From: Terrimonas sp.
GTDB lineage: Bacteria; Bacteroidota; Bacteroidia; Chitinophagales; Chitinophagaceae
Assembly (NCBI RefSeq): GCF_003075435.1
Contig: NZ_QCZJ01000030.1
Span: 1-62,367, forward strand
Length of the DNA stretch: 62,367 bases
Direction: 5' to 3'
Positions 1 through 62,367 of the stretch are shown piece by piece. Made by a program: the position numbers and the translations under genes. Under the pieces are notes generated by a model that saw only the letters and a program-made list of their open reading frames with translations, was not told where the DNA came from and did not search any database. How positions within the stretch are numbered: the stretch's first letter is position 1; each line of letters starts with the position of its first letter.

Positions 1-150
1 AAGGATTATTCCTAAGAAAAATTCATGCAGTGACTTTTAAAGGATTTTTGATAAAACTGGTGATGTTTATTCTAGCCTTTACACTCAATAAAATTACCGA
101 TTAAATAGCAACTTGAATTAATTAATAAAATATCACCGCCATTTGATAAT

Positions 151-876
151 TTGTTAGCAACTCAGTTGGTAGATGAATTTATTTCTTTAGAACGTAGATT
201 TATCCAACGAGATTGGGAACCCGCTGAATTGGACGGTGGGCAATTTTGCGAAATTGCTGCAAGAATATTATATCATTTAGACTCTGGTACATTAAATTAT
301 AATAAAGGACATGATGAATGTATCAAGTATTTTGAAAATGACCAAGTTCAACATTTGTTAAACCGTAGGGAAGTTGGTCACATTGCAAAAGTATTACAGG
401 CTATTTATAAATTTAGAAGTCAACGAGGAGCTGTTCATATTTCTGCAACTTACACACCCAATCATATGGATTCAAAACTTATAGTTGAATCAGTGCGTTG
501 GTGTTTAAATGAACTTTTAAGAATATTCTGGAATGCTGATAGAGACAGTGTTGCTAAAACAATTAGAGAGTTATTACAATTTGACGTTCCTTCTGTAGGT
601 GTTTATGGAGAAACTATTCTCGTGCAAAGAACTGACCTCAAACCAGAAGAAGAAGTTTTGGTTTTGCTACATTTTGCAGGAGAAAACGGCTATAATAGAA
701 CTGAGATAGGGAAATTTGTTATGGCTTCACCTGCGGCAATAACCACAAATATTCAAAAGTTATGCTCGCCTTCATACAGACAGGTTATTCAACTAAAGAA
801 TGGAAATTATCGTTTGACAGATTTGGGCGAAAGAAGAATTAGAAATGAATTAGTTGACAAACTAATAATAAAATAA
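151..876 (+). CDS. Hypothetical protein with winged-helix-like C-terminus, 5' end probably damaged
   Basis: A 241-aa protein read from a TTG codon. I do not recognise a characterised family. The middle third is helix-rich, and the last ~75 residues (TEIGKFV, then SPAAITTNIQKL, then GNYRLTDLGERRI) resemble a winged-helix domain ending in the usual wing plus helix. No ATG is available. Upstream the same frame stays open to a TAG at 106-108 and encodes protein-like sequence (KISPPFDN), so the natural N-terminus probably lay further upstream and has been lost by mutation or rearrangement. It sits beside an IS remnant and a SIR2-NTPase cassette, so a defence-island role is possible but not shown. 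I am fairly sure this is a real coding region; intactness and function are open. Confidence 0.6.
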   Translation: MLATQLVDEFISLERRFIQRDWEPAELDGGQFCEIAARILYHLDSGTLNYNKGHDECIKYFENDQVQHLLNRREVGHIAKVLQAIYKFRSQRGAVHISATYTPNHMDSKLIVESVRWCLNELLRIFWNADRDSVAKTIRELLQFDVPSVGVYGETILVQRTDLKPEEEVLVLLHFAGENGYNRTEIGKFVMASPAAITTNIQKLCSPSYRQVIQLKNGNYRLTDLGERRIRNELVDKLIIK

Positions 877-983
877 GGCTGCACACAACATTGGTAACTG
901 TTGCACACCCCTAGTAAAATAAAAAGCAAAAACAAAACAATAAATAATAAAGCATTTACAGCCCCTTTACCTTGGGTTGTTTT

Positions 984-1280
984 TTAAGTGAGGTGTGCAA
1001 AGATTATTTTCTGACATGCTGCAACGGGCTTAAAAACGCTTTGATGAAGGGATTTTAAAAAGCAATGAATACCATCCTTCACTTTTGTTAAGGCTATTGC
1101 CATTACTGCTTGTTTTTTGGGAGTGCACTTGAGGTGTTTTTTCAGATTGTAGCTAAGTGCTGCCATTAACACATGCTTGTTTGCCGCTTGTATATCACGG
1201 GTATTGATACCTCAAAATTATGATGGTTGATGAGATTCTCAACCACTGGCGCTACTGTAGCGTTTCATCGCTTTATTAAT
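984..1280 (-). pseudogene. IS1182-type transposase, C-terminal remnant
   Basis: The minus strand encodes a typical IS1182-family (DDE transposase) C-terminus: TVAPVVENLINHHN, then NTRDIQAANKHVLM, then AALSYNLKKHLKC. These correspond to the usual (K/R)ATVEPV...LIN...KVNTRG...ANK..LMAA.AYNLKK...K stretch. A one-base frameshift near position 1205 separates the VENLINHHN part from the NTRD part, and an in-frame stop lies just upstream of TVAPV. Only about the last 80-90 codons are recognisable and the catalytic DDE region is absent, so it cannot make an active transposase. It marks past IS activity beside the cassette region. Confidence 0.6.
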
Positions 1281-1842
1281 CTTCTATGGCAGCCTTTATG
1301 TTGAGCAGGTTTTTGGTGTATTTGATCGTGTAATTCGTCTCTGGATTCTATAGGCAAATATAAATGAGCTTTTATATTCCATTTAAGTGTTTTCATATAC
1401 CCGATACACCAACACTATTACACTAAAAATGTTTAATGCATTTACCCAAAGTGCAGGCAAATACTACTGCGTTTAAAAATTTTATAATCAGAGTTGCAAA
1501 AACATTTGCCTGTTTATAAAATATTACTAAATTGACAACTCAATTAATCCATCATCTTTTAATTGCCTGCCGCTATCTGAACCCAATTCAATAAATTATT
1601 AGTGGCTTTAAACTCATATTCCATATTAGTTTGAAGTATCGTTTTGCGTTTGCGTATTTTGAAGCGTATTCTATAAAAAAGTGCGTTGTAGCAAAACTGA
1701 TGCGAGTTATTAAGAAACGCTGGCTGAAATGATACTATGAGAAAGCTACAATTGTATTGACGCAACGACAATATAGATTTCATAACAGTAAAGTGCTGAT
1801 TATCTATAATTGTATATTGTGGGTCATAACATAAATATTTGA
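1281..1842. other. Intergenic region with no recognisable gene
   Basis: AT-rich sequence between the transposase remnant and the first cassette. The part to about 1400 may be further degraded IS sequence (several stops in all frames). I see no convincing protein, RNA or repeat here. A 74-codon minus-strand frame at 1559-1783 has no recognisable features. Confidence 0.4.
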
Positions 1843-1843
1843 G

Positions 1844-4319
1844 TTAGCGGTAATTTTTAGAACTATTAAACTAATAATATGAGAATAGACTTGGAAGAAA
1901 TCTTCAGACAAGGGCTACAAAACGGATTAAACCTTTTTTTAGGTGCGGGGTTTTCAATTGACTGTTTAAATGTAGATAATGAAAAAATCCCTTTGGGTGG
2001 AGAATTAGCAATTGAATTAGCAGAAAAATTTAAAACTCCAAAACTGGACTTAACAAGAGTCACTTCCATTATAGAAAGCAAAAACAAAGAAGAATTAAAC
2101 GACTTCCTGCGAAGAAAATTCAGTATTGGTAATTTCGATAACGTATATAAATCAATTGAAAATCTTAGCCTGAAATCCATATATACTACAAATATTGACA
2201 ATCTAGTTTTTAAAATTTTTGAGAATTCCGACAAATATTATGTAAATGACACAACACTACAAGGCCCCACATTTAGGGACAGAAAAGGAATAAATTACTA
2301 TCCATTACATGGTTGTATTTTAAATAGGGAACGGCCAATGGTTTTTACCTCCTTAGCAGTTGCGTCAAGTTTCTCCGGCAATCCTAAACTCTGGGGAGAC
2401 CTTGTAAGGTCATTAGAAAATTATCCAACTGTCTTTTGGGGTTACAGTTTAAGTGACCCAGGCATTTTAGAAACTTTGAATTCCATCAAAACAACAGGTT
2501 ATGAAAAAAGTGACAAATGGATAGTCTTACATAAAGAAAATCCTGAAGAAGAGGAATATTTCAAGGCATTAGGATTTAATATTATTGTCGCTACAAACAT
2601 TGAATTATTAAACTATTTTAAATCAAACTTTTCAAACAAAGCATCAGATAAAAAGAAAAAGTTAAGCACAAAGGAACTACTTGGGGAAGAATTTGTTCCA
2701 TCAAATCCCAAAAGTGTACCTGTAAGGGAAATAAATGAATTTTATTTAGGAGCAGCACCGGCATGGTCGGATATTTTTAGACCAGATGTTTATAAAACTA
2801 GTCATTATAGAGTTATACAAAACAGCATTTTTTCCGAAAAGGATACTATTGTTATTGGAATTCCCGGGTCTGGTAAAACGACATTACTGATGCAACTTGC
2901 GGCATTTACCAACTTTGATGGCCACAAGATAATTCTTGAATTCCCTAGTGTTGAAAGAGCTAAAAATATTGTTAATGCTTTAAATGGTGAAAAAGCTCTA
3001 GTCTTTATTGACAATTTTACGGAAGAGGTTCAAAGCTTTCTTGAGTTTCACAAATATGATAATATTACCCTTGCAGGAATAGACAGAGAACATAATTTTG
3101 AAATTATATCACACCTAATTGACAGAAATCAGTTTGATATAATTTCTGTAACAACTCTTACAAAAACTGATGCCCAAGAGATCTATTCGAGAATACCACC
3201 AGCAATAAAAACTGGAACGTTATTATCTAAAGCCATAAACTCCGATGAAGACCCCTCTCTATTTGAATTTGTAAACCTTAATCTTAAGGTCCCAAATATC
3301 AATGAAAGATATAAGAGTTTAATGACTAAGCTTGATAACGAAAACGAACTACTTTCTGAGTTTTTATTACTTGCTTGCTTCATTCATTACTGTCGTACAC
3401 CTTTATCTTTTGACATGGCATATTCCTACTTTAGTAATGACATAAGCACATACCATGATGTTTATGATATTAGAGACAGACTTGGAGCCTTATTAATTGA
3501 TAATCCGTTAACATTAATAGAAAATGATACTCAAGACTATTTTTCCTCCCGTTCGGTAATCTTAGCGGAAGTCATAATCGAAAATGTACAAGGCCATCTT
3601 TTAAAGAGATTTCTAAACACATTCAATGAGAATTTGCCTCCATATAAAATTGTCAACTATAGAACTTATAGAAAAAAGGGGCATGATAAATACATTGCCA
3701 TTCGGGCATTCCCTAATTGGGAAGACGGCAAAGCCTTCTATGAAAAGTTAATGATAAACGACCCAAGCAATCCTTATCTTTTACAACAAGGAGCATTGTA
3801 TCTTTCATTTAAACAGCAACACAATGAGGCTTTTTACTGGATTGACAAGGCTCGTAGTATGACAAGAGATTCCATTTTGTCAATTAGAAATTCTCATGCA
3901 ATAATACTTTTTGATGCCAATATTAAACGTGAAGGTGTTGATGTAAGGTCTACTTTAGACAATAGTATGTCAATTTTAATTGAATGTTATCGTCAGGATA
4001 AACGAAAACTTTATCATGCGAAAAAGTTCGCTGAACAGTCATTAGAATATTTTGACAGGTTTGGTGATGATAAGGCTGTAGAATATATTGAACAAGCTAA
4101 ACGTTGGATTGAAGAAGAATTAAAGACCAATAATTGGCATCGTGGACTTGGACGAATTCTGAAAGAACTAAGACAGCGCCTAAAATAAAACTACCACTAA
4201 CAGGCTTTGCAATAGTGCTGCTTGACGTTAAATGCTTAACTTCGGTAATTCTATTTAACTTTAGTACAAAACTCAGCTGACGGAATGCTATTTCCGCACC
4301 ATCGCAAATACCTAATCCA
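1844..4319 (+). mobile_element. Integron-like gene cassette 1 (SIR2-NTPase)
   Basis: The unit starts at GTTAGCGGTA (1843-1852) and its terminal inverted-repeat module starts at TACCACTAAC (4192-4201). These two 10-mers are reverse complements with one mismatch. That is the relation expected between the start of an integron cassette and the R'' box of its own attC, because the two are brought together only in the excised circle. The single gene inside lies in the same direction as the cassette with a 35-nt leader. No integron integrase is visible in the window, so this would be an integrase-less cassette cluster (CALIN-like). Confidence 0.5.
1879..4188 (+). CDS. SIR2 - P-loop NTPase (STAND-like) defence protein
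   Basis: A 769-aa predicted cytosolic protein. Residues ~15-245 form a SIR2-like NAD-binding domain: GAGFS at 22-26, TTNID at 103-107 and a histidine in YPLHGC (H144), the usual SIR2 catalytic set. Residues ~310-480 form a P-loop NTPase with Walker A GIPGSGKT (327-334) and a Walker B-like ALVFID (373-378). The remainder is alpha-helical and TPR-like near the end (AKKFAEQSLEYFDRFGD). SIR2 fused to STAND-type NTPases and repeat sensors is a known antiphage layout (Avs/DSR-like): the sensor part detects a phage product and the SIR2 domain depletes NAD+, giving abortive infection. That function here is inferred. It is the only gene of a cassette-like unit and is intact. Confidence 0.8.
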   Translation: MRIDLEEIFRQGLQNGLNLFLGAGFSIDCLNVDNEKIPLGGELAIELAEKFKTPKLDLTRVTSIIESKNKEELNDFLRRKFSIGNFDNVYKSIENLSLKSIYTTNIDNLVFKIFENSDKYYVNDTTLQGPTFRDRKGINYYPLHGCILNRERPMVFTSLAVASSFSGNPKLWGDLVRSLENYPTVFWGYSLSDPGILETLNSIKTTGYEKSDKWIVLHKENPEEEEYFKALGFNIIVATNIELLNYFKSNFSNKASDKKKKLSTKELLGEEFVPSNPKSVPVREINEFYLGAAPAWSDIFRPDVYKTSHYRVIQNSIFSEKDTIVIGIPGSGKTTLLMQLAAFTNFDGHKIILEFPSVERAKNIVNALNGEKALVFIDNFTEEVQSFLEFHKYDNITLAGIDREHNFEIISHLIDRNQFDIISVTTLTKTDAQEIYSRIPPAIKTGTLLSKAINSDEDPSLFEFVNLNLKVPNINERYKSLMTKLDNENELLSEFLLLACFIHYCRTPLSFDMAYSYFSNDISTYHDVYDIRDRLGALLIDNPLTLIENDTQDYFSSRSVILAEVIIENVQGHLLKRFLNTFNENLPPYKIVNYRTYRKKGHDKYIAIRAFPNWEDGKAFYEKLMINDPSNPYLLQQGALYLSFKQQHNEAFYWIDKARSMTRDSILSIRNSHAIILFDANIKREGVDVRSTLDNSMSILIECYRQDKRKLYHAKKFAEQSLEYFDRFGDDKAVEYIEQAKRWIEEELKTNNWHRGLGRILKELRQRLK

Positions 4320-4328
4320 TTGGCTGTA
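4192..4328 (+). repeat. attC-like inverted-repeat module A
   Basis: Starts 3 bp after the SIR2 gene stop. The arms TTTGCAATAGTG (4206-4217) and CACCATCGCAAA (4297-4308) pair at 10 of 12 positions. The outer box CACTAAC at the left and ATTGGCT at the right sit where attC R'' and R' boxes would be. The right part (TGACGGAA, then ATCGCAAATACC, then TCC.TTG) is clearly shared with module B at 5048-5245, as are TGCAATAG and a CTTCGG.AA segment. The two are diverged copies of one site type. Confidence 0.55.
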
Positions 4329-5239
4329 AGTTTATGGACACTTCAAAATTCTAGAGAAACTTTCCATGGCGACACATTCTATAAAAATGTTTTTAAAGTT
4401 CGGACAAGAAGAGCATATTAATGACTTGTACTACAATGGTACAATTTTTATGAATGCTATTCAATACTTCAGAAAAATAGAAGATGGAGAGTTGCGTGGT
4501 GACCGCTATGAAGGAATAAGTAGAATTTCAAATTATCCGCCAGGACAATTTGAAATTCCAGCTTTAAACTTTAAAGGGAATTATTTGGCATTGCAAATTA
4601 GAGAAGCATACGACACAGTTGGAGGAAATATCTTTAGCCTTTATTGTGTATCATCACATGGATGGGCAAATCCAAATGACTTTAAAATTGACGAAAAAAT
4701 TAAGCAGTTCGGCTCTCATTGCTTAGTAGTTAAAGACAACGTAAAATTTTTATCTCTTATTGAAGAAAGGCTAAAGGAATTGAAAGTTAGGTTTAATCAT
4801 AGTTTTGTTACCTATTACGACAAAGACAAAGTTGACAGAGAAATAACGCTATTTGAAAAGCCATTAGAATTTGAATATCAAAAAGAGTTTAGACTTTATG
4901 TAGAACGCAAATCAGATAAACCTTTTGTATTTAGCATCGGCAGTTTGACAGATATTGCAGAGGTTTACAAAGCAAAAGATGTTGTTGACACTTTAGAACT
5001 TCGGGTTAATAAAAAATATGGCGAAGTAGTTTGACAAGAAGAAAACCTACAGCCAACAAAGTATGCAATAGCAGGGGGCGACAGAACGCACTTCGGCAAC
5101 AGTAATTCTTATTGTCTGTAGTTATCGGCTGACAGTAGACTTTTGGCATTTGTAGTTATCTTCGGCAGGACAAATAAATCAGCTTCGGTACCGGGCGTGA
5201 CGGAACACAAAATGCCCTGCCATCGCAAATACCGGTCCG
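4320..5239 (+). mobile_element. Integron-like gene cassette 2
   Basis: Begins with TTGGCTGTA (4320-4328), and the terminal module starts with TACAGCCAAC (5048-5057), the exact reverse complement over nine bases. This own-start to own-R'' pairing is the cassette signature also seen in cassette 1. The unit holds one gene in the cassette direction and a long imperfect hairpin at its end. The proposed crossover would be G5239/T5240. Confidence 0.5.
4366..5034 (+). CDS. Hypothetical protein (cassette gene)
   Basis: A 222-aa soluble protein starting at ATG 4366; a second in-frame ATG (residue 8) is also possible. It is rich in aromatic and charged residues, with the N-terminal pattern MFLKFG.EEHI.DLYYNGTIFMN..QYFRKIEDGELRGD.YEG. 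I believe this pattern recurs in uncharacterised bacterial proteins of accessory regions, but I cannot name a family. It has no signal peptide or membrane segment. It is the only gene in cassette 2 and follows the SIR2-NTPase gene in the same direction, 177 bp downstream, which suggests an independent cargo gene rather than an operon partner. Confidence 0.65.
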   Translation: MATHSIKMFLKFGQEEHINDLYYNGTIFMNAIQYFRKIEDGELRGDRYEGISRISNYPPGQFEIPALNFKGNYLALQIREAYDTVGGNIFSLYCVSSHGWANPNDFKIDEKIKQFGSHCLVVKDNVKFLSLIEERLKELKVRFNHSFVTYYDKDKVDREITLFEKPLEFEYQKEFRLYVERKSDKPFVFSIGSLTDIAEVYKAKDVVDTLELRVNKKYGEVV

Positions 5240-5245
5240 TTGATT
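5048..5245 (+). repeat. attC-like inverted-repeat module B
   Basis: Follows the cassette-2 gene. The arms TGCAATAGCAGGG (5064-5076) and CCCTGCCATCGCA (5215-5227) pair at 11 of 13 positions, with a ~140-nt variable middle. It ends ATCGCAAATACCGGTCCG|TTGATT. Right-end sequence and arm sequence match module A, so both belong to one site family. Length (~190 bp) is long for an attC but within what I would accept for chromosomal-integron sites. Confidence 0.55.
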
Positions 5246-5355
5246 TCACCCATCTTTTATTTCCTAAAAATATAAATACAATCATCAAAAACCCCTATCT
5301 TTAGCAAACAACAAGTCACAAACACACCTCTTGGTGTTTTTCATAGGTTAGCAAA

Positions 5356-5385
5356 AAAGCCCACAGTATTCTTACTGCGGGCTTT
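5356..5385. terminator. Bidirectional intrinsic terminator
   Basis: AAAGCCC-A-CAGTA / TACTG-C-GGGCTTT stem around a TTCT loop, flanked by an A-run on the left and TATTTATT on the right. It lies just past the stop of the minus-strand XRE gene and could also end transcription from the cassette side. Confidence 0.65.
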
Positions 5386-5407
5386 ATTTATTAATACGAA
5401 GATTGGA

Positions 5408-5650
5408 TTACAATTTAAACTTAAACCCTATAATATTAGTATCCGAAAGTTTGTATGCTTGAAAAATTTCAAGCAAAGTTTTAAAACGAATATCAACTTC
5501 TCCTTTTTCAATCTTTGCAAGTTTGCTATTATCAAAATTTGTCGAATAGGAAAATTGCAGCAAGTTCTTCTCCTTCAATACATCCTCACGATGCTTTTTA
5601 AGGAATGCACCGAAGTCTTCTAAAATAGCCTGTTTTGATTTCTTGCTCAT
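5408..5650 (-). CDS. XRE-family helix-turn-helix regulator
   Basis: About 80 aa from the ATG at 5650 (MSKKSKQ); the frame also runs upstream to a TTG at 5680, but that would start inside the palindrome. The core matches the Cro/C1 helix-turn-helix pattern: FLKKHREDVLKEKNLLQFSYST, then DNSKLAKIEKGEVDIRF, then LLEIFQAYKLS. The protein is little more than the DNA-binding domain. A perfect palindrome lies immediately upstream, consistent with autoregulation. A terminator follows the stop codon. There is no toxin partner adjacent, and the target genes are unknown. Confidence 0.75.
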   Translation of the reverse strand: MSKKSKQAILEDFGAFLKKHREDVLKEKNLLQFSYSTNFDNSKLAKIEKGEVDIRFKTLLEIFQAYKLSDTNIIGFKFKL

Positions 5651-5678
5651 ACTCACTATAAAATTGTGAGCATGTTTC

Positions 5679-5714
5679 AATAATTATTTGGTCGAATTAG
5701 ACCAAATAATTATT
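5679..5714. promoter_or_regulatory. Perfect palindrome, probable operator of the XRE gene
   Basis: AATAATTATTTGGTC (5679-5693) and its exact reverse complement (5700-5714) are separated by 6 bp (GAATTA). It sits 29 bp upstream of the XRE start codon. The symmetric form suits a dimeric HTH regulator. A cruciform or transcription end signal is less likely because the arms are AT-rich and lack a GC core. Confidence 0.55.
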
Positions 5715-5760
5715 TTTGGATAGAATAGAATACACAACAATAAAGCTATTCACTAGGAGT

Positions 5761-5882
5761 CTTACTAGCGGAACGTAGGAAATTCAGATAGTACAGAGAC
5801 AATAAGTGATAGGCTCGTACTTTTGTGGTGCGAGCCCTCTTATCTTGTACTATGGTCTCCTACGACCTCGCTAGTTGGTAAG
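5761..5882. ncRNA. 122-nt multi-block hairpin, candidate structured RNA
   Basis: Six successive stem blocks pair in order: CTTA/TAAG, CTAGCG/CGCTAG, CGTAGGA/TCCTACG, ATAGTACA/TGTACTAT, ATAAG/CTTAT and GGCTCG/CGAGCC, about 36 pairs, all perfect within each block and separated by small internal loops. The terminal loop spans about 5818-5830. No coding frame is convincing here. It resembles a processed RNA or a retron-like or cruciform DNA structure, but no reverse transcriptase or other partner gene is adjacent. Strand is undetermined. Family not recognised. Confidence 0.4.
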
Positions 5883-6192
5883 TTGGGTCTCGCCCTTTTC
5901 ACAGCATCTTTGAGATTCAACAAGACTCATCCAACAACTTAATGGATGGAGAACTTAGTTACCAAAGCTGTTTTTAATTATCGTGCCTTTGCGGGCGTGC
6001 AGGCTAGGTACATTCCATTATTACCCATCCTCCATTCTCACAACATTCTCTTTGCCCGCAAGCCCAAAAATCCGGTCTAAGTATAAGGGCAACGGGTGGG
6101 AGCCTGGCTGGTTTTTAAAGTTTTGCTCATGTTTTATTATAGCGGTCACCGCCTCCTCCCCTTTGCCGTTTGCTTATAATTATAATTGGCTT
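5883..6192. other. Non-coding region with possible RNA structure
   Basis: No convincing gene. A 78-codon plus-strand frame (5983-6219) has low-complexity, Pro/Ser/Phe-rich content unlike a protein. The stretch GGCAACGGGTGGGAG (near 6090) can pair with CTCCCCTTTGCC (near 6155-6166), giving a ~80-nt hairpin. With the hairpin at 6193 this could be a leader or a separate small RNA upstream of the next gene. Confidence 0.3.
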
Positions 6193-6235
6193 GCTGTATT
6201 CCCCGTACCCGCGGGGTAACCAGCGGCTGTTTTTT
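6193..6235 (+). terminator. Terminator-like hairpin plus T-run ahead of the DUF3738-like gene
   Basis: GCTG-TATT-CCCCG-TACC-CG-CGGGG-TAAC-CAGC forms a two-block stem, followed by GGCTG and six Ts. It lies 24 bp before the next start codon, so it either ends an upstream small RNA or acts as a leader attenuator. Confidence 0.45.
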
Positions 6236-6258
6236 ATATAATTAAACCAACAGCAAAA

Positions 6259-7227
6259 ATGAAACAGCTTTTTTGCGTAATGGCATGGCTATGCCTTTTA
6301 CTAAGTACTACTTTTGCTAATAATACCGGCAACCGCAGTACACCTGTATGCACAACCACCGGCCTGCGCTTACCAGCCTTACTGCCTGCCCCGTTTTTAA
6401 AATCAAATACGGTTACCCGTTGTAATATACCTGCTTTAACAGCTTACCATATAGTAACACCAATAAATACTACAGCAATGATAACACCACAACAAAACCA
6501 ACGCCGTTTCGATCCCAACAGCTCACTCGCTATGCTTGCCGGTAACCCCGCAAGCAGCACCTTAAAAACTTCGTTTACCCTTACCGGTTACCTGCCGGAG
6601 TTTACCACGGTTACAGGCTACGCCGAAAAATACGGGAGCATTAAGCATTATGCCATCAACAGCCCGCTGCTGGCATTATATGCAACGGCCCTGCCTGTTA
6701 TAACCAGCCTCTCCCCTAACAAAATACTATGGAATGTACAAAACAGTCAGGCTTTTGCACCCGCGCATGAGCCGGGTAGCGAGGCAGGTACAACCCACCT
6801 GTATTGCATGGAGTGTACAGCGCCATCAGCGCTGGCAGATGAGCTGCCCGCCATGATAAAAAACATGCTGGATAGTTATTTTGGGCTAACCACCGCTTTT
6901 GAACAAAAAGATATGCCCTGCCTTGTGCTCTCGGCAGGCAAACGCTTCAGGCCTATTGCCCGGCCAACCAAATTACTGGTAAATACCCTTGAGGAGCCGG
7001 GGGCAACGAAGCAACTCTATGGCTCATGCCAACAGCTTTGCGATGTGCTTAACAGGCAACTGGATACGCCGGTAGTGAATGATATTGGGGGAGAACTGCT
7101 GGATATCACCTTCCCGGATGAGCCGCTGTCGCCGGAAAGTCTTAAAGCCTGGTTATTTCTCTATGGCATAGAGCTTAAAGCGTCGGTGCAAAGCATACCG
7201 GTATTTACCATCAGCGATGCGCGATAG
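6259..7227 (+). CDS. Secreted protein with DUF3738/TIGR03435-like C-terminus
   Basis: 322 aa. Residues 1-20 (MKQLFCVMAWLCLLLSTTFA) are a signal peptide. The C-terminal half carries the pattern of DUF3738 (TIGR03435) proteins of soil bacteria: a LNRQLDTPVVNDIGG segment (the family's '..PV.D.TGL.G.YD') followed by LSPESLKAWLFLYGIELKASVQSIPVFTISD. In Bacteroidota such domains often sit near thioredoxin-like proteins and SusC/D pairs; here no thioredoxin domain is attached. It precedes the SusC gene by 213 bp in the same direction. Substrate and role are unknown. Confidence 0.55.
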   Translation: MKQLFCVMAWLCLLLSTTFANNTGNRSTPVCTTTGLRLPALLPAPFLKSNTVTRCNIPALTAYHIVTPINTTAMITPQQNQRRFDPNSSLAMLAGNPASSTLKTSFTLTGYLPEFTTVTGYAEKYGSIKHYAINSPLLALYATALPVITSLSPNKILWNVQNSQAFAPAHEPGSEAGTTHLYCMECTAPSALADELPAMIKNMLDSYFGLTTAFEQKDMPCLVLSAGKRFRPIARPTKLLVNTLEEPGATKQLYGSCQQLCDVLNRQLDTPVVNDIGGELLDITFPDEPLSPESLKAWLFLYGIELKASVQSIPVFTISDAR

Positions 7228-7440
7228 CAGAGTGTGTATGTAACCATTAACACATTTGTTTTAGCCATCATTAAAAAATTACACATGAAGCTTAAACGCT
7301 TTATTACCCTTATGCGCTGCCGGTATATAACAATACTGAACGCGTAAGCGGTAACCCATGTAATACCCCTTACCGTTGGCAATACCCTGCCGCCGGTGTT
7401 TTACTGTTAAACCATATTATTCATTAAACCAACTACTGCA

Positions 7441-10400
7441 ATGAAAATACTTAAATATTGTTTGTGGATACCCTTTTTGTACACGTTCAGTACGTTTGCG
7501 CAACCCTCACCCGGTAGAGATATAACTGGTAAAGTTATGAATGAGCGGGGTGAGCCGCTCGCCAATGCGAATGTTTCCATTAAAAACGGCAGGGGCACTG
7601 TTACCAATGCCCGCGGGCAGTTTGCGCTTAAAAATGTGTCAACAAATGATATGCTGCAAATCAGCTTTGTAGGCTACGGCAGCCAGACTGTTGCCGTAAA
7701 GGATCAGGTTGTTTTCAACATTGTGCTCAAACCCGCAGAAAATGAATTAGACAGGGTGGTAGTGCAGGGCTATGGTACTACAAGCGACAGGCTGCGAACC
7801 GGCAGCATAGTAAAAGTAACCTCCGAGCAAATAGCCAAACAACCGGTAATGAATGTGCTGAATGTGCTACAGGGTCAAACGCCTGGAGCAGTAGTCACCA
7901 ACGCTTCGGGGTATGCCAGCGGTACCGTAAAGATTGAAATACGGGGAAGGAATACGATAAATTCAAATTTTCCCTCAGAGCCGCTATATGTAATTGACGG
8001 TGTACCACTAACCATTTTAGACGTTGCAGGCACGGATAACTACAACAATGGATCGCAGGGTATGATAAGAAGCGGTATTGAAAGCCCGGCTAAAGGTCAA
8101 AGTCCCTTATTTAGCATCAATCCTAATGATGTGGAAAGCATAGAAGTGCTGAAAGATGCTGATGCAACAGCCATTTATGGATCAAGAGCGTCAAACGGGG
8201 TTATTTTAATTACTACAAAATCAGGCAAGCCCGGTAAAACAAATTTTGATTTTAATTTTTACCAGGGTATACAAAAAATAACAAACCGCTATGAGATGCT
8301 GAATACGCAACAGTATATTCAAATGAGAAAAGAAGCGCTTGCAAATGATGGTATAGATATTACCAATAGCAGCGCACCTGACCTGGTGGAGTGGGATACT
8401 ACAAAATATACTGACTGGCAAAAATACCTGTTTGGTAATGTGGGAAATACTACAGATTTTCAGGGTACGCTTACCGGGGGTAATGCGCAAACAACATTTA
8501 GAGTAGGAGCGTCATATCGTACACAAAGCGATATACTCGCATTGAGCGGCGCAAATAAAAGGGGTACGCTTTCATTTAGTTTCAATCAACGGTCTTTAAA
8601 CCAAAAGTTCAAGCTCTCCCTCACTGCATTGTATAGCAACACTTATGTTGACATTATTTCTTCTCCCGGAAATCCTTTAATAGCACCTAATGCACCGGAT
8701 GTTTATGATACTAACGGCAAGCTCAACTATAGTGGATGGGGGCGGCTTCAGGGGTATTATCCTTTTGCTCAATTATTACAGCCTTACCGGGCTAATACCA
8801 ATTTATTGAACAGCAGTATGAATATAAGCTACGAAATAATAAAAGGGCTCTTATTAAAAACAGATGTAGGATATGGAAACTCGCAGAATGACCAACGAAG
8901 ATTTCGCACTATCGCTTCGCAGAACCCAAGATTTAACCCTAAAGGACAGGCGGATTTTGGATACTCACTTTTTCACAACCTGATTATTGAACCGCAATTG
9001 GAATATAACACATTTATAAAATCAGGCAGGATTACTGTTTTGACGGGTGGCTCCTGGCAAAAGAATGAAACCAATGGCATTATCCAGGGTGGTGCGGAAT
9101 ATATGAATGACGTGTTACTCTCTTCTGTAAATAATGCGCCCATACAATATACTTCATCCTATAATGGAGCATACAAGTATGCCGCCCTTTTTGGACGGTT
9201 GAATTATAATTTGGATAATAAATATATAGTTAATGTGAACCTAAGGCGGGATGGGTCTTCCAGGTTTGGGCCGGGGCGACAATATGGTAATTTTGGATCT
9301 GTTGGTGCAGCATGGATTTTTAGTGAAGAGCGCATTATCAAAAAGAACCTGAAATTCCTGAACTTTGGAAAACTCAGAGCCAGCTATGGTTTAACAGGAG
9401 GCGATCAAATAGGAGATTATGCCTATTTAACGCAATGGTCTTTTCAGGGAAATAGTCGTTACAATAGTATAAATCCTATCGTTCCCATTCAGCATACAGA
9501 TTCAACACTTCAATGGCAGGTTAATAAAAAACTGGAGATCTCTTTGGCGCTTGGATTTTTTAATGACCGAATAACAATTGAAGCAAACTGGTATAGGCAT
9601 CGTTGTAATAACCAGCTTGTCAATTTTCCCCTTCCGCCTTATACCGGGTTTTCTGAGGTGGTTTCCAACAGCCCGGCAAATGTTCAGAACACAGGAATTG
9701 AGCTGATGGTAAATGCCAAAATAATTTCCACGAATGATTTTAACTGGAGCCTGAAGTTTAATATTTCACAAAACAGGAACAAGTTATTGTCTTATCCCAA
9801 CTTTTCTCAATCGCCCTATGTTAATCAGTTCACTATTGGAAAGTCTTTAAATATTATTAAGCGGTTGCATTATATTGGCGTTGACCCGCAAACCGGTTAC
9901 TACCAGTTTGAAGATTTAAACAAGGACGGCGAAATAAAAATTGATCTTTCAGGTAAAACAGCAGACGACCGTTATGACCTGGACAGAAGCGTTAAGTTTG
10001 ACGGCGGGTTAAATAACGCACTTGCCTACAAGCGTTGGGAACTAAATTTTTTGTTTTATTTCAGAAAGCAAATAGGTGCAAATGCATTTGCTTCTTATAA
10101 TACTCCCGGCAGCATCTCAAATATTTCACAGGAAGTATTTTATAACCACTGGCAAAAGCCAGGTGATATAGCTAAGTATGCAAAATTTACTACTGACGGA
10201 AGTTCCGATCCGTCCTATCAGAATTTTTATACTTACTCTGACGGCATATATACCGATGCTTCATACATAAGGTTGAAAAACCTTTCCTTATCCTACACTC
10301 TACCTGAGGCGGTAAATAAAAAAGCGATGATGAAAGCCTGCAGGTTATTTATTCAAGGTGAAAACCTTTTTATAATAACACGCTATAAAGGAGCCGACCC

Positions 10401-10470
10401 TGCGGTGCAGGTTTTCGGCGACATGCCTATCCCTAAGATTATTACTGCCGGAGTTTCCTTTACTTTTTAA
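7441..10470 (+). CDS. SusC/RagA-family TonB-dependent outer-membrane transporter
   Basis: 1009 aa, full length for the family. Signal peptide 1-20 (ends STFAQ). Residues ~26-105 form the carboxypeptidase-like regulatory domain (DITGKVMNERGEPLANANV; GYGSQTVAV). The plug domain follows, with VQGYGTTSDRLRTGSI, VLQGQTPGAVV, IRGRNT, PLYVIDGVPL and the SusC signature SIEVLKDADATAIYGSRA then GVILITTKSG. The rest is the 22-strand barrel ending ITAGVSFTF. It imports a ligand captured by the adjacent SusD using TonB energy. No glycoside hydrolase or peptidase is nearby, so the substrate cannot be guessed. Confidence 0.95.
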   Translation: MKILKYCLWIPFLYTFSTFAQPSPGRDITGKVMNERGEPLANANVSIKNGRGTVTNARGQFALKNVSTNDMLQISFVGYGSQTVAVKDQVVFNIVLKPAENELDRVVVQGYGTTSDRLRTGSIVKVTSEQIAKQPVMNVLNVLQGQTPGAVVTNASGYASGTVKIEIRGRNTINSNFPSEPLYVIDGVPLTILDVAGTDNYNNGSQGMIRSGIESPAKGQSPLFSINPNDVESIEVLKDADATAIYGSRASNGVILITTKSGKPGKTNFDFNFYQGIQKITNRYEMLNTQQYIQMRKEALANDGIDITNSSAPDLVEWDTTKYTDWQKYLFGNVGNTTDFQGTLTGGNAQTTFRVGASYRTQSDILALSGANKRGTLSFSFNQRSLNQKFKLSLTALYSNTYVDIISSPGNPLIAPNAPDVYDTNGKLNYSGWGRLQGYYPFAQLLQPYRANTNLLNSSMNISYEIIKGLLLKTDVGYGNSQNDQRRFRTIASQNPRFNPKGQADFGYSLFHNLIIEPQLEYNTFIKSGRITVLTGGSWQKNETNGIIQGGAEYMNDVLLSSVNNAPIQYTSSYNGAYKYAALFGRLNYNLDNKYIVNVNLRRDGSSRFGPGRQYGNFGSVGAAWIFSEERIIKKNLKFLNFGKLRASYGLTGGDQIGDYAYLTQWSFQGNSRYNSINPIVPIQHTDSTLQWQVNKKLEISLALGFFNDRITIEANWYRHRCNNQLVNFPLPPYTGFSEVVSNSPANVQNTGIELMVNAKIISTNDFNWSLKFNISQNRNKLLSYPNFSQSPYVNQFTIGKSLNIIKRLHYIGVDPQTGYYQFEDLNKDGEIKIDLSGKTADDRYDLDRSVKFDGGLNNALAYKRWELNFLFYFRKQIGANAFASYNTPGSISNISQEVFYNHWQKPGDIAKYAKFTTDGSSDPSYQNFYTYSDGIYTDASYIRLKNLSLSYTLPEAVNKKAMMKACRLFIQGENLFIITRYKGADPAVQVFGDMPIPKIITAGVSFTF

Positions 10471-10480
10471 ATTTTACATT

Positions 10481-11974
10481 ATGAGACACAATTATAAAAC
10501 CGATAAAGGGTTTCGTTCTTTAGTTGGCAATATTTCCAATAGAATAGACATGTGGATTAATGTATCTAAAATATTTCTTATTCTTTTTGCGGGAATAACC
10601 ACATTGAATATATCATGCAAAAAATTAGTGGAGATACCTGCACCAGAGGGCACCATAACTACACCACAGGTTTTTGAAACGGAGGCGGTAGCAACAGCCG
10701 CTATGGCAGGGGTATACCATACCATGATAAATGCCAATGGCACCAATTTGAGTAATGGAGCTATAACAATATGGGCAGGCACTTCTGCAGATGAATTTAG
10801 ATTCTTTCTGACAAATAATAGTGCTAACAATGAATTCCTAAATAATAACCTGAGTTCAAGCAATGCAAAACTACAGGGTGCCTTTTGGCAAAATGGATTT
10901 TCAATTATCTATGGGGCCAACTCCATTATAGAAGGACTTAACACTTCTACGGGTATTCGGGATTCCGTAAAATCAGAACTTATTGCAGAGGCAAAATTTG
11001 TAAGGGCCTTTTGTAATTTTTATCTTACAAATCTGTTTGGCGACATCCCTATTGTAAATGACATTAATTGGCGGGTCACCAAAACGCTGTCACGTTCAGG
11101 CACTACAGATGTTTATCACCAGATCATTACTGATTTGATGGATGCGTACAATATATTACCAGAAAATTTTAGTGTAGGAAAGGGGCAACGAATTATTCCT
11201 AACAAATATGCAGCAGCGGCTTTATTGGCAAGAGTGTACTTGTATACCGGGGATTGGGAGAAGGCTGAACAGGCAGCTAATGACATTATTTCCAACTCAA
11301 CCATGTATACACTCGAAAATAATTTAGATGATGTTTTTAAAATAAACAGTTCAGAAACGATATGGCAGTTACAACAATCCAATACAACTTTCCCTTACTA
11401 TGCTACAGCAGAAGGATACCAGGTAATTCCTTACGATGCTACCTCTCAGCCGTTTATTTATTTAAGAGAGGAACTTCTTAACGCCTTTGAAGAAACTGAT
11501 AAAAGGAAGCAGCAATGGGTAGACAGTACGGTATATGCTAATACTACCTATTACTATCCTAAAAAATATAGAATAGGCGAAGCTCAGCAAAGTTCCATAG
11601 GTGAATATGTTGAATATTATATGGTTTTCAGATTAGCCGAACAATTCCTAATCAGGGCTGAGGCCAAGGCACAACAGGATAAATTAATTGAGGCAGTGAA
11701 TGATATCAATATGATCAGGGAGAGAGCAGGACTACACTCTCTGCCTCCAGACCAGAACAAAGCACAAATTTTAGAAGCTATTGAACAGGAAAGAAAAGCA
11801 GAGTTTTTTGCCGAATGGGGTCATAGATGGCTTGATCTAAAAAGATGGAATAAGGCTGATATGGAATTAGGACCGATCAAAGGAAATAACTGGCAAAGTT
11901 CGGATCAACTATATCCTATACCAGTAGCTGATCTTTTAACAAACCCTAATCTTACTCAAAACCAGGGATACTAA
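10481..11974 (+). CDS. SusD/RagB-family surface lipoprotein
   Basis: 497 aa, 10 bp after the SusC gene and surely co-transcribed. The lipobox LNISC puts the lipidated cysteine at residue 46 of the longest reading; an internal ATG at 10550 (MWINVSK) gives a more usual signal length and may be the true start. SusD signature parts: AAMAGVYHTM near the mature N-terminus, AEAKFVRAFCNFYLTNLFGDIP with the TPR helices, ALLARVYLYTGDWEKAEQAA, and the C-terminal RERAGL...ILEAIEQERKAEFFAEWGHRWLDLKRW, ending with YPIPVADLLTNPNLTQNQGY. It binds the ligand at the cell surface as the lid of the SusC channel. Confidence 0.93.
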   Translation: MRHNYKTDKGFRSLVGNISNRIDMWINVSKIFLILFAGITTLNISCKKLVEIPAPEGTITTPQVFETEAVATAAMAGVYHTMINANGTNLSNGAITIWAGTSADEFRFFLTNNSANNEFLNNNLSSSNAKLQGAFWQNGFSIIYGANSIIEGLNTSTGIRDSVKSELIAEAKFVRAFCNFYLTNLFGDIPIVNDINWRVTKTLSRSGTTDVYHQIITDLMDAYNILPENFSVGKGQRIIPNKYAAAALLARVYLYTGDWEKAEQAANDIISNSTMYTLENNLDDVFKINSSETIWQLQQSNTTFPYYATAEGYQVIPYDATSQPFIYLREELLNAFEETDKRKQQWVDSTVYANTTYYYPKKYRIGEAQQSSIGEYVEYYMVFRLAEQFLIRAEAKAQQDKLIEAVNDINMIRERAGLHSLPPDQNKAQILEAIEQERKAEFFAEWGHRWLDLKRWNKADMELGPIKGNNWQSSDQLYPIPVADLLTNPNLTQNQGY

Positions 11975-11985
11975 CATGTTAAGAC

Positions 11986-12025
11986 AAACAAGGGACAATA
12001 TAACAAACTATATTATCCCTTGTTT
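11986..12025. terminator. Bidirectional terminator after susD
   Basis: AAACAAGGGAcAATATA and TATATTaTCCCTTGTTT form a long stem with a 6-nt loop, between the convergent SusD gene and the small minus-strand gene. Confidence 0.65.
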
Positions 12026-12048
12026 ACAATCATCAGGTTGAAGGTGAT

Positions 12049-12315
12049 CTAAAAATTAACTTTCGCTCTTGTAAAGTTAAGCCCACCATCTGTTGATATA
12101 TACAAGGCTTTACTTGAGCTGCCTTGTATAGAGGCATTGCTTGAGCCGGTAGTACCAACGTTTGACAGGGTTGCAAAATTGCTGGTTATCTGTGTCATCG
12201 TTCCCGAATTATCATACCAAAGCTGATGATCAACAAACTTGCCCTTTCCGGCAAATACCCCAACGGTAATCAGCGATAATGCTGATGACAGAACGATCAA
12301 TTTTAATCTGTTCAT
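12049..12315 (-). CDS. Small secreted protein, DUF6520-like
   Basis: 88 aa. Residues 1-22 (ends GVFAG) are a signal peptide. The mature part is Ser/Thr/Asn-rich (SNVGTTGSSNASIQGSSSKA) with no domain I can name with certainty. It is encoded just downstream of a MauE/DoxX-like membrane protein gene (66 bp). This arrangement of a short exported protein after MauE is common in Bacteroidota and such proteins are often called DUF6520; I assign it by size and context. A role as substrate or product of the MauE-like protein is inference. Confidence 0.6.
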   Translation of the reverse strand: MNRLKLIVLSSALSLITVGVFAGKGKFVDHQLWYDNSGTMTQITSNFATLSNVGTTGSSNASIQGSSSKALYISTDGGLNFTRAKVNF

Positions 12316-12381
12316 AAAATGAAATTTTAAATGGTTTGAAAATTCCTACTCTGTTAAAGGTTTTCGGTTACCCCTTCCGCG

Positions 12382-12837
12382 TTAGTTAACATGTGCGGAT
12401 GTATTGCGCAATAAATTTTTACCTTTTTCTTTTTTACTTGTATATAATAATGCGATAAGAGCGAACCAGGAAAGCAATAATCCATAAGCCATTTTCTGCA
12501 TCCATGTAGGGTTATTCCATAAAGCATCATAAGGCCAAAACACATAACCGGTAAATACATACACACTCATCACCCACAGTATAAACAGCATTTCAACGAG
12601 GATCACCATAACCAATGCTATCTTCCTGCAACGGGAAATGATCAATAAAAAAGCGATAGCAATTTCAATAACAGGTACTGTATATTGAAGCACTGTTCCG
12701 AAGGTTCCGATTAATGGAGCATGTGTTATCCAGAAGCCATATACACCTGCATAGGCCATTTTTTGAACACCTTCATAAAAGAAATTCAGGGTCAGCACAA
12801 AACAAATGCATTCATATATCCATTTTTTTATTGTCAT
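12382..12837 (-). CDS. MauE/DoxX-family membrane protein
   Basis: 151 aa from the ATG at 12837 (MTIKKWIYECICFVL); an upstream in-frame ATG at 12921 would add 28 residues unlike a membrane protein start. Four hydrophobic segments: ~4-25, ~50-72, ~73-100 and ~118-140. Size and segment pattern fit the MauE/DoxX redox-associated membrane family, whose members work with periplasmic thiol or cofactor chemistry. It forms a two-gene unit with the small secreted protein downstream and is transcribed away from the sigma factor gene. The exact reaction is unknown. Confidence 0.7.
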   Translation of the reverse strand: MTIKKWIYECICFVLTLNFFYEGVQKMAYAGVYGFWITHAPLIGTFGTVLQYTVPVIEIAIAFLLIISRCRKIALVMVILVEMLFILWVMSVYVFTGYVFWPYDALWNNPTWMQKMAYGLLLSWFALIALLYTSKKEKGKNLLRNTSAHVN

Positions 12838-13135
12838 AAAAATTAAGTTTATACAACATGCTTTTATGAAGCGCAGACAATAAATATCCGTTGTGTTGTA
12901 ATTCATCATTACTGAACACATTTTTACTCAATTGTTTTTATTTCTGAAATATTCTTTTTATTTTGGTAGTTCCAGCTACGGTTTACCGCCTTTTATCATT
13001 CCTCCTGTATATAGACTCTTATAAAAATGGAATTAGTACCATTCATAGCGTCACTTTTTCAAGCATTTTTTTAGTTCAGCGTCCGGTTGCATGTCCATAG
13101 TCATTTTTTAAAGCCTGCTATTGCCGGCTAACATC

Positions 13136-13723
13136 ATGCTTATGGAGGAAATATTTAAATATACAGACTTTGAACTTTTCAGGCAACTGGCAATGCAGTC
13201 CGGACAGGCTGAGGCAGCATTTGCTGCTATTGGTGAAACATTTAAAAATGTAGTGGTGATGTACATCAAAAATTATATTCGTAACGATGAAGAATTAATT
13301 AAGGATGTATTTACTGAAACCATGATGGTTTTATGGATGCAACGGATGGAAGCAGCTCAAAAAGAAAAACCATTATCCTGGCTGCTTAAGATAGCTCATA
13401 ATATAGCTGTTGATAAGATAAAGCTGCAAAAGAAATATTACACCGAACCATTAGAACAGCACTTTTCTTCGCTGGCAGACGATGATCATGCCGCCGGAGA
13501 AACAGAACGAAAAGCACTGGAAGCACTTTTCAGGAAAGCGATGGATAGGCTGCCTCCACAGGAGAGAAATGTATTGCTGCTAAGCAGGATAGAAGAATTG
13601 TCCAATAAAGAAATCGCTTTGCGTTACAAGGTATCCGTGCAAACCATAAAAAACCAGTTGAGCAGGGCGTTAAAAAAAATCAGGCGTTATATGAGGGATG
13701 CATTAAACAGCATTTTTATCTGA
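13136..13723 (+). CDS. RNA polymerase ECF-type sigma-70 factor
   Basis: About 195 aa from ATG 13136 (ATG 13142 also possible). Region 2 lies at the N-terminal half (EELIKDVFTETMMVLWM...PLSWLLKIAHNIAVDKIK) and region 4 at the C-terminus (ALFRKAMDRLPPQERNVLLLSRIEELSNKEIALRYKVSVQTIKNQLSRALKKIR), the typical Bacteroidetes ECF form. The FecR-type anti-sigma gene follows 20 bp downstream. Together they form a cell-surface signalling pair that commonly controls a SusC/SusD operon, here probably the one at 7441-11974, although that operon is upstream rather than downstream as is usual. Confidence 0.93.
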   Translation: MLMEEIFKYTDFELFRQLAMQSGQAEAAFAAIGETFKNVVVMYIKNYIRNDEELIKDVFTETMMVLWMQRMEAAQKEKPLSWLLKIAHNIAVDKIKLQKKYYTEPLEQHFSSLADDDHAAGETERKALEALFRKAMDRLPPQERNVLLLSRIEELSNKEIALRYKVSVQTIKNQLSRALKKIRRYMRDALNSIFI

Positions 13724-13743
13724 AGGCGTTTAAAATAATTACC

Positions 13744-15075
13744 ATGATTCATCAAAAGGATTACGTTGAAGAACTGATTAAAAAATATATAGAGGGTACG
13801 CTAACAATGGCAGAGCTTATGCAATTAAAAGCCTGCTGGAAAATATATGATGAGGAAGAACTGCTTGATATGACTTCGGCAGTATTGTGTACCGTAAAGG
13901 ATCATGTAACGGATGTACCGGATGATTGGGAACCCGATTTTGCAAAGATCATCAAAGAAGCGGATCGTAAACAACACCTGAAAAAAATACGGGCATACGG
14001 TAAACTTGCTGTAGCTGCATGTTTGTTACTACTACTCGTGATTGTTATTAATGATTACATCACCGAAAAATGGGAAGATCCCAATATTGTTGGTGGCTGT
14101 GGGGATAAGTCTTCCAGCAGTGAAATACCAACTTCGGCATTTGGCTGCACAGTACGTTGGGGCGATACTACAGGTATCAGCTTTGACAGCAGTACAACGG
14201 GAACTACTACACATATTGATAACTTCACTATCCATCAGGATCATGCTGGCGTGTTAAATATTACTCCAACTTTATCTGCTGATACGGGGAGAAATCATTT
14301 TGTGGAGGTGTTGACGGCAGTGCGCCAGCAATGCATCGTTAGGCTGGGCAGCGCCAGCATTCGCTTAAATGCAGGCTCTTCTCTGCGGATTCCGTTTATG
14401 GGTACAATTATGGATACCTGTTATGTACAGCTTATCGGAGAGGCGTATATAAAAATGCCGGGCAAAGAAAAGCCCGCAAGGATGATAGTGGAAACTTACA
14501 ACAACCAGTTGCAAACCCTGAACGGAGATTTTACAATATCTGTTTTTCCGGGTTATACTAAAACCACGCTTATTAACGGCAGCATTTCATCATACAGTAA
14601 GGGAGGCATTTATCATAAATATCTGTTTTGCCCCGGAGATCAAACCCTTGTTAAAAGCTACTATACAACCGGAGATCAAATTGCGGACTCACTGTTATTT
14701 ATAAGCAACACCGATATTGAAGAAGTATTGGTTTGGACAAAACCCACCCGCAAATATCATAATGCTTCGATGCGACAGTTTGTTATAGACATGAGCCGCT
14801 GGTGTGGTTTTGAAGTGGAGAACATTAATTGCATACCTGATCACCTGCGCATCAACACTGCTGTATGTTACCAAGCTTCGCGGCAACAGGTGTATGCTGA
14901 AATACGCAAAGTGGGGATCAATATATATGAAACGGGGAATAGGATAAGTTTTTGCAACCCGGTAAAACAAGATAGCACCTCTACAGCGCAAACCGCATTT
15001 ATTCAAAAAGGTAAACAGACAACAACGTTTACGCACAGCATATCATTCTACATTGACCCCTGCGTATTCTACTAA
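13744..15075 (+). CDS. FecR-family anti-sigma factor
   Basis: 443 aa. Residues 1-85 are the cytosolic sigma-binding part (YVEELIKKYIEGTLTMAELMQLKACW). One membrane segment spans ~86-104 (LAVAACLLLLLVIVI). The periplasmic FecR domain follows (VRLGSASIRLNAGSSLRIPF; YVQLIGEAYIKM; LNGDFTISVFPG), then a DUF4974/secretin-TonB-like C-terminal domain (SMRQFVIDMSRWCGFEVENI) that contacts the transporter signalling domain in related systems. The insert around residues 117-160 is Gly/Ser/Thr-rich and longer than usual. It is encoded directly after the sigma factor. Confidence 0.9.
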   Translation: MIHQKDYVEELIKKYIEGTLTMAELMQLKACWKIYDEEELLDMTSAVLCTVKDHVTDVPDDWEPDFAKIIKEADRKQHLKKIRAYGKLAVAACLLLLLVIVINDYITEKWEDPNIVGGCGDKSSSSEIPTSAFGCTVRWGDTTGISFDSSTTGTTTHIDNFTIHQDHAGVLNITPTLSADTGRNHFVEVLTAVRQQCIVRLGSASIRLNAGSSLRIPFMGTIMDTCYVQLIGEAYIKMPGKEKPARMIVETYNNQLQTLNGDFTISVFPGYTKTTLINGSISSYSKGGIYHKYLFCPGDQTLVKSYYTTGDQIADSLLFISNTDIEEVLVWTKPTRKYHNASMRQFVIDMSRWCGFEVENINCIPDHLRINTAVCYQASRQQVYAEIRKVGINIYETGNRISFCNPVKQDSTSTAQTAFIQKGKQTTTFTHSISFYIDPCVFY

Positions 15076-15188
15076 TGTAAATCTTCTTCAAATAATATTT
15101 TCTCATCACAATGCCCCTCTACTAACAAAAGGGGTTTGGGAAGGGGAAATATGATTCATCTGCTTTTGACGGTATAATATACCAGCAT

Positions 15189-15794
15189 CTATTTCTTCCC
15201 CACCTCCTTTTCCAACCTCCTTGCTTCTTCTTTTAGCCGTAACGCTTTTTGTACCCGGTAAAAATTATCCAGGTATTCCTGTTCTTTCTGGAGCACATTT
15301 TCACGCAGGTCAGGGTTTACAGTATATACAGAATCTAACCTATCCAAATATTTTTGCAGCGGGTGGATAGCAGTATCCAGTTTCAGTGCCCGGTACTTGG
15401 TATCATTAGCTATAAAACCATCTAACTTTTGTCCGGTATAGAACCAGCCTGCACATACTATGCAAAGAATAACTGCCAGGAGTATTATTACCCAGATTAT
15501 TTTTGGTATATGATGATGGTGCACTACTTCATGGATTGGTGCTGTGTTTAACTTACTGATTAATTTATCCATCTGCTGGTTAAGCGCTGATACTTTATGT
15601 TCAGCAATAGATTCTTGTTGGAGCTGTTCTTGTAAAGATTCAATGGCATTCACCAGTTGTTTTATTTCTGCATTATGCGCTATTTGCTTTTGTAATAATG
15701 TTTCAATCTCCTGAATTTTCTTATCCTGCTTTTCCATTTTGTTGATGGCTACTTCTACAAAAGCATTGCTGCTGTTTTCGGATTCACTATTCAT
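15189..15794 (-). CDS. Coiled-coil protein with one membrane segment (mobilisation-associated)
   Basis: 201 aa. Residues ~15-85 are a strong coiled coil (KMEKQDKKIQEIETLLQKQ...NQQMDKLISKL), followed by a His cluster (HHHH, ~93-96) and one hydrophobic helix ~98-118 (IIWVIILLAVILCIVCAGW). The C-terminal part is charged and again helical. It lies downstream of the relaxase in the same direction, 28 bp after its stop. Proteins like this are frequent after relaxase genes in Bacteroidota mobile elements, but the function is not known to me. A membrane adaptor for the relaxosome is conceivable. Confidence 0.65.
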   Translation of the reverse strand: MNSESENSSNAFVEVAINKMEKQDKKIQEIETLLQKQIAHNAEIKQLVNAIESLQEQLQQESIAEHKVSALNQQMDKLISKLNTAPIHEVVHHHHIPKIIWVIILLAVILCIVCAGWFYTGQKLDGFIANDTKYRALKLDTAIHPLQKYLDRLDSVYTVNPDLRENVLQKEQEYLDNFYRVQKALRLKEEARRLEKEVGKK

Positions 15795-15822
15795 AACTTA
15801 TGTTTTTAAATTGGTTAATAGA

Positions 15823-16806
15823 TTATAATTCCAGTCCGTGGTTTGGCTTACGTTGCTTTTTCTTTCTTTGTTCTTCCAGCAGTTCTTTCGGTAATGAGCC
15901 TTCTGCTCTTTCGGGGTCGGTCAACGCTTTCCATGTATCAGATACCGCTTTGTCCACTTCTTTTGCAATGCTGATTCCTGTTTGTTTATCCTGAAGTTTG
16001 TTTTCTTTTTGGTAAGCAGTTTCGATTTTGTCGATAGGTTTATGTTTGCTTTCCGTTTTAGTGTGTTGTAATATTTGCTTTTGCTGTAAAACGAGGGTCT
16101 TTTCAAGTGAGAGATAAGAGAACTTCCGGTCTATCTTACTTCCTTTAAAACTGTATTCTCCCATCTTAAAACTGATGCCCTGCTTCTCTTTTGTGTGACC
16201 TTTATACTTAAACTCCGTTTCAATACCACGGGTTTTAAGCCGGGTTTCCAGTTCTTCCATGCTTTTACTTTTAGGGAGTAGTTCTGCTATTGACATGTAT
16301 ATTTTATACCGGGCTGCTTCATATTCGTTCAGGGATTCCAGGTGAGTAAGTTTGAGGTTCTTCTCTCCAGCCTGTACCAACTGATGCTTTAATGTAAGTT
16401 CCTGCGCAATCTTCTTTCCCCTTAATCCGATCCAGCTATCCTTAATGGCTTTGCCATCATTACTCACCATATTGGCAACAATATGTAAATGAATATGGGC
16501 TTTGTCGCTGTGTTTACTGATAACATATTGTGTATTGGTAACAGCAAGTTTGTCTAAATATTCCTGCGCTATGGTTTTCATTTTTTCATCTGACAATATT
16601 TCTCCGGGATAAAAGCTGAGGATGGCATGCATACAAGCTCTTTTCTTTTCCGGGCGTAAGGATTGTTGTATCGCAAAATCTTCTGCCATAAGTTTAACAT
16701 CATAGCCTCTTACCCCTTCTGCAACCAGCAGTTCTGCACCGGGCTTATCACTGATATACCTACAGGTATGGTAGAATGAGTTTGCTACCAGGTGTTTACT
16801 GATCAT
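15823..16806 (-). CDS. Relaxase / mobilisation nuclease (MobB-type)
   Basis: 327 aa. The N-terminal third carries relaxase motifs: tyrosines at 12 and 17 (SFYHTCRYI) as nicking candidates and the metal-binding histidine set HSDKAHIHLHIVAN (H99, H104, H106, H108). It nicks oriT and stays bound to the 5' end during transfer. The rest is charged and helical. Its start overlaps the end of the MobC-like gene by 4 bp (ATGA), showing translational coupling. Length is typical of the short Bacteroides-type relaxases. Confidence 0.9.
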   Translation of the reverse strand: MISKHLVANSFYHTCRYISDKPGAELLVAEGVRGYDVKLMAEDFAIQQSLRPEKKRACMHAILSFYPGEILSDEKMKTIAQEYLDKLAVTNTQYVISKHSDKAHIHLHIVANMVSNDGKAIKDSWIGLRGKKIAQELTLKHQLVQAGEKNLKLTHLESLNEYEAARYKIYMSIAELLPKSKSMEELETRLKTRGIETEFKYKGHTKEKQGISFKMGEYSFKGSKIDRKFSYLSLEKTLVLQQKQILQHTKTESKHKPIDKIETAYQKENKLQDKQTGISIAKEVDKAVSDTWKALTDPERAEGSLPKELLEEQRKKKQRKPNHGLEL

Positions 16807-17156
16807 GGTTTTAATTTTTTCATGACCAGATCAAACTGCTTTCTGTACTCTTCAAAATAACGCATGGCTTCAAAGAGTCCTTCCTTGTTACATACTCTTG
16901 CTACCTGGTTAATATTGGTTGCCATACCGGCAAGCTGGCGAACAAGCTTCACCTCTTCTGTAGAAAGTCTTGCAGTGATCTTTGCTTTTATGGCTGCCTG
17001 CCTGATATAAACAGAAGGGTTAATACCTGCTGCTCCAGCTTTTTCTTTCAGGATAAAATACTCCTGTCTGCTAAATCTTACCGTAAGTTTTATATCCTTT
17101 CTTACTGTAAGTGTAGGTCTTCCACCTTTTGATTTGGGTATTTTCTTGTTCTCCAT
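16803..17156 (-). CDS. MobC-like relaxosome accessory protein
   Basis: 117 aa. The N-terminal half looks like a ribbon-helix-helix DNA-binding fold (IKLTVRFSRQEYFILKEKA). The C-terminal half has the MobC/BfmA-type pattern LVRQLAGMATNINQVARVCN, which is well conserved in plasmid-mobilisation accessory proteins. It should bind the oriT region and help the relaxase melt DNA. It is the first gene of the mobilisation operon, directly next to the oriT-like repeat. Confidence 0.85.
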   Translation of the reverse strand: MENKKIPKSKGGRPTLTVRKDIKLTVRFSRQEYFILKEKAGAAGINPSVYIRQAAIKAKITARLSTEEVKLVRQLAGMATNINQVARVCNKEGLFEAMRYFEEYRKQFDLVMKKLKP

Positions 17157-17193
17157 ACTTCACATTTATCATGCTTCGTCCATTGTAATCTAC

Positions 17194-17291
17194 CAGCATC
17201 AGGAGATGCTGTTTCCTTTTGCGACCAGCGGGAGTAAAAGGCGAGCGTGTTGCCGTGAGAGGGTTTTTGCCCGGCAACAACACCGCTCGCC
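17194..17291. other. oriT-like inverted repeats
   Basis: The large repeat pairs GGCGAGCG-TGTTGCCG (17240-17255) with CGGCAACA-acac-CGCTCGCC (17272-17291) around a 16-nt loop TGAGAGGGTTTTTGCC. A second, perfect small repeat CAGCATC/GATGCTG lies at 17194-17211. The position immediately upstream of mobC and the relaxase, in a gene-free stretch, is where oriT sits in this element class. The exact nick site is not determined. Confidence 0.6.
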
Positions 17292-17363
17292 TTACAAAAC
17301 CCGTATTAGTCTCCCTGTATTCCGGGTGCTTGCTTTAGCGGTAGTTTTTGTTGTTTTAATATG

Positions 17364-17744
17364 TCAGCTTCTAAGGGATTCACTGTTAAATAAGTTGGGA
17401 CTGTTGATACCATGTTTACGGATACTGTCTTTAAGGTCCATCCAAAGCCGGATATTATAGTCGGCGATTTCCATCAGGTCTGTTTCTGATAAACGGAAGG
17501 GATTGGAAACGGTGGAGATTGTTTTGGTTTGGGGTTTTTCTTTTTCTCTTACAGAATCACCTGTGGGTTTTGCTGTTGTAGTTGTGGATTTAATAATCTC
17601 TTGTTCCTGCTGCAAACAAGAAAAGATATTAGGCGCATAGCCTTCGCCGATTTCTAAACTTCTGCCAATAGCGATACTGTTACCAAATAATTTTACCTGC
17701 TTACCACTGGAGAGGTGCAATGTTCTTCTTTTAAATTCTGCCAT
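17364..17744 (-). CDS. Hypothetical mobile-element protein
   Basis: 126 aa, soluble, no known family recognised. N-terminus MAEFKRRTLHLSSGKQVKLFG, a middle linker rich in Thr/Lys/Glu, and a C-terminal helix FRLSETDLMEIADYNIRLWMDLKDSIRKHG. It lies between the oriT-like region and the excisionase-like gene on the same strand, 55 bp after the latter. By position it is part of the element's core rather than cargo. Confidence 0.6.
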   Translation of the reverse strand: MAEFKRRTLHLSSGKQVKLFGNSIAIGRSLEIGEGYAPNIFSCLQQEQEIIKSTTTTAKPTGDSVREKEKPQTKTISTVSNPFRLSETDLMEIADYNIRLWMDLKDSIRKHGINSPNLFNSESLRS

Positions 17745-17799
17745 AATGTTTGTTTTTAATGATTTTAAATATGCTTGTGGTTCGGGTTGAAAGAAAAGT

Positions 17800-18138
17800 T
17801 TAACCGGGATGATTTGAGGATAGTTGCAAAAGCTCTTCCAGATCCTTCCATAGAAAATACACCCTTGACCTGATCTTATAAGGTTTTAATTTTCCGTGCC
17901 TGATCCAATCGTATATCGTTGGCCTTGATACTTGCAGTATCTGGCATACCTCCCCGATCTTATAAAGCGGCTTATAGGTCATGCCGGGCGTTTGATAATC
18001 GGGAGGTGGCGTTGCTATCCTGCTTACTTTACTAAGCTCTTCTTTAATAATCTCCCTGATCTGTTCCCAGAACCGGAGCGGTTCATAGGGAAATAGCATT
18101 GGCGTCTGCGCCGATTCATACTTCACTTTGTCTTCCAT
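17800..18138 (-). CDS. Excisionase-like helix-turn-helix protein
   Basis: 112 aa. The C-terminal half matches the MerR-like/HTH_17 excisionase domain: YKIGEVCQILQVSRPTIYDWIRHGKLKPYKIRSRVYFLWKDLEELL. The N-terminal half is a Pro-rich and helical extension common in Bacteroidota versions. Such proteins bind the att or control region and steer the integrase towards excision. It is separated from the integrase by two genes, one on the opposite strand. Confidence 0.8.
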   Translation of the reverse strand: MEDKVKYESAQTPMLFPYEPLRFWEQIREIIKEELSKVSRIATPPPDYQTPGMTYKPLYKIGEVCQILQVSRPTIYDWIRHGKLKPYKIRSRVYFLWKDLEELLQLSSNHPG

Positions 18139-18292
18139 TACTTTTCATTTTAGCACTGCAAAATGAAAAATCAGTACTCTTTTTTCAAGCTAACTATAGA
18201 TAATCTTACAGGAGTTAACCGGCTATACATATTAAAAGCTTGATTTTTGGATTTTGCTGTTAATTTGCCGCTTTGAAAGGATTAAATATTCA

Positions 18293-18715
18293 ATGAAGGA
18301 AATGGAAGCACTTGCTTTTACGGATAAGAACACAACACCTGACGAAGAACAGGTTGCAAAAGCGCTGGGAGATAACAGGTTTTTGCTGGAGGAGTTTTTA
18401 TCAGAAGCCGGTATTGAGCAAAAGGTATGGAAGTTTTATGGCGCTACCAGCGGGTGGACAATGCAGTGCAAAAGAAGTAATAAAAGTCTCTGTTATATAC
18501 AGATTGCAGATAAATGTTTTTACGTAACTATAGTACTCAGCCGCCAGGCAAAGATTAAAGCGCTGGAAGAAATCGCTGATGAAAACTTACAACAGGCAAT
18601 ACTTCAGGCAAAGGATTACCAGGAAGGAACAAGTGTAAGACTATTGGTAAAAGAAAAAAAAGATATCTCAGCTATAATGGAACTGCTTGCTATAAAAACC
18701 CAACCTATAACCTAA
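18293..18715 (+). CDS. DUF3788-like protein
   Basis: About 140 aa from ATG 18293 (or 18302); the frame begins upstream at a TTG. The pattern FTDKNTTPDEEQVAKALGDN...EQKVWKFYGATSGWTMQCKRSNKSLCYIQIADKCFYVTIVLSRQA fits DUF3788, a small uncharacterised bacterial family. It is the only plus-strand gene within the element core, so it is probably independently transcribed cargo. It ends 6 bp before the convergent stop of the RteC-like gene. Confidence 0.65.
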   Translation: MKEMEALAFTDKNTTPDEEQVAKALGDNRFLLEEFLSEAGIEQKVWKFYGATSGWTMQCKRSNKSLCYIQIADKCFYVTIVLSRQAKIKALEEIADENLQQAILQAKDYQEGTSVRLLVKEKKDISAIMELLAIKTQPIT

Positions 18716-18721
18716 AGCTCA

Positions 18722-19411
18722 TTAATCCATCTTCGAAAAACATTTTGTTTCCAGTTCTTGTAGGATAGGAACTGCTTTTTCAAAATGTAATGCTTCAAAA
18801 AACTGGTAGGCTTCCGCAAATCGGTTTTCTAATTCTGTTCTAGCCCTGCCTTTCAGTTGATTTCTTTTGCGGGAACTTCCGAAAAAAAACTCCATCGAAG
18901 TTTTTAGGCTGCGGGGGTCAACACCAAATAGTTGATTAAGCAGTCCGGTATAATCATCAAAATGTTTTACAGCATTTATACCCGAAGTTTTATCCAGCAC
19001 ATACCATATCAACACTAAAGTTGGATTAGGGAGTTGTGTTTTTCGGCATTTTTCCAGTTCGGTAGAATGCTGTTCCAATTGTTTTTGTTGCACTTTATAG
19101 AGTTCTGGTAGAAATATTGCCGTGAACTGTGGGGTATAAAATGACAATATTAAAATCGGAAAAGCGATCAGTGAAGAGATTGTAATGGCTGCTGGATGGA
19201 TAGAACAACTCCGGACAAATAATGCCAAACCCAGCAATCCTAACAAACTTATCGCGGTAAAATGCAGGGGTACTCTTCTGAACCAATACCGTGAGATTAA
19301 AATCCATCGGGAGGAATGGTTATTGTGTTCTTTACAATGAGCGGGAATAATTACTACGTTGCAGTCGAATAGCAGCAAAGAAAATACTTTCAGCATCAAA
19401 TCTTTCATCAC
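18722..19411 (-). CDS. Membrane protein with RteC-like C-terminus
   Basis: 229 aa. Two hydrophobic segments at ~50-68 (LHFTAISLLGLLGLALFV) and ~72-93 (AAITISSLIAFPILILSF). The C-terminal ~100 residues (PTLVLIWYVLDKTSGIN...LLNQLFGVDPRSLKTSMEFFFGSSRKRNQLKGRARTELENRFAEA) follow the pattern of the RteC C-terminal domain found in Bacteroides conjugative elements, where RteC controls excision. The membrane part is not RteC-like, so a regulatory role is only suggested. It lies directly downstream of the integrase in the same direction. Confidence 0.6.
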   Translation of the reverse strand: MMKDLMLKVFSLLLFDCNVVIIPAHCKEHNNHSSRWILISRYWFRRVPLHFTAISLLGLLGLALFVRSCSIHPAAITISSLIAFPILILSFYTPQFTAIFLPELYKVQQKQLEQHSTELEKCRKTQLPNPTLVLIWYVLDKTSGINAVKHFDDYTGLLNQLFGVDPRSLKTSMEFFFGSSRKRNQLKGRARTELENRFAEAYQFFEALHFEKAVPILQELETKCFSKMD

Positions 19412-19476
19412 ATTTCTTTTGATGAAGTTACAACTTAATATCGGTAAAAAGGTCAGCGAAGCAACTTTTCATACTA

Positions 19477-20811
19477 TCATTTAATAAGCTCCATGTCATT
19501 TCTCTCCATCCACAACTCTTTTATTTTTAGTGCGGCCTCTTCAGGCGATATCCTCACATACTTATAAAAATCCTTTGTCCTTTTGTGTCCACTTATTTTC
19601 ATGATCAACTCCACGGGAGTCCCGGCTAAAAATTCATTTGTGCAAAATGAACGCCTTGCAGTGTGAGAGGTAATCCATTCAAATTTTGGTTTAGTAACTA
19701 CAATAGTTTGGTTTCCTTTTTTAAAAGAAAATTTAATAGCATTAGCAATACCTGCTAATTTGCCAATAGTCTTAATATGGCGGTTAAATTCTGGATTGCT
19801 GAGTTCTGGAATCCTATTTTTAAATTGCCGGGTAAAAATCATCTTTGCTTCTTTGCGCAATGGAATAATTACCCAGTGATCAGATTTCTCTTGCTTTTTG
19901 TGTAGCATGTCCTTTTGAAGATCTTCTGGTTTCAAAGAAGAAAAATCGGAAAAGCGTAATCCTGTAAGACAAGCTAATACGAATAGATCACGATATTCAA
20001 TTAAATGAGGGTACTTAGAAAGATCAACTTCATATATTCTTGCAATTTCTTCATGTGAGAGATAGATAGCATCTGAATCCTCCTCGGGGATTTTATAATC
20101 TGAAAGATCAATTGGAGCAATGATTTTTCTTTTGATGCGATCTTTGATGAAGCCTCGCAGATGTTTAATTGTTTTTCCAATAGTATTGAGGCGTATACCT
20201 GTGAAAATTTCCTTTCGCCGTAGGTGAACATGTTCAAATGTGAGATAGTCAACAAAATCTTCGTAGAAACTGAAATCCAAACTTGCAAATGTTATTGGAA
20301 CTTTTCTATATTTTTCAAATGCTTTCAAATGTGCTTTCACATTATTGTAAACTGTTAGAGTCGCCTTGCTTACTTTACGGCATTTGCTCCGTATATAGTC
20401 GTCAAACTGGTAGTAAATATCCTCTTTGTCTTTCTCTTTCTTCGTTGTTTCAATTTTTTGCTCCCTCACAATATTTTCAAATGAAGCGGAGTCAAGCGAA
20501 ATTGAAAAATGTTGCTTTATGTACGTTGCGATATCTTTTATATTGTTTTTTGAAGCATAGAGAATCATATCCTCCACTAATCTTTTAAATCTGAATAGTT
20601 CATTGTTCATCACTTCGTAATCTCCAATCGCCGGGGGCAGGAGATTAGAAATAATTCCTTTTTTTTGATTCCAATATTGAGCTGGAATTTTTATACCGGT
20701 GAATAAAATTGGTTTCTGTTTTTGGTTGAAACAATAACGAATGAAGATAGAAGAAGTGCCATCGGCATGTACCCTGTTGGTACGGCAAATAATTTTAACC
20801 GGAAATCGCAT
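19477..20811 (-). CDS. Tyrosine recombinase (integrase)
   Basis: About 444 aa from the ATG at 20811 (MRFPVKIICR); the frame continues to 20841. It has an N-terminal arm-binding domain (residues ~12-60), a SAM-like core-binding domain (~140-240) and a catalytic domain. Numbered from the longer frame, the catalytic residues are R296 (TGLRFSDF), H393 and R396 (HTARR), H419 (GHKRT) and Y428 (YKYVRI). This is the Bacteroidetes phage/transposon integrase type. It lies directly beyond the tRNA-Asp 3' end, in the same orientation, which points to the tRNA as the attachment site. It appears complete. Confidence 0.92.
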   Translation of the reverse strand: MRFPVKIICRTNRVHADGTSSIFIRYCFNQKQKPILFTGIKIPAQYWNQKKGIISNLLPPAIGDYEVMNNELFRFKRLVEDMILYASKNNIKDIATYIKQHFSISLDSASFENIVREQKIETTKKEKDKEDIYYQFDDYIRSKCRKVSKATLTVYNNVKAHLKAFEKYRKVPITFASLDFSFYEDFVDYLTFEHVHLRRKEIFTGIRLNTIGKTIKHLRGFIKDRIKRKIIAPIDLSDYKIPEEDSDAIYLSHEEIARIYEVDLSKYPHLIEYRDLFVLACLTGLRFSDFSSLKPEDLQKDMLHKKQEKSDHWVIIPLRKEAKMIFTRQFKNRIPELSNPEFNRHIKTIGKLAGIANAIKFSFKKGNQTIVVTKPKFEWITSHTARRSFCTNEFLAGTPVELIMKISGHKRTKDFYKYVRISPEEAALKIKELWMERNDMELIK

Positions 20812-20975
20812 AGCTAACAATTTGTGAACTGGACTCGACAAAACTTGGGTCTACTTCCAGGTCTACTTTTTTAAATTGTTAAGCTGATATAAAGATAAAT
20901 CGTACTGCGTTGAAATTGTGTTATAAGAAAATGAAAATCAACTCCTTAAAAGTAAAGATGTGTAAAAATAAAAAA

Positions 20976-20997
20976 GGATCATCATTACTGATAATCC
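20976..20997 (-). terminator. Terminator of tRNA-Asp
   Basis: GGAT-c-ATCA-TTAC-TGAT-a-ATCC stem; read on the minus strand it is followed by TTTTTTATTTTT. It lies 8 bp past the tRNA 3' end. Confidence 0.65.
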
Positions 20998-21004
20998 TCT
21001 TAGG

Positions 21005-21078
21005 CGGACCGGACGGGACTCGAACCCGCGACCTCTGCCGTGACAGGGCAGCATTCTAACCAACTGAACTACCGATCC
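21005..21078 (-). tRNA. tRNA-Asp(GTC)
   Basis: 74 nt, cloverleaf complete: acceptor GGATCGG/CCGGTCC, discriminator G, D-arm GTTCAGTTGGTTAGAAT, anticodon arm CTGCC-CTGTCAC-GGCAG with anticodon GTC, T-arm CGGGTTCGAGTCCCG. CCA is not encoded. The integrase of the neighbouring element lies just downstream of its 3' end, so the tRNA 3' part is the likely attachment site and has stayed intact. Confidence 0.95.
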
Positions 21079-21218
21079 TTACCAACTCCGCATTGCTGCT
21101 TCGTTTTTGGGACGGCAAAGATAGGATTTTTGGGTTCCCTTCAAAAAGTTTTTTTAAAAGATTTAAGGCGGATTTTCAAACCCGCTTTATAAGTACTTAT
21201 TAACAAGGCAGCATATAT

Positions 21219-21226
21219 TATCTTTG
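21219..21226 (+). promoter_or_regulatory. Bacteroidota -7 promoter box
   Basis: TATCTTTG matches the TAnnTTTG consensus exactly, 18 bp before the ATG of the polysaccharide cluster's first gene. The -33 part is weak. This would give a very short leader. Confidence 0.5.
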
Positions 21227-21244
21227 ACTATTAAATTGTTACGC

Positions 21245-22222
21245 ATGCTTAAAGTTGGTATCCTGGGTGCAGGGCATCTCGGCAAATTCCATATTAATAA
21301 CTGGCTGAAAATAAAAGACGCGGAACTGGTTGGCTTTTTTGACCCTAATGATGAAACAGCTAAAGCTGTAACCGCACAATATGGACTGAAGCGGTTTGAA
21401 ACGGCAGACGACCTGATTGACGCTTCAGACGCCGTTGATATTATTGCGCCTACCAACTTTCATTACGATTTATGCGAAAAAGCAATCAAAAAAAGCAGGC
21501 ATGTTTTTGTAGAAAAACCGCTTGCTGATACCATGGAACAGGCGCATCGTATTGTGAAACTGGCTAAAGAGGCAAACATTAAAATGCAGGTGGGGCACGT
21601 GGAACGGTTTAACCCTGCTTTCCTTGCGCTTAAAGGATATAGCCTTGCTCCAATGTTTATTGAAGTGCACAGGCTTGCACAGTTTAATCCGCGGGGCACT
21701 GAAGTGAGCGTGATACTGGATTTAATGATACATGATATAGATATCGTGCTGAGCATTGTAAAAAGCGGCGTGAAAAATATATCGGCAAGCGGTGTGGTGG
21801 TTATGACGGAAACACCGGATATGGCGAACGTGCGCATCGAATTTAATAATGGCTGTGTGGCAAATCTTACCTCTTCAAGAATATCAATGAAGAAAATGAG
21901 GAAGATGCGTTTATTTCAGAAAGATGCATATATCGGTATAGATTTCCTGGATAAGAAAACAGAGATCATCAAACTGAAGGACGAGAACGATAAAGACGCT
22001 TTTACTTTTGACATTGAAACGCCTTCGGGCACAAAAGAAATAGCCATAGCAAACCCGGTTGTGCCTGATGCAAATGCTATCCTGCTTGAGCTGGAAGCAT
22101 TCGCCCTGGCAATTAAAAACAATACCCCTACACCTGTTTCTGAAGTTGACGGATTACTGGCAATGGATATTGCGCACCAGATATTGCAGAAAATTCAGTC
22201 GGCCAATTACGTGGTGAGGTAA
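21245..22222 (+). CDS. Gfo/Idh/MocA-family oxidoreductase
   Basis: 325 aa from ATG 21245 (a TTG 21 bp upstream overlaps the promoter box and is rejected). N-terminal Rossmann fold with GILGAGHLGKFH as the NAD(P)-binding turn and the family motif EKPLAD; the C-terminal substrate domain contains HVERFNPAF and the DLMIHDIDIVLSI segment. Enzymes of this family oxidise or reduce sugars, commonly nucleotide sugars for surface glycans. It is the first gene of the polysaccharide cluster, 19 bp before the glycosylphosphotransferase gene, so a role in nucleotide-sugar supply is likely. The specific sugar is unknown. Confidence 0.88.
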   Translation: MLKVGILGAGHLGKFHINNWLKIKDAELVGFFDPNDETAKAVTAQYGLKRFETADDLIDASDAVDIIAPTNFHYDLCEKAIKKSRHVFVEKPLADTMEQAHRIVKLAKEANIKMQVGHVERFNPAFLALKGYSLAPMFIEVHRLAQFNPRGTEVSVILDLMIHDIDIVLSIVKSGVKNISASGVVVMTETPDMANVRIEFNNGCVANLTSSRISMKKMRKMRLFQKDAYIGIDFLDKKTEIIKLKDENDKDAFTFDIETPSGTKEIAIANPVVPDANAILLELEAFALAIKNNTPTPVSEVDGLLAMDIAHQILQKIQSANYVVR

Positions 22223-22241
22223 TAAACCAGTTCCCTGTTAA

Positions 22242-23660
22242 ATGAAGAACCAACATAAAATACCAATAGCGTGGTATGTTATCAGCGATTATACTGCTGC
22301 TGCCGCGGCATGGGTGATCGCGTTCTTCATCCGGAAAAAACTTTCCGGCATTTCCATGAACATTGTTCCCGAATTATCTAATAATAATACCTTTCTTTTA
22401 AGCATTTTTATCATTCCAATCGGGTGGTTAATATTGTTTTTAATGGCAGGAAGTTACCACAGGTCGCTGTATGTAAGATCCAGAACAGCTGAATTTACAG
22501 TTACCTTGCTATGCACCCTGCTGGGCTCACTTATATTATTCTTTATGCTGGTGCTGGATGATAAGCAGGTAAATTATCCCTACTATTCCAAAGCGTTTGT
22601 TACGCTCTTTCTTAGCCATTTTGCACTGATATGGACAGGAAGAAATATTATTTTAAACCGTGCAAGAAAGCAGCTCATCAGGGAAAAAGTATGGTTTGAT
22701 ACTATTATCATTGGTAATAATGCAACAGCCCTTAAAGTATTCCAGGACATAAAAAAGAACCAGCATTTACTTGGCTATAAATTTTCAGGCTTTATTGACA
22801 AAAGCATTTCTAAAAACGGGCTTAACAAGCACATGACCTTTTTGGGCACCGTAGATAAGTTGGAAAATATTCTTGAAGCAAATAAAACCGACACCGTAAT
22901 TGTAGCCATGGAATCTGTTTCTCAAACAGAGATAACGGACATTATTAACCGCATCAGCGAAAAAGATATTGATATAAAAGTTGCGCCGAGCCAACTGGAT
23001 ATACTGGCAGGAGCCGTAAGAACAACCAATATACTCGATGCTCCATTGATTGATATCAGAAAAGGATTGATTCCTGAATGGCAACAGCATTTAAAACGAC
23101 TGATTGATATTACGGGCGCTGTCTTCGCGCTTATCATTTTATCGCCCTTATTAATATATACCGCTATCCGCGTAAAGCTTTCCTCGCCGGGCACCATATT
23201 TTACGCGCAGGAAAGAATAGGTTATAAGGGAAAACCGTTTCGTATGTATAAATTCCGTTCAATGTTTGCTGATGCGGAAAAAAACGGGCCGGCACTTTCA
23301 TCACATGGCGATACAAGGATAACACCCTGGGGAAAGATCATGCGCAAATGGCGTATTGATGAACTACCGCAGTTCTGGAATGTATTAAAAGATGAGATGA
23401 GCCTTGTTGGCCCAAGACCTGAAAGAAAATTTTATATCGACAGGATTAATGAGCAAACGCCGTATTTTAAATATTTGCTTAAAGTAAAGCCGGGCATTAC
23501 AAGCATGGGCATGATAAAGTTTGGATATGCCGAGAATGTAGACCAGATGGTGCAGCGTATGCAATATGATCTGATATATATTGAAAATATTTCTTTAGCG
23601 CTTGATTTTAATATCATGCTGCATACGTTAAGAATAATTTTGAAAGGAAAAGGAAAATAA
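22242..23660 (+). CDS. Exopolysaccharide polyprenyl glycosylphosphotransferase
   Basis: 472 aa. Four N-terminal membrane helices (~10-28, ~45-68, ~83-104, ~115-138), then a Rossmann-like CoA-binding-3 domain ([17 protein letters not shown]), then a fifth helix ([19 protein letters not shown]) and the bacterial sugar transferase domain: [29 protein letters not shown], then [27 protein letters not shown]. It transfers a sugar-1-phosphate from a nucleotide sugar to undecaprenyl phosphate at the inner membrane, starting assembly of a repeat unit (WcaJ/WbaP/EpsL type). It is full length. It anchors the interpretation of this region as a surface-glycan cluster. Confidence 0.92.
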
Positions 23661-23743
23661 GTTTTTTAAATGTCTGTGATATATCAAATACAAAGAGTGC
23701 ATTTCTGGTTTTCGCGAATTGGGCAATCATATGCAGATGCTTC

Positions 23744-23762
23744 TCCCGACCTTCGGTTGGGA
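23744..23762. repeat. Intergenic REP-like hairpin
   Basis: TCCCGACC-TTCG-GTTGGGA hairpin followed by CGGCATGACA, with TTGTCACCCCGAGGCACAAG further on (~23839). This kind of sequence is typical of dispersed intergenic repeats in Bacteroidota genomes. It lies in a frame that is open into the next gene but is very unlikely to be translated. Confidence 0.4.
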
Positions 23763-23925
23763 CGGCATGACAGCAGCGGTGCGTTGTTCAGCATTGATAC
23801 AAATGCCTGGCAATAGTAACATAGTTCGGCATTGCACCCTTGTCACCCCGAGGCACAAGGGGTCTGCTGTAGCAGTAGCACCTGTATGCGAAAATTTGAA
23901 ATGCGCCAAATACAAATCATTTCTA

Positions 23926-26691
23926 TTGAAAAATATATGCTCCATATTGTTACTTTCATTTTTATTTGTTCAATCTTTTGGACAAAATAATTACTGGCAG
24001 CAAAAGGTTGATTATAACATTACGGTTACGCTCAACGATGCTGATCATACCCTTGATGGATTTATTAAAATAAACTACAGCAATCAATCGCCGGACACGT
24101 TAACCTATATCTGGTTTCATGTATGGCCAAATGCTTATAAAAACGACAAGACTGCTTTCAGCGAACAGTTACTGGAAAACGGCAACACTACTTTTTATTT
24201 TTCAAAACAGGAAGAACGGGGATATATCAATCAACTCGATTTCAGGGTAAATGATATACATGCGGAAATACAGGATCACCCTAATGATATTGATATTATA
24301 AAGCTGGTATTACCTGCTCCCCTGCCTCCGGGTGAAAGTATACTCATTACAACCCCTTTTCATGTTAAGCTGCCTTATAATTTTTCAAGAAGCGGGCATA
24401 TAGGTCAATCTTACCAAATTGCACAATGGTATCCCAGGCCGGCGGTATATGATAGTAAGGGATGGCATCCTATGCCTTATCTTGACCAGGGTGAATTTTA
24501 CAATGAGTTTGGAAATTACGATGTAATGATTACACTGCCCGCAAATTATGCAGTTGCTGCCACAGGTGTATTGCAGGATGATAAAGAAAAAGAATGGCTG
24601 AGATCAAGAGCCGCATTTTCATGGAAAGAAACAAAATACAGGAAGAAAATAAAAAAAGGCAGTTATAAAATAATTCGTGAATTATTCCCTGCATCGGCTG
24701 CTGAAAACAAAACATTGCATTACAAGCAGGATAGCGTAGTTGATTTTGCATGGTTTGCAGATAAACGCTTTGTGGTGGACTACGACACCTGCACATTATC
24801 TTCAGGAAAAGTGATAGATGTATATGCTTTTTACACAGCTAAATCAAAAGCGCTTTGGGGCAACAGCCTCTCAGAAATAAAGAAAGCTGTCCGGAATTAT
24901 TCAGGCGCTGTTGGTGAATATCCTTATACCAATGTATCAATAGTAGAAACAGAAAGCAGGAATATTGGCGGCATGGAATATCCTGCGGTTGCTGCCATTG
25001 CTGTAAAAACAAAAGATCAGCTGCAGGAAGTAATATCGCATGAGGTTGGCCATAACTGGTTTTACGGAATTTTAGCAAGCAATGAAAGAGATCACCCCTG
25101 GATGGATGAAGGAATGAATACCTTTTACGATTACAGGTTTAATAATGCTTCTGCTAAAAAATTCTCTTCGCAGCATTTGGTGAAGCTCGCTTTTGAAACA
25201 ATGGTTTCCGCCAATAAAGATCAGCCCGTCGGGCTTTCTGCTCCTGAGTATAGCTACCTGAATTACGGGCTGTCGGTTTACTATAAAACTGCCGCCTGGA
25301 TAAAGTTGCTTGAATCGAAAACAGGCACAGCGCAATTTGACGCGTTGATGAAAGCATATTATGAGCAATGGAAATTCAAACACCCCTATCCTGGAGATTT
25401 TAGAAATATAGTAACTCAATATACCAATATCGCAACCGATAGTATGTTTAACCTGCTTGATGCAAAGGGTAGTGTAGCGCCGGGGCAAAAAAGAAAATTT
25501 AAGCTAACATTTTTGGGTAAGCCGGATGCGGAAAAACAATATAATTATATCAGTCTTACACCTGCAGTTGGCTTTAACCAGTATGATAAATTTATGATTG
25601 GTGGCATTATACATAATTACACGATTCCCTTCAGAAATTTTCAATTTGCCGCTGTGCCATTATATGCAACAGGCAGTAAAAAATTAAACGGTATAGGCCG
25701 TGCAACATATAGCTGGTATACCAATAACAATATATTTGAAAAGATCGAAGCCGGCATAAGCGGCGCTAAATTTTCGGAAGACGCGTATACTGATTCTGCA
25801 GGCAAGACCACTCACCTGGGGTTTAAAAAAATTACCCCCCAGGTAAGATTGGTTTTCCGTAATAACAATGCACGCAGCCTGGCAAAAAGATACATACAGT
25901 TTAAGCTGCATTATATCAACCGGGATGAATTAAACTTTTCCTGGGATTCCATTGGCATGAAAAATACATATGCCTTATCCGGCAAAACAACCACGATAGG
26001 GCAGCTAAGATATGTTACGGAAAACAGCCGGGCATTGTATCCCTACAAATGGGAGTTGCAGCTTGATATGACGAAAGATTTTGGACGCATTGCATATACG
26101 GGAAATTACTTTTTCAACTTTCCCAATAAGGGCGGGCTGAACATGAGATGGTTTGCAGGCAGGTTTTTTTACCTGGGTGATAAAACAAACAGCAAACGCT
26201 TTGCTGCAGATGCATATCACCTGAACATGAGCACACCAAAAGGTTATGAAGATTATACCTACAGCAATTATTTTTTGGGCAGGAATGAATTTGAAGGTTT
26301 TTTCTCTCAGCAGGTAATGATGAGAGACGGAGGCTTTAAAGTTAGAACGGATTTGCTGAGCGACAAAATGGGCAAAACAGATGACTGGCTGGGCGCATTG
26401 AACTTTACCGCTGCAATACATCCAAAGTTTCCTGTGAAGATATTTGCTGACCTCGGCACTTACAGCGATGCCTGGAAAACAAGCGATGCTTCGCGTTTGC
26501 TGTTTGATGCAGGCTTGCAGGTTTCGCTGTTAAAAGATATCGTGAATATATATGTGCCGGTAATCTATAGTAAGGTATACCGCGATTACTTTCGTTCTTA
26601 CCCGGGAAACAATTTCTGGCAACGAATATCATTTAGTATAGATATACAGCATATCAGTTTTAAAAAATTTTATCCCGCTATTCCATTTTAA
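23926..26691 (+). CDS. M1-family metallopeptidase, secreted
   Basis: About 921 aa from a TTG at 23926, which gives a textbook signal peptide (MKNICSILLLSFLFVQSFGQ). The frame is open upstream to 23719, but that part overlaps a repeat-like intergenic sequence and lacks a plausible start. Zinc site HEVGH (372-376) with the distal glutamate E395 in WMDEGMN, the M1 spacing HExxH-18-E, and a GGMEY version of the GAMEN motif. The C-terminal ~350 residues look like beta-rich repeats of an outer-membrane or surface domain. It should be a periplasmic or surface aminopeptidase-like enzyme. Lying inside the glycan cluster 265 bp after the transferase, it may be an unrelated passenger. Confidence 0.88.
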   Translation: MKNICSILLLSFLFVQSFGQNNYWQQKVDYNITVTLNDADHTLDGFIKINYSNQSPDTLTYIWFHVWPNAYKNDKTAFSEQLLENGNTTFYFSKQEERGYINQLDFRVNDIHAEIQDHPNDIDIIKLVLPAPLPPGESILITTPFHVKLPYNFSRSGHIGQSYQIAQWYPRPAVYDSKGWHPMPYLDQGEFYNEFGNYDVMITLPANYAVAATGVLQDDKEKEWLRSRAAFSWKETKYRKKIKKGSYKIIRELFPASAAENKTLHYKQDSVVDFAWFADKRFVVDYDTCTLSSGKVIDVYAFYTAKSKALWGNSLSEIKKAVRNYSGAVGEYPYTNVSIVETESRNIGGMEYPAVAAIAVKTKDQLQEVISHEVGHNWFYGILASNERDHPWMDEGMNTFYDYRFNNASAKKFSSQHLVKLAFETMVSANKDQPVGLSAPEYSYLNYGLSVYYKTAAWIKLLESKTGTAQFDALMKAYYEQWKFKHPYPGDFRNIVTQYTNIATDSMFNLLDAKGSVAPGQKRKFKLTFLGKPDAEKQYNYISLTPAVGFNQYDKFMIGGIIHNYTIPFRNFQFAAVPLYATGSKKLNGIGRATYSWYTNNNIFEKIEAGISGAKFSEDAYTDSAGKTTHLGFKKITPQVRLVFRNNNARSLAKRYIQFKLHYINRDELNFSWDSIGMKNTYALSGKTTTIGQLRYVTENSRALYPYKWELQLDMTKDFGRIAYTGNYFFNFPNKGGLNMRWFAGRFFYLGDKTNSKRFAADAYHLNMSTPKGYEDYTYSNYFLGRNEFEGFFSQQVMMRDGGFKVRTDLLSDKMGKTDDWLGALNFTAAIHPKFPVKIFADLGTYSDAWKTSDASRLLFDAGLQVSLLKDIVNIYVPVIYSKVYRDYFRSYPGNNFWQRISFSIDIQHISFKKFYPAIPF

Positions 26692-26703
26692 TATTGCGTA
26701 TTA

Positions 26704-27618
26704 ATGAGTAAAATCAGGTATATACAACATGCAGCAATAGATAAAGCGAAATGGAATAGTTGCATATCCAACGCAGACAATAGCCTTGTTTACGGTTACA
26801 CATGGTGGTTAGATAATATTTCTCCCGGCTGGCATGCGTTGGTATTAAACGATTATGATGCAGTGATGCCTTTAACCTGGCGCAAAAAGTACGGCATATA
26901 CTATTTGTATCAACCGTTTTGCACTGCAATGCTGGGCGTATTTCATAAACCGGGCATAAAAGTAAAAGCAGACGACTTTCTTGATGCGATACCCGCAAAA
27001 TTCAGGTATTGGGATATAGACATGAATGAGCAGAATGTTTTGGAAAACAAATCTGTTACTACTTATACCCGCATTAATCAGTTACTCCACCTTAGCGGCA
27101 AGTACCATGACGTACAAAAATCGTATAGCCGTCTTGCAAAACGAAAGCTATCCAAAGCAACAGAAAATGGTATAATGCTTAAGCAATCCGTTTCTCCCAA
27201 AATAATTGTTGAACTTTATAAAAATGAGTATTATCGGCAACACAGGAATACACAGGATGACTATATCGCATTAATCAATTGCTGTGAAACTGCGATGCAT
27301 AAAGGAATGGCCGAAACATATATCGCTACATTTCCGGATGGTGAAGTCGTGGCTTTTTACATTGTACTGAAAGATAAAAGCTTCGTGTACTCCTTACTGG
27401 GTGGCAGCACTGCCAAAGGTAAGGATGCAGGCGCATTTTATTTTTTAACGGATGCTGCTATTAAAGATCATTGCACTTCGGGAAAAACATTCCGCTTTGA
27501 AGGATCGGATATTGAGGGCATTGCCTTTTTTAACGGGCAGTTTGGAGCTGAGTCAATAACGTATCTTCATTTGCAGCAAAACAGGCTGCCTGTGTTTTTG
27601 AAATACTTAAAAAAATAA
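26704..27618 (+). CDS. FemAB/GNAT-like acyl- or aminoacyltransferase
   Basis: 304 aa, soluble. Pattern of the FemAB-like GNAT superfamily: WNSCISNADNSLVYGYTWWLD near the start, then a central YSRLAKRKLSKATENGI and KIIVELYKNEYYRQH segment, and the C-terminal half AETYIATFPDGEVVAFYIVLKDKSFVYSLLGGSTAKGKDAGAFYFLTDAAI then FRFEGSDIEGIAFFNGQFGAE. Members transfer amino acids or acyl groups to cell-wall or surface glycan precursors. It starts 12 bp after the M1 peptidase gene and precedes glf by 7 bp, so it belongs to the same operon. The donor and acceptor are unknown. Confidence 0.7.
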   Translation: MSKIRYIQHAAIDKAKWNSCISNADNSLVYGYTWWLDNISPGWHALVLNDYDAVMPLTWRKKYGIYYLYQPFCTAMLGVFHKPGIKVKADDFLDAIPAKFRYWDIDMNEQNVLENKSVTTYTRINQLLHLSGKYHDVQKSYSRLAKRKLSKATENGIMLKQSVSPKIIVELYKNEYYRQHRNTQDDYIALINCCETAMHKGMAETYIATFPDGEVVAFYIVLKDKSFVYSLLGGSTAKGKDAGAFYFLTDAAIKDHCTSGKTFRFEGSDIEGIAFFNGQFGAESITYLHLQQNRLPVFLKYLKK

Positions 27619-27625
27619 CCGTTTC

Positions 27626-28771
27626 ATGAACCATAAAGACTTTTCATATATCGTTGTTGGAAGCGGGTTATTTGGTGCTGTAATTGCAGAAAGGATAGCC
27701 TCTCAGCTTCAGCAAAAGGTTTTAGTAATAGAAAAAAGGGATCACATCGGAGGAAATTGTCATTCAGCCATTGATGAGGAAACCGGCATAGAATATCACA
27801 CTTACGGAACCCATATTTTCCATACAGGCGAGGAGAAAGTATGGCAGTATATAAACCGGTTTTCTTCTTTTAATACATACCGGCACCAGGTACTTAGCTG
27901 TTATAAAAATAAAATATACCAGTTACCTATTAATCTCGAAACAATTAACAGCTATTATAATCTTAATTTAAAGCCTTTTGAAGTTGATGCATTTTTGGAA
28001 AAGATTACAAAAGGCGAGAAAAGCAATCCTGTAAACTTTGAAGAAAAAGCGATAAGCTCTATTGGACGGGAATTATATGAAGCGTTTGTAAGAGGATATA
28101 CTGTTAAACAATGGCAAATAGATCCTAAAGCATTACCGGCAGAGATTTTCTCCAGGCTGCCGGTTCGCAAAAACTATAATGAGAATTATTATTTTGATGA
28201 ATGGCAGGGCATTCCGCTGAATGGATATACTCACATATTTAACAACCTGCTTGGTCATCCAAATATATCTGTGCTTTTAAATACAGATTTTTTTTCTATA
28301 AAAGATACATTTGATAAAGACGTTACAATTATATACAGTGGTCCTATTGATCGCTACTTTGATTATAAATTCGGGACACTTTCCTGGAGAACATTGCATT
28401 TTGAACGAAAAGTTTTTCCTGTAAAAGATTATCAGGGGAATGCAGTTATTAACTATCCTGAAGAAGGAATTCCTTATACACGAATTCACGAACCTGTTCA
28501 TCTCCACCCGGAGAGAAAATACAATACAGATAAAACTGTCGTTTTTGAAGAATATTCTCTGCCTGATAATGGAGCCAATCCCTACTACCCCATCCTGACA
28601 GAGGAAAATATTAAAAAGCTCAGACAGTATAAAGAATATGCGGCCGGTTTTAAAAATTTATTTATCTGCGGACGACTTGGAGAATACAAATATTATGATA
28701 TGGATAAAACGATAAGTAATGCCTTGAATTTATTTGAAACAAGAATAAAAGAAGCCAAACGCAACCAATGA
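27626..28771 (+). CDS. glf: UDP-galactopyranose mutase
   Basis: 381 aa, the family's usual length. N-terminal FAD-binding site YIVVGSGLFGAVIAERIA with EKRDHIGGNCHS; family segments GTHIFHTGEEKVWQYINRF, YTVKQWQIDPKALPAEIFSRLPVR, and the C-terminal ICGRLGEYKYYDMDKTISNAL. It converts UDP-galactopyranose to UDP-galactofuranose, the donor for galactofuranose in surface glycans. It overlaps the next glycosyltransferase gene by 4 bp (ATGA). Confidence 0.95.
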   Translation: MNHKDFSYIVVGSGLFGAVIAERIASQLQQKVLVIEKRDHIGGNCHSAIDEETGIEYHTYGTHIFHTGEEKVWQYINRFSSFNTYRHQVLSCYKNKIYQLPINLETINSYYNLNLKPFEVDAFLEKITKGEKSNPVNFEEKAISSIGRELYEAFVRGYTVKQWQIDPKALPAEIFSRLPVRKNYNENYYFDEWQGIPLNGYTHIFNNLLGHPNISVLLNTDFFSIKDTFDKDVTIIYSGPIDRYFDYKFGTLSWRTLHFERKVFPVKDYQGNAVINYPEEGIPYTRIHEPVHLHPERKYNTDKTVVFEEYSLPDNGANPYYPILTEENIKKLRQYKEYAAGFKNLFICGRLGEYKYYDMDKTISNALNLFETRIKEAKRNQ

Positions 28772-29463
28772 GCGAATTGAGCGTAGTAATACCGGTTTAT
28801 AATGAAGAAGCATTTATTCCAATGCTGATACATGATTGGGTTGATGCTTTTAATGCATTACATATTACTTATACCCTCATTTGCATAAATGATGGCTCGA
28901 AAGATAATACGGCCGTTATTTTAAATGAGTTTGCCTCCTCGAATAAGAATATTCTGGTAATAGAACAAAACAATACAGGACACGGGCCGGCTATCATGCG
29001 TGGTTATAAAAAAGCGCTGCAATCAGAATGGGTATTCCAGGTTGACGGAGACCATCAGTATAGCGCCAAAACTTTTGCAAAATTTTGGAACAACCGGAAA
29101 GATTACGATTTATTAATTGGTGAACGTATGTACAAAAACGAAAGTGTCTTTAGAAAAATCGTCAGCGCTGTTGCACGCTTTTCCGTTTTAATAGTATGCG
29201 GCACTTCACTTAAAGATGTAAATTGCCCATATCGCTTAATAAGGGCTTCCGTTTTGGAAAAGGCTATCGCGGCTATTCCGTCAAAAAGTTTTGCGCCAAA
29301 CTTAATGATGAGCATTTTTTTTCTTGTAAAAAAAGGGAAAATATATGTAGCTCCTATTCCACGTTCAGACATACCGTCTAAGAGAAGCGGCTTAAACAAA
29401 TATATGCTGAAAGGAGCTGTTAAATCTTTCTACCAAATGGTGAATTTTCGTTTGAAGTTATGA
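28768..29463 (+). CDS. Family 2 glycosyltransferase
   Basis: 231 aa. N-terminal GT-A fold: LSVVIPVYNEEAFIPMLI, then CINDGSKDNTAVIL, NTGHGPAIMRGYKKAL, and the metal-binding FQVDGDHQY (D.D type). It resembles dolichol-phosphate-mannose-synthase-like GT2 enzymes but lacks C-terminal membrane helices. It probably makes a polyprenyl-linked sugar donor or adds a sugar to the repeat unit. Translation is coupled to glf upstream and to the GT39-like gene downstream by 4-bp overlaps on both sides. Confidence 0.88.
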   Translation: MSELSVVIPVYNEEAFIPMLIHDWVDAFNALHITYTLICINDGSKDNTAVILNEFASSNKNILVIEQNNTGHGPAIMRGYKKALQSEWVFQVDGDHQYSAKTFAKFWNNRKDYDLLIGERMYKNESVFRKIVSAVARFSVLIVCGTSLKDVNCPYRLIRASVLEKAIAAIPSKSFAPNLMMSIFFLVKKGKIYVAPIPRSDIPSKRSGLNKYMLKGAVKSFYQMVNFRLKL

Positions 29464-30923
29464 ACAGGCAAAATATTTTCATAGTTATTGTTGCAAGTAT
29501 ATTGTTGAGTTTTCTGCATTGCCCCTTATTCGAAATTTTTTTTGATGATAAAGAAATATTCAAATATACAGGGCTGGTTATGCTCAAAGGAGGAGTTCCT
29601 TACAGGGATTTTTTTGATCACAAGCCGCCACTGATATATGTGTTGAACTACTTCGGACTCCTGATGGGCACATGGGGATTATGGATCATTGATAGCTTAC
29701 TTGTATTGTCTGCATCCCTTTTTTTTCTTCACAGATGTATTCAATATAAGGTACGGATTCCCTGGATTTTGCCTGTTCTTTTCAATCTGTTATTGCGTAA
29801 TCATGCTGTTTCCGTTGGCATAGGAATGACCAGAGAATATACTGCCATCTTCCTTCTTTTTCTTTTTTGCATTATACTGGGCAAAAATGAAAAACGGTTT
29901 TTATGGATGGGTCTGCTGACGGCACTGATATTTTTTATGCAGCAGGACCAGGTTTTAATAGCAATTCCTTTTATCCTATATACTTTTTTAATTAGCTTAC
30001 CCGAAAAAAGGCTTGTCAAACAAGCCCTTATGTTCACCGGTGGATTCATGCTGATTTCCGTAATAATTTTGGGCTACTTTGCTTATAACCAATCCCTGAA
30101 TTACTTTTGGAAGGATGCTTTTCTTTTTAATTTTCAATGGTATAATAAGCACTACCCGGTTTTCACGAATCTTAAAGCTATACGCAACAGGCTGCATGAT
30201 ACTGCCTATGAAATGCCTTTCTATATGAGTTTTGTCACTGCCGCGTTTACCCTTGTATATTATAGCCGGAAAAGAATTTTACTGTTAACCTGCATCATTA
30301 TGCTGATCGCTTCGTTTACAGCAGCCCTTGTGTCAGGCAAAATGGTTGATGGGTTAAATGTGTCATATTATTTCTTACCCTTGTCTACCTCAATTCCAAT
30401 TGTATTATTTGCGCTGTTTAATGATAATGAAGGATTAAGACTGAACGAAAAAAAACCTCAGCTTATTTTTAGCGCAATGGTTTTTATAATGCCTCTGCTG
30501 AGCATGTTTCAATATGCAACCAACCTTTTGAATGAGAAAGAGGCCTTTTATAAACCATCAGCAGCGTATCAATATCTGCAGAAGCAACAATTAAAAGACT
30601 ATGATTTATATGTTGCATTTAACTCTAATAATGATTACCTGTATAATGAATTCAGCATTTTAGCACCTTCAAAATGGATATATCATTTTTTCTGGGTATG
30701 GTTTGATAAATGGGATGCAGACCGGAGTATTTTTAGATCCATCATAAATGAATTACAGCTTCATAAAACAAAATATATTCTTGATAGCTCTGACGGAGAT
30801 ATTATTTTCAAGGACCCGGAAATATATAATGAGTGGAAACACTTTCTGATCGCTCATTATGAAAAGATTGAGTTACCAGGCATACAGACCAAGAACAGTA
30901 TTTTATGGAAGCGTAAAGACTAA
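29460..30923 (+). CDS. Polytopic membrane protein, GT39/ArnT-like glycosyltransferase
   Basis: 487 aa with about ten hydrophobic segments. The N-terminal loop GLVMLKGGVPYRDFFDHKPPLIYVLNYF is the signature of GT-C family membrane glycosyltransferases (PMT/ArnT/GT39 type), with the acidic residue in FFDDKEIF near residues 27-34. Such enzymes use polyprenyl-phosphate sugars on the outer face of the inner membrane. The upstream GT2 enzyme would supply that donor. The last ~110 residues are soluble. It ends in a 4-bp convergent overlap with ispD. Confidence 0.75.
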   Translation: MNRQNIFIVIVASILLSFLHCPLFEIFFDDKEIFKYTGLVMLKGGVPYRDFFDHKPPLIYVLNYFGLLMGTWGLWIIDSLLVLSASLFFLHRCIQYKVRIPWILPVLFNLLLRNHAVSVGIGMTREYTAIFLLFLFCIILGKNEKRFLWMGLLTALIFFMQQDQVLIAIPFILYTFLISLPEKRLVKQALMFTGGFMLISVIILGYFAYNQSLNYFWKDAFLFNFQWYNKHYPVFTNLKAIRNRLHDTAYEMPFYMSFVTAAFTLVYYSRKRILLLTCIIMLIASFTAALVSGKMVDGLNVSYYFLPLSTSIPIVLFALFNDNEGLRLNEKKPQLIFSAMVFIMPLLSMFQYATNLLNEKEAFYKPSAAYQYLQKQQLKDYDLYVAFNSNNDYLYNEFSILAPSKWIYHFFWVWFDKWDADRSIFRSIINELQLHKTKYILDSSDGDIIFKDPEIYNEWKHFLIAHYEKIELPGIQTKNSILWKRKD

Positions 30924-31588
30924 CCTTTGTTGACCAGGTGTTCCGCTATGATTAAATCCGCCGGAACGGTGATCTTAATATTTTCTTTCTCCCCTTCAAT
31001 AAGAAAGACTTCTTGTCCTGCGGCTTCCACTACAGTGGCTTCATCAGTAAAAGCATTATTATATTCCTGTTCAAACGCAGGCAATATAATTTCACTGCGA
31101 AATGTTTGCGGCGTTTGAATGGCTTTCAGCAAATTGCGGTCAATTACCTTCGTTGTATCGCCATCAATCATGCGTACACTATCGGTTATTGATATTGCCG
31201 GTATGGCGCTTCCCTTGCTTAAAGCCTGCTCGTAACAGCAATGAATAAGCGATTCAGATACCAGGCACCTTACGGCATCATGTACAAACACAACCGCTCC
31301 TTCTTTTACCTGTTTTAATCCATTTTTTACGGAATGAAAACGCGTTTCACCGCCGGGAATGACGGATATTTTTGAAGCAGCAGGCAATGATTTAATAAGC
31401 GCTTTCGCCTGCTCAATAAATGAAGGATGAATAACCAGGATAATCTCAATATCAAAAAAAGCCTCGAGAAATTTCTCAATGCTGTGAAGCAATACAGGCT
31501 TTCCTGCAAGTACCAGGAATTGCTTGGGCACAGTACAGCCCATTCTTGTACCGCTACCACCTGCTACCAGCACAGCATATTTCTTCAT
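30920..31588 (-). CDS. ispD: 2-C-methyl-D-erythritol 4-phosphate cytidylyltransferase
   Basis: 222 aa, standard length. N-terminal nucleotide-binding AVLVAGGSGTRMGCTVPKQFLVLAGKPVL, the VFVHDAVRCLVS segment (family VHDAARP), and TDEATVVEAAG near the C-terminus. It makes CDP-methylerythritol from MEP and CTP in the non-mevalonate isoprenoid pathway. The gene is convergent with the glycosyltransferase gene and overlaps its stop by 4 bp. An Arg in VRCL replaces the usual Ala-Arg-Pro, which I regard as normal variation. Confidence 0.93.
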   Translation of the reverse strand: MKKYAVLVAGGSGTRMGCTVPKQFLVLAGKPVLLHSIEKFLEAFFDIEIILVIHPSFIEQAKALIKSLPAASKISVIPGGETRFHSVKNGLKQVKEGAVVFVHDAVRCLVSESLIHCCYEQALSKGSAIPAISITDSVRMIDGDTTKVIDRNLLKAIQTPQTFRSEIILPAFEQEYNNAFTDEATVVEAAGQEVFLIEGEKENIKITVPADLIIAEHLVNKG

Positions 31589-31803
31589 GGTTGTTTTTGC
31601 GGCAAATTAATTATAAGTAGTGAAAGAAGACCATCTGCCGTCTTCCAAAAGGGAAGGACGCCTACTCACAGCCCTCGTTTTTAAGAGAGTAGTTACTGAA
31701 TACAATCTCTATGCAACTTTGGAGTCTTCGTGTTTATGATTCAGCTATTTCCACATTCTCACATACCCTTTCATTTTCATCCCGCAGTTGCGGGATCAAA
31801 TTA

Positions 31804-33027
31804 TCAAGCCGGCAGCCCTATTGCGCCATTGTCCGGCACCGGTCTTTTTTCCGGAACCATTTTCGGTTTTTTCTTTCTTCTTCCCCGCCAAACCAAAAAG
31901 CCTGTCACCGGCAGACTGGCACATATAAGCGAACCCAGGAATGCCAATACCTTACCTGTTATGCCCAGCACCGCTCCAACATGTATATCATAATTCATGC
32001 GGGCTATTTTGTCGGCTAAACCCGCCTCTTTAAAACTACCGGCATATACGCCTGTTGCAGGCAATTCCTCCAGTGTATACTGATCGTAATGATAATAATC
32101 CGCATTATAATAGGTGCCGGGGCGGTGATTTACAAAACCCTCAATAGCATCGGTGTGTGTAGCAGGGTAGTATACGCCAAAGCTTTCCCCGGGTTTTGCT
32201 TTATCAGACATTAATGTATATACATAGTCGCCCGGATTTGCTTTTAATGATGCAATGGCAGTGGTATCAGATACCGGGTGCTCATGCGGAGGCAATGTTT
32301 TACCTGCAGACGTTACAAAATATACTGATTTCGCAAACCATTCAAACCCCCATACAAGACCGGTAAGCGCAATAAAAATACAAACCCATGTCATATAGAA
32401 CCCAAGCACATTATGCAGATCATAATTTACTCTTCTCCATTTTGCATTGAATTTAACAGAAAACCGTTGCTTACGCGCCGCTTTATTTTTAGGCCACCAG
32501 AGTATCAGGCCGGTGATCATCATTATTACAAAAATCAAAGTAGCGGAGGCAACTATAGGCTGGCCTATCTGCGGTGGAAGCCAGAGATAAAAATGCCCGT
32601 CCAATATTATCCTGAAAAAATCCTTCCGCATATTTTTTGCTTTCAGCACTTCAGCAGTATAGGGATTTACATACACTATTTTATAATTTTCTTCTTCATC
32701 CCAATAAGATACTACTGCTGATTTATTGCTTGCCGGATATTCTATACCCGCGGCTTTTTTACCATCGAAATATTTTTCTGCTACTGCCTTTAATTGAGAA
32801 GGAGGCAAATATGGAGTGCCCTGTTCCTGTACGTAAAGATAAGGTTCCGTTATACTTCGTATCTCCTGCTCAAATGCAAGTATGCAACCCGTAATGCCAA
32901 GAAACAATACTATGACGCCGGAACTTAGCCCCAGCCATAAATGCAACCATCCCGTAATGAGTTTAACGGCAGATTTGCCATTAGTCTTTTTGTTTTTGCC
33001 AGACTGGTCTGCTTTTTTATTAAACAT
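31804..33027 (-). CDS. PepSY-associated membrane protein (siderophore/iron-uptake related)
   Basis: 407 aa. Four membrane segments typical of the PepSY_TM family: ~20-48 (ITGWLHLWLGLSSGVIVLFLGITGCILAF, with HLWLG), ~160-180, ~215-238 and ~360-380. The periplasmic PepSY parts lie between (YVNPYTAEVLKAKNMRKDFF; IMTGLILWWPK). Members are often linked to TonB-dependent siderophore uptake and ferric-iron reduction at the inner membrane; no siderophore receptor lies next to it here, so the role is by family only. Confidence 0.85.
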   Translation of the reverse strand: MFNKKADQSGKNKKTNGKSAVKLITGWLHLWLGLSSGVIVLFLGITGCILAFEQEIRSITEPYLYVQEQGTPYLPPSQLKAVAEKYFDGKKAAGIEYPASNKSAVVSYWDEEENYKIVYVNPYTAEVLKAKNMRKDFFRIILDGHFYLWLPPQIGQPIVASATLIFVIMMITGLILWWPKNKAARKQRFSVKFNAKWRRVNYDLHNVLGFYMTWVCIFIALTGLVWGFEWFAKSVYFVTSAGKTLPPHEHPVSDTTAIASLKANPGDYVYTLMSDKAKPGESFGVYYPATHTDAIEGFVNHRPGTYYNADYYHYDQYTLEELPATGVYAGSFKEAGLADKIARMNYDIHVGAVLGITGKVLAFLGSLICASLPVTGFLVWRGRRKKKPKMVPEKRPVPDNGAIGLPA

Positions 33028-33164
33028 AGCTGCACTTAATTCAGTGGAACTTGCAAGATATGTGATAAAAAACAGGGTGATTTACGAAATGCGGAAACTG
33101 ATGCCGGCTTTCGTATGAAACCATATCCGCAACAGAGAATGGAACATGGATATAGCGGGATATT

Positions 33165-33181
33165 CACGGAATGAATCCGTG
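33165..33181. repeat. Small intergenic hairpin
   Basis: CACGGA-ATGAA-TCCGTG, within a stretch (TCCGTGGTAATCAGTGTCATCGGTG) that looks like a dispersed intergenic repeat. No T-run, so not a clear terminator. Confidence 0.35.
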
Positions 33182-33249
33182 GTAATCAGTGTCATCGGTG
33201 TATTCAGTGTGCTATTCCCCAAAACTGATTTCTAACAGCTGCCTACATC

Positions 33250-34341
33250 TTACAGCAATGTAGTTATGGAGGCTTTTTCTAATACACTTCTTTTTGAACC
33301 TGAATCCTCTTTCTTCCATTTGATCAACCGTATCGCTCCATTATCTATTTCAATACCGGTGATATCCCCATCGCTGAAACAACAGCAGCCGGTATTAAAA
33401 TAAGTTGGCTTAAGGTGAAGATAGTCTTCAGACACATGATCGTATTCCTGCCGGCGGAAAGCAATTTCTTCCTGCAGTTTGGCTATAGCCCGGGTATCAT
33501 TCTGCTGACGGGCAATCAGTAAAAGCTTATACAGGCGTTCAAGATGTGTCATTGATTCAAAAACAGGCTGATGGGTATGACCGGTAACCAACAGCAGATT
33601 CTCCTGCTGCGAGCTCCATTCGTACATAAACTGGTTATGTTCGGTTTTAAGTATATCGTTAAAAGCCGGTGTATTGATATTGAGCTCAAGATATGATTGC
33701 AGCGGGGCCCAGACCTTTGCAACAAACCAGGCGCTGAATTTATTACCGTCACTTTGCCCATCGCCCTGGTGGCCGTGGGTTAAAAGTATGTCAATAGATT
33801 TCCTTTCTTTCCTGTGCTGCAACAACACACCTTCATAAATTTTCACTTTTTGGCCATAGGTAGCCAAAAGCTGTGCGCCTGCAAAAGGGTCATTGTTCCA
33901 AAAAATATCGTGATTACCAAATACTTTAATCAGTGCATTGCGGTTTAAAAATTTTTTTTCAGCGTCAAATGAGGGATGATTATGTTTTTGAACAGTAAAC
34001 AAATTGAATTTCCATAACTCCTCGCTGTCGCCTAACATAATCAGCGAGTAGCCTTCCCTGTTATAATAATCAAGCGCAGCAAGGTAATTCTGTTCGGCAG
34101 GCGCAAAATCATCAGAACGTTTTTTATTGCCTTTATGCAGGTCTGAAAAGATAATGATCTTTTGATGAGCCCTTTCAATATTGATGATCAGTCCTTTTTT
34201 GCCAGGCTTCTTTTGTATATGTTGGTAAAGTTTAGATAGCGCCTCATGCACCCGCTGTTTATCGGGTTTAGAAGAATACTTATTAGCCAGCTTAAGCACC
34301 GGTTTTGTGAGTATGCGTTGTAAAAGTTTACGTATGCCCAT
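33250..34341 (-). CDS. Calcineurin-like metallophosphoesterase
   Basis: 363 aa from ATG 34341 (MGIRKLLQRIL); the frame runs further but into the neighbouring polymerase gene. Five metal motifs are present in order: IIIFSDLHKGN (D.H), IMLGDSEELW (GD..E), VFGNHDIFW (GNHD), LLTHGHQGDG (H) and LVTGHTHQP (GHTH). This is a two-metal phosphoesterase. No signal peptide is visible, so it is cytosolic; substrate unknown. The gene starts 26 bp after the UmuC-like gene ends. Confidence 0.88.
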   Translation of the reverse strand: MGIRKLLQRILTKPVLKLANKYSSKPDKQRVHEALSKLYQHIQKKPGKKGLIINIERAHQKIIIFSDLHKGNKKRSDDFAPAEQNYLAALDYYNREGYSLIMLGDSEELWKFNLFTVQKHNHPSFDAEKKFLNRNALIKVFGNHDIFWNNDPFAGAQLLATYGQKVKIYEGVLLQHRKERKSIDILLTHGHQGDGQSDGNKFSAWFVAKVWAPLQSYLELNINTPAFNDILKTEHNQFMYEWSSQQENLLLVTGHTHQPVFESMTHLERLYKLLLIARQQNDTRAIAKLQEEIAFRRQEYDHVSEDYLHLKPTYFNTGCCCFSDGDITGIEIDNGAIRLIKWKKEDSGSKRSVLEKASITTLL

Positions 34342-34366
34342 TTTAAAAAAGGCAATACTACAAATT

Positions 34367-35659
34367 TTACCTGACCTCAAACATTTCTTCCCATCTTGTT
34401 GTAAATCTCGGACTGCGCAACTCCTGTCGCATTTTCCAGTCTCTCTTAGTACCCGATGCAGCAAACTTCAGTATGTCGCCCCGCATGCTGAAATTGATGT
34501 TATCCATCATATCCATCAAAAACCTTCCTTTATTTTTTGATTCAGGAACAAATAAATTACCCTGTATACATTTATCATCTTCTAAACCACTCAGCATTAC
34601 GCCGGCCTTTTTATAAAACCTCCCTTCTTCATAAATTTTTTCAACCAGTTGCACCGCCGGCTTTATCAGTTCGTTGGTAACAGATGTGGCGGTTGGTAAA
34701 GTAGTTCTTGTGCTGATAATGGGGCCGTGATGAAAGTCAACCGCACGATCTTCTTCTTTAGGTACAATAAATATACTGATGGTCCGTGCAGAACAGCGCT
34801 GCCTGCGCAACTTTTGCGCCGCAAGTGAAGCATAGGTGGCAATAGCTTCTTTTATGGAAAGTATGTCGTTAACCGGGAAACCGAACATGCGTGTGGTGGC
34901 GATCATTTTTTTTGTATCCAGTTGCTCCTGCATGTCTATGCAGGATTCTCCTCTTAATTCCTTAACAAGTCTTGCTCCCACTACTCCCCCTAATTGTTTG
35001 TTAGCCCATTGTTCAGACATATTTCTCAGCTCCCAGGCGCTTGTTATGCCCATGTTGATCAGCTTGTCTGCATACGATCTTCCAACACCCCATATATTAT
35101 TTACCCGCATAGATCGTAAAGCAATACGCTGTTCTTCCGGCGTAACCATGGCTGTTACACAGCGGGTCAACTGCTTATTTTTCTTGGCAAGATAATTGGC
35201 AGCCTTTGCCAGTGTTTTGGTTGGCGCTATGCCTACAGACACTGATATGCCCGTCCATTGCTCAACAATCTCCCGTATATATAAACCATAGTTTGCCGCA
35301 GCTTCCTGCGTCATATCGGGCAGGTTAACAAAGGCTTCGTCAACAGAATATACTTCCACATTATCTTTTCCTGCAAGCATGCGCAGGGTTTCCATTACCC
35401 GCCAGCTCAGGTCGCCGTATAAGGTGTAGTTGGAGGAGAAAACAGCAATATCATGTTTTGCTATTAAATCCTTTGCCTGGAAATAAGGGATTGCCATCTC
35501 AACGCCGGCCTGTTTGGCTTCATCACTGCGCGAAACAATACAGCCGTCATTATTACTGAGCACCACCACAGGCTTTGTTTTAAGTTCAGGTTTAAATAAT
35601 CTTTCACAGGAACAGTAAAAGCTGTTGCAATCTACAATAGCTTTAAGCCCTGTTCCCAT
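34367..35659 (-). CDS. umuC: Y-family DNA polymerase, UmuC-like
   Basis: About 430 aa from ATG 35659 (MGTGLKAIVDCNSFY); the frame extends to 35710. Palm motifs DCNSFYCSCERLF and VYSVDEAFVNL supply the catalytic acidic residues; NNDGCIVSRSDEAK is the UmuC finger signature; WGVGRSYADKLINMGI is the helix-hairpin-helix; the little-finger domain follows and the UmuC-type tail is at the C-terminus (GRFLMDMMDNINFSMRGDILKFAASG). It performs error-prone translesion synthesis. No umuD gene lies next to it, so UmuD would have to be elsewhere. Confidence 0.92.
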   Translation of the reverse strand: MGTGLKAIVDCNSFYCSCERLFKPELKTKPVVVLSNNDGCIVSRSDEAKQAGVEMAIPYFQAKDLIAKHDIAVFSSNYTLYGDLSWRVMETLRMLAGKDNVEVYSVDEAFVNLPDMTQEAAANYGLYIREIVEQWTGISVSVGIAPTKTLAKAANYLAKKNKQLTRCVTAMVTPEEQRIALRSMRVNNIWGVGRSYADKLINMGITSAWELRNMSEQWANKQLGGVVGARLVKELRGESCIDMQEQLDTKKMIATTRMFGFPVNDILSIKEAIATYASLAAQKLRRQRCSARTISIFIVPKEEDRAVDFHHGPIISTRTTLPTATSVTNELIKPAVQLVEKIYEEGRFYKKAGVMLSGLEDDKCIQGNLFVPESKNKGRFLMDMMDNINFSMRGDILKFAASGTKRDWKMRQELRSPRFTTRWEEMFEVR

Positions 35660-35766
35660 GGCGGTTACATTTTCCACGCAGTATGGTGCTATAGCAGGCA
35701 GAAAAACCATTTAGTAAATAATCAAATTTTTGCTAAAAATAGCTAAAATAATTAGTTTTAGGAAGA

Positions 35767-35790
35767 AAAGAAAAAGCCTTTTATAAGGCT
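35767..35790 (-). terminator. Intrinsic terminator after the small ORF
   Basis: On the minus strand AGCCTT-ATAA-AAGGCT followed by TTTTTCTTTTC. It lies 28 bp beyond the stop of the 37-aa ORF and would end its transcript. Confidence 0.65.
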
Positions 35791-35818
35791 GGAAATCCGG
35801 CGGTAACATTGATCCGGG

Positions 35819-35932
35819 TTATACTATCCTGCTGAGGAAGATCATAACCCAGGCAAATAAAATACCGCATACAAAAGAAACGAAATAGGGTTTGCAGGTG
35901 GTAACTATATTTCTCATAAGTGTATTTTGCAT
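35819..35932 (-). CDS. Small membrane protein (37 aa)
   Basis: ATG at 35932 (or 35916) to TAA at 35819-35821. Residues ~17-36 form one hydrophobic helix (FVSFVCGILFAWVMIFLS) with a positive N-terminus (MRNIVTTCK), so an inner-membrane orientation with the N-terminus in is likely. A clear terminator follows in the right orientation, which supports a real short transcription unit. No family recognised. Confidence 0.45.
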   Translation of the reverse strand: MQNTLMRNIVTTCKPYFVSFVCGILFAWVMIFLSRIV

Positions 35933-36086
35933 ATAACGATCAGCGAAAAATATTATTATTGGTTCAAATCAATTCCCGGTTAAGATTGACTGGAACGCTG
36001 ATATATGATATGGCGCCGCATTCAACCGTTGCATATTTTAAAATAAATTCGCGGAGCGATTTAGCACAGCATTAAATAATTGCATT

Positions 36087-37097
36087 ATGAAAGCAGTAGG
36101 ATTTAAAACCTCATTCTCTCTGAATAACCCGGACAGTTTTATTGATTTTGAAACTGAAATGCCTGTGCCCACAGACAGAGACCTGCTGGTAAAAATATCA
36201 GCCATTTCGGTAAACCCCGTTGATTTTAAAATACGCCAGAACAGTGCTAAAGATAAAGTGCTGGATAAGCCAAAAGTTATTGGTTGGGATGCCTGTGGCA
36301 TAGTGGTAGCGGTGGGTGATAACGTGAGCCTGTTCAAAAAAGGCGATAAGGTATACTATGCCGGTGATATCAATAGACCCGGCAGCAATGCTGAATATCA
36401 ATTAATAGATGAGAGAATAGCAGGAAAAAAACCGGTAACACTAACTGATGCCGAAGCCGCAGCGATGCCACTTACAACCTTAACTGCATGGGAAGCGCTG
36501 TTTGACCGCATACGCATAAATGACAAAGACAAAGGAAAGAGTATTTTGATAATAGGTGGAGCAGGCGGTGTAGGTTCTATTGCCATTCAGATAGCAAAAA
36601 AAGTTGCGGGGCTTAAAGTGATCGCGACCGCATCACGCCCGGAAACAATTGAATGGTGCAAACAGCAGGGTGCTGATATAGTAGTGAATCATAGAGACCT
36701 GGCAAATGAAGTGCGCAAAGCAGGATTTCAATATGCAGATTTTATTTTTGATTGTGTTGATACCAATTTTTACTGGGATGCCATGACCGACCTCATTAAA
36801 CCACAGGGTCATATAACTTCCATTACAGGTTCTGCCACACCGGTAGCATTAAATAAACTGAAAGGGAAAAGTGTTTCTTTTAGCTGGGAGCTGATGTATA
36901 CACGTTCTACTTTTCAAACAGAAGATATGATTGAGCAACACAATATTCTCAATAAAGCATCAGCGCTTTTCGATCGCGGTGAGCTGAGATCTACATTAAC
37001 AACAACCCTCCATGGATTATCTGCAGATAACCTTAAAAAAGCACATGCGCAACTGGAAAGCGGAACTACGATTGGAAAGCTGGTGATTGAGCTTTAG
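36087..37097 (+). CDS. Zinc-free MDR-family NAD(P)H oxidoreductase (quinone reductase type)
   Basis: 336 aa. N-terminal GroES-like fold (VKISAISVNPVDFKIRQN; GWDACGIVVAVGDNVSLFKKGDKVYYAGD) and C-terminal Rossmann fold with ILIIGGAGGVGSIAIQIAK. The conserved aspartate/asparagine pattern VNPVDFKIR and lack of zinc-binding cysteines place it with quinone oxidoreductase or the YogA/zinc-type ADH-like group. It likely reduces quinones or alpha,beta-unsaturated carbonyls with NADPH. It is a single-gene unit. Confidence 0.88.
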   Translation: MKAVGFKTSFSLNNPDSFIDFETEMPVPTDRDLLVKISAISVNPVDFKIRQNSAKDKVLDKPKVIGWDACGIVVAVGDNVSLFKKGDKVYYAGDINRPGSNAEYQLIDERIAGKKPVTLTDAEAAAMPLTTLTAWEALFDRIRINDKDKGKSILIIGGAGGVGSIAIQIAKKVAGLKVIATASRPETIEWCKQQGADIVVNHRDLANEVRKAGFQYADFIFDCVDTNFYWDAMTDLIKPQGHITSITGSATPVALNKLKGKSVSFSWELMYTRSTFQTEDMIEQHNILNKASALFDRGELRSTLTTTLHGLSADNLKKAHAQLESGTTIGKLVIEL

Positions 37098-37137
37098 GAT
37101 AGCAGAAGGATGACAAATATTTTAACATACTTTGCCC

Positions 37138-37170
37138 GGGGTTCCGAACCTTTAAAAGGTTCGGAACCCC
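37138..37170. repeat. Perfect 33-bp palindrome
   Basis: GGGGTTCCGAACCTTT (37138-37153), one base, and its exact reverse complement (37155-37170). There is no T-run on either side, so it is not a standard terminator; it could still end transcription of the preceding oxidoreductase gene or be a palindromic repeat element. Confidence 0.55.
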
Positions 37171-37197
37171 TGTCCCCATATTCCGTAGTTTCCCGCA

Positions 37198-37478
37198 ATT
37201 CTTTACACAACGAACAGAAAGCCCTTCTCTTTGAGACGCCGTATTAAAAGAGCCGAACATTGCGGAGTTGAGCGATAAAATACAGGAAAATAAAAACTCC
37301 CCTTGCCTGGTGGATGACCAGAAAGCCGCCGTAGTTCCTTTTCCCCGAATATACCCAGGTGGCTGCTGCGTCCGCCTGCCGCTAAACCTGTAAAACCACT
37401 ACTGTTATCTCCGGGACAGGTAGAGCCGCTATTCCATGAGGTAGTAGCTTTCAACTTTACACCGGCATTATTGTTTTA
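37198..37478 (-). pseudogene. FISUMP-domain remnant
   Basis: The minus strand encodes the C-terminal half of a Fibrobacter succinogenes major paralogous (FISUMP) domain: AGVKLKATTSWNS then SSGFTGLAAGGR in one frame; TTAAFWSSTRQ then NTASQREGLSVRCVKN in another. These match the family's 'KLK....W..NSSGFTALPGG', 'WWSSTE' and 'GFSVRCV.D' blocks. A frameshift near 37335 separates the halves, and the normal stop after SVRCVKN is missing. The remnant abuts, in a different frame, the stop codon of the type IX-secreted gene upstream of it on the minus strand, so a rearrangement joined the two. Confidence 0.6.
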
Positions 37479-39273
37479 TAAATTTCCGGCTTAATATGCC
37501 TGCATCTTTATTCACCAATTTTATTATATATACTCCCTTACTTAGTGCACTTATATCAATCGTTGCTTTCTTATTCCGCAAAAGCATTACCGCTCTCCCG
37601 GTAATATCAAATATTTCGATGTAGTTTATATTCCTGCTGTCAACCCCGGTTAATGTAATGGTATTGTTGGCAGGATTGGGAAATACGTTCTGGCGCATTT
37701 CAGTTTTTCCGCAGTTAACGCTTAATACTTTTGAATACGTTAAGATGCCGTCCAGGTCTCTTTGTATAATCCTGTAATATGTATGATTACTGCTTGCATA
37801 ATCCTCAAAGTACTCATATCCAACAGATGCACTGCTGTTTCCGGCTGCGACTATAGTATCCTTGTTTATCCAGTTCAGTGCATCGGCACTCGATTGAACA
37901 ATAAAATCCCTGGTATTTATTTCAGAAGTTGTCTTCCAATAAAGATGAGGCAGGTTTTCTTTGCAATCAATATCCATTGTTTCCCACACTACAGGCAGTA
38001 TGGTTTCAGAAAGCTTATACAACTCTTCTCCAAGTCCATCGTCCAGGACGCCGCGAAAATACAGGTTACCATTAAGTGCGATAAGCACGCTGCCGCCTAT
38101 AGAAACATTCGGAAATGTACTCCCGGCTTCCGGATACAGGTCAGCAATCAATACAGTTCCGGTTTCTGTTCCATCTGTTCGCCAGATTTCATATCCATCA
38201 TTGGCGGTATTGGCAACAAAATAAACCATGCCGGCGTGAGCTGTAAAATTTGAAGAATTAGAACCAGACGATCCGGGATTAATATCTTTAACAAACATAG
38301 TAGCAGCCGTGGTGCCATCGCTTTTCCAAAGTTCACTATTTGCAGAAGCTCCCGGGAAACCTGAAAAATACAGCGTATTGCTGATATTTGCGAGATGCTG
38401 TACTCCCCCATCGGTGCTGTTGATATCCATATCTTTTACCATTACTGTTCCTGCATCTGTTCCATCGCTTTTCCACAAAGCTCCACCACCTTCCGTATCT
38501 ATATCGGCAGCAAAATATACTTCGTTATTAAATGCAGCAAGATAGGCAGGTTGAATACCGTAAGGAAATCGTGATACATTGGTTGACACCATTACTGTGC
38601 CAGCCTCGGTGCCATCACTCTTCCACAAGGTAGAGCTGAACGGAAGGCTTGGCCATTGCCCTCTGAAATATAATGTGCCGTTTGCATTGATCAGCTCAGT
38701 AGGTGTAATAAAGCCTGAACCCACAGCATTATTATAAGTACCGGCCACTTTTTCCGTACCTGCAGCAGTACCATCGCTTTTCCATAGTCCGCGGTTGGCT
38801 ACAACGGGGTTACTATTTGAAATTGCAAAAAAAAGAACCCCGTTTACATCGGTTAATTGAAACGGATAGGTATTATTGCCGGGCGTCAGATCGGTTACCA
38901 TCGCCGTTCCAGCCTCCGTGCCATCGCTGCGCCAAAGTTCACCGCCATTTACACCATCATTCGCTGAAAAATACAGAACACCATTGCTCACAGTCAGCCA
39001 TTCCGGGTCCGACCCTGCACTTCCGGGGCTGATATCCTTTACCATTACCGTTCCGGCCTCAGTTCCATCGGATTTCCACAACTCCCTGCCATGTACACCA
39101 TCAACAGCGCTGAAGTAGATTGCGTTGTTATATACAGCAAGGAACTTAGGTTCGCTGCCCACACCACCCGGGCGAATATCTTTTACAATGGTAGCAGTAA
39201 CCTGCGATAATGCAACAATGCTATACATTGCAAGCAGAGCAAATAAAAAGCAGCGGCGTAATTGTTGTAGCAT
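37468..39273 (-). CDS. Secreted ELWxxDGT-repeat protein with type IX sorting domain
   Basis: 601 aa. Signal peptide 1-24 (ends VALSQ). Residues ~25-410 are about eight units of ~45-50 residues with the core ELWKSDGTEAGTVMVKDI and YFSA.DG, probably a beta-propeller-like or hyalin-type array. Then comes a beta-sandwich region (~420-515), and the last ~75 residues are the type IX secretion C-terminal domain (VFPNPANNTITLTG...YIEIFDITGRAVML...ISALSKGVYIIKLVN...RKFIKQ). It should be exported and cleaved or attached at the cell surface. Binding partner unknown. Confidence 0.9.
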   Translation of the reverse strand: MLQQLRRCFLFALLAMYSIVALSQVTATIVKDIRPGGVGSEPKFLAVYNNAIYFSAVDGVHGRELWKSDGTEAGTVMVKDISPGSAGSDPEWLTVSNGVLYFSANDGVNGGELWRSDGTEAGTAMVTDLTPGNNTYPFQLTDVNGVLFFAISNSNPVVANRGLWKSDGTAAGTEKVAGTYNNAVGSGFITPTELINANGTLYFRGQWPSLPFSSTLWKSDGTEAGTVMVSTNVSRFPYGIQPAYLAAFNNEVYFAADIDTEGGGALWKSDGTDAGTVMVKDMDINSTDGGVQHLANISNTLYFSGFPGASANSELWKSDGTTAATMFVKDINPGSSGSNSSNFTAHAGMVYFVANTANDGYEIWRTDGTETGTVLIADLYPEAGSTFPNVSIGGSVLIALNGNLYFRGVLDDGLGEELYKLSETILPVVWETMDIDCKENLPHLYWKTTSEINTRDFIVQSSADALNWINKDTIVAAGNSSASVGYEYFEDYASSNHTYYRIIQRDLDGILTYSKVLSVNCGKTEMRQNVFPNPANNTITLTGVDSRNINYIEIFDITGRAVMLLRNKKATIDISALSKGVYIIKLVNKDAGILSRKFIKQ

Positions 39274-39375
39274 ACATTATTGGTTTAGCAACAAAATTTG
39301 AGCATTAAGTATTATGCCGCAACCCTAAAAATGGGGATATATGCAGGTGTGAAAAATGAATGATGGCTTTCCTGT

Positions 39376-39990
39376 TCAGATAAGCTTTTCATTAATAGCC
39401 TTACTAACAGCTTCTGTAGCCGAACGCACCTGGAGCTTTTCGTAAATATGTTTGATATGGGTGCGTACTGTTTCAAATGAAATATTAAGCCCTGCGGCAA
39501 TCATTTTATAACTGTTGCCCCTGCAAAGCCATTCAAGTATTTCTTTTTCGCGGCTGCTGAAATGATACTGCTCTTTAACCGGGGTTTTCTGCATCGACTG
39601 AATGATCATCTTTGCTACCGAAGGGCTTAAAGTAGCGCCTTCTGCTATCATTTCTTTAATAGAAGGCACAAGTTTTTCTGATATGCTTTTTTTAAGCAGG
39701 TAACCCGATGCGCCTGCACAAATGGCTTCCAGTATATGCGTGTTGTCATCAAATACCGTGAGCATAATGATGGGTACTTTTTTATTAAACGACCTGATTT
39801 TTTTTACTGCGTCAATACCTGAAATACCCGGCATGTCAATATCCATCAAAATAATATCAGGCATAGCTGCCGGCGCAATAAACTGATCAAAACTGCCTGT
39901 AATGATAAACTCTCCCGACAGGTCAAGCAGTTGCTCCAGGCTCTGTCTCAGAGCCGCGTTGTCATCATAAATATGGATCGTGATTGACAT
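39376..39990 (-). CDS. LuxR/NarL-type response regulator
   Basis: 204 aa from ATG 39990 (MSITIHIYDDN). Receiver domain with acidic D9/D10, phosphoacceptor D50 in ILMDIDMPG, and K in the VPIIMLTVFDD loop region. The C-terminal LuxR HTH is EKEILEWLCRGNSYKMIAAGLNISFETVRTHIKHIYEKLQVRSATEAVSKAI. It is the partner of the histidine kinase gene 61 bp upstream on the same strand. Confidence 0.92.
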   Translation of the reverse strand: MSITIHIYDDNAALRQSLEQLLDLSGEFIITGSFDQFIAPAAMPDIILMDIDMPGISGIDAVKKIRSFNKKVPIIMLTVFDDNTHILEAICAGASGYLLKKSISEKLVPSIKEMIAEGATLSPSVAKMIIQSMQKTPVKEQYHFSSREKEILEWLCRGNSYKMIAAGLNISFETVRTHIKHIYEKLQVRSATEAVSKAINEKLI

Positions 39991-40051
39991 ACAAATCGTA
40001 AAGTTAATGTCAAAAATCCGTAGCAACCTCCCCAATTAGGGTGATGATAAA

Positions 40052-41917
40052 CTAATTTACCGGGAACATAATCTCTGCTGTAGTGCCCTGGCCTAAGATG
40101 GAGTTCAAAGTAAGGCTGCCGCCCAGCGCTGCTGCTCTTGTTCTCATATTATTTAACCCATTTCCTTTTTTTACCGTTTCCGGGTTAAAGCCGCTTCCGT
40201 TATCGCTTATGGTTATCTGTATCATGTTACTATCTGCAACTTTGCAGTTTACCTGCAGCAAAGTGCAGCCGCTGTATTTTACAGCATTGTTGATGATCTC
40301 TTTACACAGCAGTAAAACATGTTTGCGTTTATTAGCGTTGAGCAAAACACTGTCTAGCTCCTCTTCCCTGCTTATTTCCATTTGTATATGCAGGGGCTCG
40401 CATACTTCTGCGGCAAACTCACGCACACGCGTCATCACGCTTTCAAGGTTATCATTATCCGGGTTTACCGACCATACTATATCACTCATGCTCTCCATTG
40501 TATGGGCCGTGTATTGCTTTATCTTCTGTAGTTGTTCAGTAACCACCGCCGGCTCCTCACTTTTGGCAAGCGCTATACGGCTGCTGATATCTATTACGGA
40601 GAGCGCGGATCCTATATCATCGTGCAGGTCTCCTGCTATCTGGTTGCGCAGCAATTGCTCATTCAATCTTCTTTTAATACGCACACGGTTAAGCAATAAC
40701 CACCCTATTACCACAGAAGCAACAAACAGCACGCTAAAAAGATATTGCAATAACCTGTTCTTCCTGTTGTCTGCTTCAGTCAGTTCGTTTTGGGTTTTGA
40801 GCAGCGCAATCTCATTTTCCTTTTTCTCTGTTTCAAATTTTTCCTTAAGCTCATTGGTAAGTTTTATCTGGTTTGAAAGATCAATAGAATCTCTCAGCGT
40901 TGCAGCGGTATTCCGGTATTGGTAAGCTTTCTGCCACTGCCCGTTCTGGCTATACATATCTGCCAGCGTCTGCGCTATATCATATTGATAGTTCAGCATT
41001 TTAAGAGTGTCGCTTACGCGGTATGCTTCTGTAAGGTATTTTTCCGCCTCTGTATGTCTTTGCAGTTGCCATAGCACCTTGCCTACATTCAAAGCTTCGT
41101 AAGCAACATCACCTTTGTTATTGATCTTTTTGAAAATGCCATAAGCATCAGAAAAATGTTCCAGCGCTTTGCTGAACTGTTTCTTCTGATAATAACTCTC
41201 CGCCAGGTGCTCCTGTATCATTGCAGACCTGTAAGGTGAAGCCGGCTGCCGGGAATCAACAGCTTTACATTGCTCTAAAATATACAGGCTGCTATCCGGC
41301 AATTGTAAATTTCTGTAGAGAATGCTGAGGCTGATGCCTGTGCTGATATAGCGGAAATCATCCTGCAGTTTCAGAAACCCTGCCAACGCCCGGTTAAGGT
41401 AAGCGGCAGCCTGTTTATAATCTTTTGCTTCCCGGTACACAACACCCAGCTGGCGCTGCACATTGGTATAATAAGGAATATTGCCGGTTGCCGTACATAG
41501 CGAGTCGGCCTGGGTTAAATATTGAATGGCGTTTGCAATTTTGTTTTGTTTGGTATATACTTCTGCAATATTGATGCAGGCCCTGATAATGCCATTCGTA
41601 TCGTTGGCCTTACCAAAAAACTGCCATGCAGTATGCAGGCTGTTTATGGATGAATCAAGAAAACCCCGGTGCATATACGCCCAGCCCATAGCATTGTGAA
41701 TATTAGCTAAGGAGAGATTACCGGCAGACGATGTTGCTTTTGCCAGCAATGCTTTGGTAAACACAAGCATTGAATCGGAATAGCGGGAAGCTGACGCAAA
41801 AGCTGAATCTGCCTGCGCAAACAGCAGCGAATCATTTGGGTTTTTAAAACGTGGCTGCGCAGATCCTTTGCTGAAAGAGACAACCAGCAATAGTAAAATG
41901 ATGAATGGCATGCGCAT
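40052..41917 (-). CDS. TPR-containing sensor histidine kinase (HisKA_3 type)
   Basis: 621 aa. Signal peptide/N-terminal hydrophobic segment (MRMPFIILLLLVVSFSKGSAQ). Periplasmic part ~25-370 made of tetratricopeptide repeats (NIHNAMGWAYMHRGFLDSSINSL; AYLNRALAGF). A coiled coil and one membrane helix (LLQYLFSVLFVASVVIGWLLL, ~387-407) follow, then the dimerisation domain with phospho-histidine in GDLHDDIGSALS, and an HATPase domain (EIINNAVKYSG; ISDNGSGF; GNGLNNMRTRAAALGG). It phosphorylates the NarL-type regulator encoded just downstream. The signal is unknown. Confidence 0.92.
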   Translation of the reverse strand: MRMPFIILLLLVVSFSKGSAQPRFKNPNDSLLFAQADSAFASASRYSDSMLVFTKALLAKATSSAGNLSLANIHNAMGWAYMHRGFLDSSINSLHTAWQFFGKANDTNGIIRACINIAEVYTKQNKIANAIQYLTQADSLCTATGNIPYYTNVQRQLGVVYREAKDYKQAAAYLNRALAGFLKLQDDFRYISTGISLSILYRNLQLPDSSLYILEQCKAVDSRQPASPYRSAMIQEHLAESYYQKKQFSKALEHFSDAYGIFKKINNKGDVAYEALNVGKVLWQLQRHTEAEKYLTEAYRVSDTLKMLNYQYDIAQTLADMYSQNGQWQKAYQYRNTAATLRDSIDLSNQIKLTNELKEKFETEKKENEIALLKTQNELTEADNRKNRLLQYLFSVLFVASVVIGWLLLNRVRIKRRLNEQLLRNQIAGDLHDDIGSALSVIDISSRIALAKSEEPAVVTEQLQKIKQYTAHTMESMSDIVWSVNPDNDNLESVMTRVREFAAEVCEPLHIQMEISREEELDSVLLNANKRKHVLLLCKEIINNAVKYSGCTLLQVNCKVADSNMIQITISDNGSGFNPETVKKGNGLNNMRTRAAALGGSLTLNSILGQGTTAEIMFPVN

Positions 41918-42157
41918 GATTGAATATAATACATTTCATTTGCTTGTGCAATATGCAGGGAGCTCCATCAGCGATTATGCATTACTGTTATGCCTTCAGC
42001 GGATGAGGATATTTTCAAAAAAGGCTGCCGGGCGGCAGGTTGCTTCCGTAAAGCAGCAGGAAGCTTCCATTTCATCCCATCTTTTCTACAGTTCAGCACA
42101 AATCCTGTTTAGCAGGCAGATGGTAAGACTAATTTTGTTCGCAGAAATGTACTACGT

Positions 42158-42313
42158 ATGTTAAAGATCATTTTCATAACCCTGATGATGCTACCTGGTT
42201 TAACCGGTGGCTGCGATAGGGGCAAAAGCACAGCCACCTGCGGACAACAGGCTAATGAATTACATGACAAGCCTTATACCGAGAAAACATTACTGTGGTT
42301 AACCGCAAATTAA
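42158..42313 (+). CDS. Possible small lipoprotein (51 aa)
   Basis: ATG 42158 to TAA 42311-42313. MLKIIFITLMMLPGLTGGC is a good lipoprotein signal with the lipobox LTGGC; the mature part is short and polar (RGKSTATCGQQANELHDKPY). No family recognised. It sits in an otherwise gene-free 587-bp gap; the rest of the gap shows nothing clear. Confidence 0.4.
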   Translation: MLKIIFITLMMLPGLTGGCDRGKSTATCGQQANELHDKPYTEKTLLWLTAN

Positions 42314-42504
42314 TAAGTGCTGTTAATAATACAGCGCAACGGTAAAATTCGCTAAGCATTTACTCTTATTCCATTAAATATATATTGTTATTCCGGTTTT
42401 ACATAGCTACTTTATCTACGTTTTGCCCTATTTTATGTATAAATAAATGAAGTTGTATACTTTAAATATAGCTTTCACGTTTATGCATACCTAAACCAAA
42501 TTTT

Positions 42505-43098
42505 ATGAAGAAGATCATTTTTCTTTCTGTATTTACTGCTGCTGCATTTATTGGACAGGCTCAAATCAAGTTCGGTATAAAAGCCGGTGCTAATTTCTCA
42601 AAGTTTTCCGGTGAAGATGCTAAAATAGAAGGTCTTTCACCTAAATTCAGAACCGGGTTTGCAGGTGGTGGCTTTGTTAATATAGGTCTCAATGAAATGT
42701 TTAGTGTTCAACCTGAAGTGCTTTATTCCATGGAAGGAACAACCTATAAACAATCCGGAGATAAACCGGCAACGTATAAAACGGATTATATTAATATTCC
42801 TGTTCTTGTTCAGTACAATAATCCCAGTGGATTTTATGCTGAAACAGGCCCTCAAATAGGCTTCTTAACCTCTGCTAAAATAGGCTATGATGGCAATTCA
42901 GCAGATATAAAAGAAGGGTTCAAAAACATCAATTTTTCATGGGGACTAGGAGTAGGCTATAAGCTATCCAACGGGCTTGGAATTGGCGCACGCTACAATT
43001 TAGGCCTTACTAAAATTGCTGATAACGATGATGCAAATATTAAGATAGGAGGTTTCCATGTTGGTTTATCTTACACTTTTGGAGCCGGAAAAGAATAA
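42505..43098 (+). CDS. Outer-membrane beta-barrel protein (PorT-like)
   Basis: 197 aa. Signal peptide 1-19 (MKKIIFLSVFTAAAFIGQA). The mature part alternates short amphipathic strands and turns, starting KFGIKAGANFSKFSG and ending GGFHVGLSYTFGAGKE, with VQPEVLYSMEGTTYK and YINIPVLVQYN, the layout of PorT/outer-membrane-beta-barrel domain (OMP_b-brl_2) proteins. It is predicted as an eight-stranded barrel. Monocistronic with a strong terminator. Confidence 0.85.
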   Translation: MKKIIFLSVFTAAAFIGQAQIKFGIKAGANFSKFSGEDAKIEGLSPKFRTGFAGGGFVNIGLNEMFSVQPEVLYSMEGTTYKQSGDKPATYKTDYINIPVLVQYNNPSGFYAETGPQIGFLTSAKIGYDGNSADIKEGFKNINFSWGLGVGYKLSNGLGIGARYNLGLTKIADNDDANIKIGGFHVGLSYTFGAGKE

Positions 43099-43122
43099 TT
43101 CAAAAACATCCACAATAAGCAT

Positions 43123-43151
43123 AAAAGCCCCGGTATTTTCCGGGGCTTTTT
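43123..43151 (+). terminator. Intrinsic terminator of the beta-barrel gene
   Basis: AAAAGCCCCGG-TATTTT-CCGGGGCTTTTT, perfect stem with T-run, 25 bp after the stop codon. Confidence 0.85.
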
Positions 43152-43245
43152 ATATCTGTAAAAGTATTTTGCAGGCATAGCAAATCAAAAAAACACAATA
43201 GTCAATTCAGTTATCAAAAATATATGCCGTTGGTTTTAAACTACC

Positions 43246-44532
43246 CTATGCTTCTGCCGGTAATTCTTTTACTTTTTCCGCTTGTAAATCTTTGTTTATG
43301 TCCTTCTTCCGTTTAATCATCCTGCTCACCCTGAACAATAAAATAATGCTTATTGCAGAAATTACCACCAGCACATACCCTACGCGGTCGTAATGCTCCA
43401 GCGGACTGTATTTATCCTGCTGCATAACGATCATGCCGGCAACCGCGGCGGCAATGCCGCCTGCTATTTGCTGTAAAGATGAATTAATGCTCATAAAAGC
43501 GCCCCTGTCCTGCATATCGGGTATGGCGCTGGTTAACGCTGATGAAGGGACCATGCGGCTCATAATGCCCATCATCATTAATATATTTAAAGTTATAACC
43601 AGCCAAAAGGGTGAAATGCCCAGGTTGGTATATACTACCACCACTGCCATCAGCCATACCGAAGCAATTGCGAAAAGCAGGAATTTATCAATCCTGTCAC
43701 TGAGTTTGCCAATAAGCGGCATAATCACCAGGGAGCTTACGCCTGCGATCATTATAAGAACAGGAAACTCCTCCTGCGTTACACCCAGGTTATTGATGGC
43801 AAATGCACTTCCGAAAGGCATCATCATAAAACCTCCTATAGATAATAAGGCTGTTGCGGTAAAACCGATGCGGTAATCTCTTTTGGCTATCGTATGCCAT
43901 AAATGAAGAAAAGCTGATTTTTCCTGGTGTAAGAGCAGGTGTTTATTGATGGGCGACAGCTTCGTAAAGATCAGCAGTGCCACAATAATCCCAAGCCCGG
44001 CTATCATTAAAAAAGGTGCTTCCCATCCCCAGGCATTGGCAAGAAACAATCCTATAGGCACTCCCAGCACCTGGCTTGCGCCAAAGCCCATTTGTATAAA
44101 ACCCATTACCCTGCCGCGTTGTTCCAGCGCAAAAAGATCGGTAATAATAGCCATAGATATGGAACCGATAACACCACCAAACAATCCTGTAACTATACGG
44201 GCCGCAATAAGTACTTCATACGAATGTGCCAGTCCGCAGAATATAGTGCCGCCGATAAAACCGGTATAGAAAAACAGCAATAATTTTTTGCGGTCGAACC
44301 TGTCGGCAAACCCTGCGGTAAGCAACCCTGAAATGCCGGCGCTGAAGGCATAAGCCGAAACAGCCAGTCCAAATTTTGAGGGAACAATATCAAGCGACTT
44401 CATCAGCATATCTCCCAGCGGAGACATTACCATAAAGTCGAGTATCACGGTAAACTGTGTAACAGCCAGTATAAAAATCACAAATTTCTGGTAGCCCGAA
44501 AAAGGAGCGGTGGTAGTATGATGCTTTGCCAT
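43246..44532 (-). CDS. MFS transporter
   Basis: 428 aa from ATG 44532 (MAKHHTTTAPFSGYQKF). Twelve hydrophobic segments; motif A between helices 2 and 3 (GFADRFDRKKLLLF) and helix-1 ILDFMVMSPLG, typical of the DHA1-like drug/sugar-efflux group. Helix 4-5 carry AARIVTGLFGGVIGSISMAII and RGRVMGFIQMGFGASQVLGVP (motif C-like). Likely proton-driven efflux; substrate unknown. The gene is divergent from the esterase gene. Confidence 0.9.
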   Translation of the reverse strand: MAKHHTTTAPFSGYQKFVIFILAVTQFTVILDFMVMSPLGDMLMKSLDIVPSKFGLAVSAYAFSAGISGLLTAGFADRFDRKKLLLFFYTGFIGGTIFCGLAHSYEVLIAARIVTGLFGGVIGSISMAIITDLFALEQRGRVMGFIQMGFGASQVLGVPIGLFLANAWGWEAPFLMIAGLGIIVALLIFTKLSPINKHLLLHQEKSAFLHLWHTIAKRDYRIGFTATALLSIGGFMMMPFGSAFAINNLGVTQEEFPVLIMIAGVSSLVIMPLIGKLSDRIDKFLLFAIASVWLMAVVVVYTNLGISPFWLVITLNILMMMGIMSRMVPSSALTSAIPDMQDRGAFMSINSSLQQIAGGIAAAVAGMIVMQQDKYSPLEHYDRVGYVLVVISAISIILLFRVSRMIKRKKDINKDLQAEKVKELPAEA

Positions 44533-44642
44533 TCTGTTTGTTGAAAAGAAGCTTAAAATTAGCATTTCGCGGTAGTCTTTCCGGCAATAACTTTAAAATA
44601 TCTGGTAAAAGAGACGTTAACCGCATTTGAAAACAGAATAAG

Positions 44643-44650
44643 TATTTTTG
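44643..44650 (+). promoter_or_regulatory. Bacteroidota -7 promoter box
   Basis: TATTTTTG matches TAnnTTTG, 11 bp before the esterase start codon. No good -33 box at the usual distance. Confidence 0.35.
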
Positions 44651-44661
44651 AAAAAAAACGA

Positions 44662-45672
44662 ATGTTCTCCGCAAAACAATTTCGTGCGCTGTGTGCGGTT
44701 CTTATTGGGTGCTTATGCTCAGCATCATTAGCAATAGCGCAACCAGGTACGGTAACCTCCAGCATAAAAGCTTTTGAAAACCTGGTTTATAAAATTTCTC
44801 CCGGTAAAAGCGAACTGAAGCTTGATGTTTTTTTGCCCGACACGATCGCTGATAAAAATTTCCCGCTTTTAATAATCATACACGGCGGAGGCTGGGCTCT
44901 TGGCGATAAAACCCTGGAGACTATTTATTACATGAAGAAGTTAAAGCAGGAGCTGCTTAATAACGGTATCGCGGTGGCGAGTATTGATTACAGCCTGGTA
45001 TCGAAAGATGTTCATTTGCCAACACCGGTTGAAGATTGTAAGGATGCTATAAAATGGCTGTATGCCAATGCCACACAATATAACCTGGATACAACAAACT
45101 TCGGCTTGTGGGGAGGTTCCGCGGGCGGGCATCTCGCCCTGCTGGCAGCCTATTCAGGTAAGGAACAATTTAAAGGCGATTCCCTTTTAATGCAATATCC
45201 CTCGCAGGTAAAATATGTGGTAGATAATTTCGGACCAACCGAAATGAACGACCTGCTCAGGGTGGATGCCGGTAAATTCACCACATTTATTTTCAAAATA
45301 TTTTTCAGGAAGATATATAATGTACGCGAAAGACTTTCATTCGCCCTTACCGGGTATCATTTAAAAACGGATAAAGAAAAGCTTAAGGAGATTAATCATG
45401 CATGTTCTCCTTTATATTATGTTAGTGAAAACGCGGTACCCACCCTTATCTTTCACGGCACAAAAGACAGGGTAGTTCCTTATGCCCAGTCAGAAAAGCT
45501 TAAAGCACTGCTTGACCGGGATCATATAGAAAATGAATTTGTAACGGTAGCTAAAGGCGATCATGGATTTAATAATATCAGCCAGGAAGAAACAGATAAA
45601 CTTGTTGACAAAACAGTGGAGTTTATAAAGGGGCGCAATAAACAGGAGGGATACAGGCTTGTATCCCATTGA
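44662..45672 (+). CDS. Alpha/beta hydrolase, carboxylesterase/BD-FAE type, secreted
   Basis: 336 aa. N-terminal signal peptide (ends SLAIAQ, ~27). Oxyanion loop IIHGGGWALGD, nucleophile elbow FGLWGGSAGGHLALLAA (GxSxG with Ser in GGSAGG), a late Asp in HGTKDRVVP and the catalytic His in KGDHGFNN. This is the hormone-sensitive-lipase/BD-FAE esterase pattern. It likely cleaves acyl or acetyl esters of sugars or lipids in the periplasm. Monocistronic. Confidence 0.88.
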   Translation: MFSAKQFRALCAVLIGCLCSASLAIAQPGTVTSSIKAFENLVYKISPGKSELKLDVFLPDTIADKNFPLLIIIHGGGWALGDKTLETIYYMKKLKQELLNNGIAVASIDYSLVSKDVHLPTPVEDCKDAIKWLYANATQYNLDTTNFGLWGGSAGGHLALLAAYSGKEQFKGDSLLMQYPSQVKYVVDNFGPTEMNDLLRVDAGKFTTFIFKIFFRKIYNVRERLSFALTGYHLKTDKEKLKEINHACSPLYYVSENAVPTLIFHGTKDRVVPYAQSEKLKALLDRDHIENEFVTVAKGDHGFNNISQEETDKLVDKTVEFIKGRNKQEGYRLVSH

Positions 45673-45720
45673 GCAACCCATATTGCCCAGGCACTGATCC
45701 GCCGGGAATTTTTCTCTCTG

Positions 45721-45798
45721 CCCGGGCGCAAGCGCCTGGTACCCGAGTATTTTTAACATGCTTTATTTCATGAGTTCATATGCTTGCGCTATATGGTG
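45721..45798 (-). repeat. RHS-locus repeat R1 (partial)
   Basis: CGCAAGCGCCTGGTACCCGAG, then TTTTTAACATGCTTTATT and TCATATGCTTGCGCTATATGGTG on the plus strand. Shares the right half of repeats R2 and R5. It sits just after the last toxin-tail module, at the border of the locus. Confidence 0.7.
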
Positions 45799-45807
45799 AA
45801 ATATCCA

Positions 45808-46284
45808 CTAAATACTATCGCTCGTACTTATATATAATTGAATGATCAAGTAAATTGTTTCAGGGTCAATTGTTTGAGCATTATATGATGCTTGCTTATT
45901 AAAGAAAGATTGAATCCATAGCTGAAATCGAGTATACCAAGGAGGATAAAGTTCATATTTAGTACTCTCTAAAAATCTTTCCTCTTTGCTCATTTCTTTT
46001 GAAACTCCAAAATCTTCGGGTAACATCCCATCTGGGTCAATAAATCTCAATGAATTATTGTAGGCATAACTGTAGGGACTCCATTTTCTTGATACTTCAC
46101 TTAATGGATCTACCACTCCCCATCTCCCTATCTGCGCATCATACATCCTCGCTCCGTAATCTAACCACTCCAACCCACTACCATCACTAAATTCTTTTGA
46201 TTTCAGTTCCTTTCCATTGTACTTGTATTTATTCTCAGGGTTTCCGAACGCCAGCGCCTTGGAGCTTATCCCCGCCATTGTCAA
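45808..46284 (-). CDS. Orphan RHS C-terminal fragment, module 1
   Basis: 158 aa from ATG 46284. The first ~70 residues are the end of an RHS core ([70 protein letters not shown]). After DPDGM a unique tail of ~75 residues follows, starting [17 protein letters not shown] and ending YISTSDSI. Core homology already begins upstream of the ATG, in frame ([12 protein letters not shown]), and overlaps the 3' end of the upstream immunity gene, so the fragment was joined there by recombination inside the core. It has no secretion signal and no immunity gene downstream. Probably silent unless recombined into a full rhs gene. Confidence 0.75.
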
Positions 46285-46334
46285 ACCGAACGGATAATAA
46301 TGTGTCTCCTCAAGAATTGATCTCCATTCATATC

Positions 46335-46970
46335 TTAAAACTCCTTTTGTATCAATTCTAATATTTGCAAAACTTTTTTTGCATTTTTAGTTTTATGGCT
46401 CGAGTTTTTTACATCGGCATAGGAATAGATTCTGTAATTGTTTTCTGTTGCTATTTCTATTGTAATTGTTTCCGAATCCATACTTAAATTGTCATGATAA
46501 TTTTCAATTTTACTATCATCTGGCAAATAAAGCACATCTAATTTAAATAAGCTATCAGCAAAAGAATCCCAACCCGAACAAGGTGGTTTCTCAACCAGAT
46601 CTTTTGTAATTGCAATTATAGAATCAAAGTCTCTATTATAATGCAAAACTAAATTATATAAGTATGCAGACCAATTATTATCCCTTTTAGAAAAGATACT
46701 CAATTGCATAAAATCGGTATGAGGAAACCCTCTCCATATTCTAATTTGTAAATCTTTAGAACCGTTCTCGATAGAACCTATACCTAAGTTACTTTCAATG
46801 CCTTTTTTTATTTTAAAGTAAGATGTATCCCACTTATTAGGTGGAATGTCTTTATCAAAAGAGGTTTCTTTATGGTTGTATGCACTGCTTTTTTTATCAA
46901 ATCTACTTTGTCCAAAACAAGATTGCAAAACGCAAAAAAATGTCCATACTATAATTGCATTAAAACTCAT
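46335..46970 (-). CDS. Probable immunity protein, module 2, exported
   Basis: 211 aa. N-terminus [27 protein letters not shown] looks like a signal peptide or lipoprotein signal (LQSC), so it would act outside the cytosol. The mature part is soluble, charged and mixed alpha/beta ([42 protein letters not shown]). No family recognised. It begins 21 bp after the stop of the toxin tail at 46992-47183, the fixed toxin-then-immunity order of polymorphic toxin loci, and that is the basis for the call. Confidence 0.55.
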
Positions 46971-46991
46971 GATATAATTCTTTAAATACTT

Positions 46992-47183
46992 TTATTTTTT
47001 TGTTTTGTCTTCCTCCCTAAAACTGTTATAGGGTCCATTACATCCAATACAAGGAGACCTATTAGGATCATCATATCCAGGCGGACGGTAATAATCATCA
47101 TCATATTTCATTCTGCTACCTCTGATTGGATCAGTATTATCTACAGGCTTAAGATCTTTGTTTTTATTTGGTCCCCCTATCAG
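46992..47183 (-). pseudogene. Orphan RHS toxin tail, module 2 (remnant)
   Basis: The frame resumes at CTG-ATA-GGG-GGA (LIGG) directly beside repeat R2 and runs 63 codons: LIGGPNKNKDLKPVDNTD...YRPPGYDDPNRSPCIGCNGPYNS...DKTKK. No RHS core, no start codon of its own except a TTG inside the repeat. CIGC suggests a metal site. It is the displaced C-terminal tip of an RHS protein; toxin family unknown. Confidence 0.55.
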
Positions 47184-47455
47184 GCGCAAGGTTGTAAATA
47201 ATCACGATGCAGGCGCAAGCGTCTCGCTTGTGCCGTTTATACAATCAAGCCCTTTTGCCATAAAAATCTCTTGCGCTGCTGTAGTAAATAATTTCTAAAA
47301 GTAATTGAAACTTGAATTTATCGGCACAAGCGGGACGCTTGCGCCTGCTACCCGAGCATTTTTAACATGCTTTATTGCATTAGTTCATATGCTTGCGCCA
47401 TCTGGTGTTTTTAACATGCTTATTGCATTAGTTTGTATGCTTGCGCTATAAGGTG
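47184..47455 (-). repeat. MITE-like repeat R2 at module border
   Basis: Nearly identical to R5. Inverted repeats of 27 bp at 47209-47235 and 47322-47348 (26 of 27 paired), 86 bp apart, each rich in GGCGCAAGCG. Outer ends are (C)CCCTATCAGGCGCAAG and CTTGCGCTAT.TGGTG. The right flank is duplicated in tandem (47359-47407 and 47408-47455, starting TTTTTAACATGC). It lies exactly between the module-3 immunity gene and the module-2 toxin tail. Confidence 0.75.
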
Positions 47456-47490
47456 ACATAATTAATATACTATTAACTGAACTATTAGTT

Positions 47491-48030
47491 TTATAATGAC
47501 AAATCATATTCCTTCGGAGATTTTTCATTTGTTACTAATCGCCATCCAGAAGCTAGTTTTTGCTGAGCATCTTTCCCTACATAAAAGTTACCTATTTTTT
47601 TAAACTCCTTTTTTATTAAAAGCGTTAGTGATTTAAAAAGTTTTAGAGAATCTTCATCATTACTTATTGTTCCTACATATCCTCCAACTAAAATACCATC
47701 TTTTAAAATGCCTGCGACCTTAAACACTATACTTTTAGGATTATTCATTTGATCAATAGCAAACTTATAACCTCCTTTTTTTTGAGGGACTTCTCTAACA
47801 TTAATATGGTTCTCTTTTTGGATAATTAGAAAGCTGTCTGTATGATTCCAATCTCCACTTGACACTTTTCCCAAGTCTTTGTATTCAAAAATTGAGGTAA
47901 AGATTGGAGTAAAATTTAGATCAAACATACCTGCTTGAAAATATTGAACAGATTCTATTTGCTCAAATTTTTTAAAGATTGGATCCATGTCTACAGCGTC
48001 CGCAAAATAATATAATTGTTTGCCTTTCAT
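47491..48030 (-). CDS. Probable immunity protein, module 3
   Basis: 179 aa, cytosolic, no signal peptide (MKGKQLYYFADAVDMDPIFKKFEQIESVQYF). Mixed alpha/beta; ends SGWRLVTNEKSPKEYDLSL. It starts one base after the stop codon of the toxin tail at 48032-48220, which means tight translational coupling and strongly suggests a cognate pair. I cannot name a known immunity family. Confidence 0.6.
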   Translation of the reverse strand: MKGKQLYYFADAVDMDPIFKKFEQIESVQYFQAGMFDLNFTPIFTSIFEYKDLGKVSSGDWNHTDSFLIIQKENHINVREVPQKKGGYKFAIDQMNNPKSIVFKVAGILKDGILVGGYVGTISNDEDSLKLFKSLTLLIKKEFKKIGNFYVGKDAQQKLASGWRLVTNEKSPKEYDLSL

Positions 48031-48031
48031 T

Positions 48032-48220
48032 TTATCGTTTCGGTATTAATAGTAAATGATCACCTGGGATTTGTAGTCTTATCCTTGCAGCATTTCTGGC
48101 CTCTCTTGTAGTAGGCGTTGCATTGATTCTAACATCTATTGTATTTATTCTGATGGTTCTACCATCTTTTGTAGCTGTTATATCGGGATAAGACCCGCCT
48201 TTTCTTCCTCCCCCAAACAG
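48032..48220 (-). pseudogene. Orphan RHS toxin tail, module 3 (remnant)
   Basis: Resumes at CTG-TTT-GGG-GGA (LFGG) at the edge of repeat R3 and runs 62 codons without a start codon: YPDITATKDGRTIRINTIDVR, then TTREARNAARIRLQIPGDHLLLIPKR. This C-terminal pattern (YPDIT...GRTIRINT.D......A..I....PGDHLLLIPK) recurs, from memory, at the ends of bacterial polymorphic toxins; I do not know its activity. Core and export parts are missing, so it is not expressed as such. Confidence 0.6.
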
Positions 48221-48367
48221 TCGCAGTCTCGCTTGTGTCGCTCACGCTACTCCAAAACTGATAAAATAAAGCTTATCATTATAATCAAACTTATATCTAC
48301 AACTTATGACTAAATGTAAAAATTATTAATCAGCTTCATGAGTGAATATGCTGGCGCTATATGGCGA
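48221..48367 (-). repeat. RHS-locus repeat R3 at module border
   Basis: Starts CGCAGTCTCGCTTGTGTCGC and ends TGAATATGCTGGCGCTATATGG on the plus strand. It equals R4 with an internal deletion of about 80 bp after ATCAGCTTC. It lies between the module-4 immunity gene and the module-3 toxin tail. Confidence 0.7.
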
Positions 48368-48407
48368 ACTCCCACTCTGCGGGGAACAAAAGTAACACCC
48401 AGACAAA

Positions 48408-49088
48408 TCACTTTATCTTTTTCTCAAGATCTTTTAGCGACTTCTCAATTTCAGCACGAACATCTCCTTGGTAGTTTTTGCTCTTTGCAGACAAAAATTC
48501 AAAATCATCCATCTTCCCTATATATGTAAACGCATCTGCAACCTGCAACGGATATATGTCAAACACACTTCTTAGCAATAGGTGTGACTTTGAGTACGGA
48601 AGATATTTCATCGCTGCATATATAAGCATTTCATTTTCCTTTCCTTGATTTGGCGACATTAACTTTTTTTCTATCCATGTATCTATATTAAGAACATTAG
48701 CACTTGCAATAGTATTTCCTATTGCCCATTTTAAACTAAATGAGGGACTGTTTTTATCAAAAAGGTCAATTAAAAATTTCCCATCAAAAGCTACTTCTGA
48801 TATAGCTAATGCCCTAATTAATATTTCTTGTGAATGATTGTCATTGTTAATTTGGGGTATCCATCGTATTAAAATATTGGTAAGTTGCTCAGGGATACTT
48901 TTATATTTCAACAAATCTGAAGATTGCTTTATTTCTTTAAAGCCACTTTTTTGTACCTCTTTAATAAATGGAATCTCAGCAAGCTTTATTTCCTTTTCCT
49001 TTTTTTCTAACTCTTTTTGCTTGTCTTTCTGTCTTGCTATATATTCCGGATCCTGCTGAAGTTGTTTTAATAAATCAATTGCTTTCAT
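48408..49088 (-). CDS. Probable immunity protein to a Tox-REase-7-like toxin, module 4
   Basis: 226 aa from ATG 49088 (MKAIDLLKQLQQDPEY); the frame continues to 49130 inside the toxin tail. Soluble and all-alpha, with HEAT-like helices (ILIRALAISEVAFDGKFLIDLFD; SLKWAIGNTIASANV; LLRSVFDIYPLQVADAFTYIG). It begins 7 bp after the stop of the nuclease tail at 49096. Its frame is intact although the toxin has two stops. Cognate immunity by position; all-alpha proteins are common partners of such nucleases. Confidence 0.65.
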   Translation of the reverse strand: MKAIDLLKQLQQDPEYIARQKDKQKELEKKEKEIKLAEIPFIKEVQKSGFKEIKQSSDLLKYKSIPEQLTNILIRWIPQINNDNHSQEILIRALAISEVAFDGKFLIDLFDKNSPSFSLKWAIGNTIASANVLNIDTWIEKKLMSPNQGKENEMLIYAAMKYLPYSKSHLLLRSVFDIYPLQVADAFTYIGKMDDFEFLSAKSKNYQGDVRAEIEKSLKDLEKKIK

Positions 49089-49095
49089 TATATAG

Positions 49096-49713
49096 TTATT
49101 TGGGTAAAAGCAATAAATTAATATTTCCATTAGCCACCTGTTGCTGTAATGGTCTACTAAGTTGAGTAGTTGGCCTCACATATAAATCAAATCTCAAACC
49201 ATTCTGTTGACTATACTGCATATAATCTTTTAGCTGATTAATCATTGATAAATTTTTGACATTTTTAACTTCCGAAAGAGTTGTATTTGTTAACCCATCT
49301 GGAATGCGGTAACTAGCAGTGCCACTTAAAGATGGTATTCTTGTAGTATTTTATTCGATACCTGCTGCTGCCATTCCTTCCTTACCCAATTGTGCTGCTG
49401 TTTTAGTTGCATTTGCAGCTTCTGCTCCTGCCAAAGCATTTTTTACCGCACCCACCCCTTTCGACAACACAACTGCTTCTGCTGTTTTTTCTAATCCATA
49501 ACCAGCGGCATGTCCCAATTCATCACTGCTCATGTTGGGTATATTCTGAACACCTTCAACGATGTTTTAGCCAACCTGTGCTCTTTGCATAACGGTCTCT
49601 GGTGACGAACCGTTTACCATGTCTACGGTAGCTGCAACCCCTGTTGCAAGGTTCTTCCAGCCTTCTGTTGTTCCCAGACTACGGATAAAATTTTTGGTAT
49701 CTCCCCCAAACAG
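49096..49713 (-). pseudogene. Orphan RHS toxin tail with Tox-REase-7-like nuclease, two in-frame stops, module 4
   Basis: From CTG-TTT-GGG-GGA at repeat R4 the frame reads FGGDTKNFIRSLGTTEGW, a pre-toxin helix region (HAAGYGLEKTAEAVVLSKG; AGAEAANATKTAAQLGKEG), then RIPSLSGTASYRIPDGLT, TLSEVKNVKNLSMINQLKDY, and LRFDLYVRPTTQLSRPLQQQ. This is the restriction-endonuclease-fold toxin Tox-REase-7 pattern, with the catalytic D (RIPDG), E.K (SEVKN) and QL..Y blocks present. TAA stops interrupt it at 49567-49569 and 49351-49353. Without them it would be one frame of 205 codons. The nuclease part is otherwise complete, so decay is recent. Confidence 0.75.
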
Positions 49714-49940
49714 GCGCAGTCTCGCTTGTGTCGCTCATGCTACTCCAAAACTGATAAAATAAAGCTTATCATTATAAACAAACTTATATCTACAACTTAT
49801 GACTAAATGTAAAAATTATTTATCAGCTTCTAAAATTAATTGGAGGCACCAAGTATTAACCGCACAAGCGGACGCCTGCTACCTGAGTATTTTTAACAGG
49901 CTTTATTTCATGAGTGAATATGCTGGCGCTATCAGGCGTG
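49714..49940 (-). repeat. RHS-locus repeat R4 at module border
   Basis: Begins GCGCAGTCTCGCTTGTGTCGC, contains ACCGCACAAGCGGACGCCTGC then TGAGTATTTTTAACAGGC, and ends TATGCTGGCGCTATCAGGCG. Long form of R3; its right part is a diverged version of R1/R2/R5. It lies between the module-5 immunity gene and the module-4 toxin tail. Confidence 0.7.
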
Positions 49941-49951
49941 GAACTTAAGTT

Positions 49952-50389
49952 TTAATCAAAAAAATTTAACCATTTCTGAGAATGTAATTGATCCTGCTGA
50001 ATCACTTCCTCAAGTTCTGGATAATATTTCAGATTATCTACAGAAATCTTTTTGACCCTTAAGCTAATTCCATTTAAGTACTGTCCTTTTATAACATATA
50101 AATCAGAAATATTCTGTTGAAATTTATTTTTTATTCGTTCTTTAGTGACATCATATTTATCCAGTTGTATATCGTCTAAAATTTGCATGCCCCAAGTTTC
50201 TTCTACTTTAATTAACTGAAAAATTCGTTCATTAGTTTGCGTATTAAAGTAAACAACGCTTGCTAAATACGATTGCAAAGGATTCAGCGTTTTAACCAAA
50301 GCAATGATTGGACCATCGTACCAATCGATGACAACTACTTCGGTGAATATTTTTTCTCCTTCATCTTGAATATTTAGCTTCTCCTTCAT
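49952..50389 (-). CDS. Probable immunity protein, module 5
   Basis: 145 aa, cytosolic, acidic (MKEKLNIQDEGEKIFTEVVVIDWYDGPIIALVKT). Mixed alpha/beta. It starts one base after the stop of the 26-codon toxin remnant at 50391-50471, the same coupling as in module 3. No known family recognised; the call rests on position. Confidence 0.55.
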   Translation of the reverse strand: MKEKLNIQDEGEKIFTEVVVIDWYDGPIIALVKTLNPLQSYLASVVYFNTQTNERIFQLIKVEETWGMQILDDIQLDKYDVTKERIKNKFQQNISDLYVIKGQYLNGISLRVKKISVDNLKYYPELEEVIQQDQLHSQKWLNFFD

Positions 50390-50390
50390 C

Positions 50391-50471
50391 TTAATTTTTT
50401 AGTGGTGTAAATATTGAATTAAAAAGATCAGCAACTTCTTGAGTTACCGGGTTTGGCAATTCCCCTATCAG
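50391..50471 (-). pseudogene. Orphan RHS toxin tail, module 5 (26-codon remnant)
   Basis: CTG-ATA-GGG-GAA at the edge of R5 opens a frame that reads LIGELPNPVTQEVADLFNSI then FTPLKN and stops. Almost all of the toxin has been lost. It keeps the in-frame junction codons seen in modules 2, 3 and 4. Confidence 0.5.
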
Positions 50472-50697
50472 GCGCAAGGTTGTAAATAATCACGATGCAG
50501 GCGCAAGCGTCTCGCTTGTGCCGTTTATACAATCAAGCCCTTTTGCCATAAAAATCTCTTGCGCTGCTGTAGTAAATAATTTCTAAAAGTAATTGAAACT
50601 TGAATTTATCGGCACAAGCGGGACGCTTGCGCCTGCTACCCGAGTATTTTTAACATGCTTTATTGCATTAGTTCATATGCTTGCGCTATATGGTGGG
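50472..50697 (-). repeat. MITE-like repeat R5 at module border
   Basis: 27-bp inverted repeats at 50497-50523 and 50610-50636, 26 of 27 positions paired, around 86 bp; GGCGCAAGCG and CGCTTGTGCC repeats inside each arm. Outer ends ATCAGGCGCAAGG and GCTTGCGCTATATGGTG form a second, weaker inverted pair. Essentially the same sequence as R2. It lies between the module-6 immunity gene and the module-5 tail. Confidence 0.75.
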
Positions 50698-50706
50698 CTA
50701 TCAACT

Positions 50707-51123
50707 TTAATTAACTTTAGAAAAAATAATAGCTCCCCACATTAGAACAATTGGTAGAAACATTGAAATAACAAAATACGATATGAAAAGTTTCCCATTG
50801 TAGTAAGGATATTTGTTTAACAACTTCTCATACCTCCTATTCCGGAATATTAATAGATAATTTATCAATGCACATGGTAAAATAAATAGAATTACGTAAG
50901 TCAATACATTATTAACACGCACAGGGAAAAAAGGTATATCAATTTTATAAAAATAATTTCGCAAGATGAACTTTTCCAAAATTGTCATGATCAATACAAA
51001 ATTGAACGCCATCGCAAGTGTCATAAAAATCATTGTTCCCACCTGCCAATTGTGTCTATTATTAGGCTGTGACCTTGCCCTTGTAATACAATCAACCCAA
51101 ATTCGATAATATAATCCTATCAT
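50707..51123 (-). CDS. Membrane immunity candidate, module 6
   Basis: 138 aa with three membrane helices at ~28-52 (QVGTMIFMTLAMAFNFVLIM), ~70-93 (VNNVLTYVILFILPCALINYLL) and ~111-135 (LFISYFVISMFLPIVLMWGA). Clearly homologous along its whole length to the product of 53211-53639. It follows the RHS fragment at 51142-53031 by 18 bp. A membrane-embedded immunity protein suggests a toxin that acts at or across the inner membrane, or on a periplasmic target; that is inference. Confidence 0.65.
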   Translation of the reverse strand: MIGLYYRIWVDCITRARSQPNNRHNWQVGTMIFMTLAMAFNFVLIMTILEKFILRNYFYKIDIPFFPVRVNNVLTYVILFILPCALINYLLIFRNRRYEKLLNKYPYYNGKLFISYFVISMFLPIVLMWGAIIFSKVN

Positions 51124-51141
51124 TTATTAGAAATTAAGCGA

Positions 51142-53031
51142 TTACCTAAAATAATCGGTCCAATTATAAATTCCACTGTCATATTCATTCTGCATGATTA
51201 AATCATTTTCACTACTTCCGGTTGTTGGTCGCCAATTGTTTATTCGTGGATCGTTATATATCATATCCAATGCCATATACATATTTTGAAATGCTGCTAA
51301 TCCTATGCTGGCTCTACCAGCAATTGTTGAAATCGCAGACATAGTTTGAGGAGCAAATCCAAAATAAGAAAGTCCTTCGGCCGTTAATCCCGACGTCCCT
51401 AAGGCTAGTCCTGTTGCATCTACAGGGCTAATATCGCCTTTTAAATATTGATCGCGGACCTGAATTGCTGTTAATAAATTTGATACCAACGAAATTCCAA
51501 AACCCGTACCTCTTATTAAATTAGAACGTTGCCTATACATTCTAGCTTGTCTTGAAATTTTTCGTCCTATTGGAAGTGGTCGTATTTCGCCTTTCGTTGT
51601 AATGTAGTTCTGGTGATCGTAATTACTTACTGATATTCCATATGCCAAGTCAGTCATTCCAATAAAAAATGTAACACTTTGTAGGGGTGTTAAGGTTGAA
51701 TTTGATTGGGAAGTCGAACCGCCAACAGTTACATTGGCTAAAGTTTGCGATTGTATCCATCCATCCTGACTATTATAAATAGCTTCCTGACCTTTATTAT
51801 TAATCCAAACATCTCCTGAATTAGGTTTGTAGTTATCGGGGAGTTTCCCTCTTACAGTATCAAGACCAAAAGGATCGTTAAATAATATCGGATTATTCTG
51901 ACTAAAAGAATAAATAGAAAAGTTTAAATCTGCTAACGGGTCAATCTGATGGAACCTTCCAATCTGTGCATCATACATTCTAAATGTAGCATCATATAAT
52001 TCCAACCCACTACCATCACTGAACTCTTTATTCTGTAACTCATTCCCTCCATTAAACTTATACTTATTTTCCGCAATTCCATTGAGCGCTTTGGAACTTA
52101 TCCCCGCCATGGTGAGTCCGAACGGATAATAATGCGTCTCTTCAAGAATGCCACCCCTGGTGTGGATCACCTGCAAATTGTCAAAGAACACATCAACGGG
52201 ACTTTCGTTGCTCACGTAAATATACACATATCCGTTCTTCAGCGCTGTTTTATTTGTAAGGTCGGTATGTGTTTTAACAACACTGCTCGTGCCTACTTTA
52301 CTGAACCCGCTGCCTGCTACCTTAAACTGTTCATCAAAAAAGATATAATTGATATAGGCTTTGGGTACTGTAGGCGCTCCTGCTGCATCAGTGGTTTGAT
52401 TACCAAGCAATGTAGTAATACCTGATGTTACATCGCTGATGCCATTGAGCTGCGAGGACGTTATACCTCCATGCGCAGCAGCCGCTGCTCCTCCGGTCGG
52501 ACCGCCCAATAAACCGGTAAGGATGTCCAGCACCGGTAGGGCTTTATTGGCTGAAGTACCACCTGTATTGCTGGTAAAATAATAGCTCTTGCCAAAGATA
52601 TCTATCCTGTCACCTGCCATTACTTTTAGGGTGATGCCAAGCCCGGTCACACCTTCAGTGGCAGTGGCTTTCAGTTTATATAATTTGGCGCTGTTAGCGG
52701 TGGTATTGCTGTAGTCGTTATTGTTTACCGGGGGATTGCCATTGTTATTGGGGTAATCGGTTATACCGGTAGCCGCTGTTTTATCAACAATATTAGCGCT
52801 GTTAATGGTATAATAATTTTGTTCTTTATACACGGCATTAGGATAGCTGTTCGTGCTGATGCTGCCTTCCAGCGTTGCTACAGAGTATATATCCTGCTTG
52901 TATTCATCTGTTAATACCATACGCACATTGCCTAGATGGTCTTTAATAAAATAATCATACACAAAACCCGTAGGGGTGTTGGTGGTGGAAGCATTGTTGT
53001 ATAATGGTAGGCGAAGAAAGGATGGTATCAC
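51142..53031 (-). CDS. Orphan RHS fragment (core plus C-terminal tip), module 6
   Basis: 629 aa, no signal peptide. It starts inside a typical RHS core ([35 protein letters not shown]), carries the long linker shared with the main protein ([33 protein letters not shown]), the core end ([33 protein letters not shown]) and a ~240-residue tip ending [15 protein letters not shown]. Over the linker and core the DNA is almost the same as in 54680-55500 of the main gene, while the tips have diverged ([14 protein letters not shown] versus [14 protein letters not shown]). This is a tandem duplicate of the main gene's 3' part with its immunity gene. Confidence 0.8.
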
Positions 53032-53200
53032 TAACTCTGGAACACGATGCTATGGCACTAAGCATATTTTACTATCAGAAGCCTTAAAATGAAAAGAGAC
53101 GGATATACCATCCATCTCTTTTATAACCTGTCCTTACAGGCTTTTATTGATCTTCAATTATTTAACTATTCAAAATTATCCCATCACTAACTCTGGAACA
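53027..53200. repeat. 18-bp direct repeats flanking a 138-bp segment
   Basis: ATCACTAACTCTGGAACA occurs at 53027-53044 and 53183-53200. The segment between has a hairpin AAAAGAGA-c-GGAT/ATCC-a-TCTCTTTT (53092-53122) that can act as a terminator. The repeats lie exactly at the 5' break of the orphan fragment, so they may be a footprint of the duplication or of a lost insertion. Confidence 0.55.
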
Positions 53201-53210
53201 TTACCCACTG

Positions 53211-53639
53211 TCAGGCGGAATTAATTTTAGAAAAAAAAATACCTGCCCACATTAGAATAATGGGTAGAAACATTGAAATAAGAAAATACGATATGAAAAG
53301 TTTCCCATTATAATAGTAAGGATATTTGTTTAACAATTTCTCATACCTGTTATTCCTGAATATTAACACATAATTCATGAGTGCACACGGCAAAATAAAC
53401 AGTATCAAATAGCTTAATACATTATTTACACGAACAGGTAAGTATGAAAATTCTATTTTATAAAAATATTCTTTAAATACAAATTTCTCTAAAACGGTCA
53501 TAATTAATATGAGATTGAATGCCATAGCCAAACTCATACTTATCATGCATCTTAATTTCCAGTTCCCCTGATTGGCAATGGGTTGTAATTTAACCCGGTG
53601 AATAAAATCCATCCAAATGCGATAATATACTCCCATCAT
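53211..53639 (-). CDS. Membrane immunity candidate, module 7 (main RHS)
   Basis: 142 aa, three membrane helices at ~29-53, ~71-94 and ~113-138; homologue of the module-6 protein (shared EKFV...EYFYKIE, PVRVNNVLSYLILFILPCALMNY, RYEKLLNKYPYY). It starts 57 bp after the main rhs gene, the normal place for its immunity gene. The best-conserved part is the loop between helices 2 and 3. No named family. Confidence 0.65.
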   Translation of the reverse strand: MMGVYYRIWMDFIHRVKLQPIANQGNWKLRCMISMSLAMAFNLILIMTVLEKFVFKEYFYKIEFSYLPVRVNNVLSYLILFILPCALMNYVLIFRNNRYEKLLNKYPYYYNGKLFISYFLISMFLPIILMWAGIFFSKINSA

Positions 53640-53696
53640 GTCTTTGCATTATTTAATTTTTAAAACCGGAGTCATCATTTATCAGAATCCAAGCTA

Positions 53697-56600
53697 TTAC
53701 TTGAAATAATCAGTCCAGTTATAAATTCCACTATCATATTCATTCTGCATGATTAAATCATTTCCTGCACTTCCTGTTGTTGGTCTCCAGTTGTTTATTT
53801 CAGAATTATTGTATATCATGTCTAATGCCATATACATATTTTGAAATGCAGCTAACGCCAAACTGGCTCTGCCTGCAATAGTTGAAATTGTTGTAAGTGT
53901 TGGGCTCTGAATCCCGCCTACGAGGGTTAGCGTATTAGCCGCAATTCCTACTGTTCCTATCGTTAAAGCTGCTCCATCGAAAGGATCGATATTGTCTACG
54001 CCACCTTTCAGGTACTGGTCGCGTACCTGAATCGCTGTTAAAACATTCGATGCCAAAGACAGCCCATAGCCTATATTTTTAACATATGTAGAACGCGTTT
54101 TAAATTTCCTTGCCTGCTTTGATAAAGGGCGTGTAATAGGGAAACTTTTTATTTTACCCTTGGTGGTAGTATAATTATCATGGTCATATGTGCCCTCCCA
54201 CAGACCATAGTAAGTGTCCGTTACTCCTACAAAAAATGTAACGCTCTCTAGCGGTGTCATTTTTTTTGAATTGCCGGTAGCAGTTACAGTGGTTAATGTC
54301 TTTGATTGCACCCAGCTTTCCCCATCAAATATAGATTCCCGCCCATTCTCATTAAGCCAGACATCGCCCTCATTAGGAATATAATCATTGGGAAGTATCC
54401 CTCTGATTGTATCAAGACCAAATGGGTCATTAAATATCGCGGGATTATTTTGAGCAAAAGAATATATGGAAAAGTTTAGATCTGCCAATGGATCTATTTG
54501 ATGAAATCTTCCGATTTGTGGGTCTAACATCCTAAAACTTGCATCATACCAATCTAAGCCACTACCATCACTAAATTCCTTATTCTGTAATTCATTTCCT
54601 CCGTTAAATCTATACTTATTCTCTACTGCATTATTCAGCGCCTTGGATGATATCCCTGCCATCGTCAAGCCGAACGGGTAATAATGCGTCTCCTCCAGTA
54701 CAGCTCCCCTGGTGTGCACTACCTGCAGGTTGTCAAAGAACACGTCAACGGGACTTTCGTTGCTCACGTAAATATACACATATCCGTTCTTGGGTGCTGT
54801 TTTATTTGTCAGGTCTGAGTGGGTTTTAACAACACTGTTCGTGCCTATTTTACTGAACCCGCTTTCCGCTACCTTAAACTGTTCATCAAAAAAGATATAA
54901 TTGATATAGGCTTTGGGTACTGTAGGCGCTCCTGCAGCATCAGTGGTCTGGTTGCCGAGCAATGTAGTAATGCCTGATGTTACATCGCTGATGCCATTCA
55001 ACTGAGAGGGCGTTATACCTCCATGTGCAGCCGCCGCTGCTCCTCCGGTCGGACCGCCCAATAAACCGGTAAGGATGTCCAGCACCGGTAAGGCTTTATT
55101 AGCTGAAGTACCACCTGTATTGCTGGTAAAATAATAGCTCTTGCCAAAGATATCTATCCTGTCACCTGCCATTACTTTTAGGGTAATGCCAAGCCCGGTC
55201 ACACCTTCAGTGGCAGTGGCTTTCAGTTTATATAATTTGGCGCTGTTAGCGGTGGTATTGCTGTAGTCGTTATTGTTTACCGGTGTGCCATTGTTGTTTG
55301 CATAAGCTGTTATACCGGTAGCGTCTGTTGTGTCTGCTATTTTGGTAGTATCAATGGCATAATAATGCTGTTCTTTGAACACGGCATTGGGATAGCTGTT
55401 GGTGTTGATATTCCCTTCCAGTGTTGCTGCAGGATAAATATCCTGCTTAAACTCATCGGTGATCACCATGCGTACATTGCCCAGGTGGTCTTTGATATTG
55501 TAGTCATACGCCCAGGTCTGGGTGCCTGATGGCAGTGTAAATACCCTTGCCCTGCCTTCTTCATGCTGTATGAACAGCAGCTTATCGCTATAGTTCAATG
55601 AGCTTAATGCCGCGTTATCATAGCTCTTGCTTTCATATACATAACCGGTCATATACTTGGTGGTGGTGGTAACCGTGCTGGTATAACCGGTGCCGCCCAA
55701 CTGTACAGTTACTCCGGACTCTGTGGTAGTCTTCTGTAATTTGTTGCCGGCATAATCATGTAAATATGCGATGGTGCCTTTGGCTGTGGTAACCAGCTTT
55801 ACCAGCTCGTTGGTGCGCCAGTATTCTATACTGGTGATGCCTTTGTTCTTGTCTGCTGTAATGCTGCCGTTGCGGTTATAGCTGTAATCGTCATCACTGT
55901 TGGCGCCGTTCTTAAAGTCCCCATAGCTTACAGGGATCGTGGTTGTTATATCGTCTGTTACCTTTGCCAGCTTGTTGCTGTTGTTAGCGTAGGTATAAGT
56001 TAGCTTGTCCAGGTCAAAATTGCCGGGCTGCCCTATTTTTAACCCGTACTGGTTCATTGTCTCGATATTGCCATTCAGATCATAGCTGAGATTATTTACT
56101 GTATAGTTGGCTTCAGTGTTTATCCAGCTGGTGCCGGAGGCGCTTTGCTTAAAGTCTGCGGTCAGCAGCCGGTTTGCCTGGTCATAGGTGAAGTTGTATA
56201 CCCGCCCTGTCATATCTCCGCGGCTTTTCCATTGCATGCCGGCTATATTGCCATTGTACTGCGCGGCAGTATAGCTCAGGGATGTATTGGCGCTGGCGGG
56301 CTTATCGTAGCCGAGATCAAAGCCAAAATAGTTGCCGTCCGTGCTCATGGCTGGCATGGCGCCGCCATTGCCTGCCAGCAGGCTGCGGTTCACCCCCAGC
56401 AGCCAGCCGCGTATATTGTAGGTATAGTTTAAATGCTCCAGCGGCTCGGTGCTGTAAGTAGCATAGGCCGGCGCTGTTCTTTTTTTGCCCAGCTCTTTTT
56501 TCTGTAACTGCCCCAGCGCGTCATACCGGTTGCTGGATATCACTGTCCATTCCGATGGAAGCGCATTGCTATTCACACTGGCATGCTGTATCTTCTTTTG

Positions 56601-58340
56601 CGTGGTCACCAGCCGGCCCAGGTCATCATAAGTATAATCGGTTATTTCATAGCTGCGTACATTGGAGGAGGTGCCCATTATCTTTTTATCCTTGCGGGCC
56701 ACGACCCTGAGGGGCTGCCCGGCCCAGTTATACTGGGTAGTGGTGATGTCGCCACCGCCGATCCCCTCAAAGGGCTGGAACTTTTCCTGCACTACTCTTC
56801 CCTTGTCATCGTAAAAATAGATGTAGTACACAAAGTTTACCGTACCGTATATGAGTACTCTTTTCCAGGTAACCAACCCGCGTGTCTGGGCAGACTTTTG
56901 TATGGGTTGGGCATATAGTGGTGTGGTATTATAGGTTGTATGGATATAAGCGCTATAATCGGTAGCCAGGCTGGTGCTGAAGCCGCATTCTGCGGGTATA
57001 TCAGCATAATCATCATAATGATTTTCTTCGAGGATGGCCCACACGGTTTGACTGGTTGGTCTTGTGGCAAGGGAGAAGGGGTAGGTGGTGCTGCTTTTTG
57101 CATTGGTAAGGTGCTGAGCAAAGGTGGAGCCGTTCTGGTCAGCGGTAAACCCGGTAAACCGCAGGCGGTTCAGGTCATCATAGATATAGTTTACCCATAC
57201 GTCAGCGCCTGGCGTTCTCTGCTTGCCGTCCTGGCTCATCACCAGCCTGTCCCTGGCATCGTACACCATGTATACGGCATCGGCTTCTGTAATGCCGGCT
57301 ACTTTTTTTATGATCATGCGGTTGCGCTCATCATACTCGTAGCGGAAGCAAAGCTCATTTAAAATGGTGGCATCGCTTAATACCCAGGCGGATCTTATGG
57401 CTTCAACGCCTTTGGGCTGCACAACGCAACGCAGGTTGCCCAGGTCGTCGTAAATATAACAGGTGCACAGCCAGCCGTCATAGCCCTGCCCGGCGCCGGT
57501 GTCATCGCTGCCGGTAAGCTGCACTTTCTTTAGTATTACTTTGCCTTCCTTGTCTTTAAACGCTATTACCTGCTTGTCGTTCTCGTCTATGGTAATGGTT
57601 TTGTACAGGGTGCCGGCGGCATAAGCGCCGGGGCTGGTATAGGTGCTGAAGCTGCCCACGGCTGCAATGTTCACATTCCATATCCTTACGGCGTCGGTTG
57701 CTGTGTTTACATAATACTTAATGCGTACATTTTTCTTTAAGGCTTCTGTACTGCCGCCTTCGCTGCCTACCCAGCCTGCACCGGGAGCGTAGGTATTATC
57801 CACGCGGTTCAGGGGCGATGGCTCAAAGTTGGTTTTGCTATAGGCCCAGTTAAGGCTGTTAGTGCCTACATTAGTCTCCCCGGCTTGACCGGATAACTGT
57901 GTATTATAAAACGCTACCTGCTGTGCAAAAGGGTTGAGCTTGAATGTACCATCACTGACGGATGTATTGCCGCCGGTGGTATTGGCAGGTGAGGGCAGGT
58001 ATTTGTATTGTTCCCTGCCGAACTCATCATATAGCACGGGGCTTACCAGATCAACCGCTGTGCCGCCTGTAGGATAGGAGCCTTGTTTTACTACCGTTTG
58101 CAAAGGTCTGCCCAGCCCGTCGAAGTATTGGGTGGCTTGCTGTACATCGCGAAGGGGTCTTGTGGTTAGTGTGGTGGCATTCTGCTCAGGGGCACGGGCT
58201 TCCCAAACCCGGATATAGTTGACCGTTGTGCTGCCGGGATAGGCGGAGGGTAGCGGTTGCTGCGCCTGAACAGTAATGTGCAGGGCACAGATCAATAAAC
58301 AGCTCAATAATTTTGCAGGTTGGTTTATTATATAAAACAT
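53697..58340 (-). CDS. Full-length RHS polymorphic toxin (DUF6443 type), module 7
   Basis: 1547 aa. Signal peptide 1-26 (ends ITVQAQ). Residues ~35-180 are the DUF6443 N-terminal domain ([41 protein letters not shown]). YD/RHS repeats follow to ~980 ([35 protein letters not shown]), then the RHS core ([15 protein letters not shown]...[17 protein letters not shown]...[21 protein letters not shown]). After DPFGLD (~1303) comes the ~245-residue variable tip ending [13 protein letters not shown], toxin family unknown. The RHS part should form a cocoon around the tip. It lies 18 bp after the TcB-like gene, and its immunity candidate follows. Confidence 0.88.
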
Positions 58341-58358
58341 ATAGCAGTTATTGAGGGT

Positions 58359-61300
58359 TTATTGATTGTTGGATTGTTGGTATTGATAGTCCATGGTCTT
58401 GAGAACATTCCTGTCCTGGTCGCGGATGGTCTTTAACCTGCCAAAACTGTCGTATTCATAATAAATGATCTTGTTATTGGCATTGCACTGGCTCGTCATG
58501 CCTATTAACGGTTCGTAGGTGTAGGTGGTCATCTGGGCGGAGGCGGGATAAAGACGGAGCTCATCAATTATACCACTTGTGCCTGATACTGTTATTAATC
58601 CACCTGATGGATTTACTACTTTGTGTTCATAGTATGTCCAGCCGTTGATGGTTTGCCCGGTAGTGGGCGTAGTGCCGTTAACGGTAACTGTCCCGCTTTT
58701 TTTCCAGTAGGAAACAATATAAGTGGTAGTTGTACTCAGCCCGCTTTTGGTGATGTTGTTGGCACTGTTCACAATGGTGAATGCTTTTTTACCGGTTGGT
58801 GCGGTAGCATCTGCTGCGGGTGTGCCGGTATATGTCCAGTTGCCTTTGCTGTCTGCTTCAAAGGAGGTGTGGGCAATGTCGGCTACAGGGGAATTAGTAA
58901 CCTGCGCTATAGGATAAACACTGTTGTAATCCCAGATATAGGATTGCTTTGCATCGTTTGTTTTTGACTGTTCAAGTATTTTGCCGTAACTATTATATTG
59001 GAAATATTTTGTTCGTTCTTCTAAAGAAAATCCCATTTCCTGTATACTATGTGTTTGTGGAAGTATAAGACCGTTTGTAAATGTATTGTATCCCGTTTTA
59101 AGGCTATATAATTGTGTACTCCCTTTAAAAATTTGTTGCTGAATTACAGCAGCGATCATATATTTAGATATCAGCCCCAACCTTGCAGTTTCTTCAGTAC
59201 CGGTTAAAGCAATATCTTGTGGATACCATGTTTTAACATAACTACTTATTCCATCACTTTTGTAAGTAGTTTGTTTAGTGGGTAAGGCATGGGCAACATT
59301 TCCATACTCGGTAATCTCAACCTCTTCAACATAGCTTTGCCCGTTAATGTCATAGTTCCAGGTTTTTAATGTATCTAAATAAACCCATTTTCTAAAATTG
59401 GAATATACTGCTAAATCATATGCATTTTGTTCCATAGGATGAGGGGTTCCCGGATTATTATCACAGTAAATTGCGTACTTTTTATTAGCGAAGTAAGATT
59501 GGAAATCAGCATTGATTCTTGAATCTTCTTTGTAGCTAAAAAAGACTTTTTTTACAGGAACATAGTTGCTTCCTTGCAACTTAAAGGTATGTTGATATAA
59601 CTCCCTACTATTTCTCCATGCATAACTACTAAGCGGTCCTCCCAATAAGATAGTATTTCCCACCAATGAATATGAAGGTTCGTCTGGATTTAGCAAGTAC
59701 TTATGTTCAATTCCTCCGTTTTCAAAATTATCTCCAAAGCTTTCTATTACATCGCTATAAGTAATTGGAGCAGATGAATATACATAAATATTATTTAATG
59801 TATTAGAGTACATGCTATAGAAGCTATAAGTCTGAACATCGCAATTAATCATACCCGTAGTACCTTCATCACCTGTCTCTCTTCCACTCATACATGGAAT
59901 TAAAACACTCAAATATTTCTCGTATTGGGGAGGAGCATAAGATATGCCACCAGAAGAAATACCCGGAGTAGAAAGTTTATAGTATAAATATTTTTTTATA
60001 GTTGGGGTATTGCTAATATTATCATAAGTAAGAACACGTGCGACCCTGACACCACCTGTATTAACATTCACACTTTGAGTTGTAACGTTCCCAGATCTGT
60101 AAAATAATGTTCCAATTCCTGTTACATTATCTCCATTAGAATTAATTTTTACTCTGTACGTGTGGCCGGATGTTAAAGCAAGAATTTCTGAAAAGTTCTG
60201 TCCAGGGAAAATTGTTTTGGTAAAAACTACAGCATTGGTTTCATCTATTAAAGATATAGTAGATTGATCGTGGATCGGATCTCCACCAGTGGTACTATTA
60301 GAAACACATTGACCGATTAAAGTAACTTCCTGATTATAACTTACTACTGCATTAGCAGAATAATTGGTTGTTCCAGCTCCGCCATGATACTCTAAATTGG
60401 TTGCACTAATATTGACTGAAGTTTGTGCTGGATAGGTTGTTACACTCTGATATATTTGATTAGCTTCATATTCAATACTATCCTTGCCCCCAGTTGGATA
60501 TGTAATTGAACAAAGAAGCCCCTTCTTTGCAAAATCAGGATCAACTTCTCTGTTGGCTGTAGCCAATGGCAGCTTTGATTGCCATGTAAGGGTTGATGGG
60601 ACAGGGATTAGTGTCGTGTTATTTTTACCATTGAAAAAACCAAAATGATCTTGTGCAAATGATAACCTGGGGGGAAGGGCATTGATATCTTTATAAACAA
60701 AAGAGTGCTTCCGTGATAATGTACCATCATTATTTTGCTCCATCAGACTTAGCAGGAATGGCCAGTAGGTTAATTTGTTATTGCCCGTTGAAAAACTGTT
60801 TTTGAAACTTGTGGCAATACCATATTGATAGTTTAATGTAAAGGAGCGAAAAATTGTTGTTTGCCCCGGTTGATATACATTAATGCCAGTTAATAATTTA
60901 TCATCTCCATCACTTCTGTCTGCGTAAGTAAAAGTTATTTTTTCACCTACCGTTGAATTTATTTCTGTAAGTAAAACCCCTTCCGACTGTAAAATATTCT
61001 CACAAATGGTATTGTTTAATAATGGAGGTGTTACTTCAAAACCAGCACAGGCAGAGGGCTGTTGGGAATTATCTCTTTCATAAATAGCCTGTTGAATTCC
61101 GGTAGAATAAGTGAATGCAGTGGTAGAATACGTAAAGATAATCTCATCATTATTTGGATGAACAATTTTTTTAAGATACCATGCTGTGGGTATAAATACT
61201 GTTATATTTCTTCCACATCCTGCACCTGCTGTTATTTTTTTTGTCCGTTCTCTCGCATTTTCGCCGCCAAAAAAATATTGAACCCCATCAGGTCCGGTAA

Positions 61301-61904
61301 TCTTAAAATTCCAATCTGTGGAAGAAAAATCTTTTTCAATTTTAAGATTAGAATAATTCAACAACAGGGGATTAAGGTTTTCATCCAGGATAAATTTTCC
61401 ACTATAACCGTTAAAGTTAAAAGAAAACACATCTGGTTGCCCGTCCGGACCATTCCATTCACCGCTCGAAATAGCTTCCATGTAATCAATTAAACCTCTT
61501 GACATTTGAGGAAAATTTGCTGGTAGCGCCATACGGGTTGAACTTTCATCTACGCTTCCAAATACAGTTCGGGTAATAACTCCTCCGGCATTAAAACTCC
61601 ATCCTACACCAACTCTGCCTGCAAGTTCATCTACCCTGAAACCATTTGTTGAATAAGACAAAGACACCGAAACTTTTAAATTAGTTGATGTATTCTCGGT
61701 TATAGGTATATTGATATTTATGGTTCCTGTTGAAAGCCCTAAATCAACACCCCCATATTTCCCCAAAGACGCTGCATTAGGGGATGGCGGCAATACATCA
61801 TTGATCTTAGAAAAATCACTTGGATTAGGCGAACTTTGACAAAAAGAAAATGTTGTCAATAAAATATTTGCGGTTAGCAAAAAAAAGTATTTTCCTAATA
61901 ACAT
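58359..61904 (-). CDS. SpvB/TcB-like large secreted protein, partner of the RHS toxin
   Basis: 1181 aa. Signal peptide 1-24 (ends TFSFCQ). The N-terminal ~250 residues have the SpvB-like pattern VDLGLSTGTININIPI, VSLSYSTNGFRVDELAGRVGVGWSFNAGGVITR and GPDGVQYFFGG. The C-terminal part includes a carbohydrate-binding-like beta-sandwich (~1040-1120) and ends with an RHS/YD motif (ITYTYEPLIGMTSQCNANNKIIYYEYDSFGRLKTIRDQ). In Tc toxins a TcB and a TcC protein close into one shell; this pair (SpvB-like then RHS with variable tip) has the same logic. In Bacteroidota such pairs are frequent and little studied; whether they assemble similarly is inference. Confidence 0.75.
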   Translation of the reverse strand: MLLGKYFFLLTANILLTTFSFCQSSPNPSDFSKINDVLPPSPNAASLGKYGGVDLGLSTGTININIPITENTSTNLKVSVSLSYSTNGFRVDELAGRVGVGWSFNAGGVITRTVFGSVDESSTRMALPANFPQMSRGLIDYMEAISSGEWNGPDGQPDVFSFNFNGYSGKFILDENLNPLLLNYSNLKIEKDFSSTDWNFKITGPDGVQYFFGGENARERTKKITAGAGCGRNITVFIPTAWYLKKIVHPNNDEIIFTYSTTAFTYSTGIQQAIYERDNSQQPSACAGFEVTPPLLNNTICENILQSEGVLLTEINSTVGEKITFTYADRSDGDDKLLTGINVYQPGQTTIFRSFTLNYQYGIATSFKNSFSTGNNKLTYWPFLLSLMEQNNDGTLSRKHSFVYKDINALPPRLSFAQDHFGFFNGKNNTTLIPVPSTLTWQSKLPLATANREVDPDFAKKGLLCSITYPTGGKDSIEYEANQIYQSVTTYPAQTSVNISATNLEYHGGAGTTNYSANAVVSYNQEVTLIGQCVSNSTTGGDPIHDQSTISLIDETNAVVFTKTIFPGQNFSEILALTSGHTYRVKINSNGDNVTGIGTLFYRSGNVTTQSVNVNTGGVRVARVLTYDNISNTPTIKKYLYYKLSTPGISSGGISYAPPQYEKYLSVLIPCMSGRETGDEGTTGMINCDVQTYSFYSMYSNTLNNIYVYSSAPITYSDVIESFGDNFENGGIEHKYLLNPDEPSYSLVGNTILLGGPLSSYAWRNSRELYQHTFKLQGSNYVPVKKVFFSYKEDSRINADFQSYFANKKYAIYCDNNPGTPHPMEQNAYDLAVYSNFRKWVYLDTLKTWNYDINGQSYVEEVEITEYGNVAHALPTKQTTYKSDGISSYVKTWYPQDIALTGTEETARLGLISKYMIAAVIQQQIFKGSTQLYSLKTGYNTFTNGLILPQTHSIQEMGFSLEERTKYFQYNSYGKILEQSKTNDAKQSYIWDYNSVYPIAQVTNSPVADIAHTSFEADSKGNWTYTGTPAADATAPTGKKAFTIVNSANNITKSGLSTTTTYIVSYWKKSGTVTVNGTTPTTGQTINGWTYYEHKVVNPSGGLITVSGTSGIIDELRLYPASAQMTTYTYEPLIGMTSQCNANNKIIYYEYDSFGRLKTIRDQDRNVLKTMDYQYQQSNNQ

Positions 61905-61921
61905 AGTTTTTCTTTAATAAT

Positions 61922-62367
61922 TTAAAAATTATACCCCACTCTCCACACAAAAGCAGGAGTATGAGGTATGTTTTTACGATACATAAAGTCATACAAAAAG
62001 CTCGCTGTTCCCTCCACCTTCTTTCCCTTCTTCAAGGGTGAGTTCATGCTGTATTTTTTCGTCAACCCTGCAAGGGCGCTCTTTGTCCAGTTGCTGTAGT
62101 TCTTAAATACGGCAAGGCTTTCAATCGTCCGGTTATAGTTCAACTCTGCTCCCGCAGTGAACCACAGGCTGGCCATAAAACGGCTACCGGTCTTGAACAG
62201 ATCAGGAGCTTTCCATTCCGCGCTCGTTCTAAATCCGATCCCTTCCGCAGATAGCCGTATCTCCTTCCAGCTTTTACCCCATCCGGCCCTCGCAGAGATT
62301 CCTATGCCCAGGCGCGTTTTATCATCCAATTTATAGGCAGCCGTCACCGCTACGTCCGTGGTAACCG
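61922..62367 (-). CDS. Beta-barrel outer-membrane protein, 5' end beyond window
   Basis: The frame is open to the window end (VTTDVAVTAAYKLDDKTRLG...), so at least 148 residues of the C-terminal part are present and a GTG at 62347 is not the start. Amphipathic strands (LGIGISARAGWG; IRLSAEGIGFRTSAEW; RFMASLWFTAGAELNYN) end in VWRVGYNF, a typical C-terminal barrel strand ending in Phe. It is the gene before the TcB-like protein by 18 bp, so it is probably in the same operon and could serve its export or anchoring. Confidence 0.65.
   Translation of the reverse strand, partial: VTTDVAVTAAYKLDDKTRLGIGISARAGWGKSWKEIRLSAEGIGFRTSAEWKAPDLFKTGSRFMASLWFTAGAELNYNRTIESLAVFKNYSNWTKSALAGLTKKYSMNSPLKKGKKVEGTASFLYDFMYRKNIPHTPAFVWRVGYNF

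Follow-up and report, generated by a model that had tools for sequence, protein, structure and literature searches.

The rhs locus of Terrimonas sp. described here is best read as a polymorphic-toxin locus in which the toxin tip has been replaced repeatedly, the old tip and its immunity gene being pushed downstream each time, and it is probable that a dedicated tip-swapping element was responsible for at least part of this replacement. The stretch of DNA analysed, which we call the window, comprises positions 1–62,367 of the forward strand of contig NZ_QCZJ01000030.1 (assembly GCF_003075435.1), and all of the array features given below lie on its minus strand. A full rhs gene (M0) is followed downstream on the same strand by six displaced tips (M1–M6), as the first-pass annotation had claimed and as can be read directly in the sequence. 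Its further claim of a separate short gene directly behind five of the displaced tips was borne out for M1–M5; counting the one behind M0 there are six such genes, and M6 has none. The distances it gave from toxin stop to the following ATG (57, 18, 1, 7, 1 and 21 bp) are all exact.

M0 (53697..58340, 1547 aa) is an open reading frame made up of DUF6443, an RHS-associated core and the active tip. Its N-terminal part matches Pfam DUF6443 (PF20041, E 2.4e-37) and residues 1220–1309 match Rhs_assc_core (NCBIfam TIGR03696, E 2.7e-11, over the cut-off), whilst the active tip (about 53700–54404) belongs to a family found with an Rhs core end in two other genera. A candidate attachment site, the codons YYPFG, lies at 54670..54683 with GTTCTTTGA 58 nt upstream (9-mer spacing); these are the codons at the junction of element right ends in contigs C2, C56, C64 and C53 of the same genome and in genome G108. 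The short gene behind the tip (53211..53639, 142 aa, 57 bp after the tip stop) encodes a hydrophobic protein with several membrane spans by eye. Tip and short gene occur together in 3 of 394 family genomes, the window's own genome counted, and in the relatives (loci L269 and L270) an M0-type tip stands behind an Rhs core end with a relative of the short gene behind it. Its position and this conserved pairing make it a candidate for the cognate immunity gene. Next to it lies Block X (53081..53210), a non-coding repeat of 130 bp in which a hairpin can be made out by eye; it is found to the left of core-bearing orphans, with copies of 87–98% identity in L058, L051, L055, L056 and L057.

The displaced modules are of two kinds, M1 and M6 retaining a core end and M2–M5 being tail-only. 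M1 (51142..53031) is an orphan with a partial core and a tip related to that of M0; about 900 bp, mostly core, precede its YYPFG site, and this core is 77–92% identical to that of the main gene, depending on the stretch. Its immunity candidate (50707..51123) is 70% identical to that of M0. M2 is a tail of 24 aa (50391..50465) with the ATG of its immunity candidate (49952..50389) 1 bp past the tip stop. M3 (49096..49704) consists of three open pieces interrupted by stops, the last of which is a Tox-REase-7 domain (Pfam PF15649, 49099–49350, E 5.8e-19), and its immunity candidate (48408..49088) starts 7 bp past the tip stop. The M4 tail (48032..48226) is again separated by 1 bp from its immunity candidate (47491..48030), found in 1 of 394 family genomes, the window's own. 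M5 (46992..47177) is followed after 21 bp by an immunity candidate with a signal peptide by eye (46335..46970), distantly related to sequences in L086 (27%, E 3e-17) and L075 (30%, E 4e-10). Finally, M6 (about 45808..46315; TIGR03696 E 2.5e-14) consists of a core end with its YYPFG site (46286–46299) and a tip.

Comparison of all tips and immunity candidates against each other (E up to 0.01) detected similarity for the M0/M1 pair alone (58% for the tips), in agreement with the earlier statement that only the first two tips are alike. Core ends had been thought common to the modules, and are confined to M0, M1 and M6; the proposed graded decay along the array does not hold either, the most distal module, M6, having more core than M2–M5. 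To call the array an unusually complete record was an overstatement, as a relative has arrays of seven recognisable core ends (L077 and L078). The expectation that the tails recur in Rhs proteins or toxin families is upheld for M0 and M3, so that the two outcomes set against the first reading (housekeeping functions for the short genes, or tails found in no Rhs protein) were not those observed for these two; it is not upheld for M2, M4, M5 and M6 in the data searched, these tails having no match outside the array among 102 loci over 3.5 kb. In the same loci, of the immunity candidates other than that of M0, only that of M5 has relatives, and these are distant. The profile search that had been suggested named the M3 tail but gave zero Pfam matches for the six immunity candidates (up to E 0.1, M3 being queried with an upstream start) and for the M4 and M5 tails; with NCBIfam the M2–M5 immunity candidates and the M4 tail had no match, and the M3 tail was left unnamed. 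Taken together, the Tox-REase-7 domain of M3 and the occurrence of the M0 pair with Rhs core ends elsewhere support a polymorphic-toxin layout with displaced tips and immunity genes. Comparison with related genomes for tip replacement, also suggested, was limited by distance: within the genus the core is found in 7 of 12 genomes (own counted), and the near-full-length matches, at most 61% identical, are too distant for synteny. The rhs core of G108 occurs in 2 of 15 genomes of its genus including itself, giving no useful orthologue, and for the tips themselves relatives are too scarce to yield alignments of use in structure prediction.

Elsewhere in the same genome, tip and immunity modules head elements of 7–8 kb. 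In these, the tip and immunity gene are followed by an antisense HTH gene, then by a gene for a primase or an ATPase-like protein and by those of two tyrosine recombinases; the right end of the element abuts the next rhs core-end motif (YYPFG). One and the same right end stands before three tips (contigs C2, C56 and C64) that have no mutual similarity at E up to 0.01. A 28-nt probe from this right end, allowing up to 3 mismatches, found 4 places in the genome and its reversed control found 0. It also forms the right edge of contig C53 (7836 bp), which begins and ends with the same 13 nt; direct repeats at both ends of a unit are likewise seen in the tandem units of L210 and L265 and, over the part available, in those of L266. 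In C49 a diverged copy of the element, with the motif YYTAFG, lies between a main rhs gene and the next orphan, and the complete copy there has no CHC2 domain. We call the XerC/D-like recombinase XerA and the degenerate second recombinase XerB. The residues R, K, HxxR, H and Y, which we take to be the tyrosine-recombinase catalytic pattern, are invariant in 10 of 10 XerA sequences; of 10 XerB sequences, one of them a fragment, all lack the HxxR histidine and 8 lack the first R. A XerA-like match at window position 19579 lies in a different gene, well away from the array, and a group II intron suspected by eye in parts of L051 was found neither there nor in the window by Rfam at gathering thresholds. 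Pairs of core copies within the genome show where sequence identity breaks down. In four of eight pairs it falls from 91–97% on the left to 60–68% on the right, with the breakpoint no more than 50 nt from the motif; for both C49 pairs and for main/C2_b the drop comes near −125 instead, and C2_b/C2_c has a weaker step at +51.

The same gene order recurs across the Bacteroidota. At E up to 1e-30 the primase was found in 15 of the 195 genomes searched in the family, and at E up to 1e-40 in 12 of the 395 searched in the phylum, own genome counted in both. Thirty primase places, each tandem copy being counted separately, have 4.5 kb or more of DNA to the left; at 23 of these a same-strand Rhs core end lies no more than 5 kb upstream, a frequency for which the yardstick is arithmetic alone. 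Of the 7 without one, two in G385 and one in G345 are accompanied by toxin-like modules of other kinds. Primase places also have an antisense HTH in 29 of 37 cases, XerA in 22 of 27 and XerB in 22 of 27. Genome G108 has a full rhs gene and two stacked complete elements with similar right ends on a 468-kb contig. Tandem units are found in G279 (99.97% identical over 6790 nt, starting at the motif) and in G526, where the backbones are 99.97% identical and the tips different. Two complete plasmids show the same: pAT2 of Aureibacter tunicatorum has tandem units of 8169 bp that are 99.98% identical and, past them, two tips with no backbone, the first of toxin type 47 and the second an RHS orphan, and a plasmid of Aureispira sp. 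CCB-E has 7652-bp units, 100% identical over the 6704 nt seen.

From these gene orders, the shared right end before unrelated tips and the exact tandem units we infer a site-specific element of about 6–9 kb that would replace the Rhs tip and supply its immunity gene. Its left end would be the core end with the toxin tip and immunity gene, followed by an antisense regulator of the Cro/CI type, in some cases a SymE-like gene, then a primase that has both a CHC2 and a Toprim domain, or its ATPase-like second half alone, the XerC/D-like recombinase, the degenerate second recombinase and the right end. The attachment site would be a stretch of conserved codons in the rhs core, YYPFG here and Y.YGFNG or the HLGN region in others, with XerA-dependent recombination expected at TATTATCCGTTYGG and GTTCTTTGA as a candidate arm. 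Excision would presumably yield a circular form, and integration would fuse the tip of the element, a putative toxin, in frame to the resident core and at the same time deliver the matching immunity gene. The old tip would be left as an orphan past the right end, later elements would stack in front of it and their backbones would decay. Neither an excised circle nor an empty site was seen.

The window array itself contains no HTH, primase or recombinase remnant detectable by tblastn or by HMMs built for this analysis, nor does its minus strand carry any of the four right-end motifs looked for. Since it has no element backbone, its origin by the element route, and so its link to the element, is something we infer. 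This bears on the possibility that homologous recombination between conserved core ends built the array alone and that the recombinase elements are separate passengers in rhs loci, an explanation that we consider unlikely and that draws on more than the missing backbone. The about 900 bp before the site in M1 are not expected from an element right end and count against an element origin, whilst a long core so similar to the main gene is what homologous recombination would leave. At least 40 in-frame residues precede the motif-bearing tip in 72 of 98 distinct tips of the fetched loci, so that most orphans are not simple right-end junctions, and the breakpoints in core copies are spread over tens of bases, some near −125. 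Homologous recombination leaves unexplained, however, why one right end falls on the same codons before unrelated tips, why exact tandem units are bounded by core motifs and why an antisense HTH lies behind the tips in 14 of 37 named-genome loci. We prefer replacement at least partly by the tip-swapping element; the core stretch of M1 points to a second route, by duplication or by homologous recombination of the ordinary kind.

The left edge of each of the four tail-only tips is a REP/REPIN repeat. These repeats between the tail-only modules were absent from the first-pass annotation, and are deletion forms of a REP-associated tyrosine transposase (RAYT) element of the same genome. R1 (50462..50695), at M2, consists of two inverted REPs and is 99% identical to R4, which with an extra REP occupies 47174..47460 at M5. 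R2 (49701..49943), at M3, is an internal-deletion form, 82% identical to the RAYT element over 208 nt with the first 25 RAYT codons still readable (68% identity), and R3 (48208..48371), at M4, is 97% identical to R2 over 130 nt. A solo REP (45724..45809) lies past M6. In R1 and R4 the 45-nt inverted arms, 86 nt apart, are 80–82% complementary, as in a REPIN, and one of 8 matches to the RAYT-family Y1 transposase model NF047646 in the genome exceeds the curated cut-off (90.7 bits against 80). Inverted REP pairs and a RAYT above the cut-off are both shared with known REPIN/RAYT systems; among the open papers searched, none brings REP-associated tyrosine transposases and Rhs together. In C2 a REPIN (L051 13787–14023) abuts the truncated HTH of a recombinase element and looks like a deletion scar.

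REPINs and RAYT might themselves mobilise tip and immunity gene as composite single-stranded units, the window array then being a row of RAYT cassettes; this seems to us improbable, more so than homologous recombination alone. A REP or RAYT starts two further tips (in C2 and C56) besides the four in the window, in C56 a complete RAYT gene leads straight into an orphan tip, and of the 17 REP places in the genome, tallied by hand, 11 are no more than about 260 nt away from an Rhs tip, a core relic or an immunity gene, a count biased by search probes taken from the array. The core-bearing orphans M1 and M6 have no REP at their left edge, however, and because of this and of the REPIN in C2 we rank REPINs as mobilisers below REPINs as deletion scars. 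The window array would be an element array in advanced decay, four of its orphans having been cut to tails at REP/REPIN elements of the RAYT. An assembly artefact, in which the array or element would be no more than unrelated contig ends wrongly joined at collapsed repeats, deserves hardly any credence. Although rhs pieces of this genome are often found at the ends of contigs (C2, C14, C53, C56 and C64), the window array is inside one contig and the same architecture occurs in single-contig genomes (G526 and G256, and G385 with another toxin type) and in complete plasmids.

Orphan arrays of Rhs and CDI toxins are known in which a full toxin gene is followed by orphan tip and immunity pairs, some with variable core; their tips are mutually unrelated and exchange is thought to use conserved sequence (PMC3150448, PMC3482391, PMC5727410). 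In the text available from these papers, the mechanism of displacement is called unknown in 2011 (PMC3150448) and recombination is inferred in 2012 and 2017 (PMC3482391, PMC5727410), with Rhs-associated integrases reported and a role for them only suggested (PMC5727410). What differs here is that a defined recombinase element appears to carry the tip and to have its attachment site in rhs codons. GInt islands, in the portion of PMC5385486 available, are similar in being tyrosine-recombinase islands with adjacent recombinases, cargo and imperfect flanking repeats. They have three integrases and a small protein with variable cargo, whereas the complete elements examined here have two recombinases in place of the ginABCD operon, together with a primase/ATPase-like protein, an antisense regulator and a tip and immunity gene fused into the target gene. 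The rAID arrays, as far as the accessible part of PMC12247911 describes them, also occur in Bacteroidota with a tyrosine recombinase beside immunity genes, but are arrays of orphan immunity genes; the units here start with a toxin tip, hold one immunity gene and would each change the active weapon. We recognised no description of an rhs-targeted recombinase element in the open literature, a scope that takes in few subscription papers.

An attachment site within toxin codons makes the proposal testable, as it predicts a circular junction, an empty site, age-ordered stacking and an assayable recombinase pair. Displaced-tip arrays could then be read as insertion histories, with REPIN/RAYT-linked deletion as a second force that erases them. 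More broadly, there is perhaps an even chance that autonomous elements of Bacteroidota become the current weapon by inserting in the codons of rhs and other polymorphic-toxin genes, immunise their host and leave older warheads and their antidotes stacked behind them. If so, the displaced-tip arrays of the phylum, that of the window included, would be element graveyards shortened by REPIN-linked deletions, and an element with a primase may also replicate as a circle.

The rhs array lies on the minus strand between 58340 and 45724 and consists of one full rhs gene followed by six further toxin tips. The main gene has an N-terminal DUF6443 part, an RHS-associated core (TIGR03696, E = 2.7e-11) and an active tip, M0; the displaced orphan tips downstream are M1 to M6. 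Each of M0–M5 has a short gene behind it, making six, and all six distances from toxin stop to ATG listed in the first-pass annotation are exact on direct reading. Its claim that likeness is confined to the first two tips agrees with all-against-all comparison, where only M0 and M1 are alike (tips 58%); their immunity candidates are 70% alike, and no other pair of these is similar. M3, now three open pieces, ends in Tox-REase-7 (E = 5.8e-19). The M0 tip is present in three of 394 family genomes, our own included, and in both of the others (loci L269 and L270) it lies behind an Rhs core end and ahead of a gene related to the M0 immunity gene; the L269 tip has an internal stop. The M3 domain, this recurrence and the layout of the array thus bear out the earlier proposal and identify the array as a true polymorphic-toxin locus with displaced tips. 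Upstream of rhs, the gene at 58359–61904 (1181 aa) has a relative with 49% identity across the last 145 residues; it lies on C57 (L062), a small contig that also contains an RHS-repeat match. Elsewhere in the window, Rfam matches mark a DUF805b RNA (12343–12377) and a tRNA (21005–21078).

The genome holds 20 core-end matches, and three of its contigs (C49, C53 and C64) show genes without counterpart in the window array, which we assign to a tip-swapping element. The order in C53 is tip, immunity gene, antisense HTH gene, SymE/AbrB-like gene, primase, two tyrosine recombinases (XerA and XerB) and a right end that runs up to the next rhs core-end motif, TATTATCCGTTYGG, coding YYPFG. C53 is 7836 bp with its first 13 nt repeated at its end; its primase combines CHC2 and Toprim domains with a second half for which Pfam gives only weak matches. 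The genome has four copies of this right end, one at the C53 edge and the others before three tips (C2, C56 and C64) which, like their immunity genes, show no mutual similarity in all-against-all comparison. C64 ends inside the primase gene. C49 carries a diverged complete copy between a main gene and the next orphan, with the second half of the primase only, without the SymE gene and with an extra RadC gene; the orphan after it has YYTAFG in place of YYPFG. The orphans of C2, C56, C64 and another genome, G108, have YYPFG in frame, the same as the main genes. The HTH protein resembles the RstR repressor family below the cut-off (63.7 against 80 bits). XerA keeps its catalytic residues. In XerB the HxxR histidine is missing from all 10 rows and the first arginine from 8 of them; it is probably a partner recombinase.

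Tandem units are found in other genomes. Two units in G279 are 99.97% identical over 6790 nt, the shared stretch beginning at the motif; in G526 the backbones are 99.97% identical and the tips different, and the G385 units are 99.9% identical. More diverged units are found in G256 (73–80%) and G108 (80–84%). Two named complete plasmids have them as well: in pAT2 of Aureibacter tunicatorum a full RHS gene is followed by two 8169-bp units (99.98%), and in Aureispira sp. CCB-E the units are of 7652 bp, with 100% identity over 6704 nt within the fetched stretch. Behind the pAT2 units lie two backbone-less tips, one a polymorphic toxin type 47 and the other an additional RHS orphan, as would be expected of older tips that have been displaced. 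The site depends on lineage, being YYPFG in our genome, G108, G279 and G526, Y.YGFNG in Aureibacter and G006, and the HLGN region in Aureispira. A candidate recombinase arm, GTTCTTTGA, is present in 10 of the 12 right ends inspected. In seven of the ten its position is −66 to −67 relative to the site, four of these seven being near-identical copies; for the right ends of G006, G334 and G289 the HMM match start serves as the site. The candidate arm also stands at −58 in 10 of the 15 cores, where it codes part of VFFDN, and appeared in 24 of 24,000 mononucleotide shuffles of right ends.

Primase matches come from 15 of 195 genomes of the family and 12 of 395 of the phylum, our own counted in each; many of them span the second half only, as in C49, and with few candidates scored per genome the arrays may be longer than listed. 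The fetched stretches contain 41 primase places, counting tandem copies separately and with one place split by a stretch boundary. A same-strand Rhs core end lies within 5 kb at 23 of the 30 places with at least 4.5 kb of DNA to the left; as a purely arithmetic yardstick rather than a random-place control, 20 core ends in 6.18 Mb correspond to ~0.8% per 5-kb same-strand stretch. Where enough DNA was available, the antisense HTH gene accompanies the primase at 29 of 37 places, XerA and XerB each at 22 of 27 and a further downstream core end at 15 of 22. Seven places have no core end, and three of these (two in G385, one in G345) have other toxin-like modules. The modules beside this same backbone (L206 and L207 in G385, L217 in G345) are non-Rhs and, judged by reading, large secreted proteins; the targets of the recombinase backbone may be wider than Rhs. 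Among 37 named-genome loci fetched with an rhs core, 14 have an antisense HTH gene of the element type, but the primase is matched in only two and XerA in one, so that most of these arrays retain no more than remnants of the element. The element's primase has relatives in 27 plasmid records, Aureibacter and Aureispira included; Leptospira accounts for 13.

In published work, orphan arrays are delimited by a conserved motif, the mechanism being termed unknown (PMC3150448), recombination of toxin-immunity cassettes is inferred and XerC/D genes lie near polyimmunity loci (PMC3482391), and Rhs-associated integrases of bee gut bacteria are given a suggested role (PMC5727410). The rAID (PMC12247911) and GInt (PMC5385486) elements have parts in common with the tip-swapping element, which lacks the defining features of either. 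We recognised no description of an rhs-targeted recombinase element in the largely open-access literature searched.

The tail-only tips M2–M5 have a different kind of edge. Repeats of ~160–290 bp (R1–R4) lie at their left edges, and a solo REP copy of 86 bp follows M6 on the minus strand, ending at 45724. R1 and R4 contain inverse pairs of REP hairpins with 45-nt arms, 80–82% complementary. A full-length version in C2 encodes a 187-aa protein that matches the NCBIfam REP-associated tyrosine transposase (RAYT) at 90.7 bits (cut-off 80); its first 25 codons are still present in R2 and R3 (68% identity), which are thus internal-deletion forms. Each of the four tails begins within a few bases of the right end of its REP element, beside a G run, as does one further tail in C2, and in C56 (L058 3007–3808) a RAYT gene of a second type continues directly into an orphan tip with its immunity gene; another RAYT, 97% identical to this one, is located at the end of C18 (L060). 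All six recognised tail-only tips of the genome are therefore bounded by REP or RAYT, though tails without core are hard to recognise and more may exist. By a hand tally, 11 of 17 REP places in the genome have an Rhs tip, core relic or immunity gene no more than ~260 nt away, and a twelfth has one less than 1 kb away, figures biased upward by probes taken from the array and including some relics judged by reading alone. In C2 a REPIN adjoins an HTH gene reduced to its last 79 codons, 98.7% identical to that of the tip-swapping element. We read the REPINs as deletion scars. A 130-bp repeat in which a hairpin can be made out by eye, block X, recurs within the fetched regions (window 53081–53210, flanked on both sides by TTCCAGAGTTAGTGAT; L058 4746–4870; L051 11832–11951; L055 7940–8065; L056 8281–8404; L057 14510–14635). 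Several copies stand ahead of core-bearing orphans, and the block may be an rhs 3' terminator marking a third kind of junction.

A search of the window array for HTH, primase and recombinase genes found no element backbone gene. Between the core of the main gene and a C2 copy, identity falls from 97% to 68% at a breakpoint fitted at −49 relative to the motif (range −62 to +35). Other core pairs break at +33 (M1/C2_c), +50 (C2_b/C14) and +14 (C11a/C11b); both C49 pairs and main/C2_b do so near −125, and the step in C2_b/C2_c, at +51, is weaker. M1 has ~900 bp, mostly core, before the site, so an element right end did not leave it behind, and at least 40 in-frame upstream residues are kept in 72 of 98 distinct motif-bearing tips from the fetched loci. 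Homologous recombination therefore also acts, alongside the element. Four backbone-less orphans have the YYPFG site almost directly behind the previous gene (L066 9645, L258 8696, L051 9465 and window 46299), two of them with the motif AGTTCTTT; such orphans may have arisen by precise deletion, or may be minimal cassettes mobilised in trans. The tip-swapping element itself is well supported, and the chances that the window array originated by it are about even.
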